A stretch of 64,000 nt of DNA from Scenedesmus sp. ARA3 (Eukaryota; Chlorophyta; Chlorophyceae; Sphaeropleales; Scenedesmaceae): assembly GCA_004335835.1 (NCBI GenBank), contig RWJK01001313.1, forward strand, positions 312,603 to 376,602, written 5' to 3'. Below the pieces are notes generated by a model. The model saw only the letters and a program-made list of their open reading frames with translations. It was not told the origin of the DNA and searched no databases. Made by a program: the position numbers and the translations under genes. Shown piece after piece: positions 1 through 64,000 of the stretch. The stretch's first letter is position 1. Every line of letters starts with the position of its first letter.

Positions 1-678
1 CTGCCACTGTGTTTGCAAGTCTGCAGGACCATTCGCCACCAGCTGCTGCAGCTGCAGCATGTCGCTGCGCAGCTGCAAGTCTTGCTCTGACAGCTGCTGG
101 TCATCAGTGTATCCACTGCTGTTGTTGTCAGCGTCATCATCCTGCTGCAGCAAACAAACCCCCATGACGTGTGCAGAAAAGGCACTGTGTTGACCAGGTG
201 ATACTGATGCAGCAGCAACATGAACAGGCCCGTCAGCTGTCAGGCCAGCAAACGGATCAGCTGTCAGGTCAGCGCATGCACAGTGGAGCCTGTCATCTGC
301 AGGCGAGCAGGCGAGCAGCAAAGCTTTTACTACCTTTGGCATGTAAGACTCCCTGCACCACCTACCTGCTGCTGCTGTCCAGACTTGCCTCGCCTGATGG
401 CTGTGTGCAGCAGGGCACGTTGCTGGCTAGTCAGAGGCGCAGCAGCCGCCCGAACAAGGACCTGCAGGCACATAACACGGACACGCAAGAAGACAAATCA
501 AACTACGTGCTCTCTGCAAGCCACACCATAGCCAGCCAGACACAGAGCGCCCCCAGCAAGTCGGAGTCCCACCCTGAACACGCACCTTGCTACGCCCGCA
601 TCTGACTGGTGGTCTTCCGGTGCCTAGAGAGTTGACGTAGCTATGGCTCGCGTACAGCCGGCTCAATGCGGCATCCAT
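1..678 (-). CDS. Unknown protein, 5' part only, possibly plastid-targeted
   Basis: Three exons read in one frame on the minus strand: 678-586, 461-366 and 144 to beyond base 1. Both introns are phase 0 and start GTGCGT and GTAGGT; both acceptors end CTGCAG or CCTGCAG. The start is the ATG at 678. The first 60 residues are rich in Ala, Ser and Arg and poor in acidic residues (for example RPPVRCGRSK), which suits a plastid transit peptide. Exon 3 then becomes acidic and Gln-rich (QDDDADNN, then a Leu/Gln stretch) and looks helical. The 3' part lies outside the window. No family is recognised. The gene is divergent from RPB1, with 626 bases between the two start codons. Frame closure across two introns supports a real gene; the exon 3 acceptor is the least certain part. 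Confidence 0.5.
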
Positions 679-1304
679 GACTGCACTGCTGCAGCCCTGC
701 ATGCGATGCTGCTGGTCAGCTAGGTATGCATTATTTGTCTCAACTGCATTGGTTGGATACCGATCTTCGTTTGTGCAACGCAAATGTCCAGCTGAGCCGT
801 GTTTGTACGAAGAGCAGCAGTGAGAACAAGGTATGGCAGCTAGATGAATTTCTCATGAGCTAAAGCTCCTTAACACAATTAACTTTGGGAACAGCACCAA
901 TTGGCATCCTTTGCTCACTCACCGTGCCAACCACACTCACAGGAGCAGTAGAGCTCACCCCAACCCCAACCCTGTCTGATAACAAGTTGTGGCACAGCAC
1001 TTGCCGTTCACGCAAGCCGTTCATTTGAATGTGTTGATTGTTATCAGGCATCAGTTGCTTCGTCGTGCTGATAGGTCTTGTTTTACTTCGCTGTTTTGAT
1101 CTGCTCTGTTGCCATCTAGCTGTTCATCGCCTGCCTTGGCTAGCAGAGCCCAGCTTGCCAGGCCCAACTGGGCTTGGCGTGAACAGCATTTGTTGAGATT
1201 AGATAGGCGCCCGCATGCAGGGCCTGTAGTAGCTGCTTGACACAGCAGAGCAGCAACCACACTCCAGGCCCTGTTGAGAAGCCCACAGGGCCGAACTCGC
1301 AGCC
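679..1304. promoter_or_regulatory. Divergent intergenic region upstream of RPB1
   Basis: This stretch holds no convincing exon on either strand. It lies between two start codons that point away from each other, so it presumably carries both promoters and both 5' UTRs. I see no clear TATA box at a fixed distance from either start. The promoter role is inferred from gene orientation only. Confidence 0.4.
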
Positions 1305-4300
1305 ATGACGACCATGGATCGCTTCACGCCTAGCAGGGCACCAGTGAAGCGCGTGAAGGCCATCCAGCTGGGCGTGTGGGACCCCGAGGAGATTGTGAGT
1401 CCCCAGCAGTACCTGCTAACGCAGCAGCAGCAGCAGCTGTAGCCAGCAGCAACTGCCAAGCCACGCCATGCATGCCCCTTACTTGCACACGTATGCCTCA
1501 ACCCGCAGAAAAAGTACTCGGTGTGCCATGTGGAGGCAGCAGAGCTGTATGAGAAGGGCAAGGCAAAGGCAGGCGGCCTGTCCGACCCTCACATGGGCAC
1601 CATGGACAAATTTGGAGGCATCTGCTTAACAGATGGCGCAGGCATGCACGACTGCCCCGGATACTTTGGGCACATAGAGCTGGGAGAGCCGGTGTACCAC
1701 TGTGAGCGCCTGCTGGCACAGGCTGGAGCTTTTGCAGCAGCACATGAGCAGCAGCAGCAGCAGCAGTTGAAGCCGCATGGAAAGGTTGTGCAGCAGCACT
1801 CAAGCAGCAGCAGTATCCCTGCAGCGCTTCAAGCCAGCTGCAGCAACAGATCAAAGCATGCGAGCCATTCGCAGTCAGCGGTTGGGCTGCAGCAGCTGCT
1901 GGAGCGGAGATAGCTGTGCAGTGCACACCAGCTTGTGTTGCACAGCATGCTCTGTTGGACTCGCAGCAGCTGCAGCAGTAGTGGCTATTCCGTATTGTGC
2001 TCATAGCATCCAAGCATGTTGCACAACATAGTTAGAACTCACAGGCTCGGCAGCAGTGTGCCGCATGCAGGAACAGGACTCACACTTGCAGCAGGCGCCA
2101 TGCGCAGCGTTGTGCACATGTGCAAGCCTACACAAAAGCACACCAAACACATGCCATGTGCAGCATGCTATGCATGCCTAGCACGGCCACTCGGTAGCTC
2201 TGCAAGTGCTGCGCTGTCATCCTGCAAGCTGCGTCTGTTGATCATCCCGCAATGCTGTTGTCGTGCTAGACTTTGCTGTGCTGTGCTACATGTTGTCTGT
2301 CATGCTGTGTTGTAATGCTTAGCATGCTGTGCCGTGCTGTTGTCGTGCTTTGCTGCCCTACCTGTTGGGCTACATGCTGTTTGTCACGCTGTGCTTTGTG
2401 CTGTGTGCTGCGTGCCGTGCTGCTGCAGGCGGCTTCATCAAGACGGTCATCCGCGTGCTGCGCTGCGTGGGGCACACCAACTCCAAGATCCTGCTGGACA
2501 AGGTGAGGCGGCGCAGTGCTGCTGCTGCAGTGCTGTTGATTGCGCTTGACACACTTGGTTGTTGGTGCCGTCCAACAGCCATGTACGCTACCCACGCCTG
2601 CAGCTGCCGGGCTGTCAGGACGGCGTGCACAGTGCCGAACGTTTCGCTTTTTGGCTGGCAATGCTATGTCGTGTTAACACGCTGCTGCTGCTGCTGCTGC
2701 TGCTGCAGGCTGACCCCAAGTACCGGGCGGGCCTGATGCTGCGCAAGCCGCAGGCGCGGCTGCGCCACTTTGTGGGGGCGTGCGCTTCCAAGCGCTTCGA
2801 TGACGCAGGAGGTAGGCGCACTGGTCGGGAGTGGCAGCGGGAGTGGCAGCAGGGGTTCGAGCCGTGAGGCAGGCCCGTTTGCATCTTGTTTCTGCTGTTC
2901 ACAGAGAGTTTGCATCTAAGCATGCAGACATCCTGAGCACTCCTGCTGTGTTGCGGCATGCGCCTCCGAGCGCTTTGGCTATGCAGGAGGTGTGAGGGAT
3001 GGGGTGGGTGGGGTTGGATAGCAGGGGTTGGAGGTGCGAGAAGGCTGGCTTGCAAGCTGTTGATTCCACTCTGTCGGCACGCGCTTGGCTGCAGGCTCGT
3101 CTGTTTCAATGCGCTCGTCTGCTCAGCTGCATCAGTGTGCAGTGCAACATGGAGTGAGCAACTTTGCTGTGTCTGGTTGGGTCATTTTGCAGGCAACCCG
3201 CAGCCGGCGTACAAGCTGGCGGGCTTGAAGATCATCATGTGCTGTCAACACATCAGGCTCATACAGTCCGTTTTTTTGTCACCCGCAGGCAACCCGCAGC
3301 CGGCGTACAAGCTGGAGGGCATGAAGATCATCATGGAGTTCCCCAAGCCCAAGAACCCCGACGAGGCGGGAGCCATGCCAGAGGTGGAGCGCAAGCAGGT
3401 GCGCTGCTGCTGCTGCGTGCCTGAGGCTTATAACCAACTTTCAAACTCGATGACGGTGTGCGTATCTGTGTGCCAGTGTTGCCGCATGCAGCGTCGCTAT
3501 CTCTGTGCTGCTGGTCCTTGCTGACTCCACACTGCTCGCCGTCTTCTCTGCCCTCTGTTGCCCGTTGTGCGTCTTCCTCGGGTTGCCTTGTTCTCGGCGC
3601 TTCGCCTTGCAGGAGCTGACCGCGCGTGCCGCACACCGCATCCTGTCTGCCATCAGCGACGAGGACTGCCGCGCGCTGGGCTTCAACCCGGCCTACAGCA
3701 GACCCGACTGGTTCCTGCTGAGTGTGCTGCCCGTGCCGCCGCCGCCGGTGCGGCCGAGCGTGATGATGGACAGCAGCGCGCGGTGAGTGGCGGCGCTATC
3801 AGCTTGATTGGCAGCCTGCATCGCCCGCGGCAGTGTAAAGTTTTACAGTCACGACTACTGACGCGGCTGTGCTGCGTCATGCACACATCTCTTGTGCGCA
3901 ACCTGAGATTCATGAGGTTTTGCCGCTTCAGCTGCTGCTGCGCGCCTGACAAGTGGCCTCACGACCTCGGACACAAGCTGTCGGTGCATGGTTGGCCACG
4001 AACAACTGTGATGTTTGCTTGCTTTTTTTGCTTGCGCTGCGTGCAGCTGCGAGGACGACCTCACGCACAAGCTTTGGATGCATAATGTGCTGTCACACGT
4101 CGTCAAATTGACTGCATTCTCTTGCGCTGCGCTGCATTTTCATGCTGCGTGCAGCTGCGAGGACGACCTCACGCACAAGCTGGTGGAGATTGTGCGCGCC
4201 AACAACACGCTGAAGCGCATGGTGGCCAACGGCTCGCCGCAGCACATCATCAACGAGTATGTCGCGCTGCTGCAGTTCCACGTGACCACCTACATGGACA

Positions 4301-7300
4301 ACACGCTGCCCGGCATGAACCCAGCCACGCAGAAGAGCGGCAGGCCCATCAAGTCCATCAGCCAGGTGCGAGGATACCTCGGCACAGCGCATGTGGTGGC
4401 GTGCTCGTCGAACAAGTGTGTATGCATGCATCGCTGCGCCCGCGAGTGCGCTTGCTTTGACTTCGTTATCCTTGCGAGGTGCGGCTGGAAGGCTGGTTGA
4501 ATTGCCGCCTTTGCCGGGTGAGCATGCACGCGGGAGTGATGCGCCGCCCCTGCAGCTGCTGCCAGCCACATCATATCTGCCACGCTGCGCTGACTGCACA
4601 TTTTCTGCCCGCCTGCGCCCTGGCTACTGCCTCCCCGCCTGTGCAATGCGGCTGCTTGTCTGAATACCACTTTGCAGCGCCTCAAGGGCAGGTCGGGCAG
4701 CATCCGCGGCAACTTGATGGGCGCTGCTGCTGCTCTGAATCACATGGCTTCAACTCCTTGCGCTGAGTGCATCTTGTCCGCCTGTGTGACAATTGTTTGC
4801 CGCGCAGCGCCTCAAGGGCAAGTCGGGCCGCATCCGCGGCAACCTCATGGGCAAGCGCGTGGACTTTTCTGCGCGCACAGTCATCACGGGCGACCCAAAC
4901 ATTGGCATTGATGAGCTGGGCGTGCCCTGGTCCATTGCACAGAACCTGACCTTCCCGGAGACGGTCACGGCCAACAACAAGGGCTAGTGAGTGCTGTTTG
5001 GGTGGCAGCGTGTGCCTGGGTGCTGCGTAGGAGTGACTGCCTTGACTACTGGCAAGCAAGCAGGAGTAGTGTGCTGCCTGGATTGCGTGGGGCGGTTTCA
5101 ACGAATCAGCAAGGGTGCTATTGAGCAGCCAGCAAGCCTGTGTCAGATCATGCAGCATTTGCAGACGTGTTTCTGTTATGCACGTGCGCGCCTCACACTG
5201 CATGTTTCGCATTCTGAACAGATCCTGCTGCCACTGCATTGCTGCTGCTGCCGTTGCTGCCGCAGCCTGCAGGCGCTGGTGGAGGTGGGCCCTCATGCGC
5301 CCGCGGGGCAGACTGGCGCTAAGTTCATCATCCGCAAGGACGGCCGCCGCATCAACCTGGCCTACCTGCGCGACGGCGCCAGCAAGCAGCTGGAGGTGCG
5401 GCGCGCGCACTATATTCGTACACATCTTGTACTGAATGCACACAGGCGTGTTGATCATCTCTGAGCTTCTCTGGTGTCTGCACGTCTGCTTGCTTGAACC
5501 TTTCTGCTGTGTTACGCCACATATACAATCAGTTTGCTGCTGTCGCGCGCCGCTGTGCCTTGTAGATCGGCGACAAGGTGGAGCGGCAGCTGCAGAACGG
5601 CGACCTGGTGCTGTTCAACCGGCAGCCCAGCTTGCACAAGATGAGCATGATGGGACACCGCATCCGCATCCTGCCCTACTCCACCTTCAGGCGAGGCTGC
5701 TGGTCATTCGATGGTGTGCTGCCTTAGGGCTAGTGCATGCGGTGTGCACTGAAGGGTGTTGCCAGGGGACCACGGGGTGCGGAGCGCAGTAATCACGGTG
5801 TGCTGTTGAGCATGGCGTGGTTGTGTGCGGAGTCTGTCTGCGCTCTGCAGAGAGCAGCGTGAAGCCTTGTGCAGCTGTGCTATGTCTTGTGCCACCCATG
5901 CACACGATGTCTCGCCATGCATACTTCTGTCTGGCACAACCTTACAATTCACCTGTATGTTGCTGCAACTCCTGCATGCAGGCTGAACCTGAGCGTGACC
6001 ACGCCGTACAACGCCGACTTTGACGGCGACGAGATGAACATGCACGTCGCGCAGAGCCACGAGACGCGCGCGGAGATGCGCCAGATCATGATGGTGCCGC
6101 GCAACATCGTGTCGCCGCAGGCCAACAAGCCCGTCATCGGCATCGTGCAGGTGAGTGGGGTTATGCGGGTGTGGTGCTGCGATCTGCAGCATCGTGCGAT
6201 GCTTGGCAGCGGCGTGCAGTGAGAACATGGGCAATGGGCCAGGCATTGCTGACGCTAGAAGACGCCATGAGTCGTGGGCAACTGAAAGCGCACAGCTTCG
6301 GTTATGTCTTGCTTGGCAAGGTGGTCATATTGCGGTGGTCATATTGCGGTGGTCATATTGCGGTGGTCATATTGCGTTGAGTTTGTGTTGCATTCATTTG
6401 AAAAGTGTCCGCTGCTGCTGCTGTTGCTGCTGCCTCCTTGCGTGCCGCGCAGGACACGCTGCTGGGCGCGAAGCTCATCACGCAGCGCGACACCTTCATC
6501 GGCAAGCAGCTCATGATGAACATCCTCATGAACATCATGGACTGGGACGGCACAGTGCCCATGCCCACCATACTCAAGCCGGAGCCGCTGTGGACCGGCA
6601 AGCAGGTGGGTCTCTTGAACCGAAGTCCACTGGTTTGTTTGGAGGTGGCGTCTGTGGGGGCCTGTGACAGACAATTGCGACAGTGCATCCTCTATGTCTA
6701 CCAAACCTCACTCCGAGCCGCTGTGGACTGGCAAGCAGGTGGGCGGCGCAAGGGAAAAGGGGGCATGTGTGTGCATGTACAGGCATGAGTTTGGTTGTAA
6801 CATACAAGCTCGGTGCGCGGCATGTGGTGCTTTGCCTGCACACACAGAGTATGTACATCTGCGCATTGCACCGTGCACGTTGCGCCAATATCGGTACAAA
6901 CAGTGGCGGCGTGTTGGTTAGCTGCACACTGCTGCGCCCTGCTGGCCCGCCTGCCTGGCTGTCTCTGTTATCAATCTCAGGCGTTCAGCTGCTTCCTGCC
7001 CAACGCTGAGTCTCGACGCAGCTACGGCTGGGCGGACTGCTGCGCCTGTCGCTGAGCTTGCCTGCCTGCGTGCCTGCCTGCCTGCCTGCGTGTTGCACCT
7101 GTCGCAGGTGTTCAGCTGCTTCCTGCCCAACGTGAGCCTGACTCGCACCAGCAGCTGGGCCAAGGACAACGACGACAGGGACTTCTCTTTCGACGACTCC
7201 TCCATCCTCATAAAGCGCGGCACGCTCATCCACGGTAAGCCAAACCCTGCAGCATGTTATGTTTATGTTGCGTTGTGTTTGTGTTGGGGTCTCACAACTT

Positions 7301-7644
7301 TGATGTTTCCTCTATCCTCATCAAACCCGGCACGATCAACCGGTATGAATGTGCTGGATTTTACATGCAGCGCTGGGTTTATGTAACTGGGTTCCTCGTG
7401 CTGTGCAGCGTGTGCTGATTGCGTTCAGCACACCGTTGCTTGCGTATAGTAACTGCCGTGGCTGCAAACCTCACCTGTCGCTGCTGCTGCTGCTGCCGCC
7501 GCGCTGCAGGCTGCCTGTGCAAGAAGACGCTGGGCACGGGCGCAGCGGGGCTGGTGCACATCGTGTGGAACGAGCTGGGGCCAGATGCCACGCGCTACAC
7601 CATCAACAACACGCAGTTCACGGTCAACCACTGGCTGCTGCAGG

Positions 7645-7677
<33 letters not shown>

Positions 7678-10600
7678 CGCTGTCATGTGCAGCTGCCTGA
7701 TGCTTGCAAAGTTGCACACGCATGCATGCGAGGAGACATGCGGTGACGCTGGCATGAGTCAGCAACGTTCGCTTGGTGGTGCAACGCTGGCTGTTGGGTC
7801 CTGCAAATGTGCTTGGTGCACTCTTGCAGCCTTCCAGTACGGGGCATGTGATTTGTAGACACACATCTCGTGCGTGTTGTACTGCCGCTTCAATCTGGCA
7901 GCACGGCATGTCCATCGGCATCGGAGACACGGTGGCTGACGTGGCGACTGGCGCGAAGATCGGCAGCTTGATTGACACAGCCAAGGAGGATGTCAAGCGC
8001 ATCATCGAGCAGTACCAGGTGCGGGGCTGTCGTTTGCTTTAAGAACATCTGGCGTACGCATTTGCACATGTGTGCCTGGCAGCGCAAACCTGCGTGCGGC
8101 CGAACTAGATATGCCTGGCAACTCAGGCAGTACAACCGTGTTGAGTGCTGCGGCGGCAGCTGCCTTCTGTGCAGCATGGTGGTTGTCGCACAGTAGTCAC
8201 TGTGCCATGTGGTTTTCCGCATGGCTCCTGCACGTGTGGGTTGTAAGTCAAACTATCTTCCGATCAGTATTTGGTTGTGCTTGGTTGCAGACGGGCAAGC
8301 TGGAGGGCATGCCTGGCCGCACGCTGATGGAGGCGTTTGAGCAGAAAGTGAACGCAGTGCTCAACAAGGCGCGCGATGACGCAGGTGGGCGGCGGCGGCG
8401 GTGGCGGCGGCGCAGGCAGCCAGGCAGGGCCATGCAGGGTGTTGTGAGATTGGTGTTTTCTGTGTGTTGCAACAGGGAGTGGAGGGGTGGGTGAGGGCGA
8501 GGGCGAGGAGTGGTTTGCAGCTGGCCTTCCTTGCATGCATAGGAGCACCAGCTGCTATTGGTTTTGTGTGCCGAGCTCATGTACGGCTGTCTACACACGC
8601 AACAATTGGCAAAGGTGCTGCGTTTGCACAGCGTGGCGCTGACCTGCTTGCTTGCTGTTGCGGGGCAAGACGATGATGTGTGTGCTGTGTGGTGCTGCTG
8701 CGCCTGCAGGCAAGACTGCGCAGAACAGCCTGGACTGGTCCAACAACATCATCAAGATGGTCACCAGCGGCTCCAAGGGCTCCTTCATCAACATCTCACA
8801 GGTGCGGCCTTGCATCAGCCTGCAGGCATGCCTTTCTGCCGGCGTTGCTTTCTCGACTTTGCCACATTCAGCAGTCGCTGCACACCTCTGTTAGGGCATT
8901 TCTGTGGTGGTGCCTCCAGCGTGGCACGTTGCTGGAGACTCTCACACGCGCGTGCTCGCACGTCTGTTGTGGCGATGCTGCTGGGAACATGCATCACACC
9001 TGAGGATGCTGGTGCGCGTAAGTCACTGCTGCACAGCACAAGCTGCTTCCCAAACCAATTCCAAACGCCCGCTCGCACATACCATGCTGTGGGTCCTTCT
9101 CTACCCACTTTATTGCCCCCGCAGATGATGGCGTGCGTGGGCCAGCAGAACGTGGAGGGCAAGCGCATCCCCTTTGGCTTTGTGGGCCGCACGCTGCCGC
9201 ACTTTTCCAAGGACGACTACGGGCCTGAGAGCAGGGGCTTCGTGGAGAACAGCTACCTGCGCGGGCTGTCGCCGCAGGTGCGTGTATTAGAAACCCTGCT
9301 AGTGCATGTTGAGTGTGCTCTGCCCCATGTGGGCAGAGCACACTCAAGCCCCATGTGGGCGCCTCATGTGGGGTGCGGGGGGAACAGGTGCCTGGATTGT
9401 CTGCGCACGTGTGGAGCCGGGGGAGGGCTTGGCAGCTTGCTTGCTTGGTCGTTGAGTTGTCTGCTGTTGAGGCTTCGTGGACAGCAGCTAGCGGCGAACG
9501 TCCTCAGCCAGCTGTGTATGCTGCGCCTCATGTAAAGCGGTATATCAATATGTTTCACTGCTGTTGGTTTGCTGCGCATGGCTTGCAGGAGTTCTTCTTC
9601 CACGCCATGGGTGGCCGCGAGGGTCTGATCGACACCGCTGTGAAGACCTCGTCCACCGGCTACATCCAGCGCCGCCTGGTCAAGGCCATGGAGGACCTCA
9701 TCATCAAGTGAGGGACATTAGTATTCTGTTACATTGTTCGTTATAATGTTACAGAATGTGTTATATCAGACAGTATTGTACTGTATGTGTACCTCGTCTT
9801 TGCTGTTCACAGGCCATGCACATACATGGTGTGCTTGCTTGCTCTTCCTCTGTGGTGTGTGACATCGAGCGCATCAGCTGCAGGGTGTTGCTGTTTGGAT
9901 GGTGGGGTCGTGCATGAGTATGCTTCTGTGGTTTGTTGTTCTGCAGGTATGACGGCACGGTGCGCAACAGCGCGGGCGACGTGGTGCAGTTCCTGTACGG
10001 GGAGGACGGCATGGACGCAGTGCGCATTGAGGGCCAGGTGGGCGGCTAACGGCGGCTGGCTGGATACAGCTGGGGGTGCCCTTGCTCTTTCTATTGCATG
10101 GGCTGCTTGCTGAGGTTTCATAAGCGCTACGTGTGCCTGACGGCAGCAGCCGCCAGATGTGGTTGCTGCATGCGTGCGGAGCTGCGGGTGGCGCCGATCC
10201 TTTTTGTGTTTCACCACACGGTGGTGTGCCATGTCAGCTCAGCCTTCCTACAGACGGCTAGCAGGTTATACTTGCAGCATCTGGAAACCACTTCTGGCAC
10301 TGCTGCTGTATGCGGCTGTGTGTGTTGCTGCGCAGTCCATCGAGCACCTGAAGTGGGACCGCAGCAAGGTGGCCAAGACCTTCAGCTACGAGGGCCTCAC
10401 GCCAGCCGCAGCCAACTGGCTGGGGCAGCAGCAGCTGGAGGACGTGAACAGCAAGGTGGAGGTCCGGTGAGTGGCTTGGCTTGAAGTCGGGCCGGTTTGG
10501 CGATGCTGCTGCGGTTCGTGTGCATGTATCTGGCCAACGAGTTGCGCAGAACACGCCAATCTGCACATTTTTGTGTGTGATCAACAACACACACGCGTAT

Positions 10601-11220
10601 CCTCTTCGGGCCTAAACTACGGCCCTAAACCACAGTGGAAATAATAACAACACACACCACGTCGCATGTGTGCTGTGCACTCACCTGTTTTTGTTGTGAG
10701 CTGCTGGACGTCGAATACCGCAGCATCCTGGACGACCTGCGGTTCATACATCTTGTAACAACACAGCATAACATACCCCTGCTGTTACATAACGCGTTTG
10801 GACACGCTTGCAGCGAGCTGCTGGACGGCGAGTACCGCAGCATCCTGGACGACCTGCTCTTCATGCGCCAGGAGGTGCTCACGCACGGCAACGGCGGCGT
10901 GAACATCCCCGTGAACCTGAAGCGGCTGATCTGGAACGCGCAGAACACGTACAAGTGCGGGCCCAACCGGCCGCCGCTGCCGGGGGAGCTGGCGGCTGTG
11001 GACGTGGTGGGAAAGATCCAGGTGAGATGTCGCGCACGTATTGTGTGGGGTCATGGAAAAGCTTGGTCTGAACGGATGCTGCCAGGTGTGACACACAGAG
11101 GTCTAGGAAGTTTGGTTTCTCGCTGTCCTGGGATGGGTCTGCGTCTGCTGCTGATGCCGTGGGTGTGCCCCGTAGCGCTGCTGCGTGCTTCTGACTGCAG
11201 CTGCTCACGAGCTGTTATGC

Positions 11221-11268
<48 letters not shown>

Positions 11269-14200
11269 AGGAGCTTGCCCAGAAGTTGATCGTGGTGGTG
11301 GGCGAGGACGAGCTGAGCAAGGAGGCGCAGCGCAACGCCACCACCACCTTCATGACGCACCTGCGTGCCACGCTGGCCAGCAAGCGCGTGCTGGGAGAGT
11401 ACAAGTGAGCATGTTGCACTCATATGCATAAATCCTAACTTGCAACAACCCTGTATTGCTGAAAACAAGTTGACTTGCAGCAACTGTGCGTGCAAAACAG
11501 TTCGTGCTGTGAGAGTACAAGTGAGTCAGTTGCGGCGGTGGTTCTGCTGCCGCTGCTTTACAGGCAGTTGCTGGCTATGTTTTGGTTGAGCTTACTGCAC
11601 ATCAGAGTGAGAGAGAGCGCATCGCTGCACCTGCTGCAGTGCTTCATGGCACACACGCAGATACACAGCAGGCATTGGTTTATTCACCAACACGATGTGT
11701 ATGATTCTGTGCTGTGCCGCAGGCTGAGCCGTCAGGCCTTTGACTGGCTGGTGGGTGAGATTGAGGAGCGCTTCAATGCGGCAATGGCCAACCCTGGGGA
11801 GGCCATCGGCACTGTGGCTGCGCAGAGCATCGGCGAGCCCACCACGCAGGTGAGGGGCAGCAGGCTGGGCGCAGATGCAGCCGACATGAGCAGGTCCCAG
11901 TGAATGTGTGCTGCAAGTACTACTTACAGCGGTAGGCATTGACATGATCATAAATCTGGCGCAGAGCATTCGCCAGCTCATCATGCAGGTCAGGGGTGAG
12001 GCGCAGATGTGTAGCAGGTGCCTGCGATGATGTTCTTTGAGTGGTAGTAAGCCATCTTCTGCAGTGCTCCTGTCTGTGTTGTGTTGTATTCACTGCCGGC
12101 GTGTGATGTTGGAAGCTCTTTTGCTTGCTTCATCGTGTAACGCCTGCTCTGCATGTGCCCGCCTGCCTGGCCTCGCGCGCAGATGACGCTGAACACGTTC
12201 CACTTTGCGGGTGTGTCGGCGAAGAACGTGACGCTGGGCGTGCCGCGGCTGACGGAGATCATCAACCTGGCCAAGAACATCAAGACGCCCTCGCTCACGG
12301 TGCGCATGTTGGATGCATCATCGTAGCTGGTTTGTATGTTGTGCATGGGGGGGATGTTGCAGAAGGAGGCGCTAGCTGTAGCCTGGCAGCCTGCTTGCTG
12401 CTTGCCATGATGTGTGCGTCACCTGCTGAGTGCAGGGGCTGGACGGTGTTGTTTGTGTGTCACGGGTTGTGTGCAGAACATCAGCTGGCTGCGTTTGCTG
12501 CCGGTATGAAGCTTTTCTGCTGTTTGGTGTGCATATTGAGTTGCGGCTTGCAAGATTTCGTTTAGCGCATGTTCTTAGGCACAGCTCTTCAACAAGGCTG
12601 GGCGCCACACATCAATCCAGTTGTCATGCAACATGGCCTTGTTGCTGCACACTTGACTGCCGCAGGTGTGCCTGCTGGGCCAGGCCAGCCGCGACCGTGA
12701 TGCGGCCAAGGAGGTGCAGTGCCAGCTGGAGTACACCACCATGCGCCACATCATCGCGCGCAGTGAGATCTGGTGAGCCGCGCTGCATGCGTATTTTACC
12801 GTATCACAGTGTAGCTGCAGCTGTTGCATTATGTGTTCACCATGCGCCACGTCATCGCGCATAGCGCCAGCTGGTGTGACAAGCTGTGTGGCAGCAGGTC
12901 GATTGCGCATGTTGGCGTTGCCCTGACCTTCTCAGATACGCAATGCACTGCAGTTGTTGTCAGGCAGGTATGACCAGCTGCAGGTCGACTCAGAGGCCAC
13001 TAATGTGGCTGAGGACGTGTCGCTGCTTGAGGACTACCACGCATCTTGTGCCTGGCCTCTTTTTCTCGTAACACCTGCACCGTTGAATTGTATATGATTG
13101 CAGGTACGACCCGCCGCAGATGGATGCGGAGGCCACGAATGTAGCGGAGGATGTGTCGCTGCTGGAGGACTACTACGCTGTTGAGAACTACGACGCGAGT
13201 CGGCTGACGCCGTGGCTGCTGCGCCTGGTGCTGGATGAGCGGCTGACGGTGGACAAGCACATCACGATGGACATGATCCAGGCACGCATCCACGAGGAGT
13301 ACGAGGTGAGGGGGCTGGATGTGGCATGGCGTGCTGTTGGCCAATGGGTGCTGGTTCAACTGCAGGGATGGTGGATGTTTGAGGTATGGGGCACAGCCGT
13401 GGTGCCAAATCGACCATGCAGCCTGTAGGCTGCAGCCTATCGCCAGGCTTTGGGTCGTGCTGTTGCCTGTTGCCTGTTGTGATGCTGGGAGCGACAAGCA
13501 CATCACCATGGACATGATCCAGGCACGCATCCACGAGGACTACGAGGTCAGCGGGCATGTGTATTGAGGCATGTACGGTGTAGGGGCATGGCTGGGCTTG
13601 TGGTTGGGCAGTGGGGGTAAGCTGGGATGGTGGGCGTTTGAGGCATTGGGCACGGCAGTGGTGCCAACCTGACTTCGCTGAGCTACAGCCTATGTATGGT
13701 GTCTGGCTGTGGGGCTTGTTGTTGCGTGTTGCCTGTTGCCTGTTGCCTGTTGATGCTGGGAGTGCCAAGCACATCACCATGGACATGATCCAGGCGCGCA
13801 TTTACGAGGAGTACGAGGTAAGCGGGCCAGCTGCGTTGCTGCTAACAGGCCTTGAGCCTTGGTAGCCTGCCACACTTCTGGGGATGCTGATTTTGCTGAT
13901 GTGTTTGAATGTGCAAACCCCTGCCTGCTACCGCTGCTGCCGCCCCCGCCTAACACGTCAACCTACCCCTCCCTTGCATGTCCCCCTTACGTCTCTAATG
14001 GCCTGCTGGGCGAGATTGTGCCCGGACTTGAATCACTCACAGCACTGCTCAGTGCTGCTGCTGCTGCCGCATTGTCTCTTCTGCCGCAGGGCCTGCTGGA
14101 CGTGATTGTGTCAGACGACAACGCGCCCGTCAAGGTGGTGCGCCTGCGCATCGTGGACGACAGCGGCCAGGGCGGCGGCGGCGGCATGATGCAGGGCGGC

Positions 14201-17200
14201 GGGGAGGGCGACGAGATGGGCGCGATCAAGCCCATGGCAGGCGGCGGCGACGACAGCCAGGTGAGGGCCGTGCCTGTTTGTGTGCTTGTTGTGTGGGGAT
14301 CGCAGGCTGAGTGCAAGGGACGTGTGGCAGAAGCAGAGGGTGTTTAGGGGCAGCAGATGGGCGCGATCAAGCCCATGGCGGGCGGCGGCGACGACAGCCA
14401 GGTGAGGCGCTTATGTGTTGTGCAACATGTGTAAGCAGCAATGTGCCATTCAGCAGCAGATGGGCGCCATCAAGCCCATGGCGGGCGGCGGCGACGACAG
14501 CCAGGTGAGGGTCGTGCCCGTCTGAAACAGGCGATGCTGAGTGCAAGCAGGATGTCTTACAGCAGCAATATGCCCTGGAAGCTTACTTTCCGCTGCCGCC
14601 GCTGCTGCTGTGCCAGGCTGTGACTGACGAGACGCTGAAGAAGCTTGACGCTGGCTACCTGCGGGACATGAAGCTGCAGGGCGTGGAGCGCATCAACAAG
14701 GTGTTCCTGCGCCAGCAGAAGAGCCTGTTCCCTGATGCTGCTGCCGCCAATGGGTACCGGCAGGAGGAGGAGTGGGTTCTGGACACGGAGGGCGTCAACC
14801 TCATGGGGGTGAGCGGGCTTGCAGGAACCTGCAGGAACTTGCAGGAACCTGCAGGAACCTGCAGGAACCTGCAGGAACTTGCAGGAACTTGCAGGAGCTG
14901 GTGATTAAAGGAATGTTGTGGCTTGGGGTGCATGACCGCATGTGTGGCTTTGTCGACTGTGGGTTGAGTGCTGCGGGATAGAGTGGACGAGGCTTCCGCA
15001 GGGGCTGTTTGAACATGCGCAAAGTGTGTGCACACAGCCCGGTTGACGGCAGCACGCGTTACAACTGTGTCTCCGCTCCCTCTGACCTGCTGCTGATGTG
15101 CCTCGGGTGTACCCTACACTCTGCTGTGTTTTGCGCTGCGCAGGTGCTGCCGCAGCCAGGCGTGGACCCGAGCCGCACCATGAGCAACGACCTGATCGAG
15201 ATCATCCAGGACCTGGGCGTGGAGGCGTGCAGGCAGGCGCTGCTGCGCGAGCTGCGCAACGTTATTGAGTTCGACGGCAGCTACGTCAACTACAGGTGGG
15301 AGGCAGTGCGGCAGCAGCGTGCGGACTTGATGTGTGCAGCTGCGGGCAGTGGTTGGAAGGGGTGCATGCGTGCTGAGGTTGGCGCTGGGAACACACAGCG
15401 TCAGATGCAGCTGCTGCTTTTGTTGATTAATCGGGGAAGCGTCCGTGGATGTGGCGGGATCTTAAATCACAGTTGCTGGCTAGCTGAGAGTTGTGCTGCT
15501 TGCTGCTCTGCCCTGCCAAACTCGTCATGTGTCGACGTGTTGAACGTGCGCTGTCCCTATCGCAGGCACCTGGCCATCCTGTGTGACGTGATGACGTGCC
15601 GCGGGCACCTCATGGCCATCACGCGCCACGGCATCAACCGCACCGAGGCCTCGCCGCTGGCGCAGTGCAGCTTTGAGGAGACGGTGGACATCCTGCTGAG
15701 GGCGGCGCAGTTTGCGGAGAAGGACAAGCTCACGGTGAGGGACGGGGGTGCTGCTGTGTTTGTGCTGATGCTGTGGGTTGCTGCTCATGCGGCGTGCCGG
15801 GGGTAGCGCTGTTTGTGAGGAGACGGTGGACATCCTGCTGAGGGCGGCGCAGTTTGCGGGGAAGGACAAGCTCACGGTGAGGGACGAAACGTGTAGATGG
15901 TGCGGGCGCGTTCTAAGCGTGTGCTTTGACTGTGTGTGTGGACATCCTGCTGCGCGCGGCGCAGTTTGCGGAGAAGGACAAGCTCACGGTGAGCGCAGCG
16001 AGTGTTCTGTGGCGCTGCATGGGTGTGGGCTGCACCCGCAGGGCGTGGGGGATGTGCGTGTTGTGCCCATTTTCTGCTGTTGTTGTAACTGATGTTGCTG
16101 TCTGCAGGGCGTGAGCGGACCATCATGCTGGGCGTGTTGGGCATTAGGCCTTCGACCTGCTACTGCATTGTTGCACTGCAATTGTGCTGTGCTTACGGTG
16201 TGCTTGCTGTACTGTGCCATCTTACACACATGCAGGGCGTGAGCGAGAACATCATGCTGGGCCAGCTGTGCCCGCTGGGCACTGGTGCGTTCGACCTGCT
16301 GCTCAACGAGGAGGAGCTGGCTGCTGCTGTGGACCTGCTGGGCATGGAGGATGGCGAGGGGGGCATAGGCTACGGCGAGTACGGCTGGGGTGACGGCGGC
16401 ATGACGCCAGGCCGCACGCCCGGCCACATGACGCCCAGCAGGACGCCCTACATGACACCCAACAGGTGTGCGGGGTGTGCGCTGAGTGGTTCATCATCAT
16501 CACGTTACGCATCAAGCCATAGCATCAACACTGCACTGCGTGGTTTGTGGTTGACAGAGTGATTGCATGACTGCCGATGCAGTGCTCTTTAGGCAGATAG
16601 TCAGCATGCTGGAGTGTAGCACTGCTTCCTTTGTGGATGTATTGCTGCGCTGGTTGTGTGCTGATGTGGGGTGCTGCATCATTGGCTGTACTGCTTGCGT
16701 GCTGGTGGTGTGGGTGGCTGCTGTGTTGCTGTACTGCTTGTGTACTGCTTGTGATCTGATGTGTCGGGTGCTGCTGTACTGCTCATGTTCTGACATTGTG
16801 GGCTTCTGCTGCACTGGTGTTACTGCTGTTGTACCGCCTGCAGGGACCCTGAGCAGATTGCGATGTCTATGTCACCCATGTGGAGCCCTGTGCGTGACAT
16901 CGCATTCAGCCCCTCACGGGCCGCCATGTCACCAGGGCTCATGTCACCGGGTGCTGGGGCAGGCTATAGCCCCACCAGCCCCAGCTACAGCCCCACTAGC
17001 CCGGGCTACAGCCCAACCAGCCCCAACTACAGCCCGACTAGCCCCGGCTACAGCCCCACCTCGCCGGGCTACAGCCCGACCAGCCCGGGCTACAGCCCCA
17101 CTAGCCCGGGCTACAGCCCGACCAGTCCAGGCTACAGCCCGACCAGCCCTGGCTACAGCCCGACCAGCCCAGGCTACAGCCCCACGTCGCCGCAGTACTC

Positions 17201-17777
17201 GCCAACCAGCCCAACGTACAGCCCGACGTCGCCCAGCTACAGCCCAACCAGCCCGAGCTACAGCCCGACGTCGCCCAGCTACAGCCCGACGTCGCCGACG
17301 TACAGCCCGACGAGCCCCAGCTACAGCCCGACCAGCCCGAGCTACAGCCCAACGTCGCCGAGCTACAGCCCGACAAGCCCGAGCTACAGCCCCACGAGCC
17401 CGACGTACTCGCCGACCTCGCCAACGTACTCGCCAACGAGCCCAACGTACTCGCCAACGAGCCCCAAGTACAGCCCCACAAGCCCGACCTACAGCCCCAC
17501 ATCACCCACCTACAGCCCAACCAGCCCAACATACAGCCCCACCAGCCCAAGCTACAGCCCAACCAGCCCCAGCTACAGCCCCACGTCGCCGACGTACAGC
17601 CCGAGCGATGCTGGCGCGAGCCCGGCGGAGCCGCCGGCAGCTGGCGCGGCTGGCAGCAGTGCAGCAGCAGCAGCAGCAGGTGCTGGCGGTGGTGCTCCTG
17701 CAGGCGCAGGCGCTGGCGGGGCAGCAGGTGGCAGCTACAGCCCAGCTGATGATGGTGATGACATGCAGATCGGCTGA
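1305..17777 (+). CDS. RPB1: RNA polymerase II largest subunit, 33 exons, 1,835 aa
   Basis: This is the catalytic largest subunit of nuclear RNA polymerase II. Exons: 1305-1394, 1509-1701, 2429-2502, 2709-2811, 3289-3398, 3613-3782, 4155-4365, 4808-4986, 5266-5395, 5566-5690, 5982-6150, 6453-6605, 7108-7234, 7510-7643, 7902-8018, 8291-8384, 8710-8801, 9125-9277, 9589-9707, 9947-10037, 10336-10466, 10814-11021, 11271-11404, 11723-11849, 12183-12299, 12666-12772, 13104-13305, 14090-14260, 14617-14808, 15144-15295, 15566-15734, 16236-16465, 16844-17777. They sum to 5,508 nt and every phase matches. The metal-A loop NADFDGDE puts the catalytic Asp at 474, 476 and 478. The bridge-helix block [19 protein letters not shown] starts near residue 810 and the trigger-loop block [20 protein letters not shown] near 1080. 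The C-terminal domain has 30 YSPTSPx heptads (residues 1566-1775) and a Gly/Ala-rich tail. The length is normal for the family. Oddities are one GC-AG intron (donor at 5691), lost clamp zinc ligands, and introns full of copied exon ends. Confidence 0.98.
2956..2996 (+). repeat. Echo of RPB1 exon 4 3' end and donor
   Basis: This intron 4 segment is a diverged copy of 2778-2817. It keeps the GCTTCCAAGCGCTT-like core and the GCAGGAGGT donor context. Nothing shows that it is spliced. Confidence 0.75.
3189..3239 (+). repeat. Echo of RPB1 exon 5 acceptor and 5' end
   Basis: A near-identical copy of the acceptor and first 16 codons of exon 5 (3285-3335), about 96 bases upstream of the original. It reads [16 protein letters not shown] where the exon has [16 protein letters not shown]. 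No donor follows directly. Confidence 0.9.
4041..4080 (+). repeat. Echo of RPB1 exon 7 acceptor and 5' end
   Basis: Repeats GTGCAG plus the codons for CEDDLTHKL of exon 7 (4149-4182), about 108 bases upstream, then diverges. A more decayed third copy may lie near 3957-3990 (CTCACGACCTCGGACACAAG). Confidence 0.9.
4671..4721 (+). repeat. Echo of RPB1 exon 8 acceptor and 5' end
   Basis: Repeats the acceptor and 15 codons of exon 8 (4801-4853), reading [15 protein letters not shown] where the exon has [15 protein letters not shown]. It lies 131 bases upstream of the original. Confidence 0.9.
6320..6375 (+). repeat. 14-bp minisatellite in RPB1 intron 11
   Basis: Four exact copies of GGTGGTCATATTGC in tandem. 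They lie inside an intron and belong to no coding frame. Confidence 0.95.
6710..6743 (+). repeat. Echo of RPB1 exon 12 3' end and donor
   Basis: Repeats the end of exon 12 and its GTGGG donor (source about 6576-6610); both encode EPLWTGKQ. It lies downstream of the original, in intron 12. Confidence 0.9.
6975..7033 (+). repeat. Echo of RPB1 exon 13 acceptor and 5' end
   Basis: Repeats the acceptor and start of exon 13 (7102-7161). It encodes FSCFLPN and then diverges, keeping a GCAGCTACGGCTGGGC-like tail. It lies 127 bases upstream of the original. Confidence 0.88.
7309..7345 (+). repeat. Echo of RPB1 exon 13 3' end and donor
   Basis: A diverged copy of 7195-7238, the TCCATCCTCAT...GGCACG...CACGGTA segment at the end of exon 13, placed downstream in intron 13. 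The same exon is therefore echoed at both ends. Confidence 0.75.
9310..9346. repeat. Perfect 16-bp inverted repeat in RPB1 intron 18
   Basis: TGAGTGTGCTCTGCCC (9310-9325) faces its exact reverse complement at 9331-9346 across a 5-base loop. The CCCCATGTGGG centre recurs at 9349-9360 and in part nearby. Confidence 0.95.
9723..9757. repeat. Imperfect inverted repeat in RPB1 intron 19
   Basis: ATTCTGTTACATT (9723-9735) and AATGTTACAGAAT (9745-9757) pair with one mismatch around a 9-base loop, just after the exon 19 donor. The stretch is AT-rich compared with its surroundings. Confidence 0.8.
10695..10751 (+). repeat. Echo of RPB1 exon 22 5' end
   Basis: Repeats the start of exon 22 (10814-10866), reading [14 protein letters not shown] where the exon reads [14 protein letters not shown]. 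The echo's acceptor position has TTGTGAG instead of TTGCAGC. Confidence 0.9.
11223..11270 (+). repeat. (CTG)15 run ending in the exon 23 acceptor
   Basis: Fifteen CTG triplets lead directly into CAG at 11268-11270, the acceptor of exon 23. The triplet run itself therefore forms the 3' splice region. A similar run sits after the exon 14 donor at 7644-7673. Confidence 0.95.
11502..11524 (+). repeat. Echo of RPB1 exon 23 end and donor
   Basis: Short copy of GTGCTGGGAGAGTACAAGTG (source 11389-11408) with one change, keeping the donor GTGAG. It lies 113 bases downstream. Confidence 0.75.
11961..11999 (+). repeat. Echo of RPB1 exon 24 end and donor
   Basis: A diverged copy of the GCGCAGAGCATCGGCGAGCC...ACGCAGGTGAGG end of exon 24 (source 11819-11857), placed downstream in intron 24. 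Confidence 0.75.
12831..12876 (+). repeat. Echo of RPB1 exon 26 3' end and donor
   Basis: Repeats the segment encoding [12 protein letters not shown] and its TGGTG donor context (source 12730-12776), changed to [12 protein letters not shown], about 100 bases downstream. Confidence 0.85.
12963..13040 (+). repeat. Echo of RPB1 exon 27 acceptor and 5' end
   Basis: An intact-looking acceptor followed by 25 codons similar to exon 27 (source 13100-13176); both encode [15 protein letters not shown]. It lies about 137 bases upstream of the original. Confidence 0.9.
13490..13553 (+). repeat. Echo 1 of RPB1 exon 27 3' end and donor
   Basis: Repeats the codons [18 protein letters not shown] and a GTCAGC donor (source 13247-13311). 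From the internal AG at AAG|CAC to the donor it is phase 0, so it could be read as a cassette. Confidence 0.9.
13757..13822 (+). repeat. Echo 2 of RPB1 exon 27 3' end and donor
   Basis: A second downstream copy, reading [18 protein letters not shown] with a GTAAGC donor. With the exon itself it makes three tandem copies at roughly 245-265-base spacing. Confidence 0.9.
14351..14405 (+). repeat. Echo 1 of RPB1 exon 28 3' end, cassette-like
   Basis: Encodes [16 protein letters not shown] between an AG and a GTGAGG donor in phase 0, like the end of exon 28 (source 14215-14266). Both splice signals and the frame are kept, so inclusion would add 15 or 16 residues without a frameshift. Confidence 0.9.
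14457..14509 (+). repeat. Echo 2 of RPB1 exon 28 3' end, cassette-like
   Basis: A second copy of [15 protein letters not shown] between CAGCAG and GTGAGG, again phase 0, about 105 bases after the first. Confidence 0.9.
14817..14898 (+). repeat. 10-bp minisatellite in RPB1 intron 29
   Basis: About eight tandem units of GCAGGAACCT or GCAGGAACTT start just after the exon 29 donor. Every unit carries CAG|G, which resembles an acceptor. Confidence 0.95.
15812..15884 (+). repeat. Echo 1 of RPB1 exon 31 3' end, cassette-like
   Basis: Repeats [20 protein letters not shown] with a GTGAGG donor (source 15675-15740). An AG precedes GAG ACG, giving a 19-20-codon phase-0 segment. Confidence 0.92.
15939..15993 (+). 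repeat. Echo 2 of RPB1 exon 31 3' end
   Basis: Repeats [17 protein letters not shown] with a GTGAGC donor. Its 5' part is shorter than in echo 1 and no good acceptor sits at its left edge. Confidence 0.9.
16103..16164 (+). repeat. Echo of RPB1 exon 32 acceptor and 5' end
   Basis: A diverged copy of the acceptor and start of exon 32 (source 16231-16305): GCAGGGCGTGAGCG, then CATCATGCTGGGC, then TTCGACCTGCTNCT. Small deletions break the frame. Confidence 0.85.
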
Positions 17778-18842
17778 GCTGTTGGTGTGCTGGCGGAAGT
17801 GTGAGGGCAGCGTGGTGCTGAGCAGCGCCATCGTTAGCTGCTGGGAGCAGCGGCGTCGCATAGTGTAGGCTGGTAGGTAGCCAGGCAGTTGCTGGGACTT
17901 GAGTGGCGGGTGGGGCCTCGTGTGTGCGCTCGTGTGCAGGATTTTGCACAGGTTGCCGCTGGCCCGCTGCAGCAACAGCAGCATGGGCAGTAAGCAGGGT
18001 AGCGTGGTTGCACAAACTTTCTTGTGTTTCTGCGAGCAAGTGTGCAGGAATGCAGTGGTTGCTTCCCACGCTACAGCCTAGCCCTCTTCTTAGTTAGCGC
18101 CAGGTGCACTCTGCTGTGAGGTGCTTTTGTTTTTGTGCTGCTGCTGAATTGTGGCTGCACACCTCAAGCTGATTCACATGCTGTGGTGTAGACGCACAGC
18201 CGCTTGCGCAAGTGCTCACGCCGCATGCAAGTGACAGTGTGGTGTGCTTTTGATTTCATTGGCAGCAGTTTGTAGGACTGGTGTTTTCACCCAAGTCCTT
18301 ACATTTTTGCACATGCTGTACATGGGTGACTGCCATCGGTGTTCTAAGATGCACAGGGATTTGCCTGATTCCTTCGGAAAAGCAGCGCTTCAGTGCAGCT
18401 TGGTGGCTGGTGAAACACCTGCATGTACTACATGCTAGTAGACAGCAACTTGGTGCTTGTCGGCGTGAGTTGTGCTTCGTGTCAGTCATGCACAGGTTGT
18501 CGGAGTCGTCACCATCATCCGAGCCTGGAGACTGCATGAGGCTGCTGAGCAAGCAGCCTGATTGCCTTGTAGCCAAGCAGCTCGTCTTTTGAGGGCTGCC
18601 AGCCGATTGAGCAGCAGGTCCATCTCAGCTGCTGCTGCTACGAGCCCAGCCACTGAGCGCAGGTTGAAACGTTAGGGATGTTGCGCCACTGGCGGCTGGA
18701 TTAAGTTTGATTTGCATGTAACAGGGTTGTCTGATGCGTGCAGTCAGCGGGGTGAACACGAAACAGTCGCTGAGGCCCATTTTCAAATAATGTGAATGTC
18801 GGCTTGTACGTATCGTGGGCAAAACGGAAACACATAGGTGTT
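17778..18842 (+). other. RPB1 3' UTR and flank
   Basis: No second gene is seen here. A TGTAA element, the usual chlorophyte polyadenylation signal, lies at 18717-18721, about 940 bases after the RPB1 stop. If used, it ends the transcript roughly 120 bases before the oppositely oriented tRNA gene. Confidence 0.45.
18821..18824 (-). terminator. T4 run after initiator tRNA
   Basis: On the minus strand a TTTT run follows the tRNA 3' end by 18 bases, a plausible RNA polymerase III terminator. Confidence 0.55.
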
Positions 18843-18914
18843 TAGCTGAGACAGGTTTCGATCCTGTGACCTATGGGTTATGAGCCCATCACGCTTCCAC
18901 TGCGCCACTCAGCT
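18843..18914 (-). tRNA. Initiator tRNA-Met (CAT)
   Basis: The 72-nt minus-strand sequence folds as a full cloverleaf with no intron and no encoded CCA. The acceptor stem is AGCTGAG/CTCAGCT with an A1-U72 pair and discriminator A. The anticodon arm is GGG-CTCATAA-CCC with anticodon CAT. The A1:U72 pair, the three G:C pairs closing the anticodon loop, and GATCGAAAC in the T arm (A at position 54 instead of T) are hallmarks of the eukaryotic cytosolic initiator rather than the elongator. The D arm GTGGCGCAGTGGAAGCGT also matches initiators. Confidence 0.96.
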
Positions 18915-19039
18915 GCAAGTGATGACAAAACCGTTCGGATGAGCATACAACAACGCCAAATCTGCCGATCAAATTTCGAATCCCGGCGCCTGCACAAATG
19001 TTCTTCCCTCTTTTTCAAGTGTCCTCTCCTTGATTTGAG

Positions 19040-21496
19040 TCAGCGCCGCCTGAACAAGAACACGTTGCCAGAACTCCCACGTCCAACACGGTAAGCACCA
19101 TCCAAATAACTCGTTCGCCACAGCGCTGCGGGCCGGCCCTGCTGCTGCTTGCTGCCGCTCCCTGGTAAGCGTGTGCGCACCTGCAGGCAGCAAATCACAG
19201 AATTCGGGCTGATCCACACCACATAAAGCATGTTGAATTGCATTACGTCAGCTCACTTGTAAAGCAGTAGTCTATACAGGTATCACCGCAGCCTATCGCA
19301 AGCGCACAACCCAGTGGCCCAGCCGCCTACCTCTGGCAACTGCCGAGGCAGCTTCACCAGCCAACCAGTGAACTGCACACCAAACTCGTCAAACACCACC
19401 TGCAGGGCAAGCCCAGGCAGCAGTAGCAGCAGCAGCAGAGGCAGCAGCAGCGACGTGTGGTGAGGATCCACCAAAGCAACACTGCAGAGCTGTTGCGAGA
19501 GCTGGAACACAGTGTAGGCTGCTAGCTGGCCGGGGACTGCCGCTGTTCCATCAAGGAGGGGCTCTGCAGCCCTTCAAACTCGTCAAACACCACCTGCAGG
19601 GCCAGACCAGGCAGCAGCAGCAGCAGAGGCAGCAGCAGCAGCGGCGGCGGCGGCGTGTGGTGAGGATAAAACAAAGCAACACTGCAGAGCTGTTGCAAGC
19701 TGCTCGCCGACTGGCACCTGCCGCGGTACATTTGAGATATCAAGAAGGAGCTCTGCACCTGCAAGAACAGGCACCTGAATGTGTGGCGGATGTTGCCTGG
19801 TGCACCTGATAAACAGTAGCACTGAGCAGCATTTCGGAGCCACAGCACTAAAACCTTAGCCCAAGTACCTGCAGAAGCAACGCAGCCAGCCGCATCCATT
19901 GCTGCGCAGGCGCTTTCCACAAGTCACGGCTGCCTCTGCAGGAGGTGATGATCATCTGCCTGCTGCCAGTTCAGCAGCAACTGCCAATTGGACAACTAGT
20001 GCTCAGGCTGAACAGCTGTGCAGTGGGACTGTTGATTTCACACGTAGCTCTACACGAGGCTGGGGGGCCTCAACAGCACCGAGTCGTGTAGAGTTCGTAG
20101 ATTTAGTAACCCTTATATTGAACCCAGCCCTCACCAGCACCGTGTCACTCGGCTGCTGCTGGCCTGCAGGCAGCCAGCTGCCGCGTATGGCCACGCGCCA
20201 GCTGCCAAAGGGGCCCAGCGCAAACTCCGCCTGGTTGGTGCTGCGCACGCAGCCTACGGCAACAATTGCACAGCACACACAGCGCGCAGCGCACGCACGT
20301 GCGCACATTTACATGCTAAAACACTCTGAAAACTCCATGTTTACGCATGTGGTTGTCATCATGATGTGACCAACCAAGCCACAGGAGAGCTGCACCGTTT
20401 GAACACTGTTTGAACACAATTCAGAGATTCGAAGTTTGCCTGTGGTAGACTTGGGCCTCACCTGGGTGCACTTCATCTACGTACAGGCTCTGCACGATGT
20501 CTGTGAGGCCAAAGCCTGGCAGCCGGCCTGCTAGCTGCATCAGGCCCTGCGCAAACCCTGTCCGTGTGACGACCTGCGTGTTGTAAACGCAACGGAGCAG
20601 CAGAGCAGCACAGCAACAGACGAGGGAGATGAGACCGCGCCGTTGCCCACATAGCCAGCGCTGCAAGTGGATGTATTGCAGCAAAGGCATGGTGCTGCAA
20701 AGGCAGTACACACAAATTTCTGGAAGCTGTTGCAAGCTGCCTGGTATTTGACACTGCTTCTTGCGGGGTGGCAGGCGCTTGTATCTGTGCAGCAACTCCA
20801 AGGTGAAGGCGCTGCGGCGCATTGCAACCAGAGCCGAACCTGTACATGTGGCATTGATGCCTGCATGCAGCAACATAGATCCATGTGACATCAAGCTGTT
20901 GGTTCAGCCACTTTAAACCTCCTCACCGTGCCATTGTTGGCATAAACCAGCTCCCAGTCACCCAAAAGCTCTGCTACTGGATTCAGGCCATCCCCCCAAC
21001 TGCTGCTGGTCTCATTTTTGCTGCCCCTGCTTTCCTGGAAAGGGTCCGGCGTAGGGTTCTGCAGCTCTAGCCGTTCTATAACTTGCAGTATCTGGCGCTT
21101 GGCCTGCACAGCAGCACAGCATCAGCAGCAATATGCGATTCGTACAGCAGCATATGCTAGCCAGCCCGGCTGGTCCTGCTGCTGACTACACGTGCTGCAC
21201 GGCATACACTTGAAAATCAAAATGCCTCTACTGGACATAATAAGAGGCTGTTCGTGGAGGTAGCTGCACCACTGCTTGCCCACCTCAACATTCCCAGGCA
21301 GCACAGCAGACATGCCCTGCAGGGACTTCAGCTGAAGTTCAAGCTGCTGAGTGGACGCCAATTCGGTTTCTGCAGATAAGCTACGTGTCAGTGTCCGCGG
21401 TCGCTGTAGTGATCGTGTTTGGCGTACTCGAGGAGCTCCGTAGCTGCAGCTGCCGAGGGATGCCGGTGCAGCATGGGCATGGCAGAGATTCGACAT
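19040..21496 (-). CDS. Plastid lipid-associated protein (PAP/fibrillin family), 276 aa
   Basis: Exons on the minus strand are 21496-21284, 21103-20927, 20573-20462, 20253-20135, 19399-19331 and 19180-19040 (831 nt, all phases consistent). The first 45 or so residues are Ser/Arg-rich and suit a plastid transit peptide. The fibrillin pattern follows: ERLELQNPTPDPF, then LLGDWELVYANNGTVVTRT, then AEFALGPFGSWRVAIRGSW, then VVFDEF, and the C-terminal WRTSYLDGAYRVGRGSSGNV. Fibrillins bind lipids in plastoglobules, thylakoids or stroma. The subgroup with the NNGTVVTRT motif and the C-terminal RVGRG block is met. Which of the plant paralogue classes it matches is not settled. Exon 5 has a tandem duplicate in the intron just upstream. 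Confidence 0.88.
19383..19697 (-). repeat. Tandem duplication of fibrillin exon 5 junction
   Basis: Segment 19383-19505 is repeated at about 19575-19697. Both copies carry acceptor CTGCAG|GTGGTGTTTGACGA and an upstream GTGGTGAGGAT...CAAAGCAACACTGC stretch. Only the gene-proximal copy (19399-19331) continues into a good exon with a GTAGGC donor. The other (19592 downwards) diverges after GAGTTTG. Confidence 0.9.
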
Positions 21497-22959
21497 ACTA
21501 GATTGGTGTATCTTCAGGTTTGGTGCATGCTGCAGGACCCGATTGAGGCCATGCGACGCGCAGGTGTGGTTGATAAACGCTGGACATGTACTGCCAGGTT
21601 AGTAGTCACTGCCATGTCATACAGCACTGATAGCAATTCAAAATGCCGCCTCTATATGGTGGTGTAACCCTTCAAGTCTTGTGTCTTCTTCCTATTCAGA
21701 GGCACCAGCAAGGCATGCGCATCAAAACGCATGTAAACGGCATAAGCATGCGCAGATCTCTAGAGTTGCTGTGCCAGGCCATGTCAAACTGTTCATGGGT
21801 AGGGTTGCCAGGTGTAGTGTTCACCTTGATGTGCAGTGCACGCAGGTTTTAGCACCTAGTGTCACCTAGTTCAGAGCCTTGAGCCGCAATGCAAAACCAT
21901 CGTTACCATGTACTCAACCTGGAACGGTTCCGTCAATTGCTGGCTACATACATACCAGCCCTGCCAGGCACGCAGCCAACCGTTTGGGTAACCCCCACCT
22001 GCTGCCTGGTGAAGGCGGTGAGGGGGTCTGGGTGGTCTACCCCTCACCAATAGAGAGGCAATAAAAGTCGTAGTTTCCGCTCCGTTACGGGGCGCGGTTG
22101 CCGATGCCGATAAGGTATGGCTTACAAGAAGACTATTATTATTATTATTAACCTGGAACGGTTCATGATCTGTGTGTTACACGACGGGAACACAGCCAGG
22201 TTCCAACCAGTCGTAAGAGTTTCATGCACAATGGCGGTGGTTCAAAGCAAGCTTGTGCAGGTGAACCATGCACCCACTTGTCATGAATTGTGTCCGCCTG
22301 AGAGTCCACCAACACTGAAACGTTGGTTGTGACAGCCCTGTTACTCTTTCAGATACGGCAGCGGACCCTGCAACTGACCAACGGTGTGCACAATGTGCGT
22401 ACCAAGCAGCAACACAGCCACAACCTCCTGTGCATTTCAATGACACCGCCATACTGGCACGACCGAAAACACCTGTTACTAACTTAGTATTTAGTAAATG
22501 AGGGACGCATTGACGTGATGTATTCCATACGCAGTATGTTACTGCAACAGCAATCTGCATCCAGCTGGAACTGTCGCACAGTAAGATGCCCGCCATTGTA
22601 AAAATAATCGCGTTGCCCGTCCAGAAATACAGGCATGCAGGGACAAGGACGTCCCATACAAGAACCACACAGCACAGCACTGCACCATCAACAGACCAGC
22701 AACAGACTGGTACGCAGGCATTGAACACGCACAAAACATGTTGCATGAGGACCACCTTGAAGATGCAAGTTGCATCGAGACCCTCGCAGGGCGCAAAATC
22801 ATATGCACGATGCCCCTGTGTGTAAAACCTTGCCTGACACTGCAGGCAAGCTAGTGCTTGTTTCGACTTGTTGATCTCGTCACCCTGAAGCCCGTCATAT
22901 CAACACTGTCGCCGTCCGATATTCAAACCTGAGCAGCACCAACAGCAGCATCCTTGCTT
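21497..22959. other. Intergenic region between fibrillin and ACR3
   Basis: No exon is recognised. The stretch lies between two minus-strand genes and holds the short retroposon-like insertion at 21931-22149. Confidence 0.6.
21931..22149 (+). mobile_element. Retroposon-like insertion with (ATT)n tail and 15-bp TSD
   Basis: The direct repeat AACCTGGAACGGTTC occurs at 21916-21930 and again at 22150-22164. Between the copies are 219 bases ending in five ATT units (ACTATTATTATTATTATT). Identical flanking repeats plus a simple-sequence 3' tail are the signature of target-primed reverse transcription. The piece has no coding frame, so it is either a 5'-truncated LINE end or a SINE. Just before the tail it reads GCCGATAAGGTATGGCTTAC. 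Family identity is unknown. Confidence 0.8.
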
Positions 22960-25900
22960 TTAAAGTCCTGACGTTCCTGCAGGCACGGTCGTCTTTTGCA
23001 CGCTGTGTGCTGCCCTGTGCCCTGCCTTGAAAACCCTAGGCTTCAACCACAGCGCCACATACACCAGGCCCAGCAGCACAGGCACCTCAATGAGGGGCCC
23101 GACTGTTGCAGCAAGCGCCTCCTGGCTGTTGATGCCAAAGACGCCGACTGCAACAGCAATCGCCAGCTCAAAGTTGTTGCTGGCGGCAGTGAAGGCCTGC
23201 AGAAGGCAGCAGGCATCCACACAGTCAGGTCACTGGCCGCGTGGAGCAGCACAACGATCCTGCAGGGTGCCGAAGACTTGACCATCTGCTTCGTACGTCT
23301 GTGCATGCACTTGAACAACAGAACAGGAGACACGCTAGCTTCTGTGCCTCATGCTGACTCAGCAGTTCCGTGCTGAAAATGACAAATTCATACGGCTCCG
23401 TGAATCCAAAATCAAGGTAACGTCATAATTACGCAACTTCAAGCATAGCTGGACCAGAAGACTTGCAATCTGTGTGCACATCAGCTGTCCAAGCAGCGCA
23501 CTGCCACAACCAGCTCGGCTGTGGCTTTTGCGCTTGCTGCGGAAGGGCGTGCTGCGCATTGAGACAGTTGTCTTGCTGTTTTGCTGCAGCGCCAACTGCC
23601 ACCCACCTGAGTCACCGCTGACTCGTAGCTCATCTTGCACCAGTGTGACAGTGTGAATGAAGCAAAGAACATCACCATGAAGTAGACCAGCATTGGCACT
23701 GCCACGCGTGCCACGTTGCCAATCTGGCTGATAATGTCTTGGGAGGCAAACATGACGACAATGGTGTAGAGCAGGCCTAGTAGAGCACACGGGCCAAACC
23801 ACGGCATGAAGCGCTTGTCAAGCCATTCCCGGGATTTGATAGCGATGAGGCCGTAGCGCAGCAGCACACCTGCGCAAGCAAACGAGAGGCACCAAGTCAC
23901 ACACGTAATACCGGGAGTGTGTGGAGTCCTCTAATGCATACACGCGCAGCAACGTGCAGCGCTCGTTGCTGTGCGATAAGCAGCCAGTAAATAAAGCTTA
24001 GATCGGCGGCACACCTGCATTTCCAATTGACAGCTGCAGCAAGCTTGTGGCACATTACACGCTTCTTCAGAGTGTGCTGCACCACGCTGTTAGGGGCACC
24101 GCTGCAAGGCGCGGATTCATAACGCTTTTTAGAATAAAACACTGATCATCACAGTGGTGATGCACTCAGTGACACATGCAGCACAACCTGCATCGGCAAT
24201 GCAACTACGTTACCGCAATGCAGCTGTTTTGGCGAGTCATGTAGGCAGGAAACCCACCAGCTACAAGGGGAATGCCCAGGAAGAGCAGCACACTCTTAGC
24301 CACTGGCCAGAAGCCAACGTGCACTGCAGCACTGCCTGAAACAACCTGCGACGTGCAACAAACAGGCAGCAGAACATACCGTGTTGCGTTGCACCACACC
24401 CGCAAAATGAGTCTGGAATATGCTACAGCGTCTGAGGCTATGCGTGCTGATGTTGCTGCCTCATGGGAAGTTCTGCAAGAGCCAACAGGAAGCATGGTAA
24501 AGCAGTGCAGCGCAACTGTATGCATGCATGCGTTTTTTGTGCTGAGGTTGTAATGCAGCCAGCCATAACAACGGGAACGAAAGGTGCACAAAAGAGTATG
24601 CATTGCGCTGTTGCATGCTGTCTTTCCTGAAAAGCAGAGCTGCATAATGACAGGAGCTGTTACTGGCCGGGCTGCTGACAGTCCTGCTGCTGCACTGCTG
24701 CTGTGGTTCGAGAACGTGTGCAACGCATGGTACACAAACAACCCATTTGCAACACGTGCAACAGCCTGCCGCAGCCAAGCAAGCACCCAGCGGGGCACAC
24801 CTGTAGGTAGAACAGCGAGAGCGGCGCATACAGCACGATCTGCAGCACACTGTTAAATGCCACCATCACTGCGCACAACTCAGCGCTGCCGCGCGCCAGC
24901 TCATTCCAGATGAGCACCATGGCGATGCACCTGCAGCAGCAGCAGCAGCAGCAGCAGCGCAGCCATGCAGTATGGTGATTTACTGCCAGCGTATAGATCA
25001 ATAAATGTAATTGCCAGCAGCAGCTGATGATATGGCATCACACTGGCACTCATGACACTCAATCCACTGACCCACGTACATTGACAGGACAGGCTCCACC
25101 GGCAGCAAAACGAGCTGCGTTTATATTTAAAACTCGCCGCGACTTTCCACTTCACGCAGCAGTGCCCGTACCACGGCTATCATGGTCAGGCATACTTAGG
25201 GCAAATGCTGCTTCTCCTTATGAACTGTGGTACATGTATGCCAGCTTGGCTGAGCGGCGCGACGCTGCTGCTAGCGCTGACACACAGCACGGTGCACTGC
25301 ACGGCAGAGCAGTGGCTGCTCAACAATGCATGCTGATTGACTACTGTAAAATGAAGAAAATTGTAGAGATGAATTGCATGAAAGACTCCTGGCTCACCTG
25401 GCGAGTCCCACCATGATCACACCATTTCTGAAGCCAGGGAGATCAGGCAGGCAGGCCCAGGCAAGGCCAGTCATCAGTGCCGGACCAAGCACCCAGTTCA
25501 GCGTGAACGAGAGCCCAAACTGCTTCAGGGCGCCCTTGCTAGTGAGAAGGCTGCCGAGAAGTTCATAACGAACTTTGGTGAGAACTGGCCACATCATCAT
25601 CCACAGGCCCAGGGCAATGGGAAGGGACACATTGCCGATGTGCAGCACAGCCAGCGCACCACGCACCTGCAGCGCAGGAGCAGCAGCCGATGGCATTGAT
25701 GCTATGGCTTGATGGGTGTCATGATGACGATCATGAGCGCAGGAGCAGCAGACGCATGTGCTGTTTTCCGCCTTTCAAGATTTCCTGATCTTTGCAGATA
25801 CACTGCCATACACAAGGGCTTGCTGCACGTGTCGTAAACCGTTTGCTTTTTAAAACTTGAGTAGAAGAGAGGAGGGGCCGAGGTGCTGCCAGTAGTCGCA

Positions 25901-26264
25901 GCATCTCTCAGGCAGCAGCGCTGCCATCATCACACTCTACTGCTGCCTGGGTCGCTGGCAACAACGTGCTTGTTTACACAACGCCTCTGCTAACCACCAC
26001 AGACCATCCCAACGACCGCAGGACCTGCTGCATGTCAAAAATAACATGTTAATGCATGATAAATCTCACCTGTGGTGCCAGCGATCCCAGCAGCACACCC
26101 ACCACCATGGCTGCAACAATCCACACCGGCAGCAGCCTATCGAGCCAGCTCAAGCCGGACATGACACCCCTGCCGGCAGCAGCACCAGCAGCAGCTGCTA
26201 CCGGCGCAGCCCCAGGTGCAGCGTCCGCTCCCTTGTCAGCACAGCAGCTGCCGCCTCCATTCAT
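22960..26264 (-). CDS. ACR3: ACR3-family arsenite efflux transporter, 393 aa
   Basis: Minus-strand exons are 26264-26070, 25666-25398, 24930-24801, 24345-24258, 23869-23607 and 23196-22960 (1,182 nt, in frame). ACR3 proteins are ten-helix carriers of the bile/arsenite/riboflavin transporter superfamily that export As(III), and in some cases Sb(III), using the proton gradient. The order of landmarks is [20 protein letters not shown] in helix 1, then [20 protein letters not shown], then [17 protein letters not shown], then FLGIPLVAG, and [20 protein letters not shown]. The conserved Cys of helix 4 is C156 and the conserved Glu of helix 9 is E325. A hydrophilic Gly/Ala/Cys-rich tail of about 35 residues precedes helix 1. 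Length is typical for the family. Whether it acts at the plasma membrane or the vacuole cannot be read from the sequence. Confidence 0.95.
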
Positions 26265-26974
26265 GAGGAAGGGCTGCAGATTGAAAGAAATAGTCAGTGG
26301 AAGGTTGGTAGTGCGGACCGAAGGTGGCCAGATTGAGCACTAGTTGGCAGGACTGAAGGTATGCTGGCAGCTGAGAGCAAGGTGCTCAGAGGATGGGCTA
26401 GTGAGAGCAGCATCTGCTTCCCGACCGCATCAGTATGCAACGCTGCAGCCCCCAAGCACGTGACAGGGTGCCATAGCACGTCTCATGGGGGCCAACGCTG
26501 CACAGCATGAGGAAGCTCATAAGGGACAGCCAGCGCCGCTACTTTTGGACAAAGCGCTGCTCAGAGATGAAGCAGTGTTGCGGAATAAGCTGTGCGAGCC
26601 ACGCACCTCGTCACATGTTTTGGCATCTGACATGGCACAGGCACTGCCAGGGGCATCCCTGCGATCAGGCCAGAGATACCAGTGCAGCAGAAGCATGCAA
26701 AGGCCTTTCATGGGTCTGGTTGCCTTGGGTGCAGTGATACGTCATGGAAAGGGTGTAGAAGTGCTGTAGGTGCGGCCAGCCTGATAATAGAACTGTCGAC
26801 TATGTGCATCAGGGCAGCATTGACGGTGATATACGTCTGGCAAAATGGGCAAGGATGGCTGGCACAGGGCACATACACATGTGACTCCTTCCAAAGAAGG
26901 TTGCAGTCATGTGCTTGCTTTCAAGATGGTGATTGTGAGTTGCCGGCAACTGTACTACTGTCCTGGTGTCTCAC
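26265..26974. other. Region upstream of ACR3, no resolved gene
   Basis: Presumed ACR3 promoter and 3' part of the next minus-strand gene. Short open stretches exist on the minus strand (for example near 26776-26700, with CAG acceptor context), but I could not join them in frame to the cysteine-rich exons at 26975-27866. Confidence 0.35.
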
Positions 26975-27866
26975 CTGCAGCAGTTGGAGCTCTTGCAGAT
27001 GACATTGCCAGCACCATCCACCACCTCATAGTAGAAGCCGGGCACACAGTGCTCCTGCAAAATTGTGAAACATTGACGTTCCTTGTGGTTCGAAGTCATG
27101 ACAACTGTAATCAACAGTCACGCTGTCAGGCACCAGCCCCCAGCCACAGCTGGTTACAGCAGTAATGTAACATGGGCTACTATTGCTGGTTGCCACCTAG
27201 CAGGCGATGACATGATCACTTTTATGAAGCAGGNNNNNNNNNNNNNNNNNNNNNNNNNNNNNNNNNNNNNNNNNNNNNNNNNNNNNNNNNNNNNNNNNNN
27301 NNNNNNNNNNNNNNNNNNNNNNNNNNNNNNNNNNNNNNNNNNNNNNNNNNNNNNNNNNNNNNNNNNNNNNNNNNNNNNNNNNNNNNNNNNNNNNNNNNNN
27401 NNNNNNNNNNNNNNNNNNNNNNNNNNNNNNNNNCGTTGGCTCCTGACTGGGGTTCCCACTCCTCGTTGAGTGGAGCATGTAATGTAATGTAATGTAATGT
27501 AATGTAACAGCATCACACCAAGCTGCCCCTGCACGCCAGGCTGGGCTGCAGCAGCTGCTGCACAGTCGAACTAGAATCATGCATGTGTTCTTCAGTCGTC
27601 TTTTGCAACCTCATGCAGGCGAAAATGCTATCTGAGTTGATGACAAGGCGGGAGCTTCTGGAGGTGGCAAGATTCCCTCCCTGATGGGCATGTATGCCAC
27701 GCACGTCTGAGCACACCTTGGGCACGACGCAGCTCAGCTTCTGCTGCTCTGGCTCCCACGATGCTGCCACGCTGATGCCCCCGTTGATCCGGCATGTCAG
27801 CCCAGCTGAGCCTGGCGAGCAACATGAGCCGCACGACACGACCAAACCCTCCTCAGCCTGCTGGTT
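26975..27866 (-). CDS. Candidate cysteine-rich gene interrupted by the assembly gap
   Basis: Two exon-like pieces are seen on the minus strand. 27866-27717 encodes 50 residues including SCGSCCSPGSAGLTC and ends at a GTGTGC donor. 27054-26975 follows a TTTTGCAG acceptor, encodes EHCVPGFYYEVVDGAGNVIC and then SSNCC, and ends at GTGAGA in phase 2. The N gap at 27234-27433 lies between them, so the joining exon may be missing. Start and end are not found. The D-x-x-G-x-V-I pattern with Cys clusters is faintly like phospholipid scramblases, but too weak to name it. Confidence 0.35.
27234..27433. other. Assembly gap, 200 N
   Basis: Exactly 200 unknown bases, probably a placeholder of arbitrary length. 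It interrupts a likely minus-strand gene and abuts simple-sequence DNA. Confidence 1.
27478..27507 (+). repeat. (TGTAA)6 pentamer array
   Basis: Six exact TGTAA units start 45 bases after the N gap. TGTAA is also the chlorophyte polyadenylation element, so a transcript crossing on the plus strand would meet six signals in a row. It may instead be the tail of a retroelement hidden in the gap. Confidence 0.97.
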
Positions 27867-28174
27867 CTGCATGTTGTAGGTAACGATGTAATAAAAAGCA
27901 GCACATCAACGCTGCTGTGGGAGCTTACACGCGTTCAGATCCGGGCTTGCGCGATGCGTAATAAGTAACAGTAGCACTGTAACAGCTACATCATAAAGCA
28001 ACATCCTGGAGGGTCCAGCAGCATTCGCTGCACTGCCAGCAACCATACGCATGTCTTGTATAATTTTGAAGATATTCCAGCAGGGAAAGGAAACACATGT
28101 TGTGCGTATCAGCTGCCTGATCCTTGTTCCTCCAGTCTTGGCCTAGCTGACAGCGTGTGCATGGAGGTTTGATC
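27867..28174. other. Short region before the TGD5-like gene
   Basis: Holds the presumed promoter of the plus-strand TGD5-like gene and perhaps the 5' exon of the minus-strand cysteine-rich gene. No confident exon. Confidence 0.4.
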
Positions 28175-28885
28175 ATGGGTGGAAAGCCGTTCGTTGGGCC
28201 TGGAGTAGGGTTTGGTGAGCACGAAGCAACCTGACCAGCAGCAGCAGCAGCATGTGGACAGCGGCAGATGTACAGCAGCTAATGTACAGCAGCAGGTGTA
28301 GCAGCAGCAGGCACGTGAACGAATTTCCAGGTAGTGCTGGACCACAGTGACGCTTACACCGCTTTGTATGTCACTGCAGGATTTGGAACAGGCTGCGGCT
28401 TTGGAGTGGGCTGGGGATTTGGGGGTAAGCAGCTTGCACAGTGATGGTGCGCTGCGGATGTTTGTGTGTGCTTCCCAAAGCATTGCATTGAACAACTGCC
28501 CTCTTCAACCAACGAATAGTCAGCAACGCCTAGCTTGATGGCGCTGCTGATGTGCATGTTGTGCGTGTTTCAATTTGCCTACCTGTCCTGCAGGTGGCAG
28601 CATAGGCTTTGCAGGAATGGGTGCAGGTGGGTCGACGGCATACAACAGCAGTGGCAGGGCACAGGCGCAGCATAGGGCATGGCCGTACCGGGCATGGCAG
28701 TACCAGGCATGGCAGCGCTTGGGGTGCATGATGCATGCCTCAGACAGGCACCCATAGCATCACTGCAGCCCGCTGTTGCACTACTGTAGCTTGTGGGAAC
28801 GTTAGAGCAAGCAACAGCTGCATTGGCAGACCAAACCTTCCACGTGACCATGGCTGCCATCGGCACCAGCAACGCACAGCAACAC

Positions 28886-28916
<31 letters not shown>

Positions 28917-29479
28917 GGCAGCAGCCAAGAACGCAGCAACAGGATAGACCCAGTAAGCTGGAGCCAACAGCAGCAGCAATACACTGTGCCTGGGGACACA
29001 GGCAGATACCCAATAGCAAGCCCTTGTGCGCAAAAACAACTTTCATGCAGCTGTGGTAGGCTCAAGGAATGCTGGTGCCTTTTGTGTCCTGCAAGCTCCT
29101 TGCGGCTGCTAGACGCCACTAAAATGACTCACAACTTTTCTGCTTCAGCATGTGCCGGATGCTGCGGCTGTTGCTTTCGTCAGTCACGTGCTGCTGCGTT
29201 GTAAGCCTAAATGCGCCCAACGCGTTTATGAATGTTGCTGTACCAACGCTTTTGATGCTTCGTACGTGGTACGTGCCGCATGTTACAAACTGCAATGCAG
29301 GGGGCGGCTGTGGCGTGGGTTTTGGCCTAGGCTGGGGCTACGGCGCGGCCTGGGGCAGCAAGTACATCATCATAGAGCCGGAATTTGAATCCGGCAAAAA
29401 GGCGGGAGGGCCGCGCTGGCTGGCGCAGCTGCAGCAGCAGCTGCGAATTCAAAAGTTTGAAAAGTCGCACCAGCAGTGA
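28175..29479 (+). CDS. Small glycine-rich protein, TGD5-like, 98 aa
   Basis: Exons are 28175-28214, 28380-28424, 28594-28626 and 29301-29479 (297 nt). All three introns are phase 1 and split a glycine codon (G|GN). The product starts MGGKPFVGPGVGFG, continues GTGCGFGVGWGFGG, has a second block GGGCGVGFGLGWGYGAAWGS, and ends in a basic, Gln-rich tail. Paired GCGxGxGxGWGxG blocks are the hallmark of the small glycine-rich plant protein TGD5 and close relatives. TGD5 works with the TGD1-4 complex in moving lipid precursors from the ER to the plastid. The glycine-zipper-like segments probably insert in a membrane. The family match is from memory of the motif, so the exact paralogue is uncertain. 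Confidence 0.72.
28675..28722 (+). repeat. 15-bp minisatellite in TGD5-like intron 3
   Basis: Three near-identical units of GGGCATGGCCGTACC lie in the intron after the 33-nt exon 3. Confidence 0.85.
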
Positions 29480-30432
29480 GGGGGTGGCGCGCCCAATGCC
29501 TGGGTGGTAAGGCAGCAGGGGTTGGGCCCTTGGTGTGGTGGGTGTAGCTTAATGGCTACGGTGACTATGTCTGGCATTGCTGGCACTGTATTGGCTGCTC
29601 GCACATGCTACTAGCATAGCATGATGAAGTAGTTTCATGTGAGTGTCCAGATATTCACACAGTGAGCAGCACTAGTTGGCTTGACGTGGAGTTACTGGTG
29701 CACATCCATTAGGCATGAGGCCGTTATGTGCGCCTGCATGTGGGGAACGACTCTGCAATTCTTTTCTCACTGGTCGCTGCCGCTCATTTTAGGCATGCCC
29801 TCAAGGCAGCGCTTTTTGGAGACTTGGTATGGCACTGAGAGCTTGTCGGAAATGTTTGAGTTGCCAGGACATGTTTGAAATGAATCACGTAGTGGTACTC
29901 TGTGGTCTCATCACCTCAAGAAGATGCGGCGGTGCCTTGCTCCAACAATGGTTGTCAGGATGCACTGCTGCTCAGCAAAGCTGAGCAGCAGCAACAGCAG
30001 AGCAGAGCAGACTTCGGAGCATTTATAACGGAAGTCCTGTGCCGCTCATTCATCGTGTTAAACGCCGGTGTGAGGCGGATATTGTTCGTGATTCCACCGG
30101 TCACTGGGTGTCAGCAGGCACCGACGACAACGGGATTACTCCCCGTCATTGACTCCTCTCAGCAGGCCTCAAGATACGGACGAACACGGGTAAACAATTA
30201 ATTTTGTGTTTGTGCTGTTGGTGTCTTCGGGTTTTGAAACCAACCTGAGACTCTGTCTGCGGCAAGTCAGTGACAACGACACGTGCCGCATCACCATTTC
30301 TGGTTGACCTCACCAGATGTAGAGCATGGACACCAGTAGCATCATGATCGCATCACAATCTTAGCTTCAATTTTCCGCATATTCTGCCTGCCCAACCTCG
30401 CCGGACTGTCCTGAAGTGGCCAACTTGCTAGG
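29480..30432. other. Intergenic region, no gene seen
   Basis: Separates two plus-strand genes. I see no exon, RNA gene or clear repeat. The 5' UTR of the next gene presumably lies at its right end. Confidence 0.5.
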
Positions 30433-32537
30433 ATGCGCCACAGCGAGGTGCCACGGATCATATGTGCAGCTAGAACATGTTACGAACCCTCCAAGTAAGT
30501 AGTTGGCACAGGCGGTCAACAGCAGAAGCCACCGCTGAGCAGCAGCAGCAGCAGCAACAACAGCAGCAGCTGCAGCAACCAACAGGCAGGCTCTGCTTTG
30601 CTTACCGTAACGGTACACATTCATTAGCCAGCCAACTTCTCAGTACAGTAAGCAGAAATCAGGCGGATGCCGTTCACAAAGATGCAGCCGCAGCAGCAAA
30701 TCCGTCTGTCAGGGCTCCTGCAAGCACAAGGGCCTGATGGCAGTGACAGCGCGGAAGCCTTGTACTGGGCAAGCCCAGAGGTGCAATCGTGAGTGGCGCA
30801 CGGCTGCTTAAGTTTGTCGGAACGTTGTTGGAACCAGATTTCGTGAAGCTGTCCTTGACACTTGGCCTACCAACCAGACCAGCCAATGTGGCAGTTGCCC
30901 TGCACCAATGCATGGATGACTAGCCTGGTCCCAAGGACTGCACACAAGTATGTTGGTCAGAGTCATGGCTACTTCTAACAGTGACATAGGCCCGGATTGC
31001 AGCTCGTCGCTACTGTAACTATGCAGAAATGCATCATCATGCTTTACAGCGGCGGCAGCTTGTATGTGAGAGAGTACAGCGCGGGAATTATGTGTGAGAG
31101 AGTACAGCGCGGGAAAGAAACCATGCCCGGTTGTACGTGCCTTCCTGAGCAGTGCTGCATGTTTCCACTGCCACCACCTGCCCCTGTGCCACACAACTGC
31201 TGTTAAGCCACAGGTTCTTTGAAAAGCTGGATGGTTATGCATTGCTGGTTGTGTTGGGCAACAACCTCGGGCTGCTGATTTATGCAAGCAGCGGCGGCAG
31301 CAGCGGCAGGGCAGGCGACGTCCGATGGGGTGTACTGTTGACCCTGATGCTCGCGGCCGCGCAGTATCTGCTGCGGCTGCTACGAGCAGATGTCTGCCGC
31401 AAGCACCGTCACAGTTTGGCAGTTGGGAACAGGTGAGGCAGAAACGGCAACAGCACAGCAGATGCAGGGTGCAGCATACATGTCATCGAGGCAGCTTGCT
31501 ACGTTACTGCGTTGCTACGTAGCTGCAGTTTGGCATTCGGCAGTGGCACAGAAGCATGGCTGCGGAGGTGCAGCCAGCCTGCAACTGCTAAAGATGCAGC
31601 GGGAGAAGCACAGCACACCAACAACATGGCTGGCACATCTTGCAGGAAACACGCCACGCCAAGCTGTGGCGCGCGTGCCTTGCAGGAGACGCACGCAGCC
31701 TGCGCAGCTGCAGCGGCCTCTTGCACAGCTTGCAGGAAACCCCCAGGGCCGTACGCATCGTCACATCCAGCACCTGTGCCAAATCTTTTGCCTACACGCC
31801 TGTCAGACTGTCCCTGTTCAGCTCGTTTACACCTCTGTCACGCCTGCCTGCTTCCCACAAAAGACATTGCCGCTGCTCCGCCGCCCTGCAGGCTTGTGCG
31901 CCACATCCTGCACATGACTGCTGCACTGCAGCAGTCCTTTAATGTGATGGGCGCAAAGTTCCTGCAAGAGGAGCACTCGCTGGTTGCAGTGCTGGCGCGC
32001 CGGCTAGGCTTTGGACCCCTCATGCAGCTGCAGATCAGCTTCAACTTCAGCCTGCCGGTGCGCACAGCGGTGCTGCTGCAGCCGCTGTGCGCTGCTGCAG
32101 CGGCTGTTATGGGCTACAACGCGCCGCAGATGCTGGGGGCGGTGCCAGGCATGCAACAGCTTGCAGGACAACTGTGCATGCTGCTATCAGCATGGCACGA
32201 GCTGGTGCTGTTTGTGCTGACGCTGGGTGGCACGCCACCTCCGGGGCATGACAGCAGCTGCAGGGGCCCCCTAGTGTTCAACCAGCTGCTGGTGTTCATC
32301 AACCTGCTGTGCTCGTGCTGGCTGCCGCTGTTTGTGGCACATATGGTGGAGCTACATGCGAAGATGTGCTTCTGGCAGGCAAGGGGTATGGCTGTGGCTG
32401 CAGCGCCCTCGCTGCTGCTGCCGCTGCCTCAGCAGCGGCTGCTGTCACACTTATTAGTAGGGCTGCTGGTGCCAACGCTGCTGTGGTCACTTGCTGAGTT
32501 GCTGGCTCCGGTTCTAGCAGCCAGGGTGGATGCATGA
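30433..32537 (+). CDS. Unknown multispanning membrane protein, 350 aa
   Basis: Exons are 30433-30494 (perfect GTAAGT donor), 30663-30788, 31214-31432 and 31892-32537, 1,053 nt in all. All three introns are phase 2 and the frame is continuous. About 65 soluble residues come first, with FFEKLDGYALLVVLGNNLGL leading into the first hydrophobic segment. Five or six hydrophobic stretches follow, including GVLLTLMLAAAQYLL, then AVLLQPLCAAAAAVMG, then LVFINLLCSCWLPLFVAHM and LLVGLLVPTLLWSLAELL. A TGTAA element lies 34 bases after the stop (32571-32575). I do not recognise the family. The hydrophobic segments make it an integral membrane protein. Confidence 0.72.
31061..31111 (+). repeat. 28-bp tandem repeat in intron 2 of the membrane-protein gene
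   Basis: TATGTGTGAGAGAGTACAGC-like sequence ending GCGGGAA occurs twice back to back, roughly 27 bases apart. Confidence 0.85.
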
Positions 32538-35500
32538 GGCCACGCCGCCAGCTTTGATTGCTGCTGCGGCTGTAAGCGTTTGGGCAGTGTGAGCTCGTCT
32601 GACATGTCATTCTTTGTGTGCATTTGATCGAGTAGCGGTTATGATGGCGGCGTATCATTTCAGCTGTGTTTGAACCGGTGTGGGTTGCCCCATGCGAGCA
32701 TGTCATCCAGCAAGTGATGGAAAGCACTTGGATACACAGGATAGCGCATGGTGTCTGGGTTGATGCTGTTGCACTTGCTGGTGCTTTTTGGCGACACCAG
32801 ATGAAAGGGCTTAGTACAGCTGTGGGACATCGTGCCAGCATGAGCAGCGGCAGCAGCAGCAGCAGAAGTGCAGCTATTGAACAGGTGTGGGCCGCCCCAC
32901 TCAAGCTTGTCTTCCAGCAAGTGATGGAAAGCAGAAGTGCAGCTGCCTGACCAGCCCATGTGCAGCAGCGCTGACAGTCCTGAAACACATTATGTTCGTT
33001 TGCTCATGCATGTGATGCGGACATACTGCCGCAGCAAGGACCGCTATGAGAGAGGAGATAGTTACATGTGGGTCCTGGCATCATCTTAGATGGTATGCGC
33101 CACAACAGGTTGAACACATGGTCTGAGACCAGAAAAGGAGAGTGAGCACCTATGTTCTTGATTGTTGAATGCATGTGAGCAACGTATGGTTATGTGATTG
33201 CTGGCACCTTATCAAACTGCAAGAGCCACAGCTACATGTGGCTCCTGGCACCATATACACGTCATGATTCACACGGAAGGCGTGCTTGGTTGGGCTGGCA
33301 GCTTCAAATTCATTCTCATGTGCTGCACGGCATGAAGCAGCCGTCCTTGACCATGTGACAGGATGCGCTGGAGCAAGCACTGGTCTGTTGGTGTGGCTCT
33401 GCACCCTTTGGTTACGATCATGTCCTCCTGCATTATGCTCTGTTCGGAGAGACCTCGGCTGACTTTCACCAAGTTGGTGCTGCCAAGTGAAACTTGGGCA
33501 GTTTGGGCCGGACTAGGATGCATGCTGCAAGCAAGTGTACGCCAGCACATACCTGCTGGCCTTGCTTCGAGCCAGTCACATAAGCAGAAGTATTTCCAGG
33601 GTGCTGCGCCATGACAGGTCATTACAGTTGCATGCTGTTGGTGATGCCACATGCGTTGCTGCACCTCGTCTTATTGCTCGATATGCAAACAGCAGATGCA
33701 AAGTTTGCTTGTGAAAAGTAGCGCATATGCTGGTTTCTTTGTGTGAAGCAGCCACGCAAGGATGCTCAAATGTTGTGGCGGCCCCGTAGTAATCCAGTGT
33801 GGGGAGTTGTCGCCTGATGCATGGTTATGTAGAGCAAGCGCTCAAGCATTGCTGCACTGTGCAGCCTCAGATGTTGGAAAAGCAAATGCAAGGGCTCTAG
33901 CTGCTGTAGCTGTGCCACTCTTGTTGTGTTGCCTGCAGCACGCTATTTGCTGTTGGTTGCGGCGGTGTGCTTACGAAGCGGCATCCATGCCGTCTTGATG
34001 CAGCTGGCCGCGCAGTCGCGCTAGAAGCAACAAAGACGGCGAAATGCCTTGTTCTCTGATGTTAGTGCATAACATTGGACAGGAATCTTGCCCTGTCACA
34101 GAGGGATGTGCAGTGCTTTGTGGGCAATGCGTGCAGGCGGCATCAGCCTATTGCACACAGATCAAAGCACCTTAGTTCTGGCCGCCTTGCTGGCAGCAGT
34201 GGCCGTGAGGTGGTGGGACCAGGGGATGAGGGGCACTTCCAGAATCATTCTGCATGATGCAGCCTGCCTGTGGCTGTGAGCAGCACTAAGTAGTCACTGA
34301 CCGATTTTACTGAAGGGCAATTGATAGACGGGCCTTTTGTTCGTCTGGGGGTGGGCGTTTCTTGCGGCATTGCGTCTGTGGTTGCGCGGCATCTGGTGCT
34401 ACCAGTTGGATCTAGCCATTCGGGTTATCAACAGCAACTGGCTTCAAGTTGGCGTCCAGATGTTGGGCGGCAGACAGGGGTACGGACTGGCACGGTGATG
34501 CACGTATTTTGTTCTCTGGTTGAGGTCAGCACAGTGTGCTGTCGTGTCGTGTAACACAGCTGCTGGCACATGATCATACATATGTCATGACATGTAGCTA
34601 TAGCTCATTCCAGCTTTAGCGTGATCATGCAGCAGATCGGCAGAGCCTTCACTTGGTATGACAGCCAGCCGCTGGCTTGGCAAGCCAGGAGCATGCGTCC
34701 ATGTTGTCTTTCAGAATAAGATTTTCAACATCAAAGTTTGTGCTGCATCGAGCGTTGCAGAACTGCTGTTGGTGCCTGAACAGTAAAGCATTACAAAGTG
34801 AGCACAGGCCTGCTACTTGCTGCTTGCAGCAGCTTAACCCACATCAGTAACATCACGCATTAGGCACCTTACATGTGCAAGCACATCAGGCAGTGCTGCA
34901 GTGCACACTGCAGCACCAAGCCGTTAAAACAAAAGCCCCGCAGCACAGGCCAGCCCCTTATTACGTATGCTCCACACTGCTTCACATCAAACTCCAATGG
35001 CCACTGATGATGAGGGTTGCATCCAAGGCAAGAATGGGCAGGCGCTGCAAAACCAACAGCAACTGAACAGATCAGCTGCAGCTGGCAGCACCTGTTGATA
35101 GTGTGATGTTGACATGTGAGAATGATGTAAATGAGTGAGCCATTCGCCGTCCACCGATTCATGCTGCAGTGTAGCACAACATTACTGATGACCAGCCCGC
35201 CTGCCTGGTGTACTTATGTGCAGATAGTACAGCACTCCCGTGGCAGCACTGCAAACAGCGTCGCCACACAATGAAATCACATTCGGCCCGGGATGGTAGG
35301 TTTGTCTATATGTAACATTCTCGGCAGGCAACAAAAAGGCTAGCCTGCAAACCTAAAACCTAAAAACGTTTGTATGCATGTAGTGCCAGCTCTGGGCACA
35401 CGCGCGCTGCCCCAACAATGAAGCAGCCATGAAGTTGACATGACATCCTGCCAGCAACGCAGTGATGGGTGACGTGGTACAAGCGCCGTGATAAACGCAG

Positions 35501-37333
35501 CAGCAGCTGCCACATGCAACAGCAGGCATGCACAGCAAACAAGCCTGCTCCGCAGTGCTGCTGCACTACAGCAGCGCCGCAGACTCTCCAACCCACATGC
35601 TGCTGTCAGTCGTGCAACAGCAGGTGTGTGCCCAAAGCAATTTGTTGGCTTTGGACGCCGACGCCACGCCTCTCCTAGCACGCCAACCAACACATGACGC
35701 GAGCACCTGGCAGCAGGTGCATGTGATTGGATACAACAGTTGCCCTCTCTCACTAAAGGTTATCTCCTGGCAGGCACGCGCACACTGCAGGGACAGGCAA
35801 CCTGGTCTCGCGCTCTGGACCCCACATGCTGCGACATGCTGCGGCGCGTGCAGATCCACCTTACATGCCACGACACGCTGCAGCATGTGCGTGCCACCAT
35901 ACAACGCAACGATGTGAGGTGGATGGACAAAGCCGATGAACACACAGCATGACCGGTCCCTCATACAAGTAATCACGAGGCACGAGGTGGCTCAACACAC
36001 AGCGCCTGTTTGTGTCAAGCGCTGCAACAGCAGCAACACCGACCACGCAGCACTGCTCAAAAAAGCCGAAGGTAAGCAGGTGACGTGCTGGCATGTGCAC
36101 ATGCACAGCACTGTGGACTTGCAACTCTCAACGGTCCACCAGACGCACCGAAACAAGCAAGCTGTAGTGGGGCAACGACAAACTGCAGTCCAACTGGGTA
36201 TGCGCGTGATGCTGCGCCCTGCGCTGTGCAAGCACAATCAAACTGCGTCTCAATGAAAGCCCACATGAACGCAGCAAGCTGGACGCACCTGCACACCAGC
36301 AGGAGAGCAGGCGTGCGGCTCGCAGCATACAACAGACCCTTGACTCCAACACAGCTCATTTCTGCCATGCGCCACGGGCCAACCGATCGTTGTGTGGCAG
36401 TGTGGTGCATCCCAACAACACCGTCAACAAAGCAGGAGAGCATGCTACCAAAGCAGCCCACATTGTTGAGTTTATCAGAACCAACGGGTTTTTTGCATCC
36501 GCAACATTCACCAAAAAACATTCAGATACCAGCTGCGGGCCGCAGTTATGAGCCTAACGGGGCACAGCCGCTGCTGCTGTATCTGGCTGTGCTGCATGTC
36601 GTGCATTCACAACTGACACTACTGCCTGGCAACACAAACCAGCCACACCTGCTTGCCACAGGCCCTGCAGGCCAACGCTGATCAAGCAAGTGCATTGACC
36701 ACACCTTTGTAGCAGGGGTTGTGCATGTGTGCAGGAGCAACGCTGCTGCCGCTTTCAAGCATGCACGGCAGCAACCCTCAATAAAAGAACTGAAGCCACA
36801 TGCAGCAAACCTGTGTGAAATAATCCAAAGCACAACTAGACAACTGCCTACACTTGAAAGTGTGCTGCAGACGGCTGGCTGCAGTGTTCGCCCCATGAAC
36901 TCTTCCCTGAACGATATGTTTCCTGGCATTGATAACTGTTTCAAACAAACAAGCTGTAAGTAAACATTTTGTGCCCTGTTTTGGTGCCACAGCCTGTGCC
37001 TTGGTCTGGACACCAACAAAAGCATGTCTGACAGATGCTGCAGCCTGCCCTATCAAACAACATGTCAGAACTAGCCTAGCCACACACATCAAAGCTCGCG
37101 CTTGAGGCCACAGCTGCAGCAACCCTCCGGGAAAAGGCAAGGGAACGAAATGCCCACGCCTGCACCGCCACCTACAAGCAGCATACCCCAACCCCACACA
37201 CCCATCAGCAGCCAGCGACAACAGAACATCACCCAACGCCTCACGCCCACACCAAGCACAAGCACAACCCACACAAGCTGGCTCGCAGCAGCCCGGCAAC
37301 CATGTTACGCCCCCACCACCTCACGCGCATCCG
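32538..37333. other. 4.8-kb region with no recognised gene
   Basis: I found no chain of exons on either strand. It contains the 3' end of the plus-strand membrane-protein gene, the direct repeat pair 32668-32734/32875-32940, and a pair of ACATGTGG(G/C)TCCTGGCA copies near 33063 and 33234. From about 35400 to 37300 the plus strand is rich in CA and poor in G. Small or non-coding genes could be missed. Confidence 0.5.
32668..32940 (+). repeat. Direct repeat pair, about 65 bp, 207 bp apart
   Basis: Segments 32668-32734 and 32875-32940 share GGTGTGGG, GCCCCA, TGTC and the exact CCAGCAAGTGATGGAAAGCA block. They lie downstream of the membrane-protein gene stop and encode nothing obvious. Confidence 0.85.
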
Positions 37334-39203
37334 CTAAAAGCGCAGCGACACTCCCAAGGCAGTCAGACCCAGGCCCAGGCCGACTGCAACCAGCGCCAGC
37401 AGCAGCACTGCACTCACCACAGCCAGCGGAATAATCGGCAGCCGGAAGCTTGGCACCATGCCTTTGGCCATCAGCGCAGCACCCATCTCGCTAATCGTGC
37501 TTTCAGGCAAGATGTACGACTCCGGAGTCATGCCCAGATCCTTTGCTGCCTTGCTGGCGTCGATCACAGGGCAGCGCCCCAGCATTGCACTGCACAAGTC
37601 GCGCGGCAGGCCCAGCAGCGGCCCGAAGAGCATCACGCCAAACTTAGGGCCCGCGCAAATCGGCACCCATTGCTTCGGGTACTCCCGCCGCAGCACGCGC
37701 ATTGCATCGACCAACAAATAGCCGCTGCGCGCGTTGATGAGGTAGCGCCCAGAGGCCGCTGGGTTCTCCATCGCAGCCACATGCGCGCGGGCCACATCCC
37801 GCACATCCACCATGCCACACGCAATGTTGGCCACAAACGGCCACATCACGCCCGACAGTAGGTCCAGGCACTGGTTGACTGACTCGCCGTCTAGCCGCGA
37901 TGACAGCGGCGGGCCCCAGATTGCGCCCGGGTTGATGCTGCACAGCGCCCAGCGGCCGCCAGCCTCCTTGCACATCTCGTACGCGCGCTGCGGTGCGTAG
38001 ATTCGTGTGGCAGCAGCAGAACAGCAGCAGAACAGCAGAAGCCAAGGCGAGGATGTGAGGTGCGGCCATCGGATCAAATGCGAAGTGCGTCGTAATGACA
38101 TCGTAGGTCTGTACGGTTAGCATGGAAGGGGAGCAAGTTCTACGCTACGTGCTGCCACTGTGATACCTTGGGTGCCGCCGCCTTGCACGCCACATGACTG
38201 AGCTGCTGCTACCTGCAGCTGGTGTGTGGGTGCAACTGCTGGCCATAACATGCACACCCAATGCAGTGAGTTCCTATTCCTGCACTCGCAGCATCCTCCT
38301 GCAAGCTGTACTTGCCGTACTGCCCTAGTCGGCTGCGTTCTCCTGCAAGCGCAGTCCTGCAAGCCTCACCTGCTCCGCAAGCTTTTTGCTGTAGAAGTAG
38401 GGGAACTTGGTTGGTGTGGCGCTCACATTCCAGTCTGCCTCTGAAAAGACGTGGCCCTCGCCGCGCTCGAAAGCATCTGTGAAGACAGATGCAGTGGAGG
38501 CAGTGATCACCACCCGCTGCACTGTGCCTGCTGCGTTGACAGCGTTCAGCACGTTTTCCGTGCCAAATACTGCTGGCTTAATCAGCTCCTCCTCTTCCTG
38601 CAGGACATGAGAACCGCAGCGGTAGCAGTAGCAGAAGCAGCAGCATCAGCTACCAAACGTACATAAGCACGTCTCAGGATGCTTTTCAGCCAGCTGGTCG
38701 CCACACTTGACCAAGCCTACCGTGAATGCAAGTGAGTTGCTTGGATAGATGCTGTTCTGCCTCATGGCGCTGCAGCATGGATGTATGCATGAAAGCAGCT
38801 GCTGGGCATGCTGAGCAGCACCCACCACCCGCTTTCACTGACTCGTGACAATTGCAAGTGCAACAATACCCTTCAGGCCAACAGCTGCACACGCATAGCA
38901 TTGGCAGCCTGCACACACCTGTCCTGGCTGGCAGTCAATCACATACGGGCTTGCGGTGTGGATGACGTATGTACACCCCGCCACTGCCTCATGGAATGCT
39001 CCAGGCGTAAGAAGGTCTGCTGGAAACAGTCTCAACAGTTCTGAGGCATTCCTCATCCGCAGCAGGTGGCCAACGGCCTTCATGCTGGAGGGATCTCTGC
39101 ATGTGGCGTGCACTATGTAGCCCTTCTCCAACAGCCGCTGCACAATGTGTCCAGCCACGTAGCCAGTGCCGCCAGTCACGCATACTCTAACTCCAGCACC
39201 CAT
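37334..39203 (-). CDS. Extended SDR reductase (DFR/CCR-like) with C-terminal membrane anchor, 388 aa
   Basis: Minus-strand exons are 39203-38919, 38597-38370 and 37987-37334, joined in phase 0. The N-terminal VCVTGGTGYVAGHIVQRLL (glycines at 11, 12 and 14) is the NAD(P)-binding turn of extended short-chain dehydrogenases. VVITASTASVF supplies the Ser/Thr region and YFYSK (Tyr162, Lys166) is the catalytic YxxxK. INPGAIWGPP and a VDVRDVARAH block are typical of the dihydroflavonol reductase, cinnamoyl-CoA reductase and anthocyanidin reductase group, so it probably reduces a carbonyl with NADPH. Green algae lack the full flavonoid and lignin routes, so the substrate is unknown. The C terminus ends in a hydrophobic segment (LAVVSAVLLLALVAVGLGLG), which suggests tail anchoring and is unusual for soluble members. 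Confidence 0.88.
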
Positions 39204-40238
39204 AACGTAGCTCCAATGGTGTTTCTAATCAGGGCAAGCAGTCTCTAGGCCCTGTACTCCCGCTCTCGTGCGCCACTGGGCAGGGCTTCCCAGCACCGCA
39301 GACTGGCTGTACACACCCTGAAACACCACCAAACTAAGCGTACAAACGCGTTCACGGCAACAGCACTTCCCCCAAGGCTGTCTTTGAGTGGTGAGTAGGA
39401 GGGCAGGGCAAGGAAAGCTACTTCAGCGACTCGTTACAGCTGTGAACAATGTCAGCTGCAATGCACCGGCGTGGTTCTTGAATGTAGCTTTTCACTTGAC
39501 GTTGGCGTCGACCGTAGCTCTCATACATAAAAGCCCAAAGAACCTCACAGGTCGACTTAAACACGCCTTAATCGCATAATCAGCTTGAACAAATGCTTGA
39601 TCGTAACTTAAATATCAGCAATAGCATACGACAAGGCGGCGTTGGCGGCCCCCGCTCAACTTCATCCCCTGGGTCCCACAGTACAGGTACAGGACTTGGG
39701 TAGTTGAAATGAGTGTGGACACTCTCTACAACGCGCAGCTGTCACGGTGCGGCAACGCCGCAAGAATACAGCAACAAATCTTAAGACTGCATCGAGCAGC
39801 ATTCCTAAATCACAGCGATGCTGACTGTTGGTCTGTCAGGCAACCATGCAAGCTGCATGCTACATGACATACAACAAGCGATACAACTGCAGCAGGGATC
39901 ATCACAACCCCTAGCCGACCACCCCTCAAATGCAAGACACAAGCAGCTTTGTTTGCGGCAAGTGAACACATGACAGCGAGCCTGTCAGCCACTACCGTGA
40001 CTGGCAGCTTGCAGCAAGCTGCACCTTGACAACCTTGCTGTGCATGCTTGAAGACTCCATGATGTCTGTGCTCCATGCCGGCTCCATACAGAAGCTGGCG
40101 GAAACATACCACATTGCGCAATCATCCACCACCTCAGCTAGCCAATTTCTCAGGCCAGCGTTGAATGCGAATATCGCGGGGTGTGGCAGCCCTGCTGGCA
40201 GCCCTGCTGGCAGCCCTGAGCACTCTCGGAAACGCCTC

Positions 40239-40276
<38 letters not shown>

Positions 40277-40309
40277 CACCCACCCACTCCACAACCATCA
40301 CGCTGCCGC
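39204..40309. other. Intergenic region between reductase and PsbP-domain genes
   Basis: No exon seen. It should contain the reductase promoter and the 3' UTR of the PsbP-domain gene. Near the right end are three GGCAGCCCTGCT units (40184-40219) and a CTG run of about 11 units (40242-40274). Confidence 0.5.
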
Positions 40310-42298
40310 TCACTTCTCCTCCACCTCCACCACCCTGAAGCTGGTCCGGATCAACTCCAGCACTGGCTTGTCCTGCGCGTACGTGTCGCTGCCTGTCTGC
40401 ATGCGCAGCTCATACAGCCGCTTGTTGGCCACGCCCAGCGTTGTCAGGAAGCGCCGGTCCCACTCCAGGCCGTAGTCCCGCATCACCTCACCCTGTGTGG
40501 CCACGTACGGGCTGCGTGAGGCGTAAGAGGCCATGCGCACCTGCAAGCAGGCAAGCAGGCAGCAAGTGATGTGGGCAGTTCAGCGGCTTGCTCCACATGA
40601 AGCGTGTGCAATCGTGTGCCAGGGGTGGGAGTTCAGCATAATCTTTGGAGGGAAGAAGCACTGCATGCATGCACATCAATTGACCACATCACAATGGGCG
40701 CGCGGGCAGGGCCCACCAGGCCGCACAAAGCCCTCCACACCACAACGCAGCATTCCAAACTCTCCAGACACTCCAAGGACGAGTCCACCGTGGCCGACAA
40801 AGTGTCACACACGGCGGCCGTTGAGGGCCAGTGGCTGTGCACCACTGTGCGGCAAGCCTCAAGCCTTTTCCTGCAAGCCCAGCTGCTCTTTCCTGCAAGC
40901 GCGGCAGCCCACCTCTAGGTCGTAGTACAGCCTGCCGTCGTCGCCCTGCCGGCTGGCTGCTGAAATGATCTCGCCCTCGCGCTTGATGCCGATGCGCGTG
41001 CTCATGAACTCCTTGTTCAGGTACTTGTGCAGCAGCCGCGCTGCAGCGGCATCAGGGCTGCCCAGGTCCTCCACAGACGCATACCTGCGGATGCCAGTTG
41101 TAAAGCACATTTTTGAGTTGAGAGTTGTGCAACTTTTGAGAGCAGGCGGCAGCTGTGGGCTGCTGCTGGACGCATTGCTGGGAGGTGAGGGTGACGAGGT
41201 GGCAGCTGCGAGCCGGGCGGCACGCCAGCCCAACCGCGCCTCCTTGGTTTAATGCAGCTGCGTGTTGCGGTTGCTTATCTGACGGTGGCAGCAAGTGCTG
41301 GCAACAGGCAGGTGCACATGACTGCTGGTTTCATGACGGCGGCAAGGCGACAGCAGATACGAAAATCAGAATCAGGGCAAGACTGCTTTCAACATTGCAT
41401 GTAACAAAACTCTAGTTTAGTCTCAGCTGCTTCAACTGCTACGGCAGTCAGTCGCCATCCTTTGCGGATGCAGAGCGCAGCTGGCGGTTGCTGCTGTGTG
41501 GTGTTTCGCTGCTGCTCCTGACCTCATAGGCAGGCCCTCAGCCTGCTTGAACTACAACTCAATTGATGTGCATACAATCACAGGCGCACCTTGACGAGCT
41601 TGGCGAGGTAATGTCCACAAACAAGTTCTGATCTACGTTGAAGGGGTTGCGCAGGAAGATGTCATTGCCGCTGCTGGTGACGGGCGCCCACTGGTCTGGG
41701 TACAAAAACGAGTAGCCGTCCAGCCTGAATGTAAAGCACGATATGAGCATGTTCGAGTCCATGCAGTAAGATAAAAAGCCTCAGCCACAGAACGCATGAA
41801 GCTGGCAGCTTGTACTGTGTGGTAGGTTAGCCGGCAGCGGCTAAGCATGTCAGGACTTGCGTGCTGCATGACAGGAGCTGACATGCTGATTGAGCCATGT
41901 GCAACTGCATGCGTCTGTAAATAATGGACCATGATGATCACCTGCAGAAGCAAGGGTTGAGCATTCACGATCCTTGAATGTTATTCATGCAGTGTGTTCA
42001 CTCACTTGTCCACCCGCGCTGTGTACCCATCAGGTGTGTCTAACAGGGCGAGTGCAGGTTGTGCTGATGCCAATCCAGCTGCTGCCAGCACTCCTGCAGC
42101 TGCTTGCATCAACTGCCTGCGAGATAGGCCAGCATCTGTTGCAGTGCTGTCCACTAAGGACCTTGACTGCTGCTCTGCGTCCGGCTGGCGTGCGGCGTGT
42201 AGGCGCGTTCTGCTAACAACAATCACACGAGTGTGTTTGCTGCCGCTGGCTGTGAATGGGCGACTGCAGGCATGCTTATGTTGCAGAGTAGAAGCCAT
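40310..42298 (-). CDS. PsbP-domain protein of the thylakoid lumen, 276 aa
   Basis: Minus-strand exons are 42298-42006, 41724-41590, 41084-40913 and 40540-40310 (831 nt). The ATG at 42298 gives a basic transit peptide, then a twin-arginine lumen-targeting signal: SRRQLMQAAAGVLAAAGLAS (Arg60-Arg61), ending in an ALA cleavage site near residue 84. The mature part shows the PsbP fold signature: LDGYSFLYPDQW, then FLRNPFNVDQNLFVDITSPS, then RYASVEDLGSP, then EFMSTRIGIKREGEI, and KRLYELRMQTGSDTY. PsbP-like and PPD proteins help assemble or stabilise photosystem complexes. The conserved LEWDRRFL and VANKRLYELR segments suggest a PPD-type paralogue rather than the oxygen-evolving PsbP itself. Which one is uncertain. 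Confidence 0.9.
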
Positions 42299-42421
42299 CA
42301 CAAAGATCTGAAGGCAGTCACTTCAGCCTAAGAACAGCTGTACAATTACAGCAACAGTTAAAGCCGTTTCAAGGTTTGATCGCTGCCCAAGCACTTCAAG
42401 CATGGAACTGACAGTGGTACT

Positions 42422-42854
42422 TCAGGACATGAGTGCATGGTTCAGACTGGTGCTTGCGAGGCTATGTACTAGGGAATGCGCCACAGTCCACCGGTTTCCT
42501 GCGCTGCTTCTGCGCAAGTCAAGTGCGAAAAGGGTCCACACATCTTCACCTCCCTGCATTGTGCCAAGGCAAGGCGGCACCCGGCTCTCTGGTTCCTTAT
42601 ATTGTTCAATTTTGTTAGTGTTGGTCTTCATACTGACGGTCAGCAGGCCTGACGGTCAGGATGTTGCTGCAACGCTGCACTGGTCCCATCGCGTGTGCTG
42701 CTGCACATGGGCCAGAACAGCCGGGCTTACGCAGCCCTCCTGCCAGCACCAGGGCTAGCACAACCCATAGCAGCAGGCTGAGGCCCGCATCGAGCACGGC
42801 ATCTGCCTCATCCACAGTGGCAGTATCTGCTCCGCCATCTCCGCCAGCACCCAT
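42422..42854 (-). CDS. Possible single-pass membrane protein, 116 aa
   Basis: Two exons, 42854-42731 and 42648-42422, joined by a phase-1 intron with a GTAAGC donor and a CGTCAG acceptor, give one open frame. An acidic N terminus (MGAGGDGGADTATVDEADAV) leads into one clear hydrophobic helix (LSLLLWVVLALVLAGGL) and then a basic, polar tail. It lies just upstream of the PsbP-domain gene on the same strand, 123 bases from its start codon. No family is recognised. The second exon is less convincing than the first, and the gene could be spurious. Confidence 0.35.
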
Positions 42855-43120
42855 CCACACAACAGCCTACCTGCAGCAAACAAAGCAGCTAGTGGTAAGT
42901 GCTGGCTGTGGCAGTGCCTGTTATGCTTGCTTAGCGCAGTGCGGGGCTTGCTGGATGTGGCACCAACCTAGTTCATGCATGGACCCTGCTGGAGCACACG
43001 GCCGCGTTGTTTCAGCACAGCACAGTGCATCACCGCCATGACTGCTTGCAGTCGCCCAGCATTACTCCTGCAGAAGCTGCAAGCGGTTGCACAGTATGAA
43101 CTTCCAGCAGTAGAGGTCTG

Positions 43121-43977
43121 ATGGCGCTACTGTCGCGGTGTCTGAACCTGCTGCTGCATGCTGTCCTGCAAGCGCAGCAAGTGCCAGTCCTGTCAACCAG
43201 CAGCTTGGACGACGACGAGCAGCAGCCAGACCTCAGCAGCAATGCGCTGGTTTGGGCGCTCAAGAAGTGAGTCTGTGTGTCTTGCATGCACGTCAGCAAC
43301 GTGTATATGCGTATCTTGGCACTCGTTCTCAGCCCGAGTCCCTGTGGCGGTGCAGCATGTGCGTCTGTAGCTGCAAGCGAGGATGAGGTTACTGCCTTGC
43401 GAGCTGATTGGCTGATGCTACTTGACATGCACAGCATCAATGTTCCTGTCTATCTGTTCTGTTCTGTTCTGCTGCAGGGTGGACGACCAGCTGAACCAGG
43501 TTGAGCAGCAGCCCTCCGAGCTGCACCAGGCAATTTACCAGTTCACAAACGGACCAGTGGGGCAGGCGACTAGCAAGGGCGTGCAGACTGCTGCCAAGTT
43601 CACCATCAGTGCCACGATAGAGACAGCAAAGGCAGCAGCACCCATCGGCAAGTGGGCACTGCAGCAGGTGCGTGTGGGGGGCTGTGCCCTGTACATGAAG
43701 TGCAATATGTGGTAGCCATCTCAGGCGGTGGTGTACATCTCCCCCTTGCTGACAGTTTAGTGGTTTATAGATGTAATGTAACAACAGCAATGTGTTATTG
43801 TGCGCGCGCGCGTGCGGCAGCCTGTATGTGGGTGCGTGCATGCTGCAGCCTGTACGAGTTTTCGCGTCGTCTGTTGGTTGTTGCTTGCAGGGCTTCAAGG
43901 CTGCGGTGGGTCTGGTCGGTGCAGCCCAGGAGCAGGAGCGACAGCAAAAGCAGCGCAAGCAGAAAGGTGGCAAATGA
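43121..43977 (+). CDS. Unknown small protein, 140 aa
   Basis: Exons are 43121-43266, 43478-43667 and 43891-43977 (423 nt, in frame; GTGAGT and GTGCGT donors). The N terminus (MALLSRCLNLLLHAVLQAQQ) is hydrophobic and weakly signal-like. The middle has an acidic linker (DDDEQQPDLSS) and a conserved-looking block (ELHQAIYQFTNGPVGQATSK) followed by small-residue-rich helices (IETAKAAAPIGKWALQQ). The C-terminal 20 residues are strongly basic and Gln-rich. No function can be given. Confidence 0.65.
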
Positions 43978-45619
43978 GCAACATAGCAGTGCACTTGCAG
44001 GACTAGCCTGCATGGCTGTGTCGGGCAATTAGACGCGCCTGGATTCAACCAGCTGCAGCAGCGGTTTCTTGTCTTGAAGCTAGTTTTGCAAAGCTTCCTT
44101 TTGCAAAGGTGTGAGTCAGCCATGCACCAGACTGTGTGCAGCCCGCCAGTGCAGTTGTCGAGTCTGTTGGTGAAACAAGCAGTATCTGCTTGCAGCGCTC
44201 GTGTTGATGCGTCAGTGCATAGATGATGACACAGTCAGGAATGGAATGATACGTCTGCTCCTGCTGATTGTTGCCAGAGGCAGCAGCACAGCAGTTTTGT
44301 TGTGTTGTTGTTACTTCAGGCTGAGTGCTAGTGGTGTTGGTGATGCCTTCACGTGGGGTTGGCTGTGGCAGAGATGGCAGAGCAACTGGTATGGGCTGCA
44401 GTGGAAGGCGTGGGTGGGCACATTTAGGCTGGCGGTTGCGGCAATGCAAAGTTTGTGGGGCAGGGTTTGGGCCAGGGCAGGTTGCATATTGACAGCATCG
44501 CATGTGTTTCCTTGTTTGAGTGCTGGTGTTGCAGGCCTGCAGCTGTTCAGTTGCTGTCATCTTGTCTGCAGTATCACTTGGCTTGTACATCAGACGCTAG
44601 TACATGTTTTACTTGTATCACCACAACATCGCATCTGGTGCAGCACCAGCAGCTGCAGTATAGCACAGCTCGTACATGATTTCGTTTTGGTTGTTTGATG
44701 GACTAGGTCGTCTGATGCTGCACCGCACTGCGCATGTTGCTCTGGTGACATCGGTGTTGCCATACCACGGGGTTGCTGAGGCAGCTGCAGGCCTCTGGCA
44801 GCTTCTGTTCTGTTGCTGATGATGTTGCATGGTCAGCTGGCCACTGCTGCGAGTGCACCTTGTTCATATGTTTTCCTGCACGCAGGCAGTTGTCCTGTGC
44901 TACTATGATTGGTGTTGATGCTGGCTGTTGGCAATGCAGTGCGTCAATGCCTTTGTCTTATGCTTGTGGCCCAAGCCATGGCTGAATGGTTCGCGCCTCC
45001 TACTTCATGCAGCTTGACGCGCTGATGGGACTGGCGTTGCATTGTGTCAGTTGACACCAGCAGTTGTGAAGCGGGTGCAATTGAAGGTGCTGCTGCACAG
45101 GCTGCATGTTTGCCTTTTTCGTGACAGGCTGCACAACAGGTGGGGCGATGTGGTAACAATGGTGGCCCTGGTGTTCTTGTTTCGGCTTCAGCAGCGCTCT
45201 GTTCTCACACTGCTCGTGTCAGCCTGATGCAGCTGGCAACGGATGCTGTCAGCAACAGTCTCGAGGCTTATATGAGGGACCCTGGTCGCATTGTTGAAGT
45301 TGCACAGGGGCAACCTCGCCCATGTTGGGAGCAGATGGCAGGCGCTACTGGGCAGAGAGAAATCCAACCTGGTCAGTGGCTGTGTCAGCACAGTGCTGGC
45401 TAGGGTTGTGCCTTTTTTGCAACACCCGCGTGACGGCTTCACCTCACTTTTCGTGTAAGTCCATTATGTTTTGAGACGCTTTCCGTTACACGATCAAGTC
45501 CTGCCTCTCAATCAGGGAGCAATCAGAGAGCAAGCCCAGTGGTGTCGAGCGCGGTGCGTCAGCCGATCCGCCACAGTCTTAACTCATTGAGAATTCAACA
45601 ACGCAAGTAATAACATAGT
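43978..45619. other. Intergenic region, no gene seen
   Basis: Lies between two plus-strand genes. Open stretches on both strands are short and lack splice-linked continuation. It presumably holds a 3' UTR on the left and the Mpv17-family promoter on the right. Confidence 0.5.
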
Positions 45620-47299
45620 ATGCACAGCCTGGTGTACGGCAGCCACTGGGGCAGAGCTGGCTGGGGTACCCAGCCTCTGCAGCGCAGACAGCGCCTGCAG
45701 TGTCGCAGGCGCGCAGCGTCAGGAGATGCTCTGTCCAACAAAGGGTCATATTTTGACAGAGTCAAGGTAACCTGTGATTTCGAGCAGTAGCACGCAGCAG
45801 GCAAGCACCTAGCAGGCATGTTATGTGCAACGCTGCTGTTGCCGCTGCTTCTGCTGCTATGTTAAGCAGGGATTCAAAGGCCCATGGAAAGCGGGACTGA
45901 CGTCAGGCACTATGTCAGCAGCTGGTGACCTGTTGGCACAGTTCCTGACTGGGCAGCTGGCAAAGGTAGGCAGCAGCGTCAGTACAGTGGGGCATTTGCT
46001 ACCTCCTGCCATGAGCTTTGTACAGTGTGACAGCTGCGTATGCAGCAACTGCATCGCACTGCCTGCTGATGGGCAGAAGCTGTTCCATCTGTTTGATTTT
46101 TCGGCGTAGTGCGGGCTTGCGACCAGCTGCCTTTAAGACTGTCATCTGACACCACATGGCTTGTCCTTCACCCAGCAGCTTTGTCAAACCAGCTTATGCC
46201 TGCAAGCCGTGCTTGTTGCCTCTGCAGTCTCAAGGCAAGCAGCCCGCGTCATACGACCCCACACGCACACTGCGCATGTTCGGCTACGGGCTGCTGTGGT
46301 ACGGCCCCTACCAGTATTACTGGTACAACCTGCTGGACTTCTTCATGCCTGTGAAGAACACTGTGAACTTCCTGACCAAGGTATCGTGTATGGGCTTGCA
46401 TCAGTTGCCTTTCATGTTATGACAAGGTTGCAGAGCATGCAGTGACCAGGCAGAATGGGCCAATGGTATGAGTTATCAAGAGCATAGCTGCCAGCTGCAG
46501 CTTGCAGGAAACGCTAATGTGCTGCCTGCATGTCAGCCAGAGGCAGCCAGCAAGATGGCAGGCGTGCAACAGCCTTTTTTTGCCACCACAGGCGTTGCAA
46601 GCGACAGCCACGGCCACCGCAGCTCAGTTGACCAGCAACTGACACAGCTAGTTGCACTGCTTCCCCCTACCTCATTGTGTTGCTTTACATTGCGTTATGT
46701 TACGTCACATGCTGCTTGCTGCACGGTGTCCAATGACTGCGCTGCAGGTCACGCTGAACCAGCTGGCACTGGCGCCTGTCACGCTGTGTGCTGTGTTTGC
46801 GTGGAACCTGGGCTTAACGGGCCAGTGGCATGCAGTGCCTGAGAAGATCCAGAACGATCTGGTGCCCAGCATGATCAACGGTGAGGCAGCATATCATTGA
46901 ATAAGATGACACGACATGACATGACACCACCTCCGTCGCCATATGAGCCATCAGTGTGTTGCCGCCCAAGCCATGGCAACTGTAGTAGCATACCCCCCTG
47001 CATGCGCTTGCAGGGTTTGCTATGGAGGTGGGCCAGCTTGAGCTGGGTTGCCTGTGCCAGTGCGCCCACCGACATCCACTTCACACTGCGTCTTGCTGCT
47101 TGCAGGCTGGAAGTTCTGGGTGCCGGCAGCCAGCCTCAACTTCTACGCAGTGCCGCTGCAGCAGCAGGTGCTGTACATGTCGTGCTGCGGCATGCTGTGG
47201 ACGGCCTACCTGTCATACATTTCCACTGTCAGCGTAAAGCAGCAGCAGCAGCAGCAGCCCGCGCTGGCGGTTGCTGGGAAGGGAGGCAAGAAGAAGTAG
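45620..47299 (+). CDS. Mpv17/PMP22-family membrane protein, 240 aa
   Basis: Exons are 45620-45766, 45870-45965, 46228-46380, 46748-46880 and 47106-47299 (723 nt, in frame). The family pattern is clear: GTMSAAGDLLAQFLTG after the first helix, then YDPTRTLRMFGYGLLWYGPY, then LALAPVTLCAVFAWN, then WKFWVPAASLNFYAVPLQQQ and GMLWTAYLSYIS. Mpv17, PMP22 and Sym1 proteins are four-helix proteins of mitochondrial inner, peroxisomal or plastid membranes and are thought to form small channels. The first 35 residues are Arg-rich with few acidic residues (QPLQRRQRLQCRRRAASG), which favours organelle import. The tail is Gln-rich and ends GKKK. Confidence 0.93.
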
Positions 47300-48244
47300 T
47301 CAGCCAAAGCCAATAGGGCGATCCAGCGGACTTACAATTATGTTTACAACAAGAAGAACCATAGGAGATTGAGTGGCGATCATCAGCATTGAAATACGCT
47401 GCGGGCCGCGCAGTGCGAGAGGACCGTATGGCTGCACCCACCAAAGCACCCTGCGGCTGCCGCACAAATGCCAGTGACTGCTTGCTGTCATCGTGCACGG
47501 CCGCCCGTGCCGGCAGACATTGCGGTCGGCCTTGGCAAGGCCCTTGTGTCTTTTGTTTGCACTGGCAAGCGCCAACCAATGTGAACATATCTACAGCGTA
47601 ATCGCAGGCCGCTCCGGTCCAGCCTGAGACCGTTTGCATCAGTCTTGTGGAACGTGTCCGGCAGGCTCTGCTTGGCTGTGGTTGGTTAGTGCGGCTGTTG
47701 TGTGCCTGCACAGTTCATGCTAGTCCAGTGTGCACACGCACGTGCGGTTTTGGGGGGCATGCCACAACGCCACACCGCACTGGTGTTACGCAACGCCACA
47801 CTGCACTGGTGACAGATGATGCTGAGTCAGCAATCATTTTCCTGGTCTGTTGTGGTCACCAAGCATGTCTATCATCTTTGCAACTGAGCTACACGGGCTG
47901 CAGCTGGTGCAGCCATATGGCCATGCATGGCTTCAACAGCTTCAGTTGCATGGTGCTCCCTCACTCAAGCGCTTGAGCGGCGCACAATGATGACGGCACT
48001 GCTTGTCTGCAATGTGGCTGGATGTCAGATATGCAGTGAACGGAAATGCCATCACTGATCGGCATAACCGTGTTGATACGCGCAGCAATGCTGCCAATGG
48101 CATGGGGCACCTTGCTCAACCACGGGCCCAGCTCACTACTGAACTCAGAATGCCTTGAGAGACGTGGTGATGACACCCGCTACCAGCTGCATGAGGTTCT
48201 AGAAACAGTCCAACGTGAGCTCATGAGAGCTTTGGGAGGTCCCA
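47300..48244. other. Convergent 3' flanks of Mpv17-family and AUG7-like genes
   Basis: The two genes point at each other here, so this should be two 3' UTRs. There is a doubled ACGCCACACCGCACTGGTG-like unit at about 47764-47812. No gene seen. Confidence 0.5.
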
Positions 48245-50712
48245 CTACTTGGCTGCAGCTGCTGCTGGCTGCAAGATGGCGGCAGAGTTGCTGTACATGC
48301 GCGCCTCCTCACTGTGCACTGCCCGCTCCTCTTGCAGCACAGCAGTGGGCACGCTCTGCGCAGATACAACAGCAGCAGCAGCAGCAGCAGCAGCACATAG
48401 GCAGGTAACGTTGAGCAAAAGTTTGGTTTGCTGACATGGAGGAACAATGAGGCACGGCATACTACTTTCTGCAACACACAACCACAGATGGCTGATTAGC
48501 TGCCTCCGGTCCAAGCACAAGGTGCAACACCCAACAGAGAACAGCTTTTCAGCCAGATATCTGAACCAGCGGCACAAGCAGGCACCAGAACCATGAAAGC
48601 ATTGCACAGAATAACTGGGGTTCAACATTCTTCCATCCTGCATGGCACCTTCCCTCACCTGCAGCGCCTGGTGCTGCTTCATGATGCACCCAAAGCCCTC
48701 CAGTGCTGCATTCACGCCCTTGTAGGCAGCAACAATGCGGCGTGCTGCCAGGCCAACGCCTTCTGCCACCTGATCCACGCTGTCGCTGCTGCCAGCTGCC
48801 TGCAGCGCCAACCCCAGCACCAGCTGCTGCTGTTGCTGTGCGTCCTGGTTGGCTACGTCAGCCCATACAGACAGCTCCTGCGATGCATTCCATGCAACGT
48901 GGTCGCCGTAGGCAGTGTTGCAATCAGTTGGCTAGCCTTTATTGGACGCAGGCAGGAGCAGATGCTGCGGCAGCAGCAGTACAACTTTACGAGGCTGTGG
49001 CGCCTGTGGCAGAAACTCCAGCAACTATGCATCAACCGTGGCACCACAACATCATGCAGCAATCTTTGCGCAACGCCGGCACCACATCATACGTGGTGAT
49101 GGACAGCGGGCATGACTATTGCGTGCTGGTGCGCAGCAGCAGCAGCAGCTGCTGCTGCTGCTGCTGCATTGTCATGCCTAGTAGGCAATGGAAGCCGTGG
49201 CATGGCCTGCACTGCCGCCAGCTCACCTGCTGGTATGTCTGGTCAAACTGCTGCACCTGCTGCAGCAGCCGCTCAAGCCCCTGCTCCACCTGCTGCACCT
49301 GCTGCCGCCAGGGGTCACTGCAAGCACCCTCACAGCTGCTGCCGCTTGACAGGGCCTGCTGCAGCTGCTGCTGCAGCTGCTGTGCCTTGGCGGTCGCCTG
49401 CTGGCGCAGCTGCTGCAGCTGCGCCAGCGCTCCTTGGTCACTGCAGGAGCAGCGGGCAACACCGACAGCGCCAGGTACATCAGCCTTGTCCACTGTTGCA
49501 GCCAGTGCTTGCACAACAAACTCATGTGCTTGTGCTGCCTTGTGACTGAAAGTGTGCCACCATCTTGTTACGGCGGCTGTGAGCCCGCATGCTGTGCTGC
49601 AACATATGCAGCCGGCAGTTGCTAAAATCACCAAAAGCGGTGTAGCAGTTCACCATGTGCACCCCACCTGTACGTCTTCAGCACATCGTTCAAGTCAGCT
49701 GCAAACAGCTGCATGCTGTCGCTTGTAAGCTTGGCCAGGTTGCTGCATGCGCTTGTCAACAGCTGCGCCACCGCTGCATCGGATGGCACAGCCGACGCCG
49801 ACTCCTGCTGCGATGCTGAGGGTGTTGCATCTCTACTTGTGTTGCCGCGCTGCCGCTCCATTGCCTGCAGCAGACCTGCCATCTGCAATAGCAGTGCAGT
49901 GTCCTGCTCCTGCTGGCCGCTGCAACCCTGCAGACGCGAGACGCACCAGGACACAGTTGAGTGGCTGACGATCGGCTGTGGGGGTGATGGCAATGTTGCT
50001 GTGGCTTGATTGGTGATATGATGATGATGAGCACGCAGGTGATATGCATGAGGCCAAGCTAGATTGCCCAGTGGGGGTGCTGCTGCCTCCCAGCTCTATA
50101 CAGGCATGATCAATGCGGGCGGGCTCCCTTGGTGCTCACCCGTATCTGCTCTGCCGTGGCTTTGACGTTGAACATCTGCAGCAACAGCCGGCATCCTGCA
50201 ACACACCAGGTGTGCCTCAGTGCGCGCCTGGCAATGCTTGCAATTGTGTCAGCGAGTGCACCATGCTGTAGTAATGAAGGATAGCATACACCTTGATCAC
50301 TGGTGCTTGCATCGTGCTGCTGTGTTGTGCTTTGGTGCAGTGACTATGAGAAAATGAGCTTGCAGGTCAAGGCTGCCTACTGCAGGCCCTGGTGTCAGCG
50401 GCTGCCTCTTACGTTCAGCAAAGCGCTCATCTCCAGCAAGGCCGTCAAGTGCAGCTCCACCAAGCTGCAAACTATCAAGGCCGATGCCTCCCAGCATTCT
50501 GTACAGCAGTGGAGAAACAGATGAAGCAGATGCAGATGACGCGCAGACTGCAAACCTGGTGGCAGAGAGGCCTACCTGTCAACCAGCCTGCTGATCAGCT
50601 GCTCACGGCGGTGCCCAGGGTATAGTATGTGGTGATCTACCGCTTCTTTGAAGCCCAGCGAGTGCACCAGCTGCTCGAGGCTGCACAGCTGTTGCTCCAC
50701 GGTTGGCTGCAT
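48245..50712 (-). CDS. Augmin complex subunit, AUG7/HAUS7-like, 412 aa
   Basis: Minus-strand exons are 50712-50576, 50498-50413, 50195-50140, 49927-49668, 49596-49227, 48877-48659 and 48355-48245 (1,239 nt; all seven phases agree). Augmin recruits gamma-tubulin to existing microtubules for branching nucleation in spindles. Resemblance to plant AUG7 is in spaced patches: SLGFKEAVDHHILYPGHRRE near the start (family: LF..GMERYALLEWL), ALDGLAGDERFAERCRLLLQ (family: [20 protein letters not shown]), QELSVWAD after a FDQTY (family: FNKIYTKEIRPWTH), and AARRIVAAYKGVNAALEGF. It is longer than the plant form, partly because of Gln-rich coiled-coil insertions around 49460-49230. The identification is from memory of divergent sequences and is moderate. 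Confidence 0.6.
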
Positions 50713-51679
50713 CGCCTCAGGGGTTCCCCTCAGTTGCCTATATTAATTGTTAAATACAGGTTAATATCGAGGCACAGGAGGTCTGCAGTCCTGCTCTATG
50801 CTGATGATGCCAGACAGGCTTAGCAGGGCGATACAGAACGAAGCCGTTGTGCCGAAGCAGTTGCTGCGCTTTCGATGTTTAGGTTGATGTTTTGCCTTTA
50901 ACCTGAAAATCAGGTGGCCTCGCTGCCTACCCGCACGGGCTGGGCTTGAACCATCAGCCGTGTTTGAATTATGTTACGGCAGTGTTGTGTGACACGTTGG
51001 GCCGGGGCCCCGTGCTCCAGAGCTGTTGTTCAGCTTAGACCCATGCCCGACGTCATGCCAACTTGTCGGTGCATGGCATTCTGTGGCAGGCATGCAATGC
51101 TTGTGTCACTGGCATCAGGTACATAGCTGAGACATCACAAACATCAGGCCACCTCCAGGTGGACTACATTGTAGCTGGGCATAACAAGAGCGACCTACAT
51201 GCGCTGCATGATGGTAATAAGCCAGGTCTCCCAGCATGCTAGATTACATTTACAACCACCCAAGCTATGAGCATCGCCCAAAAAGAATGTCCTGTGGGTC
51301 CCACACGCAAGTAGCACATGCCATGTGCCGGCAGTGCCAGTCCACAGCCGATTACCACCGTGTCGGCGGCCGACGGCAGTAGGTACAATCACCTCTGGTG
51401 TACCATTGAGTGGCTGACATGACTGGTACTGGCCAGTGACACAGTCTGTATGCACAGTTCAACTCAGTTCTCAGAACTTCAGTGGCGGCCACTGAACCAA
51501 CTATTCACACGCGTTGTCTGCATCTGAAGCGTCTAACCCCTAGCTACACCTCCAGCAATCAGCTACAGGCTGCCAACTCACTGTGCTCCCACATCCACAG
51601 TATACACCTACCCTCACTGACACTACCAGCGGTCGTCCCAACTCACTGTCAGCATCCACACAATGCTGACCGTAACTTT
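50713..51679. other. Intergenic region, no gene seen
   Basis: Between two minus-strand genes. Promoter of the AUG7-like gene and 3' UTR of the coiled-coil gene are expected. Two TTACA (minus-strand TGTAA) elements lie near 51243 and 51249. Confidence 0.45.
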
Positions 51680-54600
51680 CTAAACATGCAGCTGCAGTCC
51701 CAGGCCCTTTGCCATTGCTGTCAAGGACAGCACAGCAGCGCTTGCTGTTGCAGATCGTTCCCGTGCAGCCTGCAGCGCAGCAGCTGCTGCAGCATACTGC
51801 TCCCGCGCCCACCCAACCTTAGCCAGTGCCGTCATGTGCGCAGCAGTCAGCTTTCCTGCAGCCGTTTGCGCCTCCTGCAGCTGCTGTGCAGCAGCATCTG
51901 CCGCCTGCTGGGCAACCGCCCACAGCCGGCCCGCTTCATGTGCAATTGACTGCTGGCGCGCCAGCTGCTCCTGTGCTGCTGCTGCCGCACGCTTTGCTGC
52001 CTCTACCAAAGCCGCCTGCGCCTCCGATGCGTCTAATACTGCGCTGCCTGTGCTGTCTGTGCTGCCAGCATCAGCTGATGCTGGTGAGTCAGCTGCAGCC
52101 GCCGCTGCTGTTGCATTGGCCAGCAGCAGCTGCGCACTGCTGATCTGCACTTGCAGTACCGCTACTTGTGCGTCAACAGCAGCCAACTCTGCCTGCCTTT
52201 CAGCGAGCCTTGCTTTGGCCTGCTGCAGAGCTGCTTGCTGTGCCTTGACATGGCTCAGTGAGCTCTTGAACTGCAGCTGTGCAGCAGCCAAATCCTCAAC
52301 CGCCTTACGCACTGCTGCACTTTCTGCTGCAGGCTCCGATTCTTGTGCCAAGACCTGGAGCAAATCATTGGCTGCAGCTGTCGCTGATTTGCTGTTGGAC
52401 TGCACCTTCTCTTCAGCCTCTTTCACTGCTGTCTGTGCTGCTGCCTCTGCCTCGCTGGTAGCCTGCTTTGCTGTTGTGCTGTACACAAGCCGCTCCTTAG
52501 CTGCTGCCGCTGCTGCTGCATAGCTCAAGCTGGCTTTCACGTCCTGCAGCTGCTGCGTCTTGTGCTTGAGAGCTGTCTTGGCAGCGCTGACGTTGGCGGC
52601 GGCTGCTGCATACGTGGCCTGTGCTGCTGCTGCCAGCGTAGCGTTGCTGGCAGATTCAATCATCTGCTGCTTGGCAGCAGCTGCTGCAGCCAGCAGGCCC
52701 TGCACTGTTGAGTTTGCTGCTGCTTCACTGTGCAGCGCTTCCTGCACCTGACTCTCAAGTGTGAACACCTGTGCTTTTAGAGACTCAACTGCTGTTGCTG
52801 CATTGCGCAGCTCATTCACCTTCTGCTGCTTCGCCTGCAGCAGCTGTATGCTGCTGTTCACGTGACCCTCAGCACTGCGCTGCGCCTCTTGTGCTGCGTC
52901 AAGTGCTGCCTGCTTCTCTTTGAATGCTGCATGCACTTGGCTGCTGCCTTCGTCTGCACTGATCAGCTCCAGCTGCGCAGCCTCATACGCCTTGAATGCC
53001 ACATTTGCGGCCAGCTCAGCTGCAATGAGCGAGTCCTTCTGCAGTGTCAGCTTCGCTGCAGATTCCAGCAGGTCGGCCGCATTGAACAGAGACTCCTTTG
53101 CTGCTGCTGCCGCAGTTCTGTGTGCTGCATCTGCGCTGCTGTTGAGCTTATCTGCCATGCTGGCCAGCTTTTCATCACCTGTGGAGGTTCCTGCTGCATC
53201 GCTTGATACAGCTGTGTTGGCAGCACTGCTGTCAGGGGAAGTAGAGATGACCATAGATGGCGCAGTACCATTGCTGCTGCTGGATTTGCTGCTGCTTGCG
53301 TCTTCGGAGGTGCTGGCAGCAGCAGCAGCAGCAGTGCTGCTGTTGTTGCCAGCTGCGCGTGCGTTTGCTGCTGCTGTAGCTGCCGACAGCTGCAGCTGTG
53401 CTGTCAGCTGTGCTAGCCGCTGCACCTCTGCATCAGCAGCAGCGTAGCGCTGCTGCGCTGCCTTTGCCTCTGCTGTTGTGTTGTATACAGCCTGCTGCAG
53501 CTTCGCAATGCTTGCCTGCATCTCATCAACATCCTCCTGGGCCTCTGCAACCCTTTGCAGAAGCTCATCCTCCTTTGCATCTGCTGCCTCTGCTGCTTTG
53601 CTGGTCTCCGCTGCCTTCTTCTCTGCTGCTGCTACACTGCCCTGAGATGCATTCACTGCATTGGAGGCAGAAGTAACGCCAATCTGTGCCTCAGCTGTAG
53701 CCGCCTTTGCTGTGTCAAGCTCGGCTGCCAGCAGCTGCAGCTTGGATGCTGCAGCAGATATCTGGCTTGTCAGCTGGTCTGCTTGCGCTTGCAGCTGCTG
53801 GGTGACATTGGGATCCTGCAATAGCACAGAGCGGCAGTTGCAGCGATAGCAGCAGGTGAGCTCAACCGTTACATGGAGAGTGACACTATCATGGATGCAC
53901 GCTACAATGCCTCCTTGGCCATGTTCCTGCAGCAATTTGCAGATGTGGAATATGCTGATGTACCGTATGACAGGTACATTGGCTGAAGACAGGCGCGGCG
54001 TATGCCTTCAAAAGCAGCTGCTGTAGAAGTAAGATGACATGTGATGCCGCAAACCTCATATGAATGATGCAGCCTTGATTGCCAGCCTACCTTGGATGAT
54101 GACACGGCTGCAGAAGCTGACGCCAGCTGGCCCTCCAGCCTTGCTTTCAGCTCCTTGGCTGCAAAGTAGTCTGTCATTGCATTCGCCTCATTCGCCTTGG
54201 CATTCTGCAGCGATGCCATTGCAGCTGTCAGCACCTTTTGCGCATGCAGACTGGCAGCCACAGCTGCAGACACCTCTGCAGTGGCTTGCTGGTGTGCTGC
54301 ACGTGTTGCATTGACTGCTGCTGTCGCCTCATGGAGTGCTTCCTGCTCCCCTCGGAGCTCAGACACTGCAGCCTCCAGCGCCCCCTGCTGCTTTGCAAGG
54401 TTTGCAGCTGCGTCTGCGTAACTTGCATTTGCCTTCTGCAGCTGCTGCTGCAGGCTGGTGACGCTGGCCTTCGCAGCCGCAAGGTTTGCAGCCTCCAGCC
54501 TGAACTCTGACTCCGCTGCTGCCGCCTTTGCTGCTTCGTGTGCTGCTAGCACCTTTTGCTCTGCCAGCACTGCCGCTACATCCTGCTTCTGCCCCTGGAT

Positions 54601-57600
54601 GTTGAAAACCCTAGCATCAGCCTCCACTAAAGCCTTCCCAAGGGCCTCCAGGCTACTCTTAATGCGCGCCTGCTCATCAGCCGCCGCCTTGGTGGGATCT
54701 GCGGCCCTCGCCGTGCTTAGTTGCGAGTGGCTCTTAAAGTACTCTGCCATGGCTGCAATCTGTGTCAGCAAGTTGTTGTGCTGATCCAGCAGCTCATCAA
54801 CTTTGTCCTCAGCTGCCTGCCATGCCTTTTCCGCCTGCGCTGCTTTCTCGTCAGCCAGCACTACCATGCGTTCAGCTGCATGCACGCCTGCCATTGCCAG
54901 CTTCGCTGTAAGCTCTGTAGCTGACACATTGCGCTTTAGGCTGATCAAAGCTTCCTGCAGCTGTGGAATGGCTGATTTTGTGAGGTCCCCGATCTGGGTG
55001 TCCAGCTCAAGCAGCAGCAGCGGCACGCTGAGGGCTGTGGACTCAGCCGCTTTGAGGCCCTCTTTTGCTGCTGTGAGCGCTGTAACTGCTGAGTCCTTTT
55101 GCAGCCGGGCTTTCTTGAAAAAGTCCTTGGCATCCTGTGTGCAGTGGACATCACATGCATAGCAGGGCAGGCGTTGGCATTGGTGGATGATCCAGCACAG
55201 CCACATTTTCTTTGCTGACATAACACATAGGAACCAAGCATGAGCGGTGCATGATTGCCGACCAATCAAGCACTGGCAGCCTGTGCAATGCACATGAGCG
55301 TACTGAGCACGATGTCTGTATGCAGCACTCTCTGCGTGAGACGGCTGCAGGGCGGCACATGCACAGCATCCACTTGCATAAGCAGGACTGCCCCCAGCAG
55401 CGCTCGCAAGTTTGCAAGCTAGGGACAGCATGCAAGCACACATACCTCCAGCCGCTTTTGCGCCCCCAGGAACTTTGCCCTTGCTTCTGCTGATGCAGGG
55501 CCGTCTAATACAGATGCCAGTGTTGCATTGGCGCGCTCCAAAGCCTTTGTGGCAAAAGCCATCTGCAGGTTGGCTGCTGCCCACGCTGCTTCTGCCGCCA
55601 TTGTCTTGCCGGTAGAGCTGGCGACCTGGGTTGCAGCAGGGTTTAATTTCAGCAGAAATTGTCGGCCACCTTCACACTGTCAAAACACATGCTGCACTGA
55701 CGCTGTATGACCACAGATTGCAACAGATGCAAGCAGCTGCTAGCATACTTAGAATCTTAAATCCTATGCTCACCTTGAACTGAGCCGCGCCCAGCTGTCC
55801 TGGTACTGCTGCCAGCACACCCACAGCCGCCTGCTTCTTGCCCTGTGCTGCTTTCAGTGCCTGCTTCAGCTGCCCAAGCTGCGCCTGGGCCTTTGCCAGT
55901 GTCTGCTGTGCTGCATTGCGCGTGGCGTTGGCCTGGTACGATGCGTTTGTTGCGCCAGCATACAGCTTGGCTGCAACTGGCTTGGCCGCCTGTGAGCATC
56001 ATCAGTGCAGCAGCAAGCCGGGGTAGGATGATTGCTGCTTGGCGCTCAAGACAACAAGTGCTTGCAACAAGTGCCTTTGCTGACCCTGCTTGTCTAGGCA
56101 TCTCATACTGCAATCCAAGTGCGATATGCATGCGACATGCCAGCTGCCATTGCAGCATAGCCTGCTCACCAGAATCGAGTTGAGGCGCTGCTCGGCTGCC
56201 ACCTTGACTGCCACTGCTTCGCTGAGTGCTCCAGATGTCTCCGCCTTTTGTGCCATTGCCCTGCTGAGCTCGCCCTCCAATGCACTCACATTCATCTGCA
56301 GCAGCAGCAGCAGCAGCACACGCACTTGTTGGCTTGCCCTGTTGCAGCGGCCTGAGGGCTAACAGTGCTTTTTTTGTATTGTGATCGCCGCCTGCTGACG
56401 CTGTGTGATGTCTAGCAGCACAGTGTCTGTGGAGGCTCCGCCAGCTCCAACAGAGTGTCAAAGCCCCACCAAACACCATAGATTTGACAATTGCCGTGGC
56501 TTAGAGAGTGTGGTACAATCACAAGATCCAATACTGCTGCTAGGCCCCACGTCTCACTCGAGCATGCAGCGCTGCTGCTAGGCCCTACCGCGCACCTGAG
56601 CAAACAGTACTGCCTCTAGGCCCCACACTTTGCGTAAGCATACAGCCCTGCTGACGTGCTGCACTCAGCACATGAGCATAAGCATTGCTGCTACGCCCCA
56701 CAACTTGCCTGAGCATGCGACACTGCTGCTAGGCCTGCGTTCCGCCCCTCACCTGGGCATACATGATCTGCAGCTTTAGGCTCTGCTGCTTTGCCTGCGC
56801 CAGCAGCAGCTGGCTCTTCAGCAGCCGCAAGTCCCGCTCAGCCTCCACAGCCTGCAGCAGCAGCAGCAGCAGCAAGGCCTTAACAAGGGAGTAAACAACA
56901 CGTTCAGCTATGTATGCACACCTCAACTGCCGTAGCTTGCTGCTCGGTTGCCAGCAGGCTCACTCAGCAGGCGCAATAGTCCCAGATTTGTTGCAATCAG
57001 CCACAGCAGCACCAACTGCTTACTGACAAGTGTTGTGATATGCACAGAAGCCCTTCTGCTGTCCCACTGCTATCACAGGTCTGATACAATTGAAGCAACA
57101 CATCACTACGCACCTTCTGCGCTGCTTCTGCAGCGGCCATCTTGGCCCTGTCCATCTTCTGCCCCGCAGCCAGCGCTGACTTTGACACATTGAGCAGGTG
57201 TGATGAAGCATTGGACGCTGCCTGCTGCACGTACTGCAGCTCCCTCTGTGCCAGCTCGTATGCTGCTTTTGCTGCTGCTTTTGCCACCACTGCCTGGTCG
57301 TACGTCTCCTGCTTGGCTTTGATGGCTGCTGCTGCAGCGTCGACGGCCTGCTTTGCTGCATCTGCTGCCTGCTGCGCCTGCTGCAGCGTCCTGTTTGCTG
57401 CATCATACGCAGCCTGCTTGCCTGCACACACCAACACAAAATTGGTGCTTTGTGTGGTGAGCGCACTCAGTGGTGTAGCATGACATGTCAGGTGCAAGGA
57501 GAGCATGTTCATGGGGTGCACCTCTGGATACAGCAGCTGCGTTATTCACACAGCCGACACCTGACGTCTGCACTTTGCAACAGCACATCTGACAGGTGTT

Positions 57601-58184
57601 TCAGATCACCACCGCTACATTGTTGGACTTGTCTGTCCTTTATGCATTTAAATGCAGCTTACTTGACAGGTCCATCGTGGCGTTGTGTAAACCCTTCTGA
57701 GCATCGTCCAACTGCTTGCTGACAGACATCGCTGTCGTTGCGTTTATTGTCCCGACATCAATGTTTGCCTGCAAGAAACAGCAGACGTTGTGGCAGCCAA
57801 AAAATCATAGCTAGCAGAGTTGGTGTCGAGGGGGTTGTAGGATGTATGCTATATGCCATCTGTATAGTTTGTTGCCTTGTTCACCTCACTTCAGCTGCTG
57901 TAGGCTTAACATGCATGGTGTGACTGGCAGGCTTGCATTGGTTTGAGCCAGTTTCATATCAGTGCCCCACTTTCAACAGTCACGTTATACATGCATCCAT
58001 GTGTTTCTTGTTGCCAAGCAGTCGGAAACGGTGCTGCTTATGACGATGGGAAAGATGCAGGGCAGCTGCACTCACTGCTTCCTGTACTCACATTGGCAGC
58101 AGCTGGTACGCTGCTGAAATTTGATGATGCAGAGCTTATACTCGCTGCATTGGAAGCAGCAGACAAGACCCCTGCAGGTTTGGG

Positions 58185-58234
<50 letters not shown>

Positions 58235-58451
58235 CCAGTAGCAGCACCAGCACTTGGCAGCAGACATGGCAGTGGCGAAACTCCGGAAAACCAGTTATGA
58301 ACAACATTTGCTGTTAATATCAAGATTGACGGGGGCAATCGCCGCTTTCCAACGCAAGATGCTGCATCCGCTCACCTTGCGAGGCCAGCCCGGTTCCCGC
58401 GCAGAGCACCACTAGCAGCAGTGGCACCACCAGCCCCCGCGAAGGAGACAT
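51680..58451 (-). CDS. Secreted or ER-lumenal Ala-rich coiled-coil protein, 1,473 aa
   Basis: Minus-strand exons are 58451-58376, 58171-58092, 57768-57663, 57421-57114, 56851-56753, 56295-56170, 55989-55774, 55676-55446, 55134-54091 and 53815-51680 (4,422 nt; every phase agrees). The product begins with a classic signal peptide (MSPSRGLVVPLLLVVLCAGT, likely cut near ASQG). Nearly all the rest is predicted helix, very rich in Ala, Gln, Glu, Lys and Ser, with heptad-like hydrophobic spacing; an example is KQAAYDAANRTLQQAQQAAD. Many N-x-S/T sites occur (NATT, NASS, NATL, NNSST), which suits passage through the ER. A Ser-rich linker near 53340-53180 breaks the helix. There is no C-terminal membrane segment. 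No family is recognised; a cell-wall or extracellular scaffold is one guess. Confidence 0.8.
56532..56745. repeat. Degenerate tandem repeat in an intron of the coiled-coil gene
   Basis: About six diverged units of roughly 38 bases, each starting near CTGCTGCTAGGCCCCAC and carrying a TGAGCATGC-like segment. They fill the intron between 56753 and 56295. Confidence 0.7.
58188..58233 (-). repeat. Long CTG run before exon 2 acceptor of the coiled-coil gene
   Basis: On the coding (minus) strand this is a run of about 15 CTG triplets ending 17-20 bases before the exon 2 acceptor CTGCAG at 58172-58177. It is another triplet run at a 3' splice site. Confidence 0.9.
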
Positions 58452-59416
58452 TTGTTCGTCGCGATACGCAGTTTTATTTGTTTGCAATCATCGGAAACAC
58501 ACGAGCAGGAGAAGCTAGTCTGCCGGTACTCTCTCAGCAGTACAACGCGGGCGCTTGATATGATTGGCTCACAGGTGATAGAAGCTTAAACAGCTGTGTT
58601 TTGTTAGCCCCTGAACTCCCGTGCATGGCACTAACTGTGCGGGAGTGACACAGCTGCGCGCGCCCTCACACACAGGGCGCATTGCAGGTCACGTACTGCA
58701 GGTCCCTGCATGTCGATCGCACTCTATAGGACAGCAATCGTTCCTGGTTTCCATGCTTTGAGCTCAGATCTGCGTGTGCAGCATCGTAGGTCGCTGCATC
58801 ATCATCGCTGCCACTGGAAGCTGGCATGGCCAATCTTGTACCTGCGTAGGCTGTACTATCGTATAAAGAGTTACAGCGTGTATTGTAAGGAAGTGCTTCT
58901 ATTCATCCATGACAACTTCAGAAACTGGATAGCTTTACCCATATTTGACACAGCAGCATCACCAGGTGCCGCATGCTGCCACATTCAAGTGTCCAGGAAC
59001 ACCAACAGGCCATGCACCGCGCGGCCATGTCTGGTACTGACAATGTGGACTTCACGCAATGTGAGTACTCACTATGCTGCATTATACTTGCAATGATTGA
59101 CCTGCATGCACGTTATAACCCTTGAATACAAGTGACCAGCTGCCACAGCAACCTGCTACTTCTGGAAAGCAAGCAGCCTAGACGGCCCCTACACCTGGCT
59201 TTGCCAAATGTTGCATTGCTGCAACCAGAGGCATGCAGGCATCCTGATGCAGCACGCCAGCACTACCTCAACGAATCGCTGGGACTTGGCACGCCATGCC
59301 TATCGACCCTGAACCTTGCCTGATCCACGACTGTCCGACGCTTGCTACTGCTGTGGCGCCTCTCCATGCAGCATGCCGTCTGGCTGCTGCTGCGTGTCCC
59401 GCAATGAACGCGATGG
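58452..59416. other. Intergenic region, no gene seen
   Basis: Holds the presumed promoter of the coiled-coil gene and the 3' UTR of the WDR4-like gene, plus an extra copy of the last WDR4-like exon end at 59341-59415. Confidence 0.45.
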
Positions 59417-59490
59417 CTAATGCTGTGGCGCCTCTCCTTCTGGCGTGCTGTCTGGCTGCTGCTGCTTGTCCTGTGCCGCAAACATCGCCT
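59341..59490 (-). repeat. Tandem duplication of the WDR4-like last exon end
   Basis: GCTGTGGCGCCTCTCC...GTCTGGCTGCTGCTGC occurs at about 59350-59396 and again at about 59421-59467, roughly 71 bases apart. The right copy is coding (last exon); the left copy lies after the stop at 59417. Confidence 0.9.
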
Positions 59491-62400
59491 TGAGCCGCTC
59501 ACCTTCCCTGAAGTCGGTGCGCACCTTCTTGCGCTCCGCAAGCTGCAGGGAACAAGCAGCACAGCAAGAACAACAGCAGCAAACAGATGACGTTATTGCT
59601 ATGGCTTGACTGGTGTTGTCAATTTAGTGTGCACCTTCTCCAAGCTGCAAGGTAAGCGGCAGCACAGCAATGGCATTATGCTATGGCCATTGGTGACTTG
59701 TTTGACGTTGAGCAGCAAACAGGGTTTAGGCTAAACCCTAAACCCTAAACCCTAAACCCTAAACAGATGACAGCAGGGCCGGTTGGCACCGCAGAGGCAG
59801 GCAGCATGGAGAAGAGTATGCTGTGAGATGGGCTGGTGATAACCGCTGCAGCGCAGCTGTTACCCTTGCCAGCATGAGGGTGCACCTCTGTGGCGGCAGC
59901 ATGGCTGCAGCAGCATAACAACACCTGCGGCAGCATGGCTGCATCCAATCCACGCACCGTCTCCTGCGTGTACACCTTGCGCTTGAAGCCCTCATGGTAG
60001 TAGCTGCCGGCTGCCTGCCCCGCCTGCCCAGCCTCCTCCGCTTCCACGCGGCCCTCCAGGAAGCCCCGCAGGCTGCCCGGCAGCAGTTGCTGAGTGACAG
60101 GCGTGAAGTGGCCGCCTGCAGAAGGCACGTCACACGCGAGAAGCGTCACAATTGTCAGTTCTGCCCAAGAAGCATGGTCGTCTGCTGCTGAGAGAGTGCT
60201 TAAACGGGCACAGGGCAATTATCGTACAGCTGTAACATACAGCCTATATGATACAGTGATTCTACGACATGCCACACAGCGCCGCCATTGCAAATTCATC
60301 ACGACTGTGTCACTATACTGTGCTTTGACAGGCATACAGCGACTATGCTACAGCTGTAAACCTGAAGCGGCTCCAGTCGTTGGAATGCTGGAGGCATTTG
60401 TACAGCACAGAAACTGCATCCGACAAGTAGCACAAACAAGCAGGCATTCTGGTGCACCCACCTGCTGCTTCCCGTGCCGCAACCCCCACATGCGCCGACT
60501 CGGTGTCCAGCAGCAGCACCCCACCCACCACCCACAGTCGGCCCTCCCCGTCAAACGCCACAGCTGCAGGGTTTGCCACATCTTCAAACGCCAGCTTCTG
60601 CAGCAGCTGCAAGCTGGCCGCACTATCTGCACCCTGCTGCAGCTGCAGCAGCTGCACCTCTTGCTGCCCCTCAACTGCAGCTGCAACAACAGAGCCGTCA
60701 GGCGAGACTGCCACACTCAGCACCGCTGCACATTCCTGCCGCTGGTATGGCCGGCCCTTAAAGGGGTTGGCATCAGTTGTGTCACCACCAGCAGCGCCCT
60801 CATCATCCTCCCCTTCACTGCTGCTGCTGCTGCCAACGTCATCACCAGCACCCTGTGCACGGCCTTCTGCTGCTGCTGCTGGTTTGGCCATGTCTGCATC
60901 ACCTTGCGCTGCTGCGTCTGCTGCTGCTTCCTGCTGCTGCTCTTGGCCGTCTTTCGGCTGCTGCTCCTGCTGTGGCTGCTCTGATGCCACATAGCTGGCC
61001 AGCTGCCTGCCTGTGTCTGCATCCCACACTCGGACTGTGCCGTCACCGCCGCCTGTCACTAACAAGCTGCTGCTGCCTGCAGCGACTGCTGCTGCTGCCG
61101 GCACTGCTGCGCTGCAGGTGACAAAGTTGGTGTGGCCTAGGCAGTAGTTGTGGATCTCGTAGGATCCCTGACCAAGGTTACAGAAGCAGGGGACAAGATG
61201 ACACAGCTCAGCATTTGGAGAGTAGTAGTTAAGGCGCCCAACCACAGCAACGCTTGGTGGCTGTGTCAGTCATGCTCACACCAAGCTGTACTGCACACAA
61301 GGTCAGTCATAGCAGCATATTTCTGCAGCTTTCCGTAGTCCACACACGGTATCGTGTTCCTGCCGCAGCAGACTGTGCGCGCGCCTTGCTGCTAGACACA
61401 TGGATCTGTGGGCTGCCTCACATCAGCTGCCGCAGCGTGGCACACACAGAAGTGTTATCTTCCATGCCAACTCCTCCAGAACAACAGTAGAACAACAGCC
61501 CAGACCATGCAGGCTGCCTGCTGCTCACCTTGGTGGGGTCTGCTGGCAGCACGCTGGCCCTCACTTTGCCGTCCCTGTCTGTGCTGACCAGCAGCTGCTG
61601 CCCGGTGCTGCTGACCAGCCCGCTTGCGAGCGACGTGATGATGGCCTGCGGGGGCAGCAGCAGCAGCAGCAAGATGGTGAATGCAGCTGCAGCACACTGG
61701 GAGATGTCCTTAGCAAGACGGCAGCAGTTTCCGCAGTAGTTGCACTAATGCAGCTGCCGCTACTTGAGATGAAACAAACTGCGAGGGCACATGAGCTAGC
61801 TGGCGCGGCAATACCATTGCTAGTTGCGCTGCAGCAGCTGCTGCTGCAAGAGATGATGGTGACCCTGCTGCCGCAGGTGCTCCTGCTGTCCATGCCCTCC
61901 CCTGTGCTTCCTGCCCACCTGCAGGTGCCCCAGCAGAAGGGCTGGCTCCTCTGCCTCTGCTGCTGCTGCATCTGTATTGGCTGCTGCTGCTGCTGCTACT
62001 GCTGCTGCTGCTGCAGGCGTGGTGGCTGCCACGAGCACGTCTCCGAAGCGGTCAGCAAAGAAGAGGTGGCCGCCGTCCTGAGAGAAGGCGCATGCGCAAG
62101 CCTTTTTGGAGGACTTGCTGCAGACAGCGGCAGCGCAAAACGTGAAGACAACAGCAAACGGCTTGTGAGCATAAGGCCATGCAGCAAGCAATATGGCAGC
62201 TGTGCTGTTGGATGGGACCTGCAGCGCTGCTGCGTGAAGCAGTGCCACAGCATGGTAGGCGTGGATGTGCAGGCGGAGGCCACAAGGCTCTGCATGTATT
62301 TGTCACTGGCGAACAATACTCCCTTTGCGACTGGTCCCAGCAGAGGAGCAACGTTGCAAAGGCTTGTTGCTGTTGCGCTGCGCCACTCACAGGACGCGCA

Positions 62401-62877
62401 AGCAGCTCCAGTCAGCGGCCTTCCAGCTGCGTGCTGTCTTGTCATCACCGCAGGTCAGCACGTACTGCCCATCAGTTGAGAACTGAATGCCACGCACTGC
62501 GCCCTCATGTGTAGTGTCTGAGTGCACCTCTGCTTGTGACCTGTAGAAGCATGTGTTGTGCAGCAGCAACAGCAGCAGTAGCAGCAGCAGCAACAGAAGC
62601 AACAGCTCGCATATACCTCCCAGCTTGGCTAGCAGCGGCGACATAAGTTTATGTCGATAACAAAAGAACTTTGTGTGTGCTCCGCAGGCGTGAACGCGAT
62701 GCTGTTACCGCTGCTGCTGGCGAGCGCCCACCTGACATCCACAACCCGCCAGCGGCGTCCAGCTGCTATCGCTACCCTGCTGCCATGCAGTGCTATGCTT
62801 CTTGTCACAGGATCCGCATCCGTAGAAATTATTGGTGCTGAGAGGCCCTTTGTTTTCCACCTGCGTCTGCGACCCAT
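59417..62877 (-). CDS. WDR4: tRNA m7G46 methyltransferase non-catalytic WD40 subunit (WDR4/Trm82-like), 533 aa
   Basis: Minus-strand exons are 62877-62732, 62540-62391, 62117-61919, 61645-61529, 61167-60462, 60115-59958 and 59542-59417 (1,602 nt, in frame). WDR4/Trm82 is a beta-propeller that holds and activates the METTL1/Trm8 enzyme, which methylates G46 of tRNA. WD blades are visible: HEGAVRGIQFSTDGQYVLTC then DDKTARSW; ACAFSQDGGHLFFADRFGDV; LLVSTDRDGKVRASV; and LGHTNFVTC then LLVTGGGDGTVRVWDADTG. FADRFGDV and LVSTDRDGKVR are the most family-like parts. A low-complexity insertion rich in Gln, Ala, Ser and Glu lies between the fourth and fifth blades (about 60985-60790), and the C terminus is basic then Gln-rich. 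The general WD40 assignment is secure and the WDR4 name fairly so. Confidence 0.8.
59721..59763. repeat. Interstitial telomere-type repeat with inverted junction
   Basis: Four exact CCCTAAA units (59736-59763) are preceded by GGGTTTAGGCTAAACCC, in which one GGGTTTAG faces the array head-to-head. This lies in the last intron of the WDR4-like gene, so it is not a chromosome end. Confidence 0.95.
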
Positions 62878-63104
62878 TCTGCTTGTTGTTCGACAACGAT
62901 GAACTGTGGCTCAGCAGTATCTACTTAACCATGATAAGCCCCAGCCCAAACTCAAAGAAGACAGATGTCAGGCTGGGCTGTCCCTTGTTTGCAAATGCCT
63001 GTCATTGTCACTTGTCACATGTTGATGGTTACGTCATGATCACCCCCTCAAGTACGGGCCCAAACAAAGTCGTCTTGCTCCTTCCTCTCGCAGACGTTAT
63101 GCTC

Positions 63105-63939
63105 CTACTGCCTCTGCTGCTTCTGCTGCTCACCAGCAGCACCGCCTGCTGGGCCGTGTGGCTGCTCAAACTGTGCCTGCTGCTCTGCCACTGATTCTGG
63201 CAGCACCTTGTCCATCACCTCCATCTCCTTTTCGATATCCTGCAGCATACATCATCAATGTGGTTTATGTTTAGTATGTTAGCAGTTGCATCCAGAGCAT
63301 GGCACTTGTGGTGGGCATGCTGTGCCTGTATGCCGTTGCCGGAGATGTAGCAGGACTCCAACGGAACACGGCTGTTAAAGTTGGACACCTCCGAGCGTTT
63401 GAAGTAGCCATGAGCGGCATTTGGATGTAAGGCTGCTGCAGCTGTAGCTGGCCGGCAGCGCTGACCGCCAACATGCATAAGCATGAAACATCAGCTCGCT
63501 TACCTGATGCAGCAGTGATGACAGCTGGCGTCCAGCCAAACAGGGCCTCGTGGGTGTAAGTGCAGGCTGGGCTGTAGCTCCTAAACTTCCTGCCAACAGC
63601 CCAGGGTGGCTGGCAGTGCCGCAGCAGGGTTTCCTCTGGCCACACAGCCATGCAGAAGGTCTGCTTGCTGCAAGCTCCCACTGCATCGCTAATGCCAGGC
63701 CCAGTAACTCCGCAGCAACAAGCACGCTCACAGTCCGCTGCTGGTCTTTATGCAGCAGCAGCCCCTCAAGACTCACCAGCTGCACAATGCTGTAGCAGCT
63801 GTACGCCAAGCCCCTCAGCAGCACGCTGCCATTGAGCGGCAGGCTGTGCCACGCCAGGCATCGTGCAGCAGCATCAGCAGGCATGAGCCACACCTCACCA
63901 GAGTGCTGCTGCCACTGCAGGACTGGCTCGCAACTGCAA

Positions 63940-64000
<61 letters not shown>
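63105..64000 (-). CDS. Unknown protein, 3' part only
   Basis: Four minus-strand exons join in frame: 63933-63777, 63660-63504, 63435-63326 and 63239-63105 (stop TAG at 63105). Recognisable segments are WLMPADAAARCLAWHSLPLN, then CMAVWPEETLLRHCQPPW, then SYSPACTYTHEALFGWTP, then GYFKRSEVSNFNSRVPLE, and an acidic helix DIEKEMEVMDKVLPES before a Gln-rich end. The exon at 63326 needs a GC donor (CAG|GCACAG) to keep the frame. At the left of 63933 the frame stays open into a run that would read as polySer, so the first exon here may extend to the window edge. No family is recognised. Confidence 0.5.
63943..64000. repeat. CTG/CAG triplet run at the window edge
   Basis: About 19 CTG triplets on the plus strand continue past the window end. 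On the coding strand of the partial gene this reads CAG/AGC, unlike the splice-site runs elsewhere, and may encode polySer or be intronic. Confidence 0.95.

What the first reader, a model, noticed from the sequence alone, without database searches (positions are those of the whole stretch)
2956..16164. Introns of RPB1 are full of copied exon ends ('exon echoes')
At least 19 intronic segments copy 16 exon ends of RPB1, most together with the adjoining splice junction. The rule is strict: copies of 5' ends lie in the intron upstream of the source exon, copies of 3' ends in the intron downstream, at roughly 100-500 bases. This is what repeated short tandem duplications across exon-intron borders would leave. 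Divergence ranges from near-identical (exons 5, 27, 28, 31) to strongly decayed (exons 4, 13, 32), so the process seems ongoing. It would lengthen introns, shift which copy is used as the exon, and seed new cassettes. I know of no description of this pattern at such density in a single housekeeping gene.
Basis: seen in the sequence. Interest (0 to 1): 0.88.

Follow-up and report, generated by a model that had tools for sequence, protein, structure and literature searches.

The report
Exon-end copies scattered in algal introns
In this green alga the introns of a core housekeeping gene, and of a second one tested, hold many near copies of the ends of the neighbouring exons, in a pattern that ordinary short duplications followed by neutral decay do not fully explain.

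Summary
I rebuilt RPB1 (33 exons, 1835 aa, no internal stop; 98% identical to a Tetradesmus obliquus protein). At score >=22, after a complexity filter, intron-exon matches number 17 among 64 adjacent pairs and 0 among 992 non-adjacent pairs. All 17 have the stated polarity. With four weaker ones there are about 21 segments from 17 exon ends.

It is not peculiar to RPB1. A PRP22 helicase gene on the same contig is denser (21 matches, 32 adjacent pairs; 0 in 240 non-adjacent). Elsewhere the distribution is patchy. One echo also exists in another T. obliquus assembly, whose annotated protein reads it as exon.

Some units are plain tandem duplications across the border. Plain duplication plus neutral decay fails twice: 1 of 41 repeat pairs is an independent intron-only repeat (simulation: 40-43%), and near-identical copies stop at the splice site while the intron flank mostly does not match.

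Best reading: local duplications straddling exon borders, tolerated because the spare copy becomes intron, then continued homogenisation of the exon-like part. Main rival: a process that copies exon ends themselves. Without cDNA, long reads or a sister genome the last step is inferred.

The parts
1305..17777 (+). RPB1 gene, 33 exons (coding part)
   Evidence: gene model; homologues
2946..2989 (+). echo of exon 4 3' end (2768-2811), 75%
3193..3239 (+). echo of exon 5 5' end (3289-3335), 96%
3961..4006 (+). possible older echo of exon 7 5' end, weak
   Evidence: score 16; not individually significant
4036..4090 (+). echo of exon 7 5' end; 4036-4073 is 100% identical to 4144-4181 (11 intron + 27 exon bases)
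   Evidence: present in P0001
4678..4722 (+). echo of exon 8 5' end (4808-4852), 91%
6694..6738 (+). echo of exon 12 3' end (6561-6605), 83%
6983..7033 (+). echo of exon 13 5' end (7110-7160), 83%
7299..7341 (+). echo of exon 13 3' end (7189-7231), 77%
10698..10747 (+). echo of exon 22 5' end (10815-10864), 92%
11503..11533 (+). echo of exon 23 3' end with donor (11387-11417), 87%, weaker
   Evidence: score 16
11959..11988 (+). echo of exon 24 3' end (11820-11849), 80%, weaker
   Evidence: score 18
12838..12873 (+). echo of exon 26 3' end (12737-12772), 81%
12968..13042 (+). echo of exon 27 5' end (13104-13178), 81%
13495..13546 (+). first echo of exon 27 3' end (13254-13305), 96%
13766..13817 (+). 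second echo of exon 27 3' end, 92%
14000..14020 (+). short echo of exon 28 5' end (14090-14110), 90%, weaker
   Evidence: score 17
14355..14401 (+). first echo of exon 28 3' end (14214-14260), 98%
14458..14504 (+). second echo of exon 28 3' end, 96%
15826..15876 (+). first echo of exon 31 3' end (15684-15734), 98%
15938..15988 (+). second echo of exon 31 3' end, 96%
16108..16164 (+). echo of exon 32 5' end (16236-16303), 75%

Best explanation
Step 1 (shown for some, inferred for the rest): short local duplications arise in this genome, with copies mostly 60-170 or 220-280 bp apart. Those straddling one exon-intron border survive, because the extra exon end lands inside the intron while one intact exon end remains; this filter gives the strict polarity. 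Step 2 (inferred): splicing goes on using the outermost donor and acceptor and ignores the spare sites; a half exon with a single splice site would not be recognised if exons are defined as AG-exon-GT pairs. Step 3 (inferred from the divergence pattern): the exon part of the copy keeps being refreshed from the exon, by short-tract gene conversion or template switching, while the duplicated intron flank, without a conserved partner, drifts apart. What remains is an exon-end echo that stops at the splice site, with an unrelated-looking spacer.
For: Complete border-spanning units exist (PRP22 exon 8: 244 bp at 90%). Flank homology beyond the splice consensus in 16 of 38 echoes. In the 344 kb sample, spacers of pairs at >=93% identity are distantly homologous to a flank in 6 of 30 tests at p<=0.01 and 9 at p<=0.03, as expected of old duplications with a young-looking part. 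Pooled identity falls from 0.90 in the last ten exon bases and 0.91 at the GT/AG to 0.40 at intron bases 7-10, control 0.28. RPB1 codon-position mismatches 32/38/53 show no strong coding constraint on the echoes. GT or AG kept in exact place in 32 of 38.
Against: No conversion event is shown directly; no outgroup DNA was at hand. Homogenisation should also keep some intron-only duplications alike, yet only 1 of 41 pairs is of that kind. Most young pairs lack a recognisable duplicated flank. The block-shuffle null may be too lenient for TG-rich introns. PRP22 mismatches lean to codon position 3 (31/31/90), which leaves room for constraint.
Confidence: 0.45

Rival explanations
1. Exon-end copying: a process that senses splice junctions inserts copies of the terminal 30-90 bases of an exon, with a few bases of splice site, into the adjacent intron. 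The spacer was there before.
For: Matches are anchored at the junction in 34 of 40 and drop within about 6 intron bases. 1 independent intron-only pair of 41 against 40-43% in simulation. Copies cover at most 0.51 of the exon. 15 of 15 pairs at >=93% identity have a spacer between the copies.
Against: Flank homology in 16 of 38 echoes and complete units show that intron was often duplicated too. No known enzyme does this. Many repeats elsewhere touch no predicted exon (42 of 70).
Confidence: 0.22
2. One reading: tandem duplications across exon-intron borders, then neutral decay of the intronic copy.
For: Complete units with flank-to-exon divergence ratios near 1.5-1.7 (PRP22 exons 8 and 5). 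Overall 113 non-synonymous to 107 synonymous codon changes, near an unconstrained echo facing a constrained exon.
Against: Simulation: intron-only pairs 220 of 550 and 165 of 380 detected, against 1 of 41 observed; young pairs with match under 0.7 of the unit 0 of 50 and 2 of 25, against 6 of 6. The simulation used two indel rates and search settings not identical to the scan.
Confidence: 0.18
3. The echoes are kept by selection, as alternative exon ends, decoy splice sites or splicing regulators.
For: Changes assigned to echo lineages fall 10/11/27 on codon positions 1/2/3 (one poorly aligned copy included); splice dinucleotides mostly kept; two exon-28 echoes are 48-nt in-frame stretches between AG and GT (sequence); E7 echo read as exon in P0001.
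Against: 35 of 38 sites would break the frame or meet a stop. RPB1 echoes show no strong third-position bias. The dinucleotides are kept no better than the neighbouring exon bases (0.91 and 0.90).
Confidence: 0.08
4. Assembly artefact of repeats or haplotypes.
For: Fragmented assembly, 1567 contigs, with N runs.
Against: Copies diverge by up to 25% and obey splice polarity; the E7 echo with spacer is in a protein from another assembly.
Confidence: 0.02

Closest known systems
Tandem duplication across an intron-exon border in a potato RNA-dependent RNA polymerase gene (PMC4974935; abstract and section 5 read)
   Same: A direct duplication holds the 3' part of an intron and the 5' part of the next exon, with acceptor and polypyrimidine tract.
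   Different: One event, both copies near identical, and it made a new spliced intron; here many events per gene, both exon ends, and the spare copy appears to be unused.
Intron gain by tandem duplication of exon sequence with a proto-splice site (Drosophila, PMC2891723, passages; Rogers 1989 and Hellsten 2011 as cited in the papers read)
   Same: Local duplication of exon sequence at splice sites.
   Different: There the duplicated exon piece becomes a new intron; here existing introns gain exon-end copies and intron positions stay.
Short direct repeats at intron borders (PMC11782384, passages)
   Same: Direct repeats at exon-intron borders.
   Different: Those are 4-30 bp and pair the two ends of one intron; these are about 30-90 bp and pair an exon end with a place inside the adjacent intron.
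Small tandem duplications from fill-in of staggered breaks (Pol alpha-primase and CST, PMC8355091, passages; plant patch-repair duplications recalled, not read)
   Same: A mechanism able to make short direct duplications with no transposon.
   Different: Not tied to splice junctions; predicts duplications inside introns too.
Introners (PMC9860276, passages)
   Same: Intron DNA added across genes, in lineages that include green algae.
   Different: No repeat family here: two spacers searched in the genome match only themselves; in 344 kb, 28 spacers match themselves, neighbouring echo spacers and otherwise only stretches of 17-34 bp.

Membership tests
Tandem duplication across an exon-intron border | Second copy adjoins the first and includes intron and exon parts | tested here: inconclusive
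   Complete units in some cases; flank homology in 16 of 38; 15 of 15 pairs at >=93% identity have a spacer that is not a like-aged copy
Tandem duplication across an exon-intron border | Unit crosses the splice junction | tested here: met
   Junction at the echo edge within 1 nt in 34 of 40, with GT or AG in exact place in 32 of 38
Intron gain by tandem duplication | A new intron position is created | not tested
   Needs introns of relatives; the copies lie inside introns in my model
Introner | Member of a dispersed family of similar sequences | tested here: not met
   2 of 28 spacers searched genome-wide, self match only; 28 of 28 against 344 kb, no family
Gene conversion between exon and echo | High-identity tract inside otherwise diverged homologous copies | tested here: inconclusive
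   6 of 30 spacer-flank tests at p<=0.01, 9 at p<=0.03; no outgroup to date the tract
Alternative exon or cassette | Echo site is spliced in vivo | not testable with these tools
   No cDNA; 3 of 38 would be in frame and open

The most novel reading that the evidence does not exclude
In this algal lineage exon ends are copied as units, from the splice junction inwards, into the neighbouring intron by a process that senses splice junctions (perhaps through nascent pre-mRNA or exon-positioned nucleosomes), so that introns lengthen from their edges out of exon material.
Probability: 0.2. Interest if true: 0.87.

Novelty: new variant of a known kind. Interest (0 to 1): 0.62.

Why it matters
Single cases of duplication across an exon border are in print. 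Genes whose introns are lined with such copies would be a natural experiment on two open questions: how introns grow, and how the spliceosome picks the right one of two nearly identical splice sites about 100 bases apart. Essential genes still need correct mRNA, so the rule in use could be read directly from cDNA. The contrast between exon part and intron flank makes short-range gene conversion, or exon-end copying, testable in an easily grown alga. It also warns annotators: the T. obliquus RPB1 protein record carries 36 residues that are probably intron.

Tried and rejected
Chance: rejected (0 of 992 and 0 of 240 non-adjacent pairs at score >=22 after the complexity filter). CAG/TGC microsatellites and CTD repeats: set aside by the complexity filter and, in the repeat scans, by leaving out the CTD; unfiltered one search has four non-adjacent matches at 22, all to exon 33. 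Mobile spacer or introner: not supported. Inverted copies: none within 1500 bp in the window at the settings. Hypermutable intron flank: not favoured, since in two complete units the flank diverges only 1.5 and 1.7 times as fast as the exon part. Selection to kill decoy splice sites: not supported, GT or AG exactly kept in 32 of 38. My first idea that spacers are never homologous was wrong: one search found flank homology in 16 of 38. Some global alignments force unrelated spacers together, so I do not use their pooled flank figures.

Results that weaken generality: of 8 contig starts of 10 kb, 4 gave no repeat pair (L022, L023, L024, L029). Of 5 gene loci taken without a hint of echoes, 1 (L035) showed a repeat overlapping the profile-matched exon. 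Elsewhere in the 344 kb, 42 of 70 repeat pairs touch no predicted coding segment. The exon predictor was trained on the same two genes on which its sensitivity was measured.

Dropped before counting: matches below the complexity cut-off; repeats in the CTD; echoes whose junction-side end lies more than 6 nt from the junction (2 of 40) (dinucleotide count). The PRP22 model is partial: it starts at 2465 of my extract, and a small exon in the 4081-4963 gap is missing.
Full report
WHAT IS THERE. The window is 312603-376602 of one contig of an 87.3 Mb genome held as 1567 contigs. I assembled RPB1 from splice sites and protein continuity: 33 exons, 1305-17777, 1835 aa, no internal stop, one GC-AG intron. 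Its best listed database match is a Tetradesmus obliquus protein, 98% identical; the next two are Scenedesmus proteins at 88 and 87%. So this is T. obliquus or a very close relative.

Every intron was compared with every exon. In one search (plus strand, complexity filter) RPB1 has 17 matches at score 22 or more, all to an adjacent exon (64 such pairs), none among 992 non-adjacent pairs. Ten copy 3' exon ends and lie in the downstream intron; seven copy 5' ends and lie in the upstream intron. Over RPB1 and PRP22, 34 of 40 echoes at score >=21 begin or end within one base of the exon boundary, and no echo covers more than 0.51 of its exon. The AG or GT at the echo is in exact place in 32 of 38.

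NOT AN ARTEFACT, AT LEAST FOR ONE ECHO. The T. obliquus protein P0001, from another assembly (11.1 Mb contig), is 36 residues longer than my model. Starting exon 7 at the echo acceptor (4047) gives the same length, 1871, with four substitutions, none in echo or spacer. Echo and spacer therefore exist there too, and that annotation took them for exon.

NOT ONLY RPB1. In the 200 kb upstream the densest region I followed is a PRP22/DHX8 helicase gene on the other strand. Its partial model of 17 exons has 21 matches at score >=22 among 32 adjacent pairs and none among 240 non-adjacent. In the rest of the 344 kb, 20 of 70 repeat pairs have exactly one copy in predicted coding sequence, against 8.5% for random placement; 42 of 70 have none. 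Four of eight other contig starts gave no pair. Of five gene loci taken without a hint, one had a repeat overlapping the profile-matched exon; two chosen on a hint both did. So similar repeats are widespread but patchy.

SIZES. Nearest copies lie 60-169 bp apart in 69 of 97 repeat pairs, 170-219 bp in 6, 220-279 bp in 19 and further in 3: two humps, near 120 and 245. The spacer between exon and nearest echo is 49-185 nt; 14 of 28 fall between 59 and 74 and none is shorter than 49. I cannot explain either figure.

IS IT SIMPLE TANDEM DUPLICATION? Partly. Some units are complete. PRP22 exon 8 and its echoes match over 244 bp at 90%, distance 152, with mismatch 7.8% in the exon part and 12.9% in the flank; for PRP22 exon 5 and its first echo the figures are 9.7% and 14.3%. 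That is near what a neutral intronic copy facing a constrained exon should give. Sixteen of 38 echoes share significant intron flank with their source, about 2 expected.

WHERE SIMPLE DUPLICATION FAILS. First, the two genes hold 41 repeat pairs; 38 pair an exon end with an intron segment, 2 pair two echoes of one exon, and 1, of low complexity, is an independent intron-only pair. A simulation with the observed unit sizes, uniform placement and neutral decay gave intron-only shares of 220 of 550 and 165 of 380 detected cases at two indel rates. Second, young pairs should match over the whole unit: in simulation 0 of 50 and 2 of 25 junction-type pairs at >=93% identity covered less than 0.7 of the unit; in the two genes 6 of 6 did, and in the 344 kb sample none of 15 primary pairs at >=93% abutted. 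Third, pooled identity falls from 0.90 in the last ten exon bases and 0.91 at the GT/AG to 0.68 at intron bases 3-6 and 0.40 at 7-10, control 0.28 (ungapped, so indels add to the fall). The simulation's search settings were not identical to those of the scan.

SELECTION OR HOMOGENISATION? Mismatches between echo and exon fall 63/69/143 on codon positions 1/2/3 (799, 796 and 796 sites), with 113 non-synonymous and 107 synonymous codon changes, near what an unconstrained echo plus a constrained exon should give. RPB1 shows little lean to position 3 (32/38/53), PRP22 a clear one (31/31/90). In families with several echoes, changes assigned to echo lineages fall 10/11/27 (one poorly aligned copy included). 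That may mean constraint, copies made at different times, or transfer of the exon's synonymous changes into one echo. Thirty-five of 38 echo sites would break the frame or meet a stop if used, so coding use is unlikely in general. Spacers of near-identical pairs are sometimes distantly homologous to a flank (6 of 30 tests at p<=0.01, block-shuffle null), which points to old duplications whose exon part looks young. I therefore favour exon-anchored homogenisation (0.45) over direct copying of exon ends (0.22) and the unmodified model (0.18).

HOW SPLICING COPES (inference). In my model, which rests on protein continuity, the site in use is always the outermost one: last acceptor, first donor. 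Recognition of exons as AG-exon-GT pairs would pass over half exons with one site. Exon definition is recalled knowledge and was not tested here.

WHAT IS KNOWN. The closest published case I read is one tandem duplication across an intron-exon border in potato, which made a new intron (PMC4974935, abstract and section 5). Drosophila introns gained by exon duplication (PMC2891723, passages) and short direct repeats at intron borders (PMC11782384, passages) are related but different. Mean intron length given for T. obliquus is 462 bp, against 230-302 bp for three others of its order (PMC5966456, passages), which fits growth from the edges without proving it. Eight library searches listed no paper whose title or abstract start describes exon-end copies throughout introns; they cover open-licence papers only and I read few of the hits.

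VERDICT. Observation confirmed and widened; interpretation partly supported; mechanism open. I rate it a new variant of a known kind.

Noticed in passing
97 repeat pairs in 344 kb of the genome: Distances between nearest direct copies are two-humped, about 60-169 and 220-279 bp, also among pairs with no predicted coding sequence.
   Followed up: partly
window 4047-4154: The T. obliquus protein P0001 carries this echo plus spacer as 36 extra residues, probably an annotation error.
   Followed up: yes
L003-L004 (contig C953, about 124-140 kb), minus strand: PRP22/DHX8 helicase gene with a higher echo density than RPB1.
   Followed up: yes
window 2681-2706, 7634-7675, 11218-11268: Long TGC/GCT arrays at splice sites: two run up to the acceptors of exons 4 and 23, one starts at the end of exon 14.
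   Followed up: no
window 5691-5981: Intron 10 of RPB1 has a GC donor.
   Followed up: no
window 6320-6376 and 14820-14896: Perfect 14-bp (4.1 copies) and near-perfect 10-bp (7.7 copies) tandem arrays inside introns.
   Followed up: no
window 14354-14401 and 14457-14504: Both exon-28 echoes are 48-nt in-frame stretches between an AG and a GT, so possible cassettes in a glycine-rich region; P0001 does not contain them.
   Followed up: partly
L031 834-1209; L036 698-785 and 860-947: Repeats overlapping profile-matched exons in a kinase and an AAA gene (78% over 230 bp, distance 147; 95% over 88 bp, distance 162).
   Followed up: partly
window 51680-55584, minus strand: Long alanine-rich open frames (751 and 560 aa), coiled-coil-like by eye, of unknown nature.
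   Followed up: no
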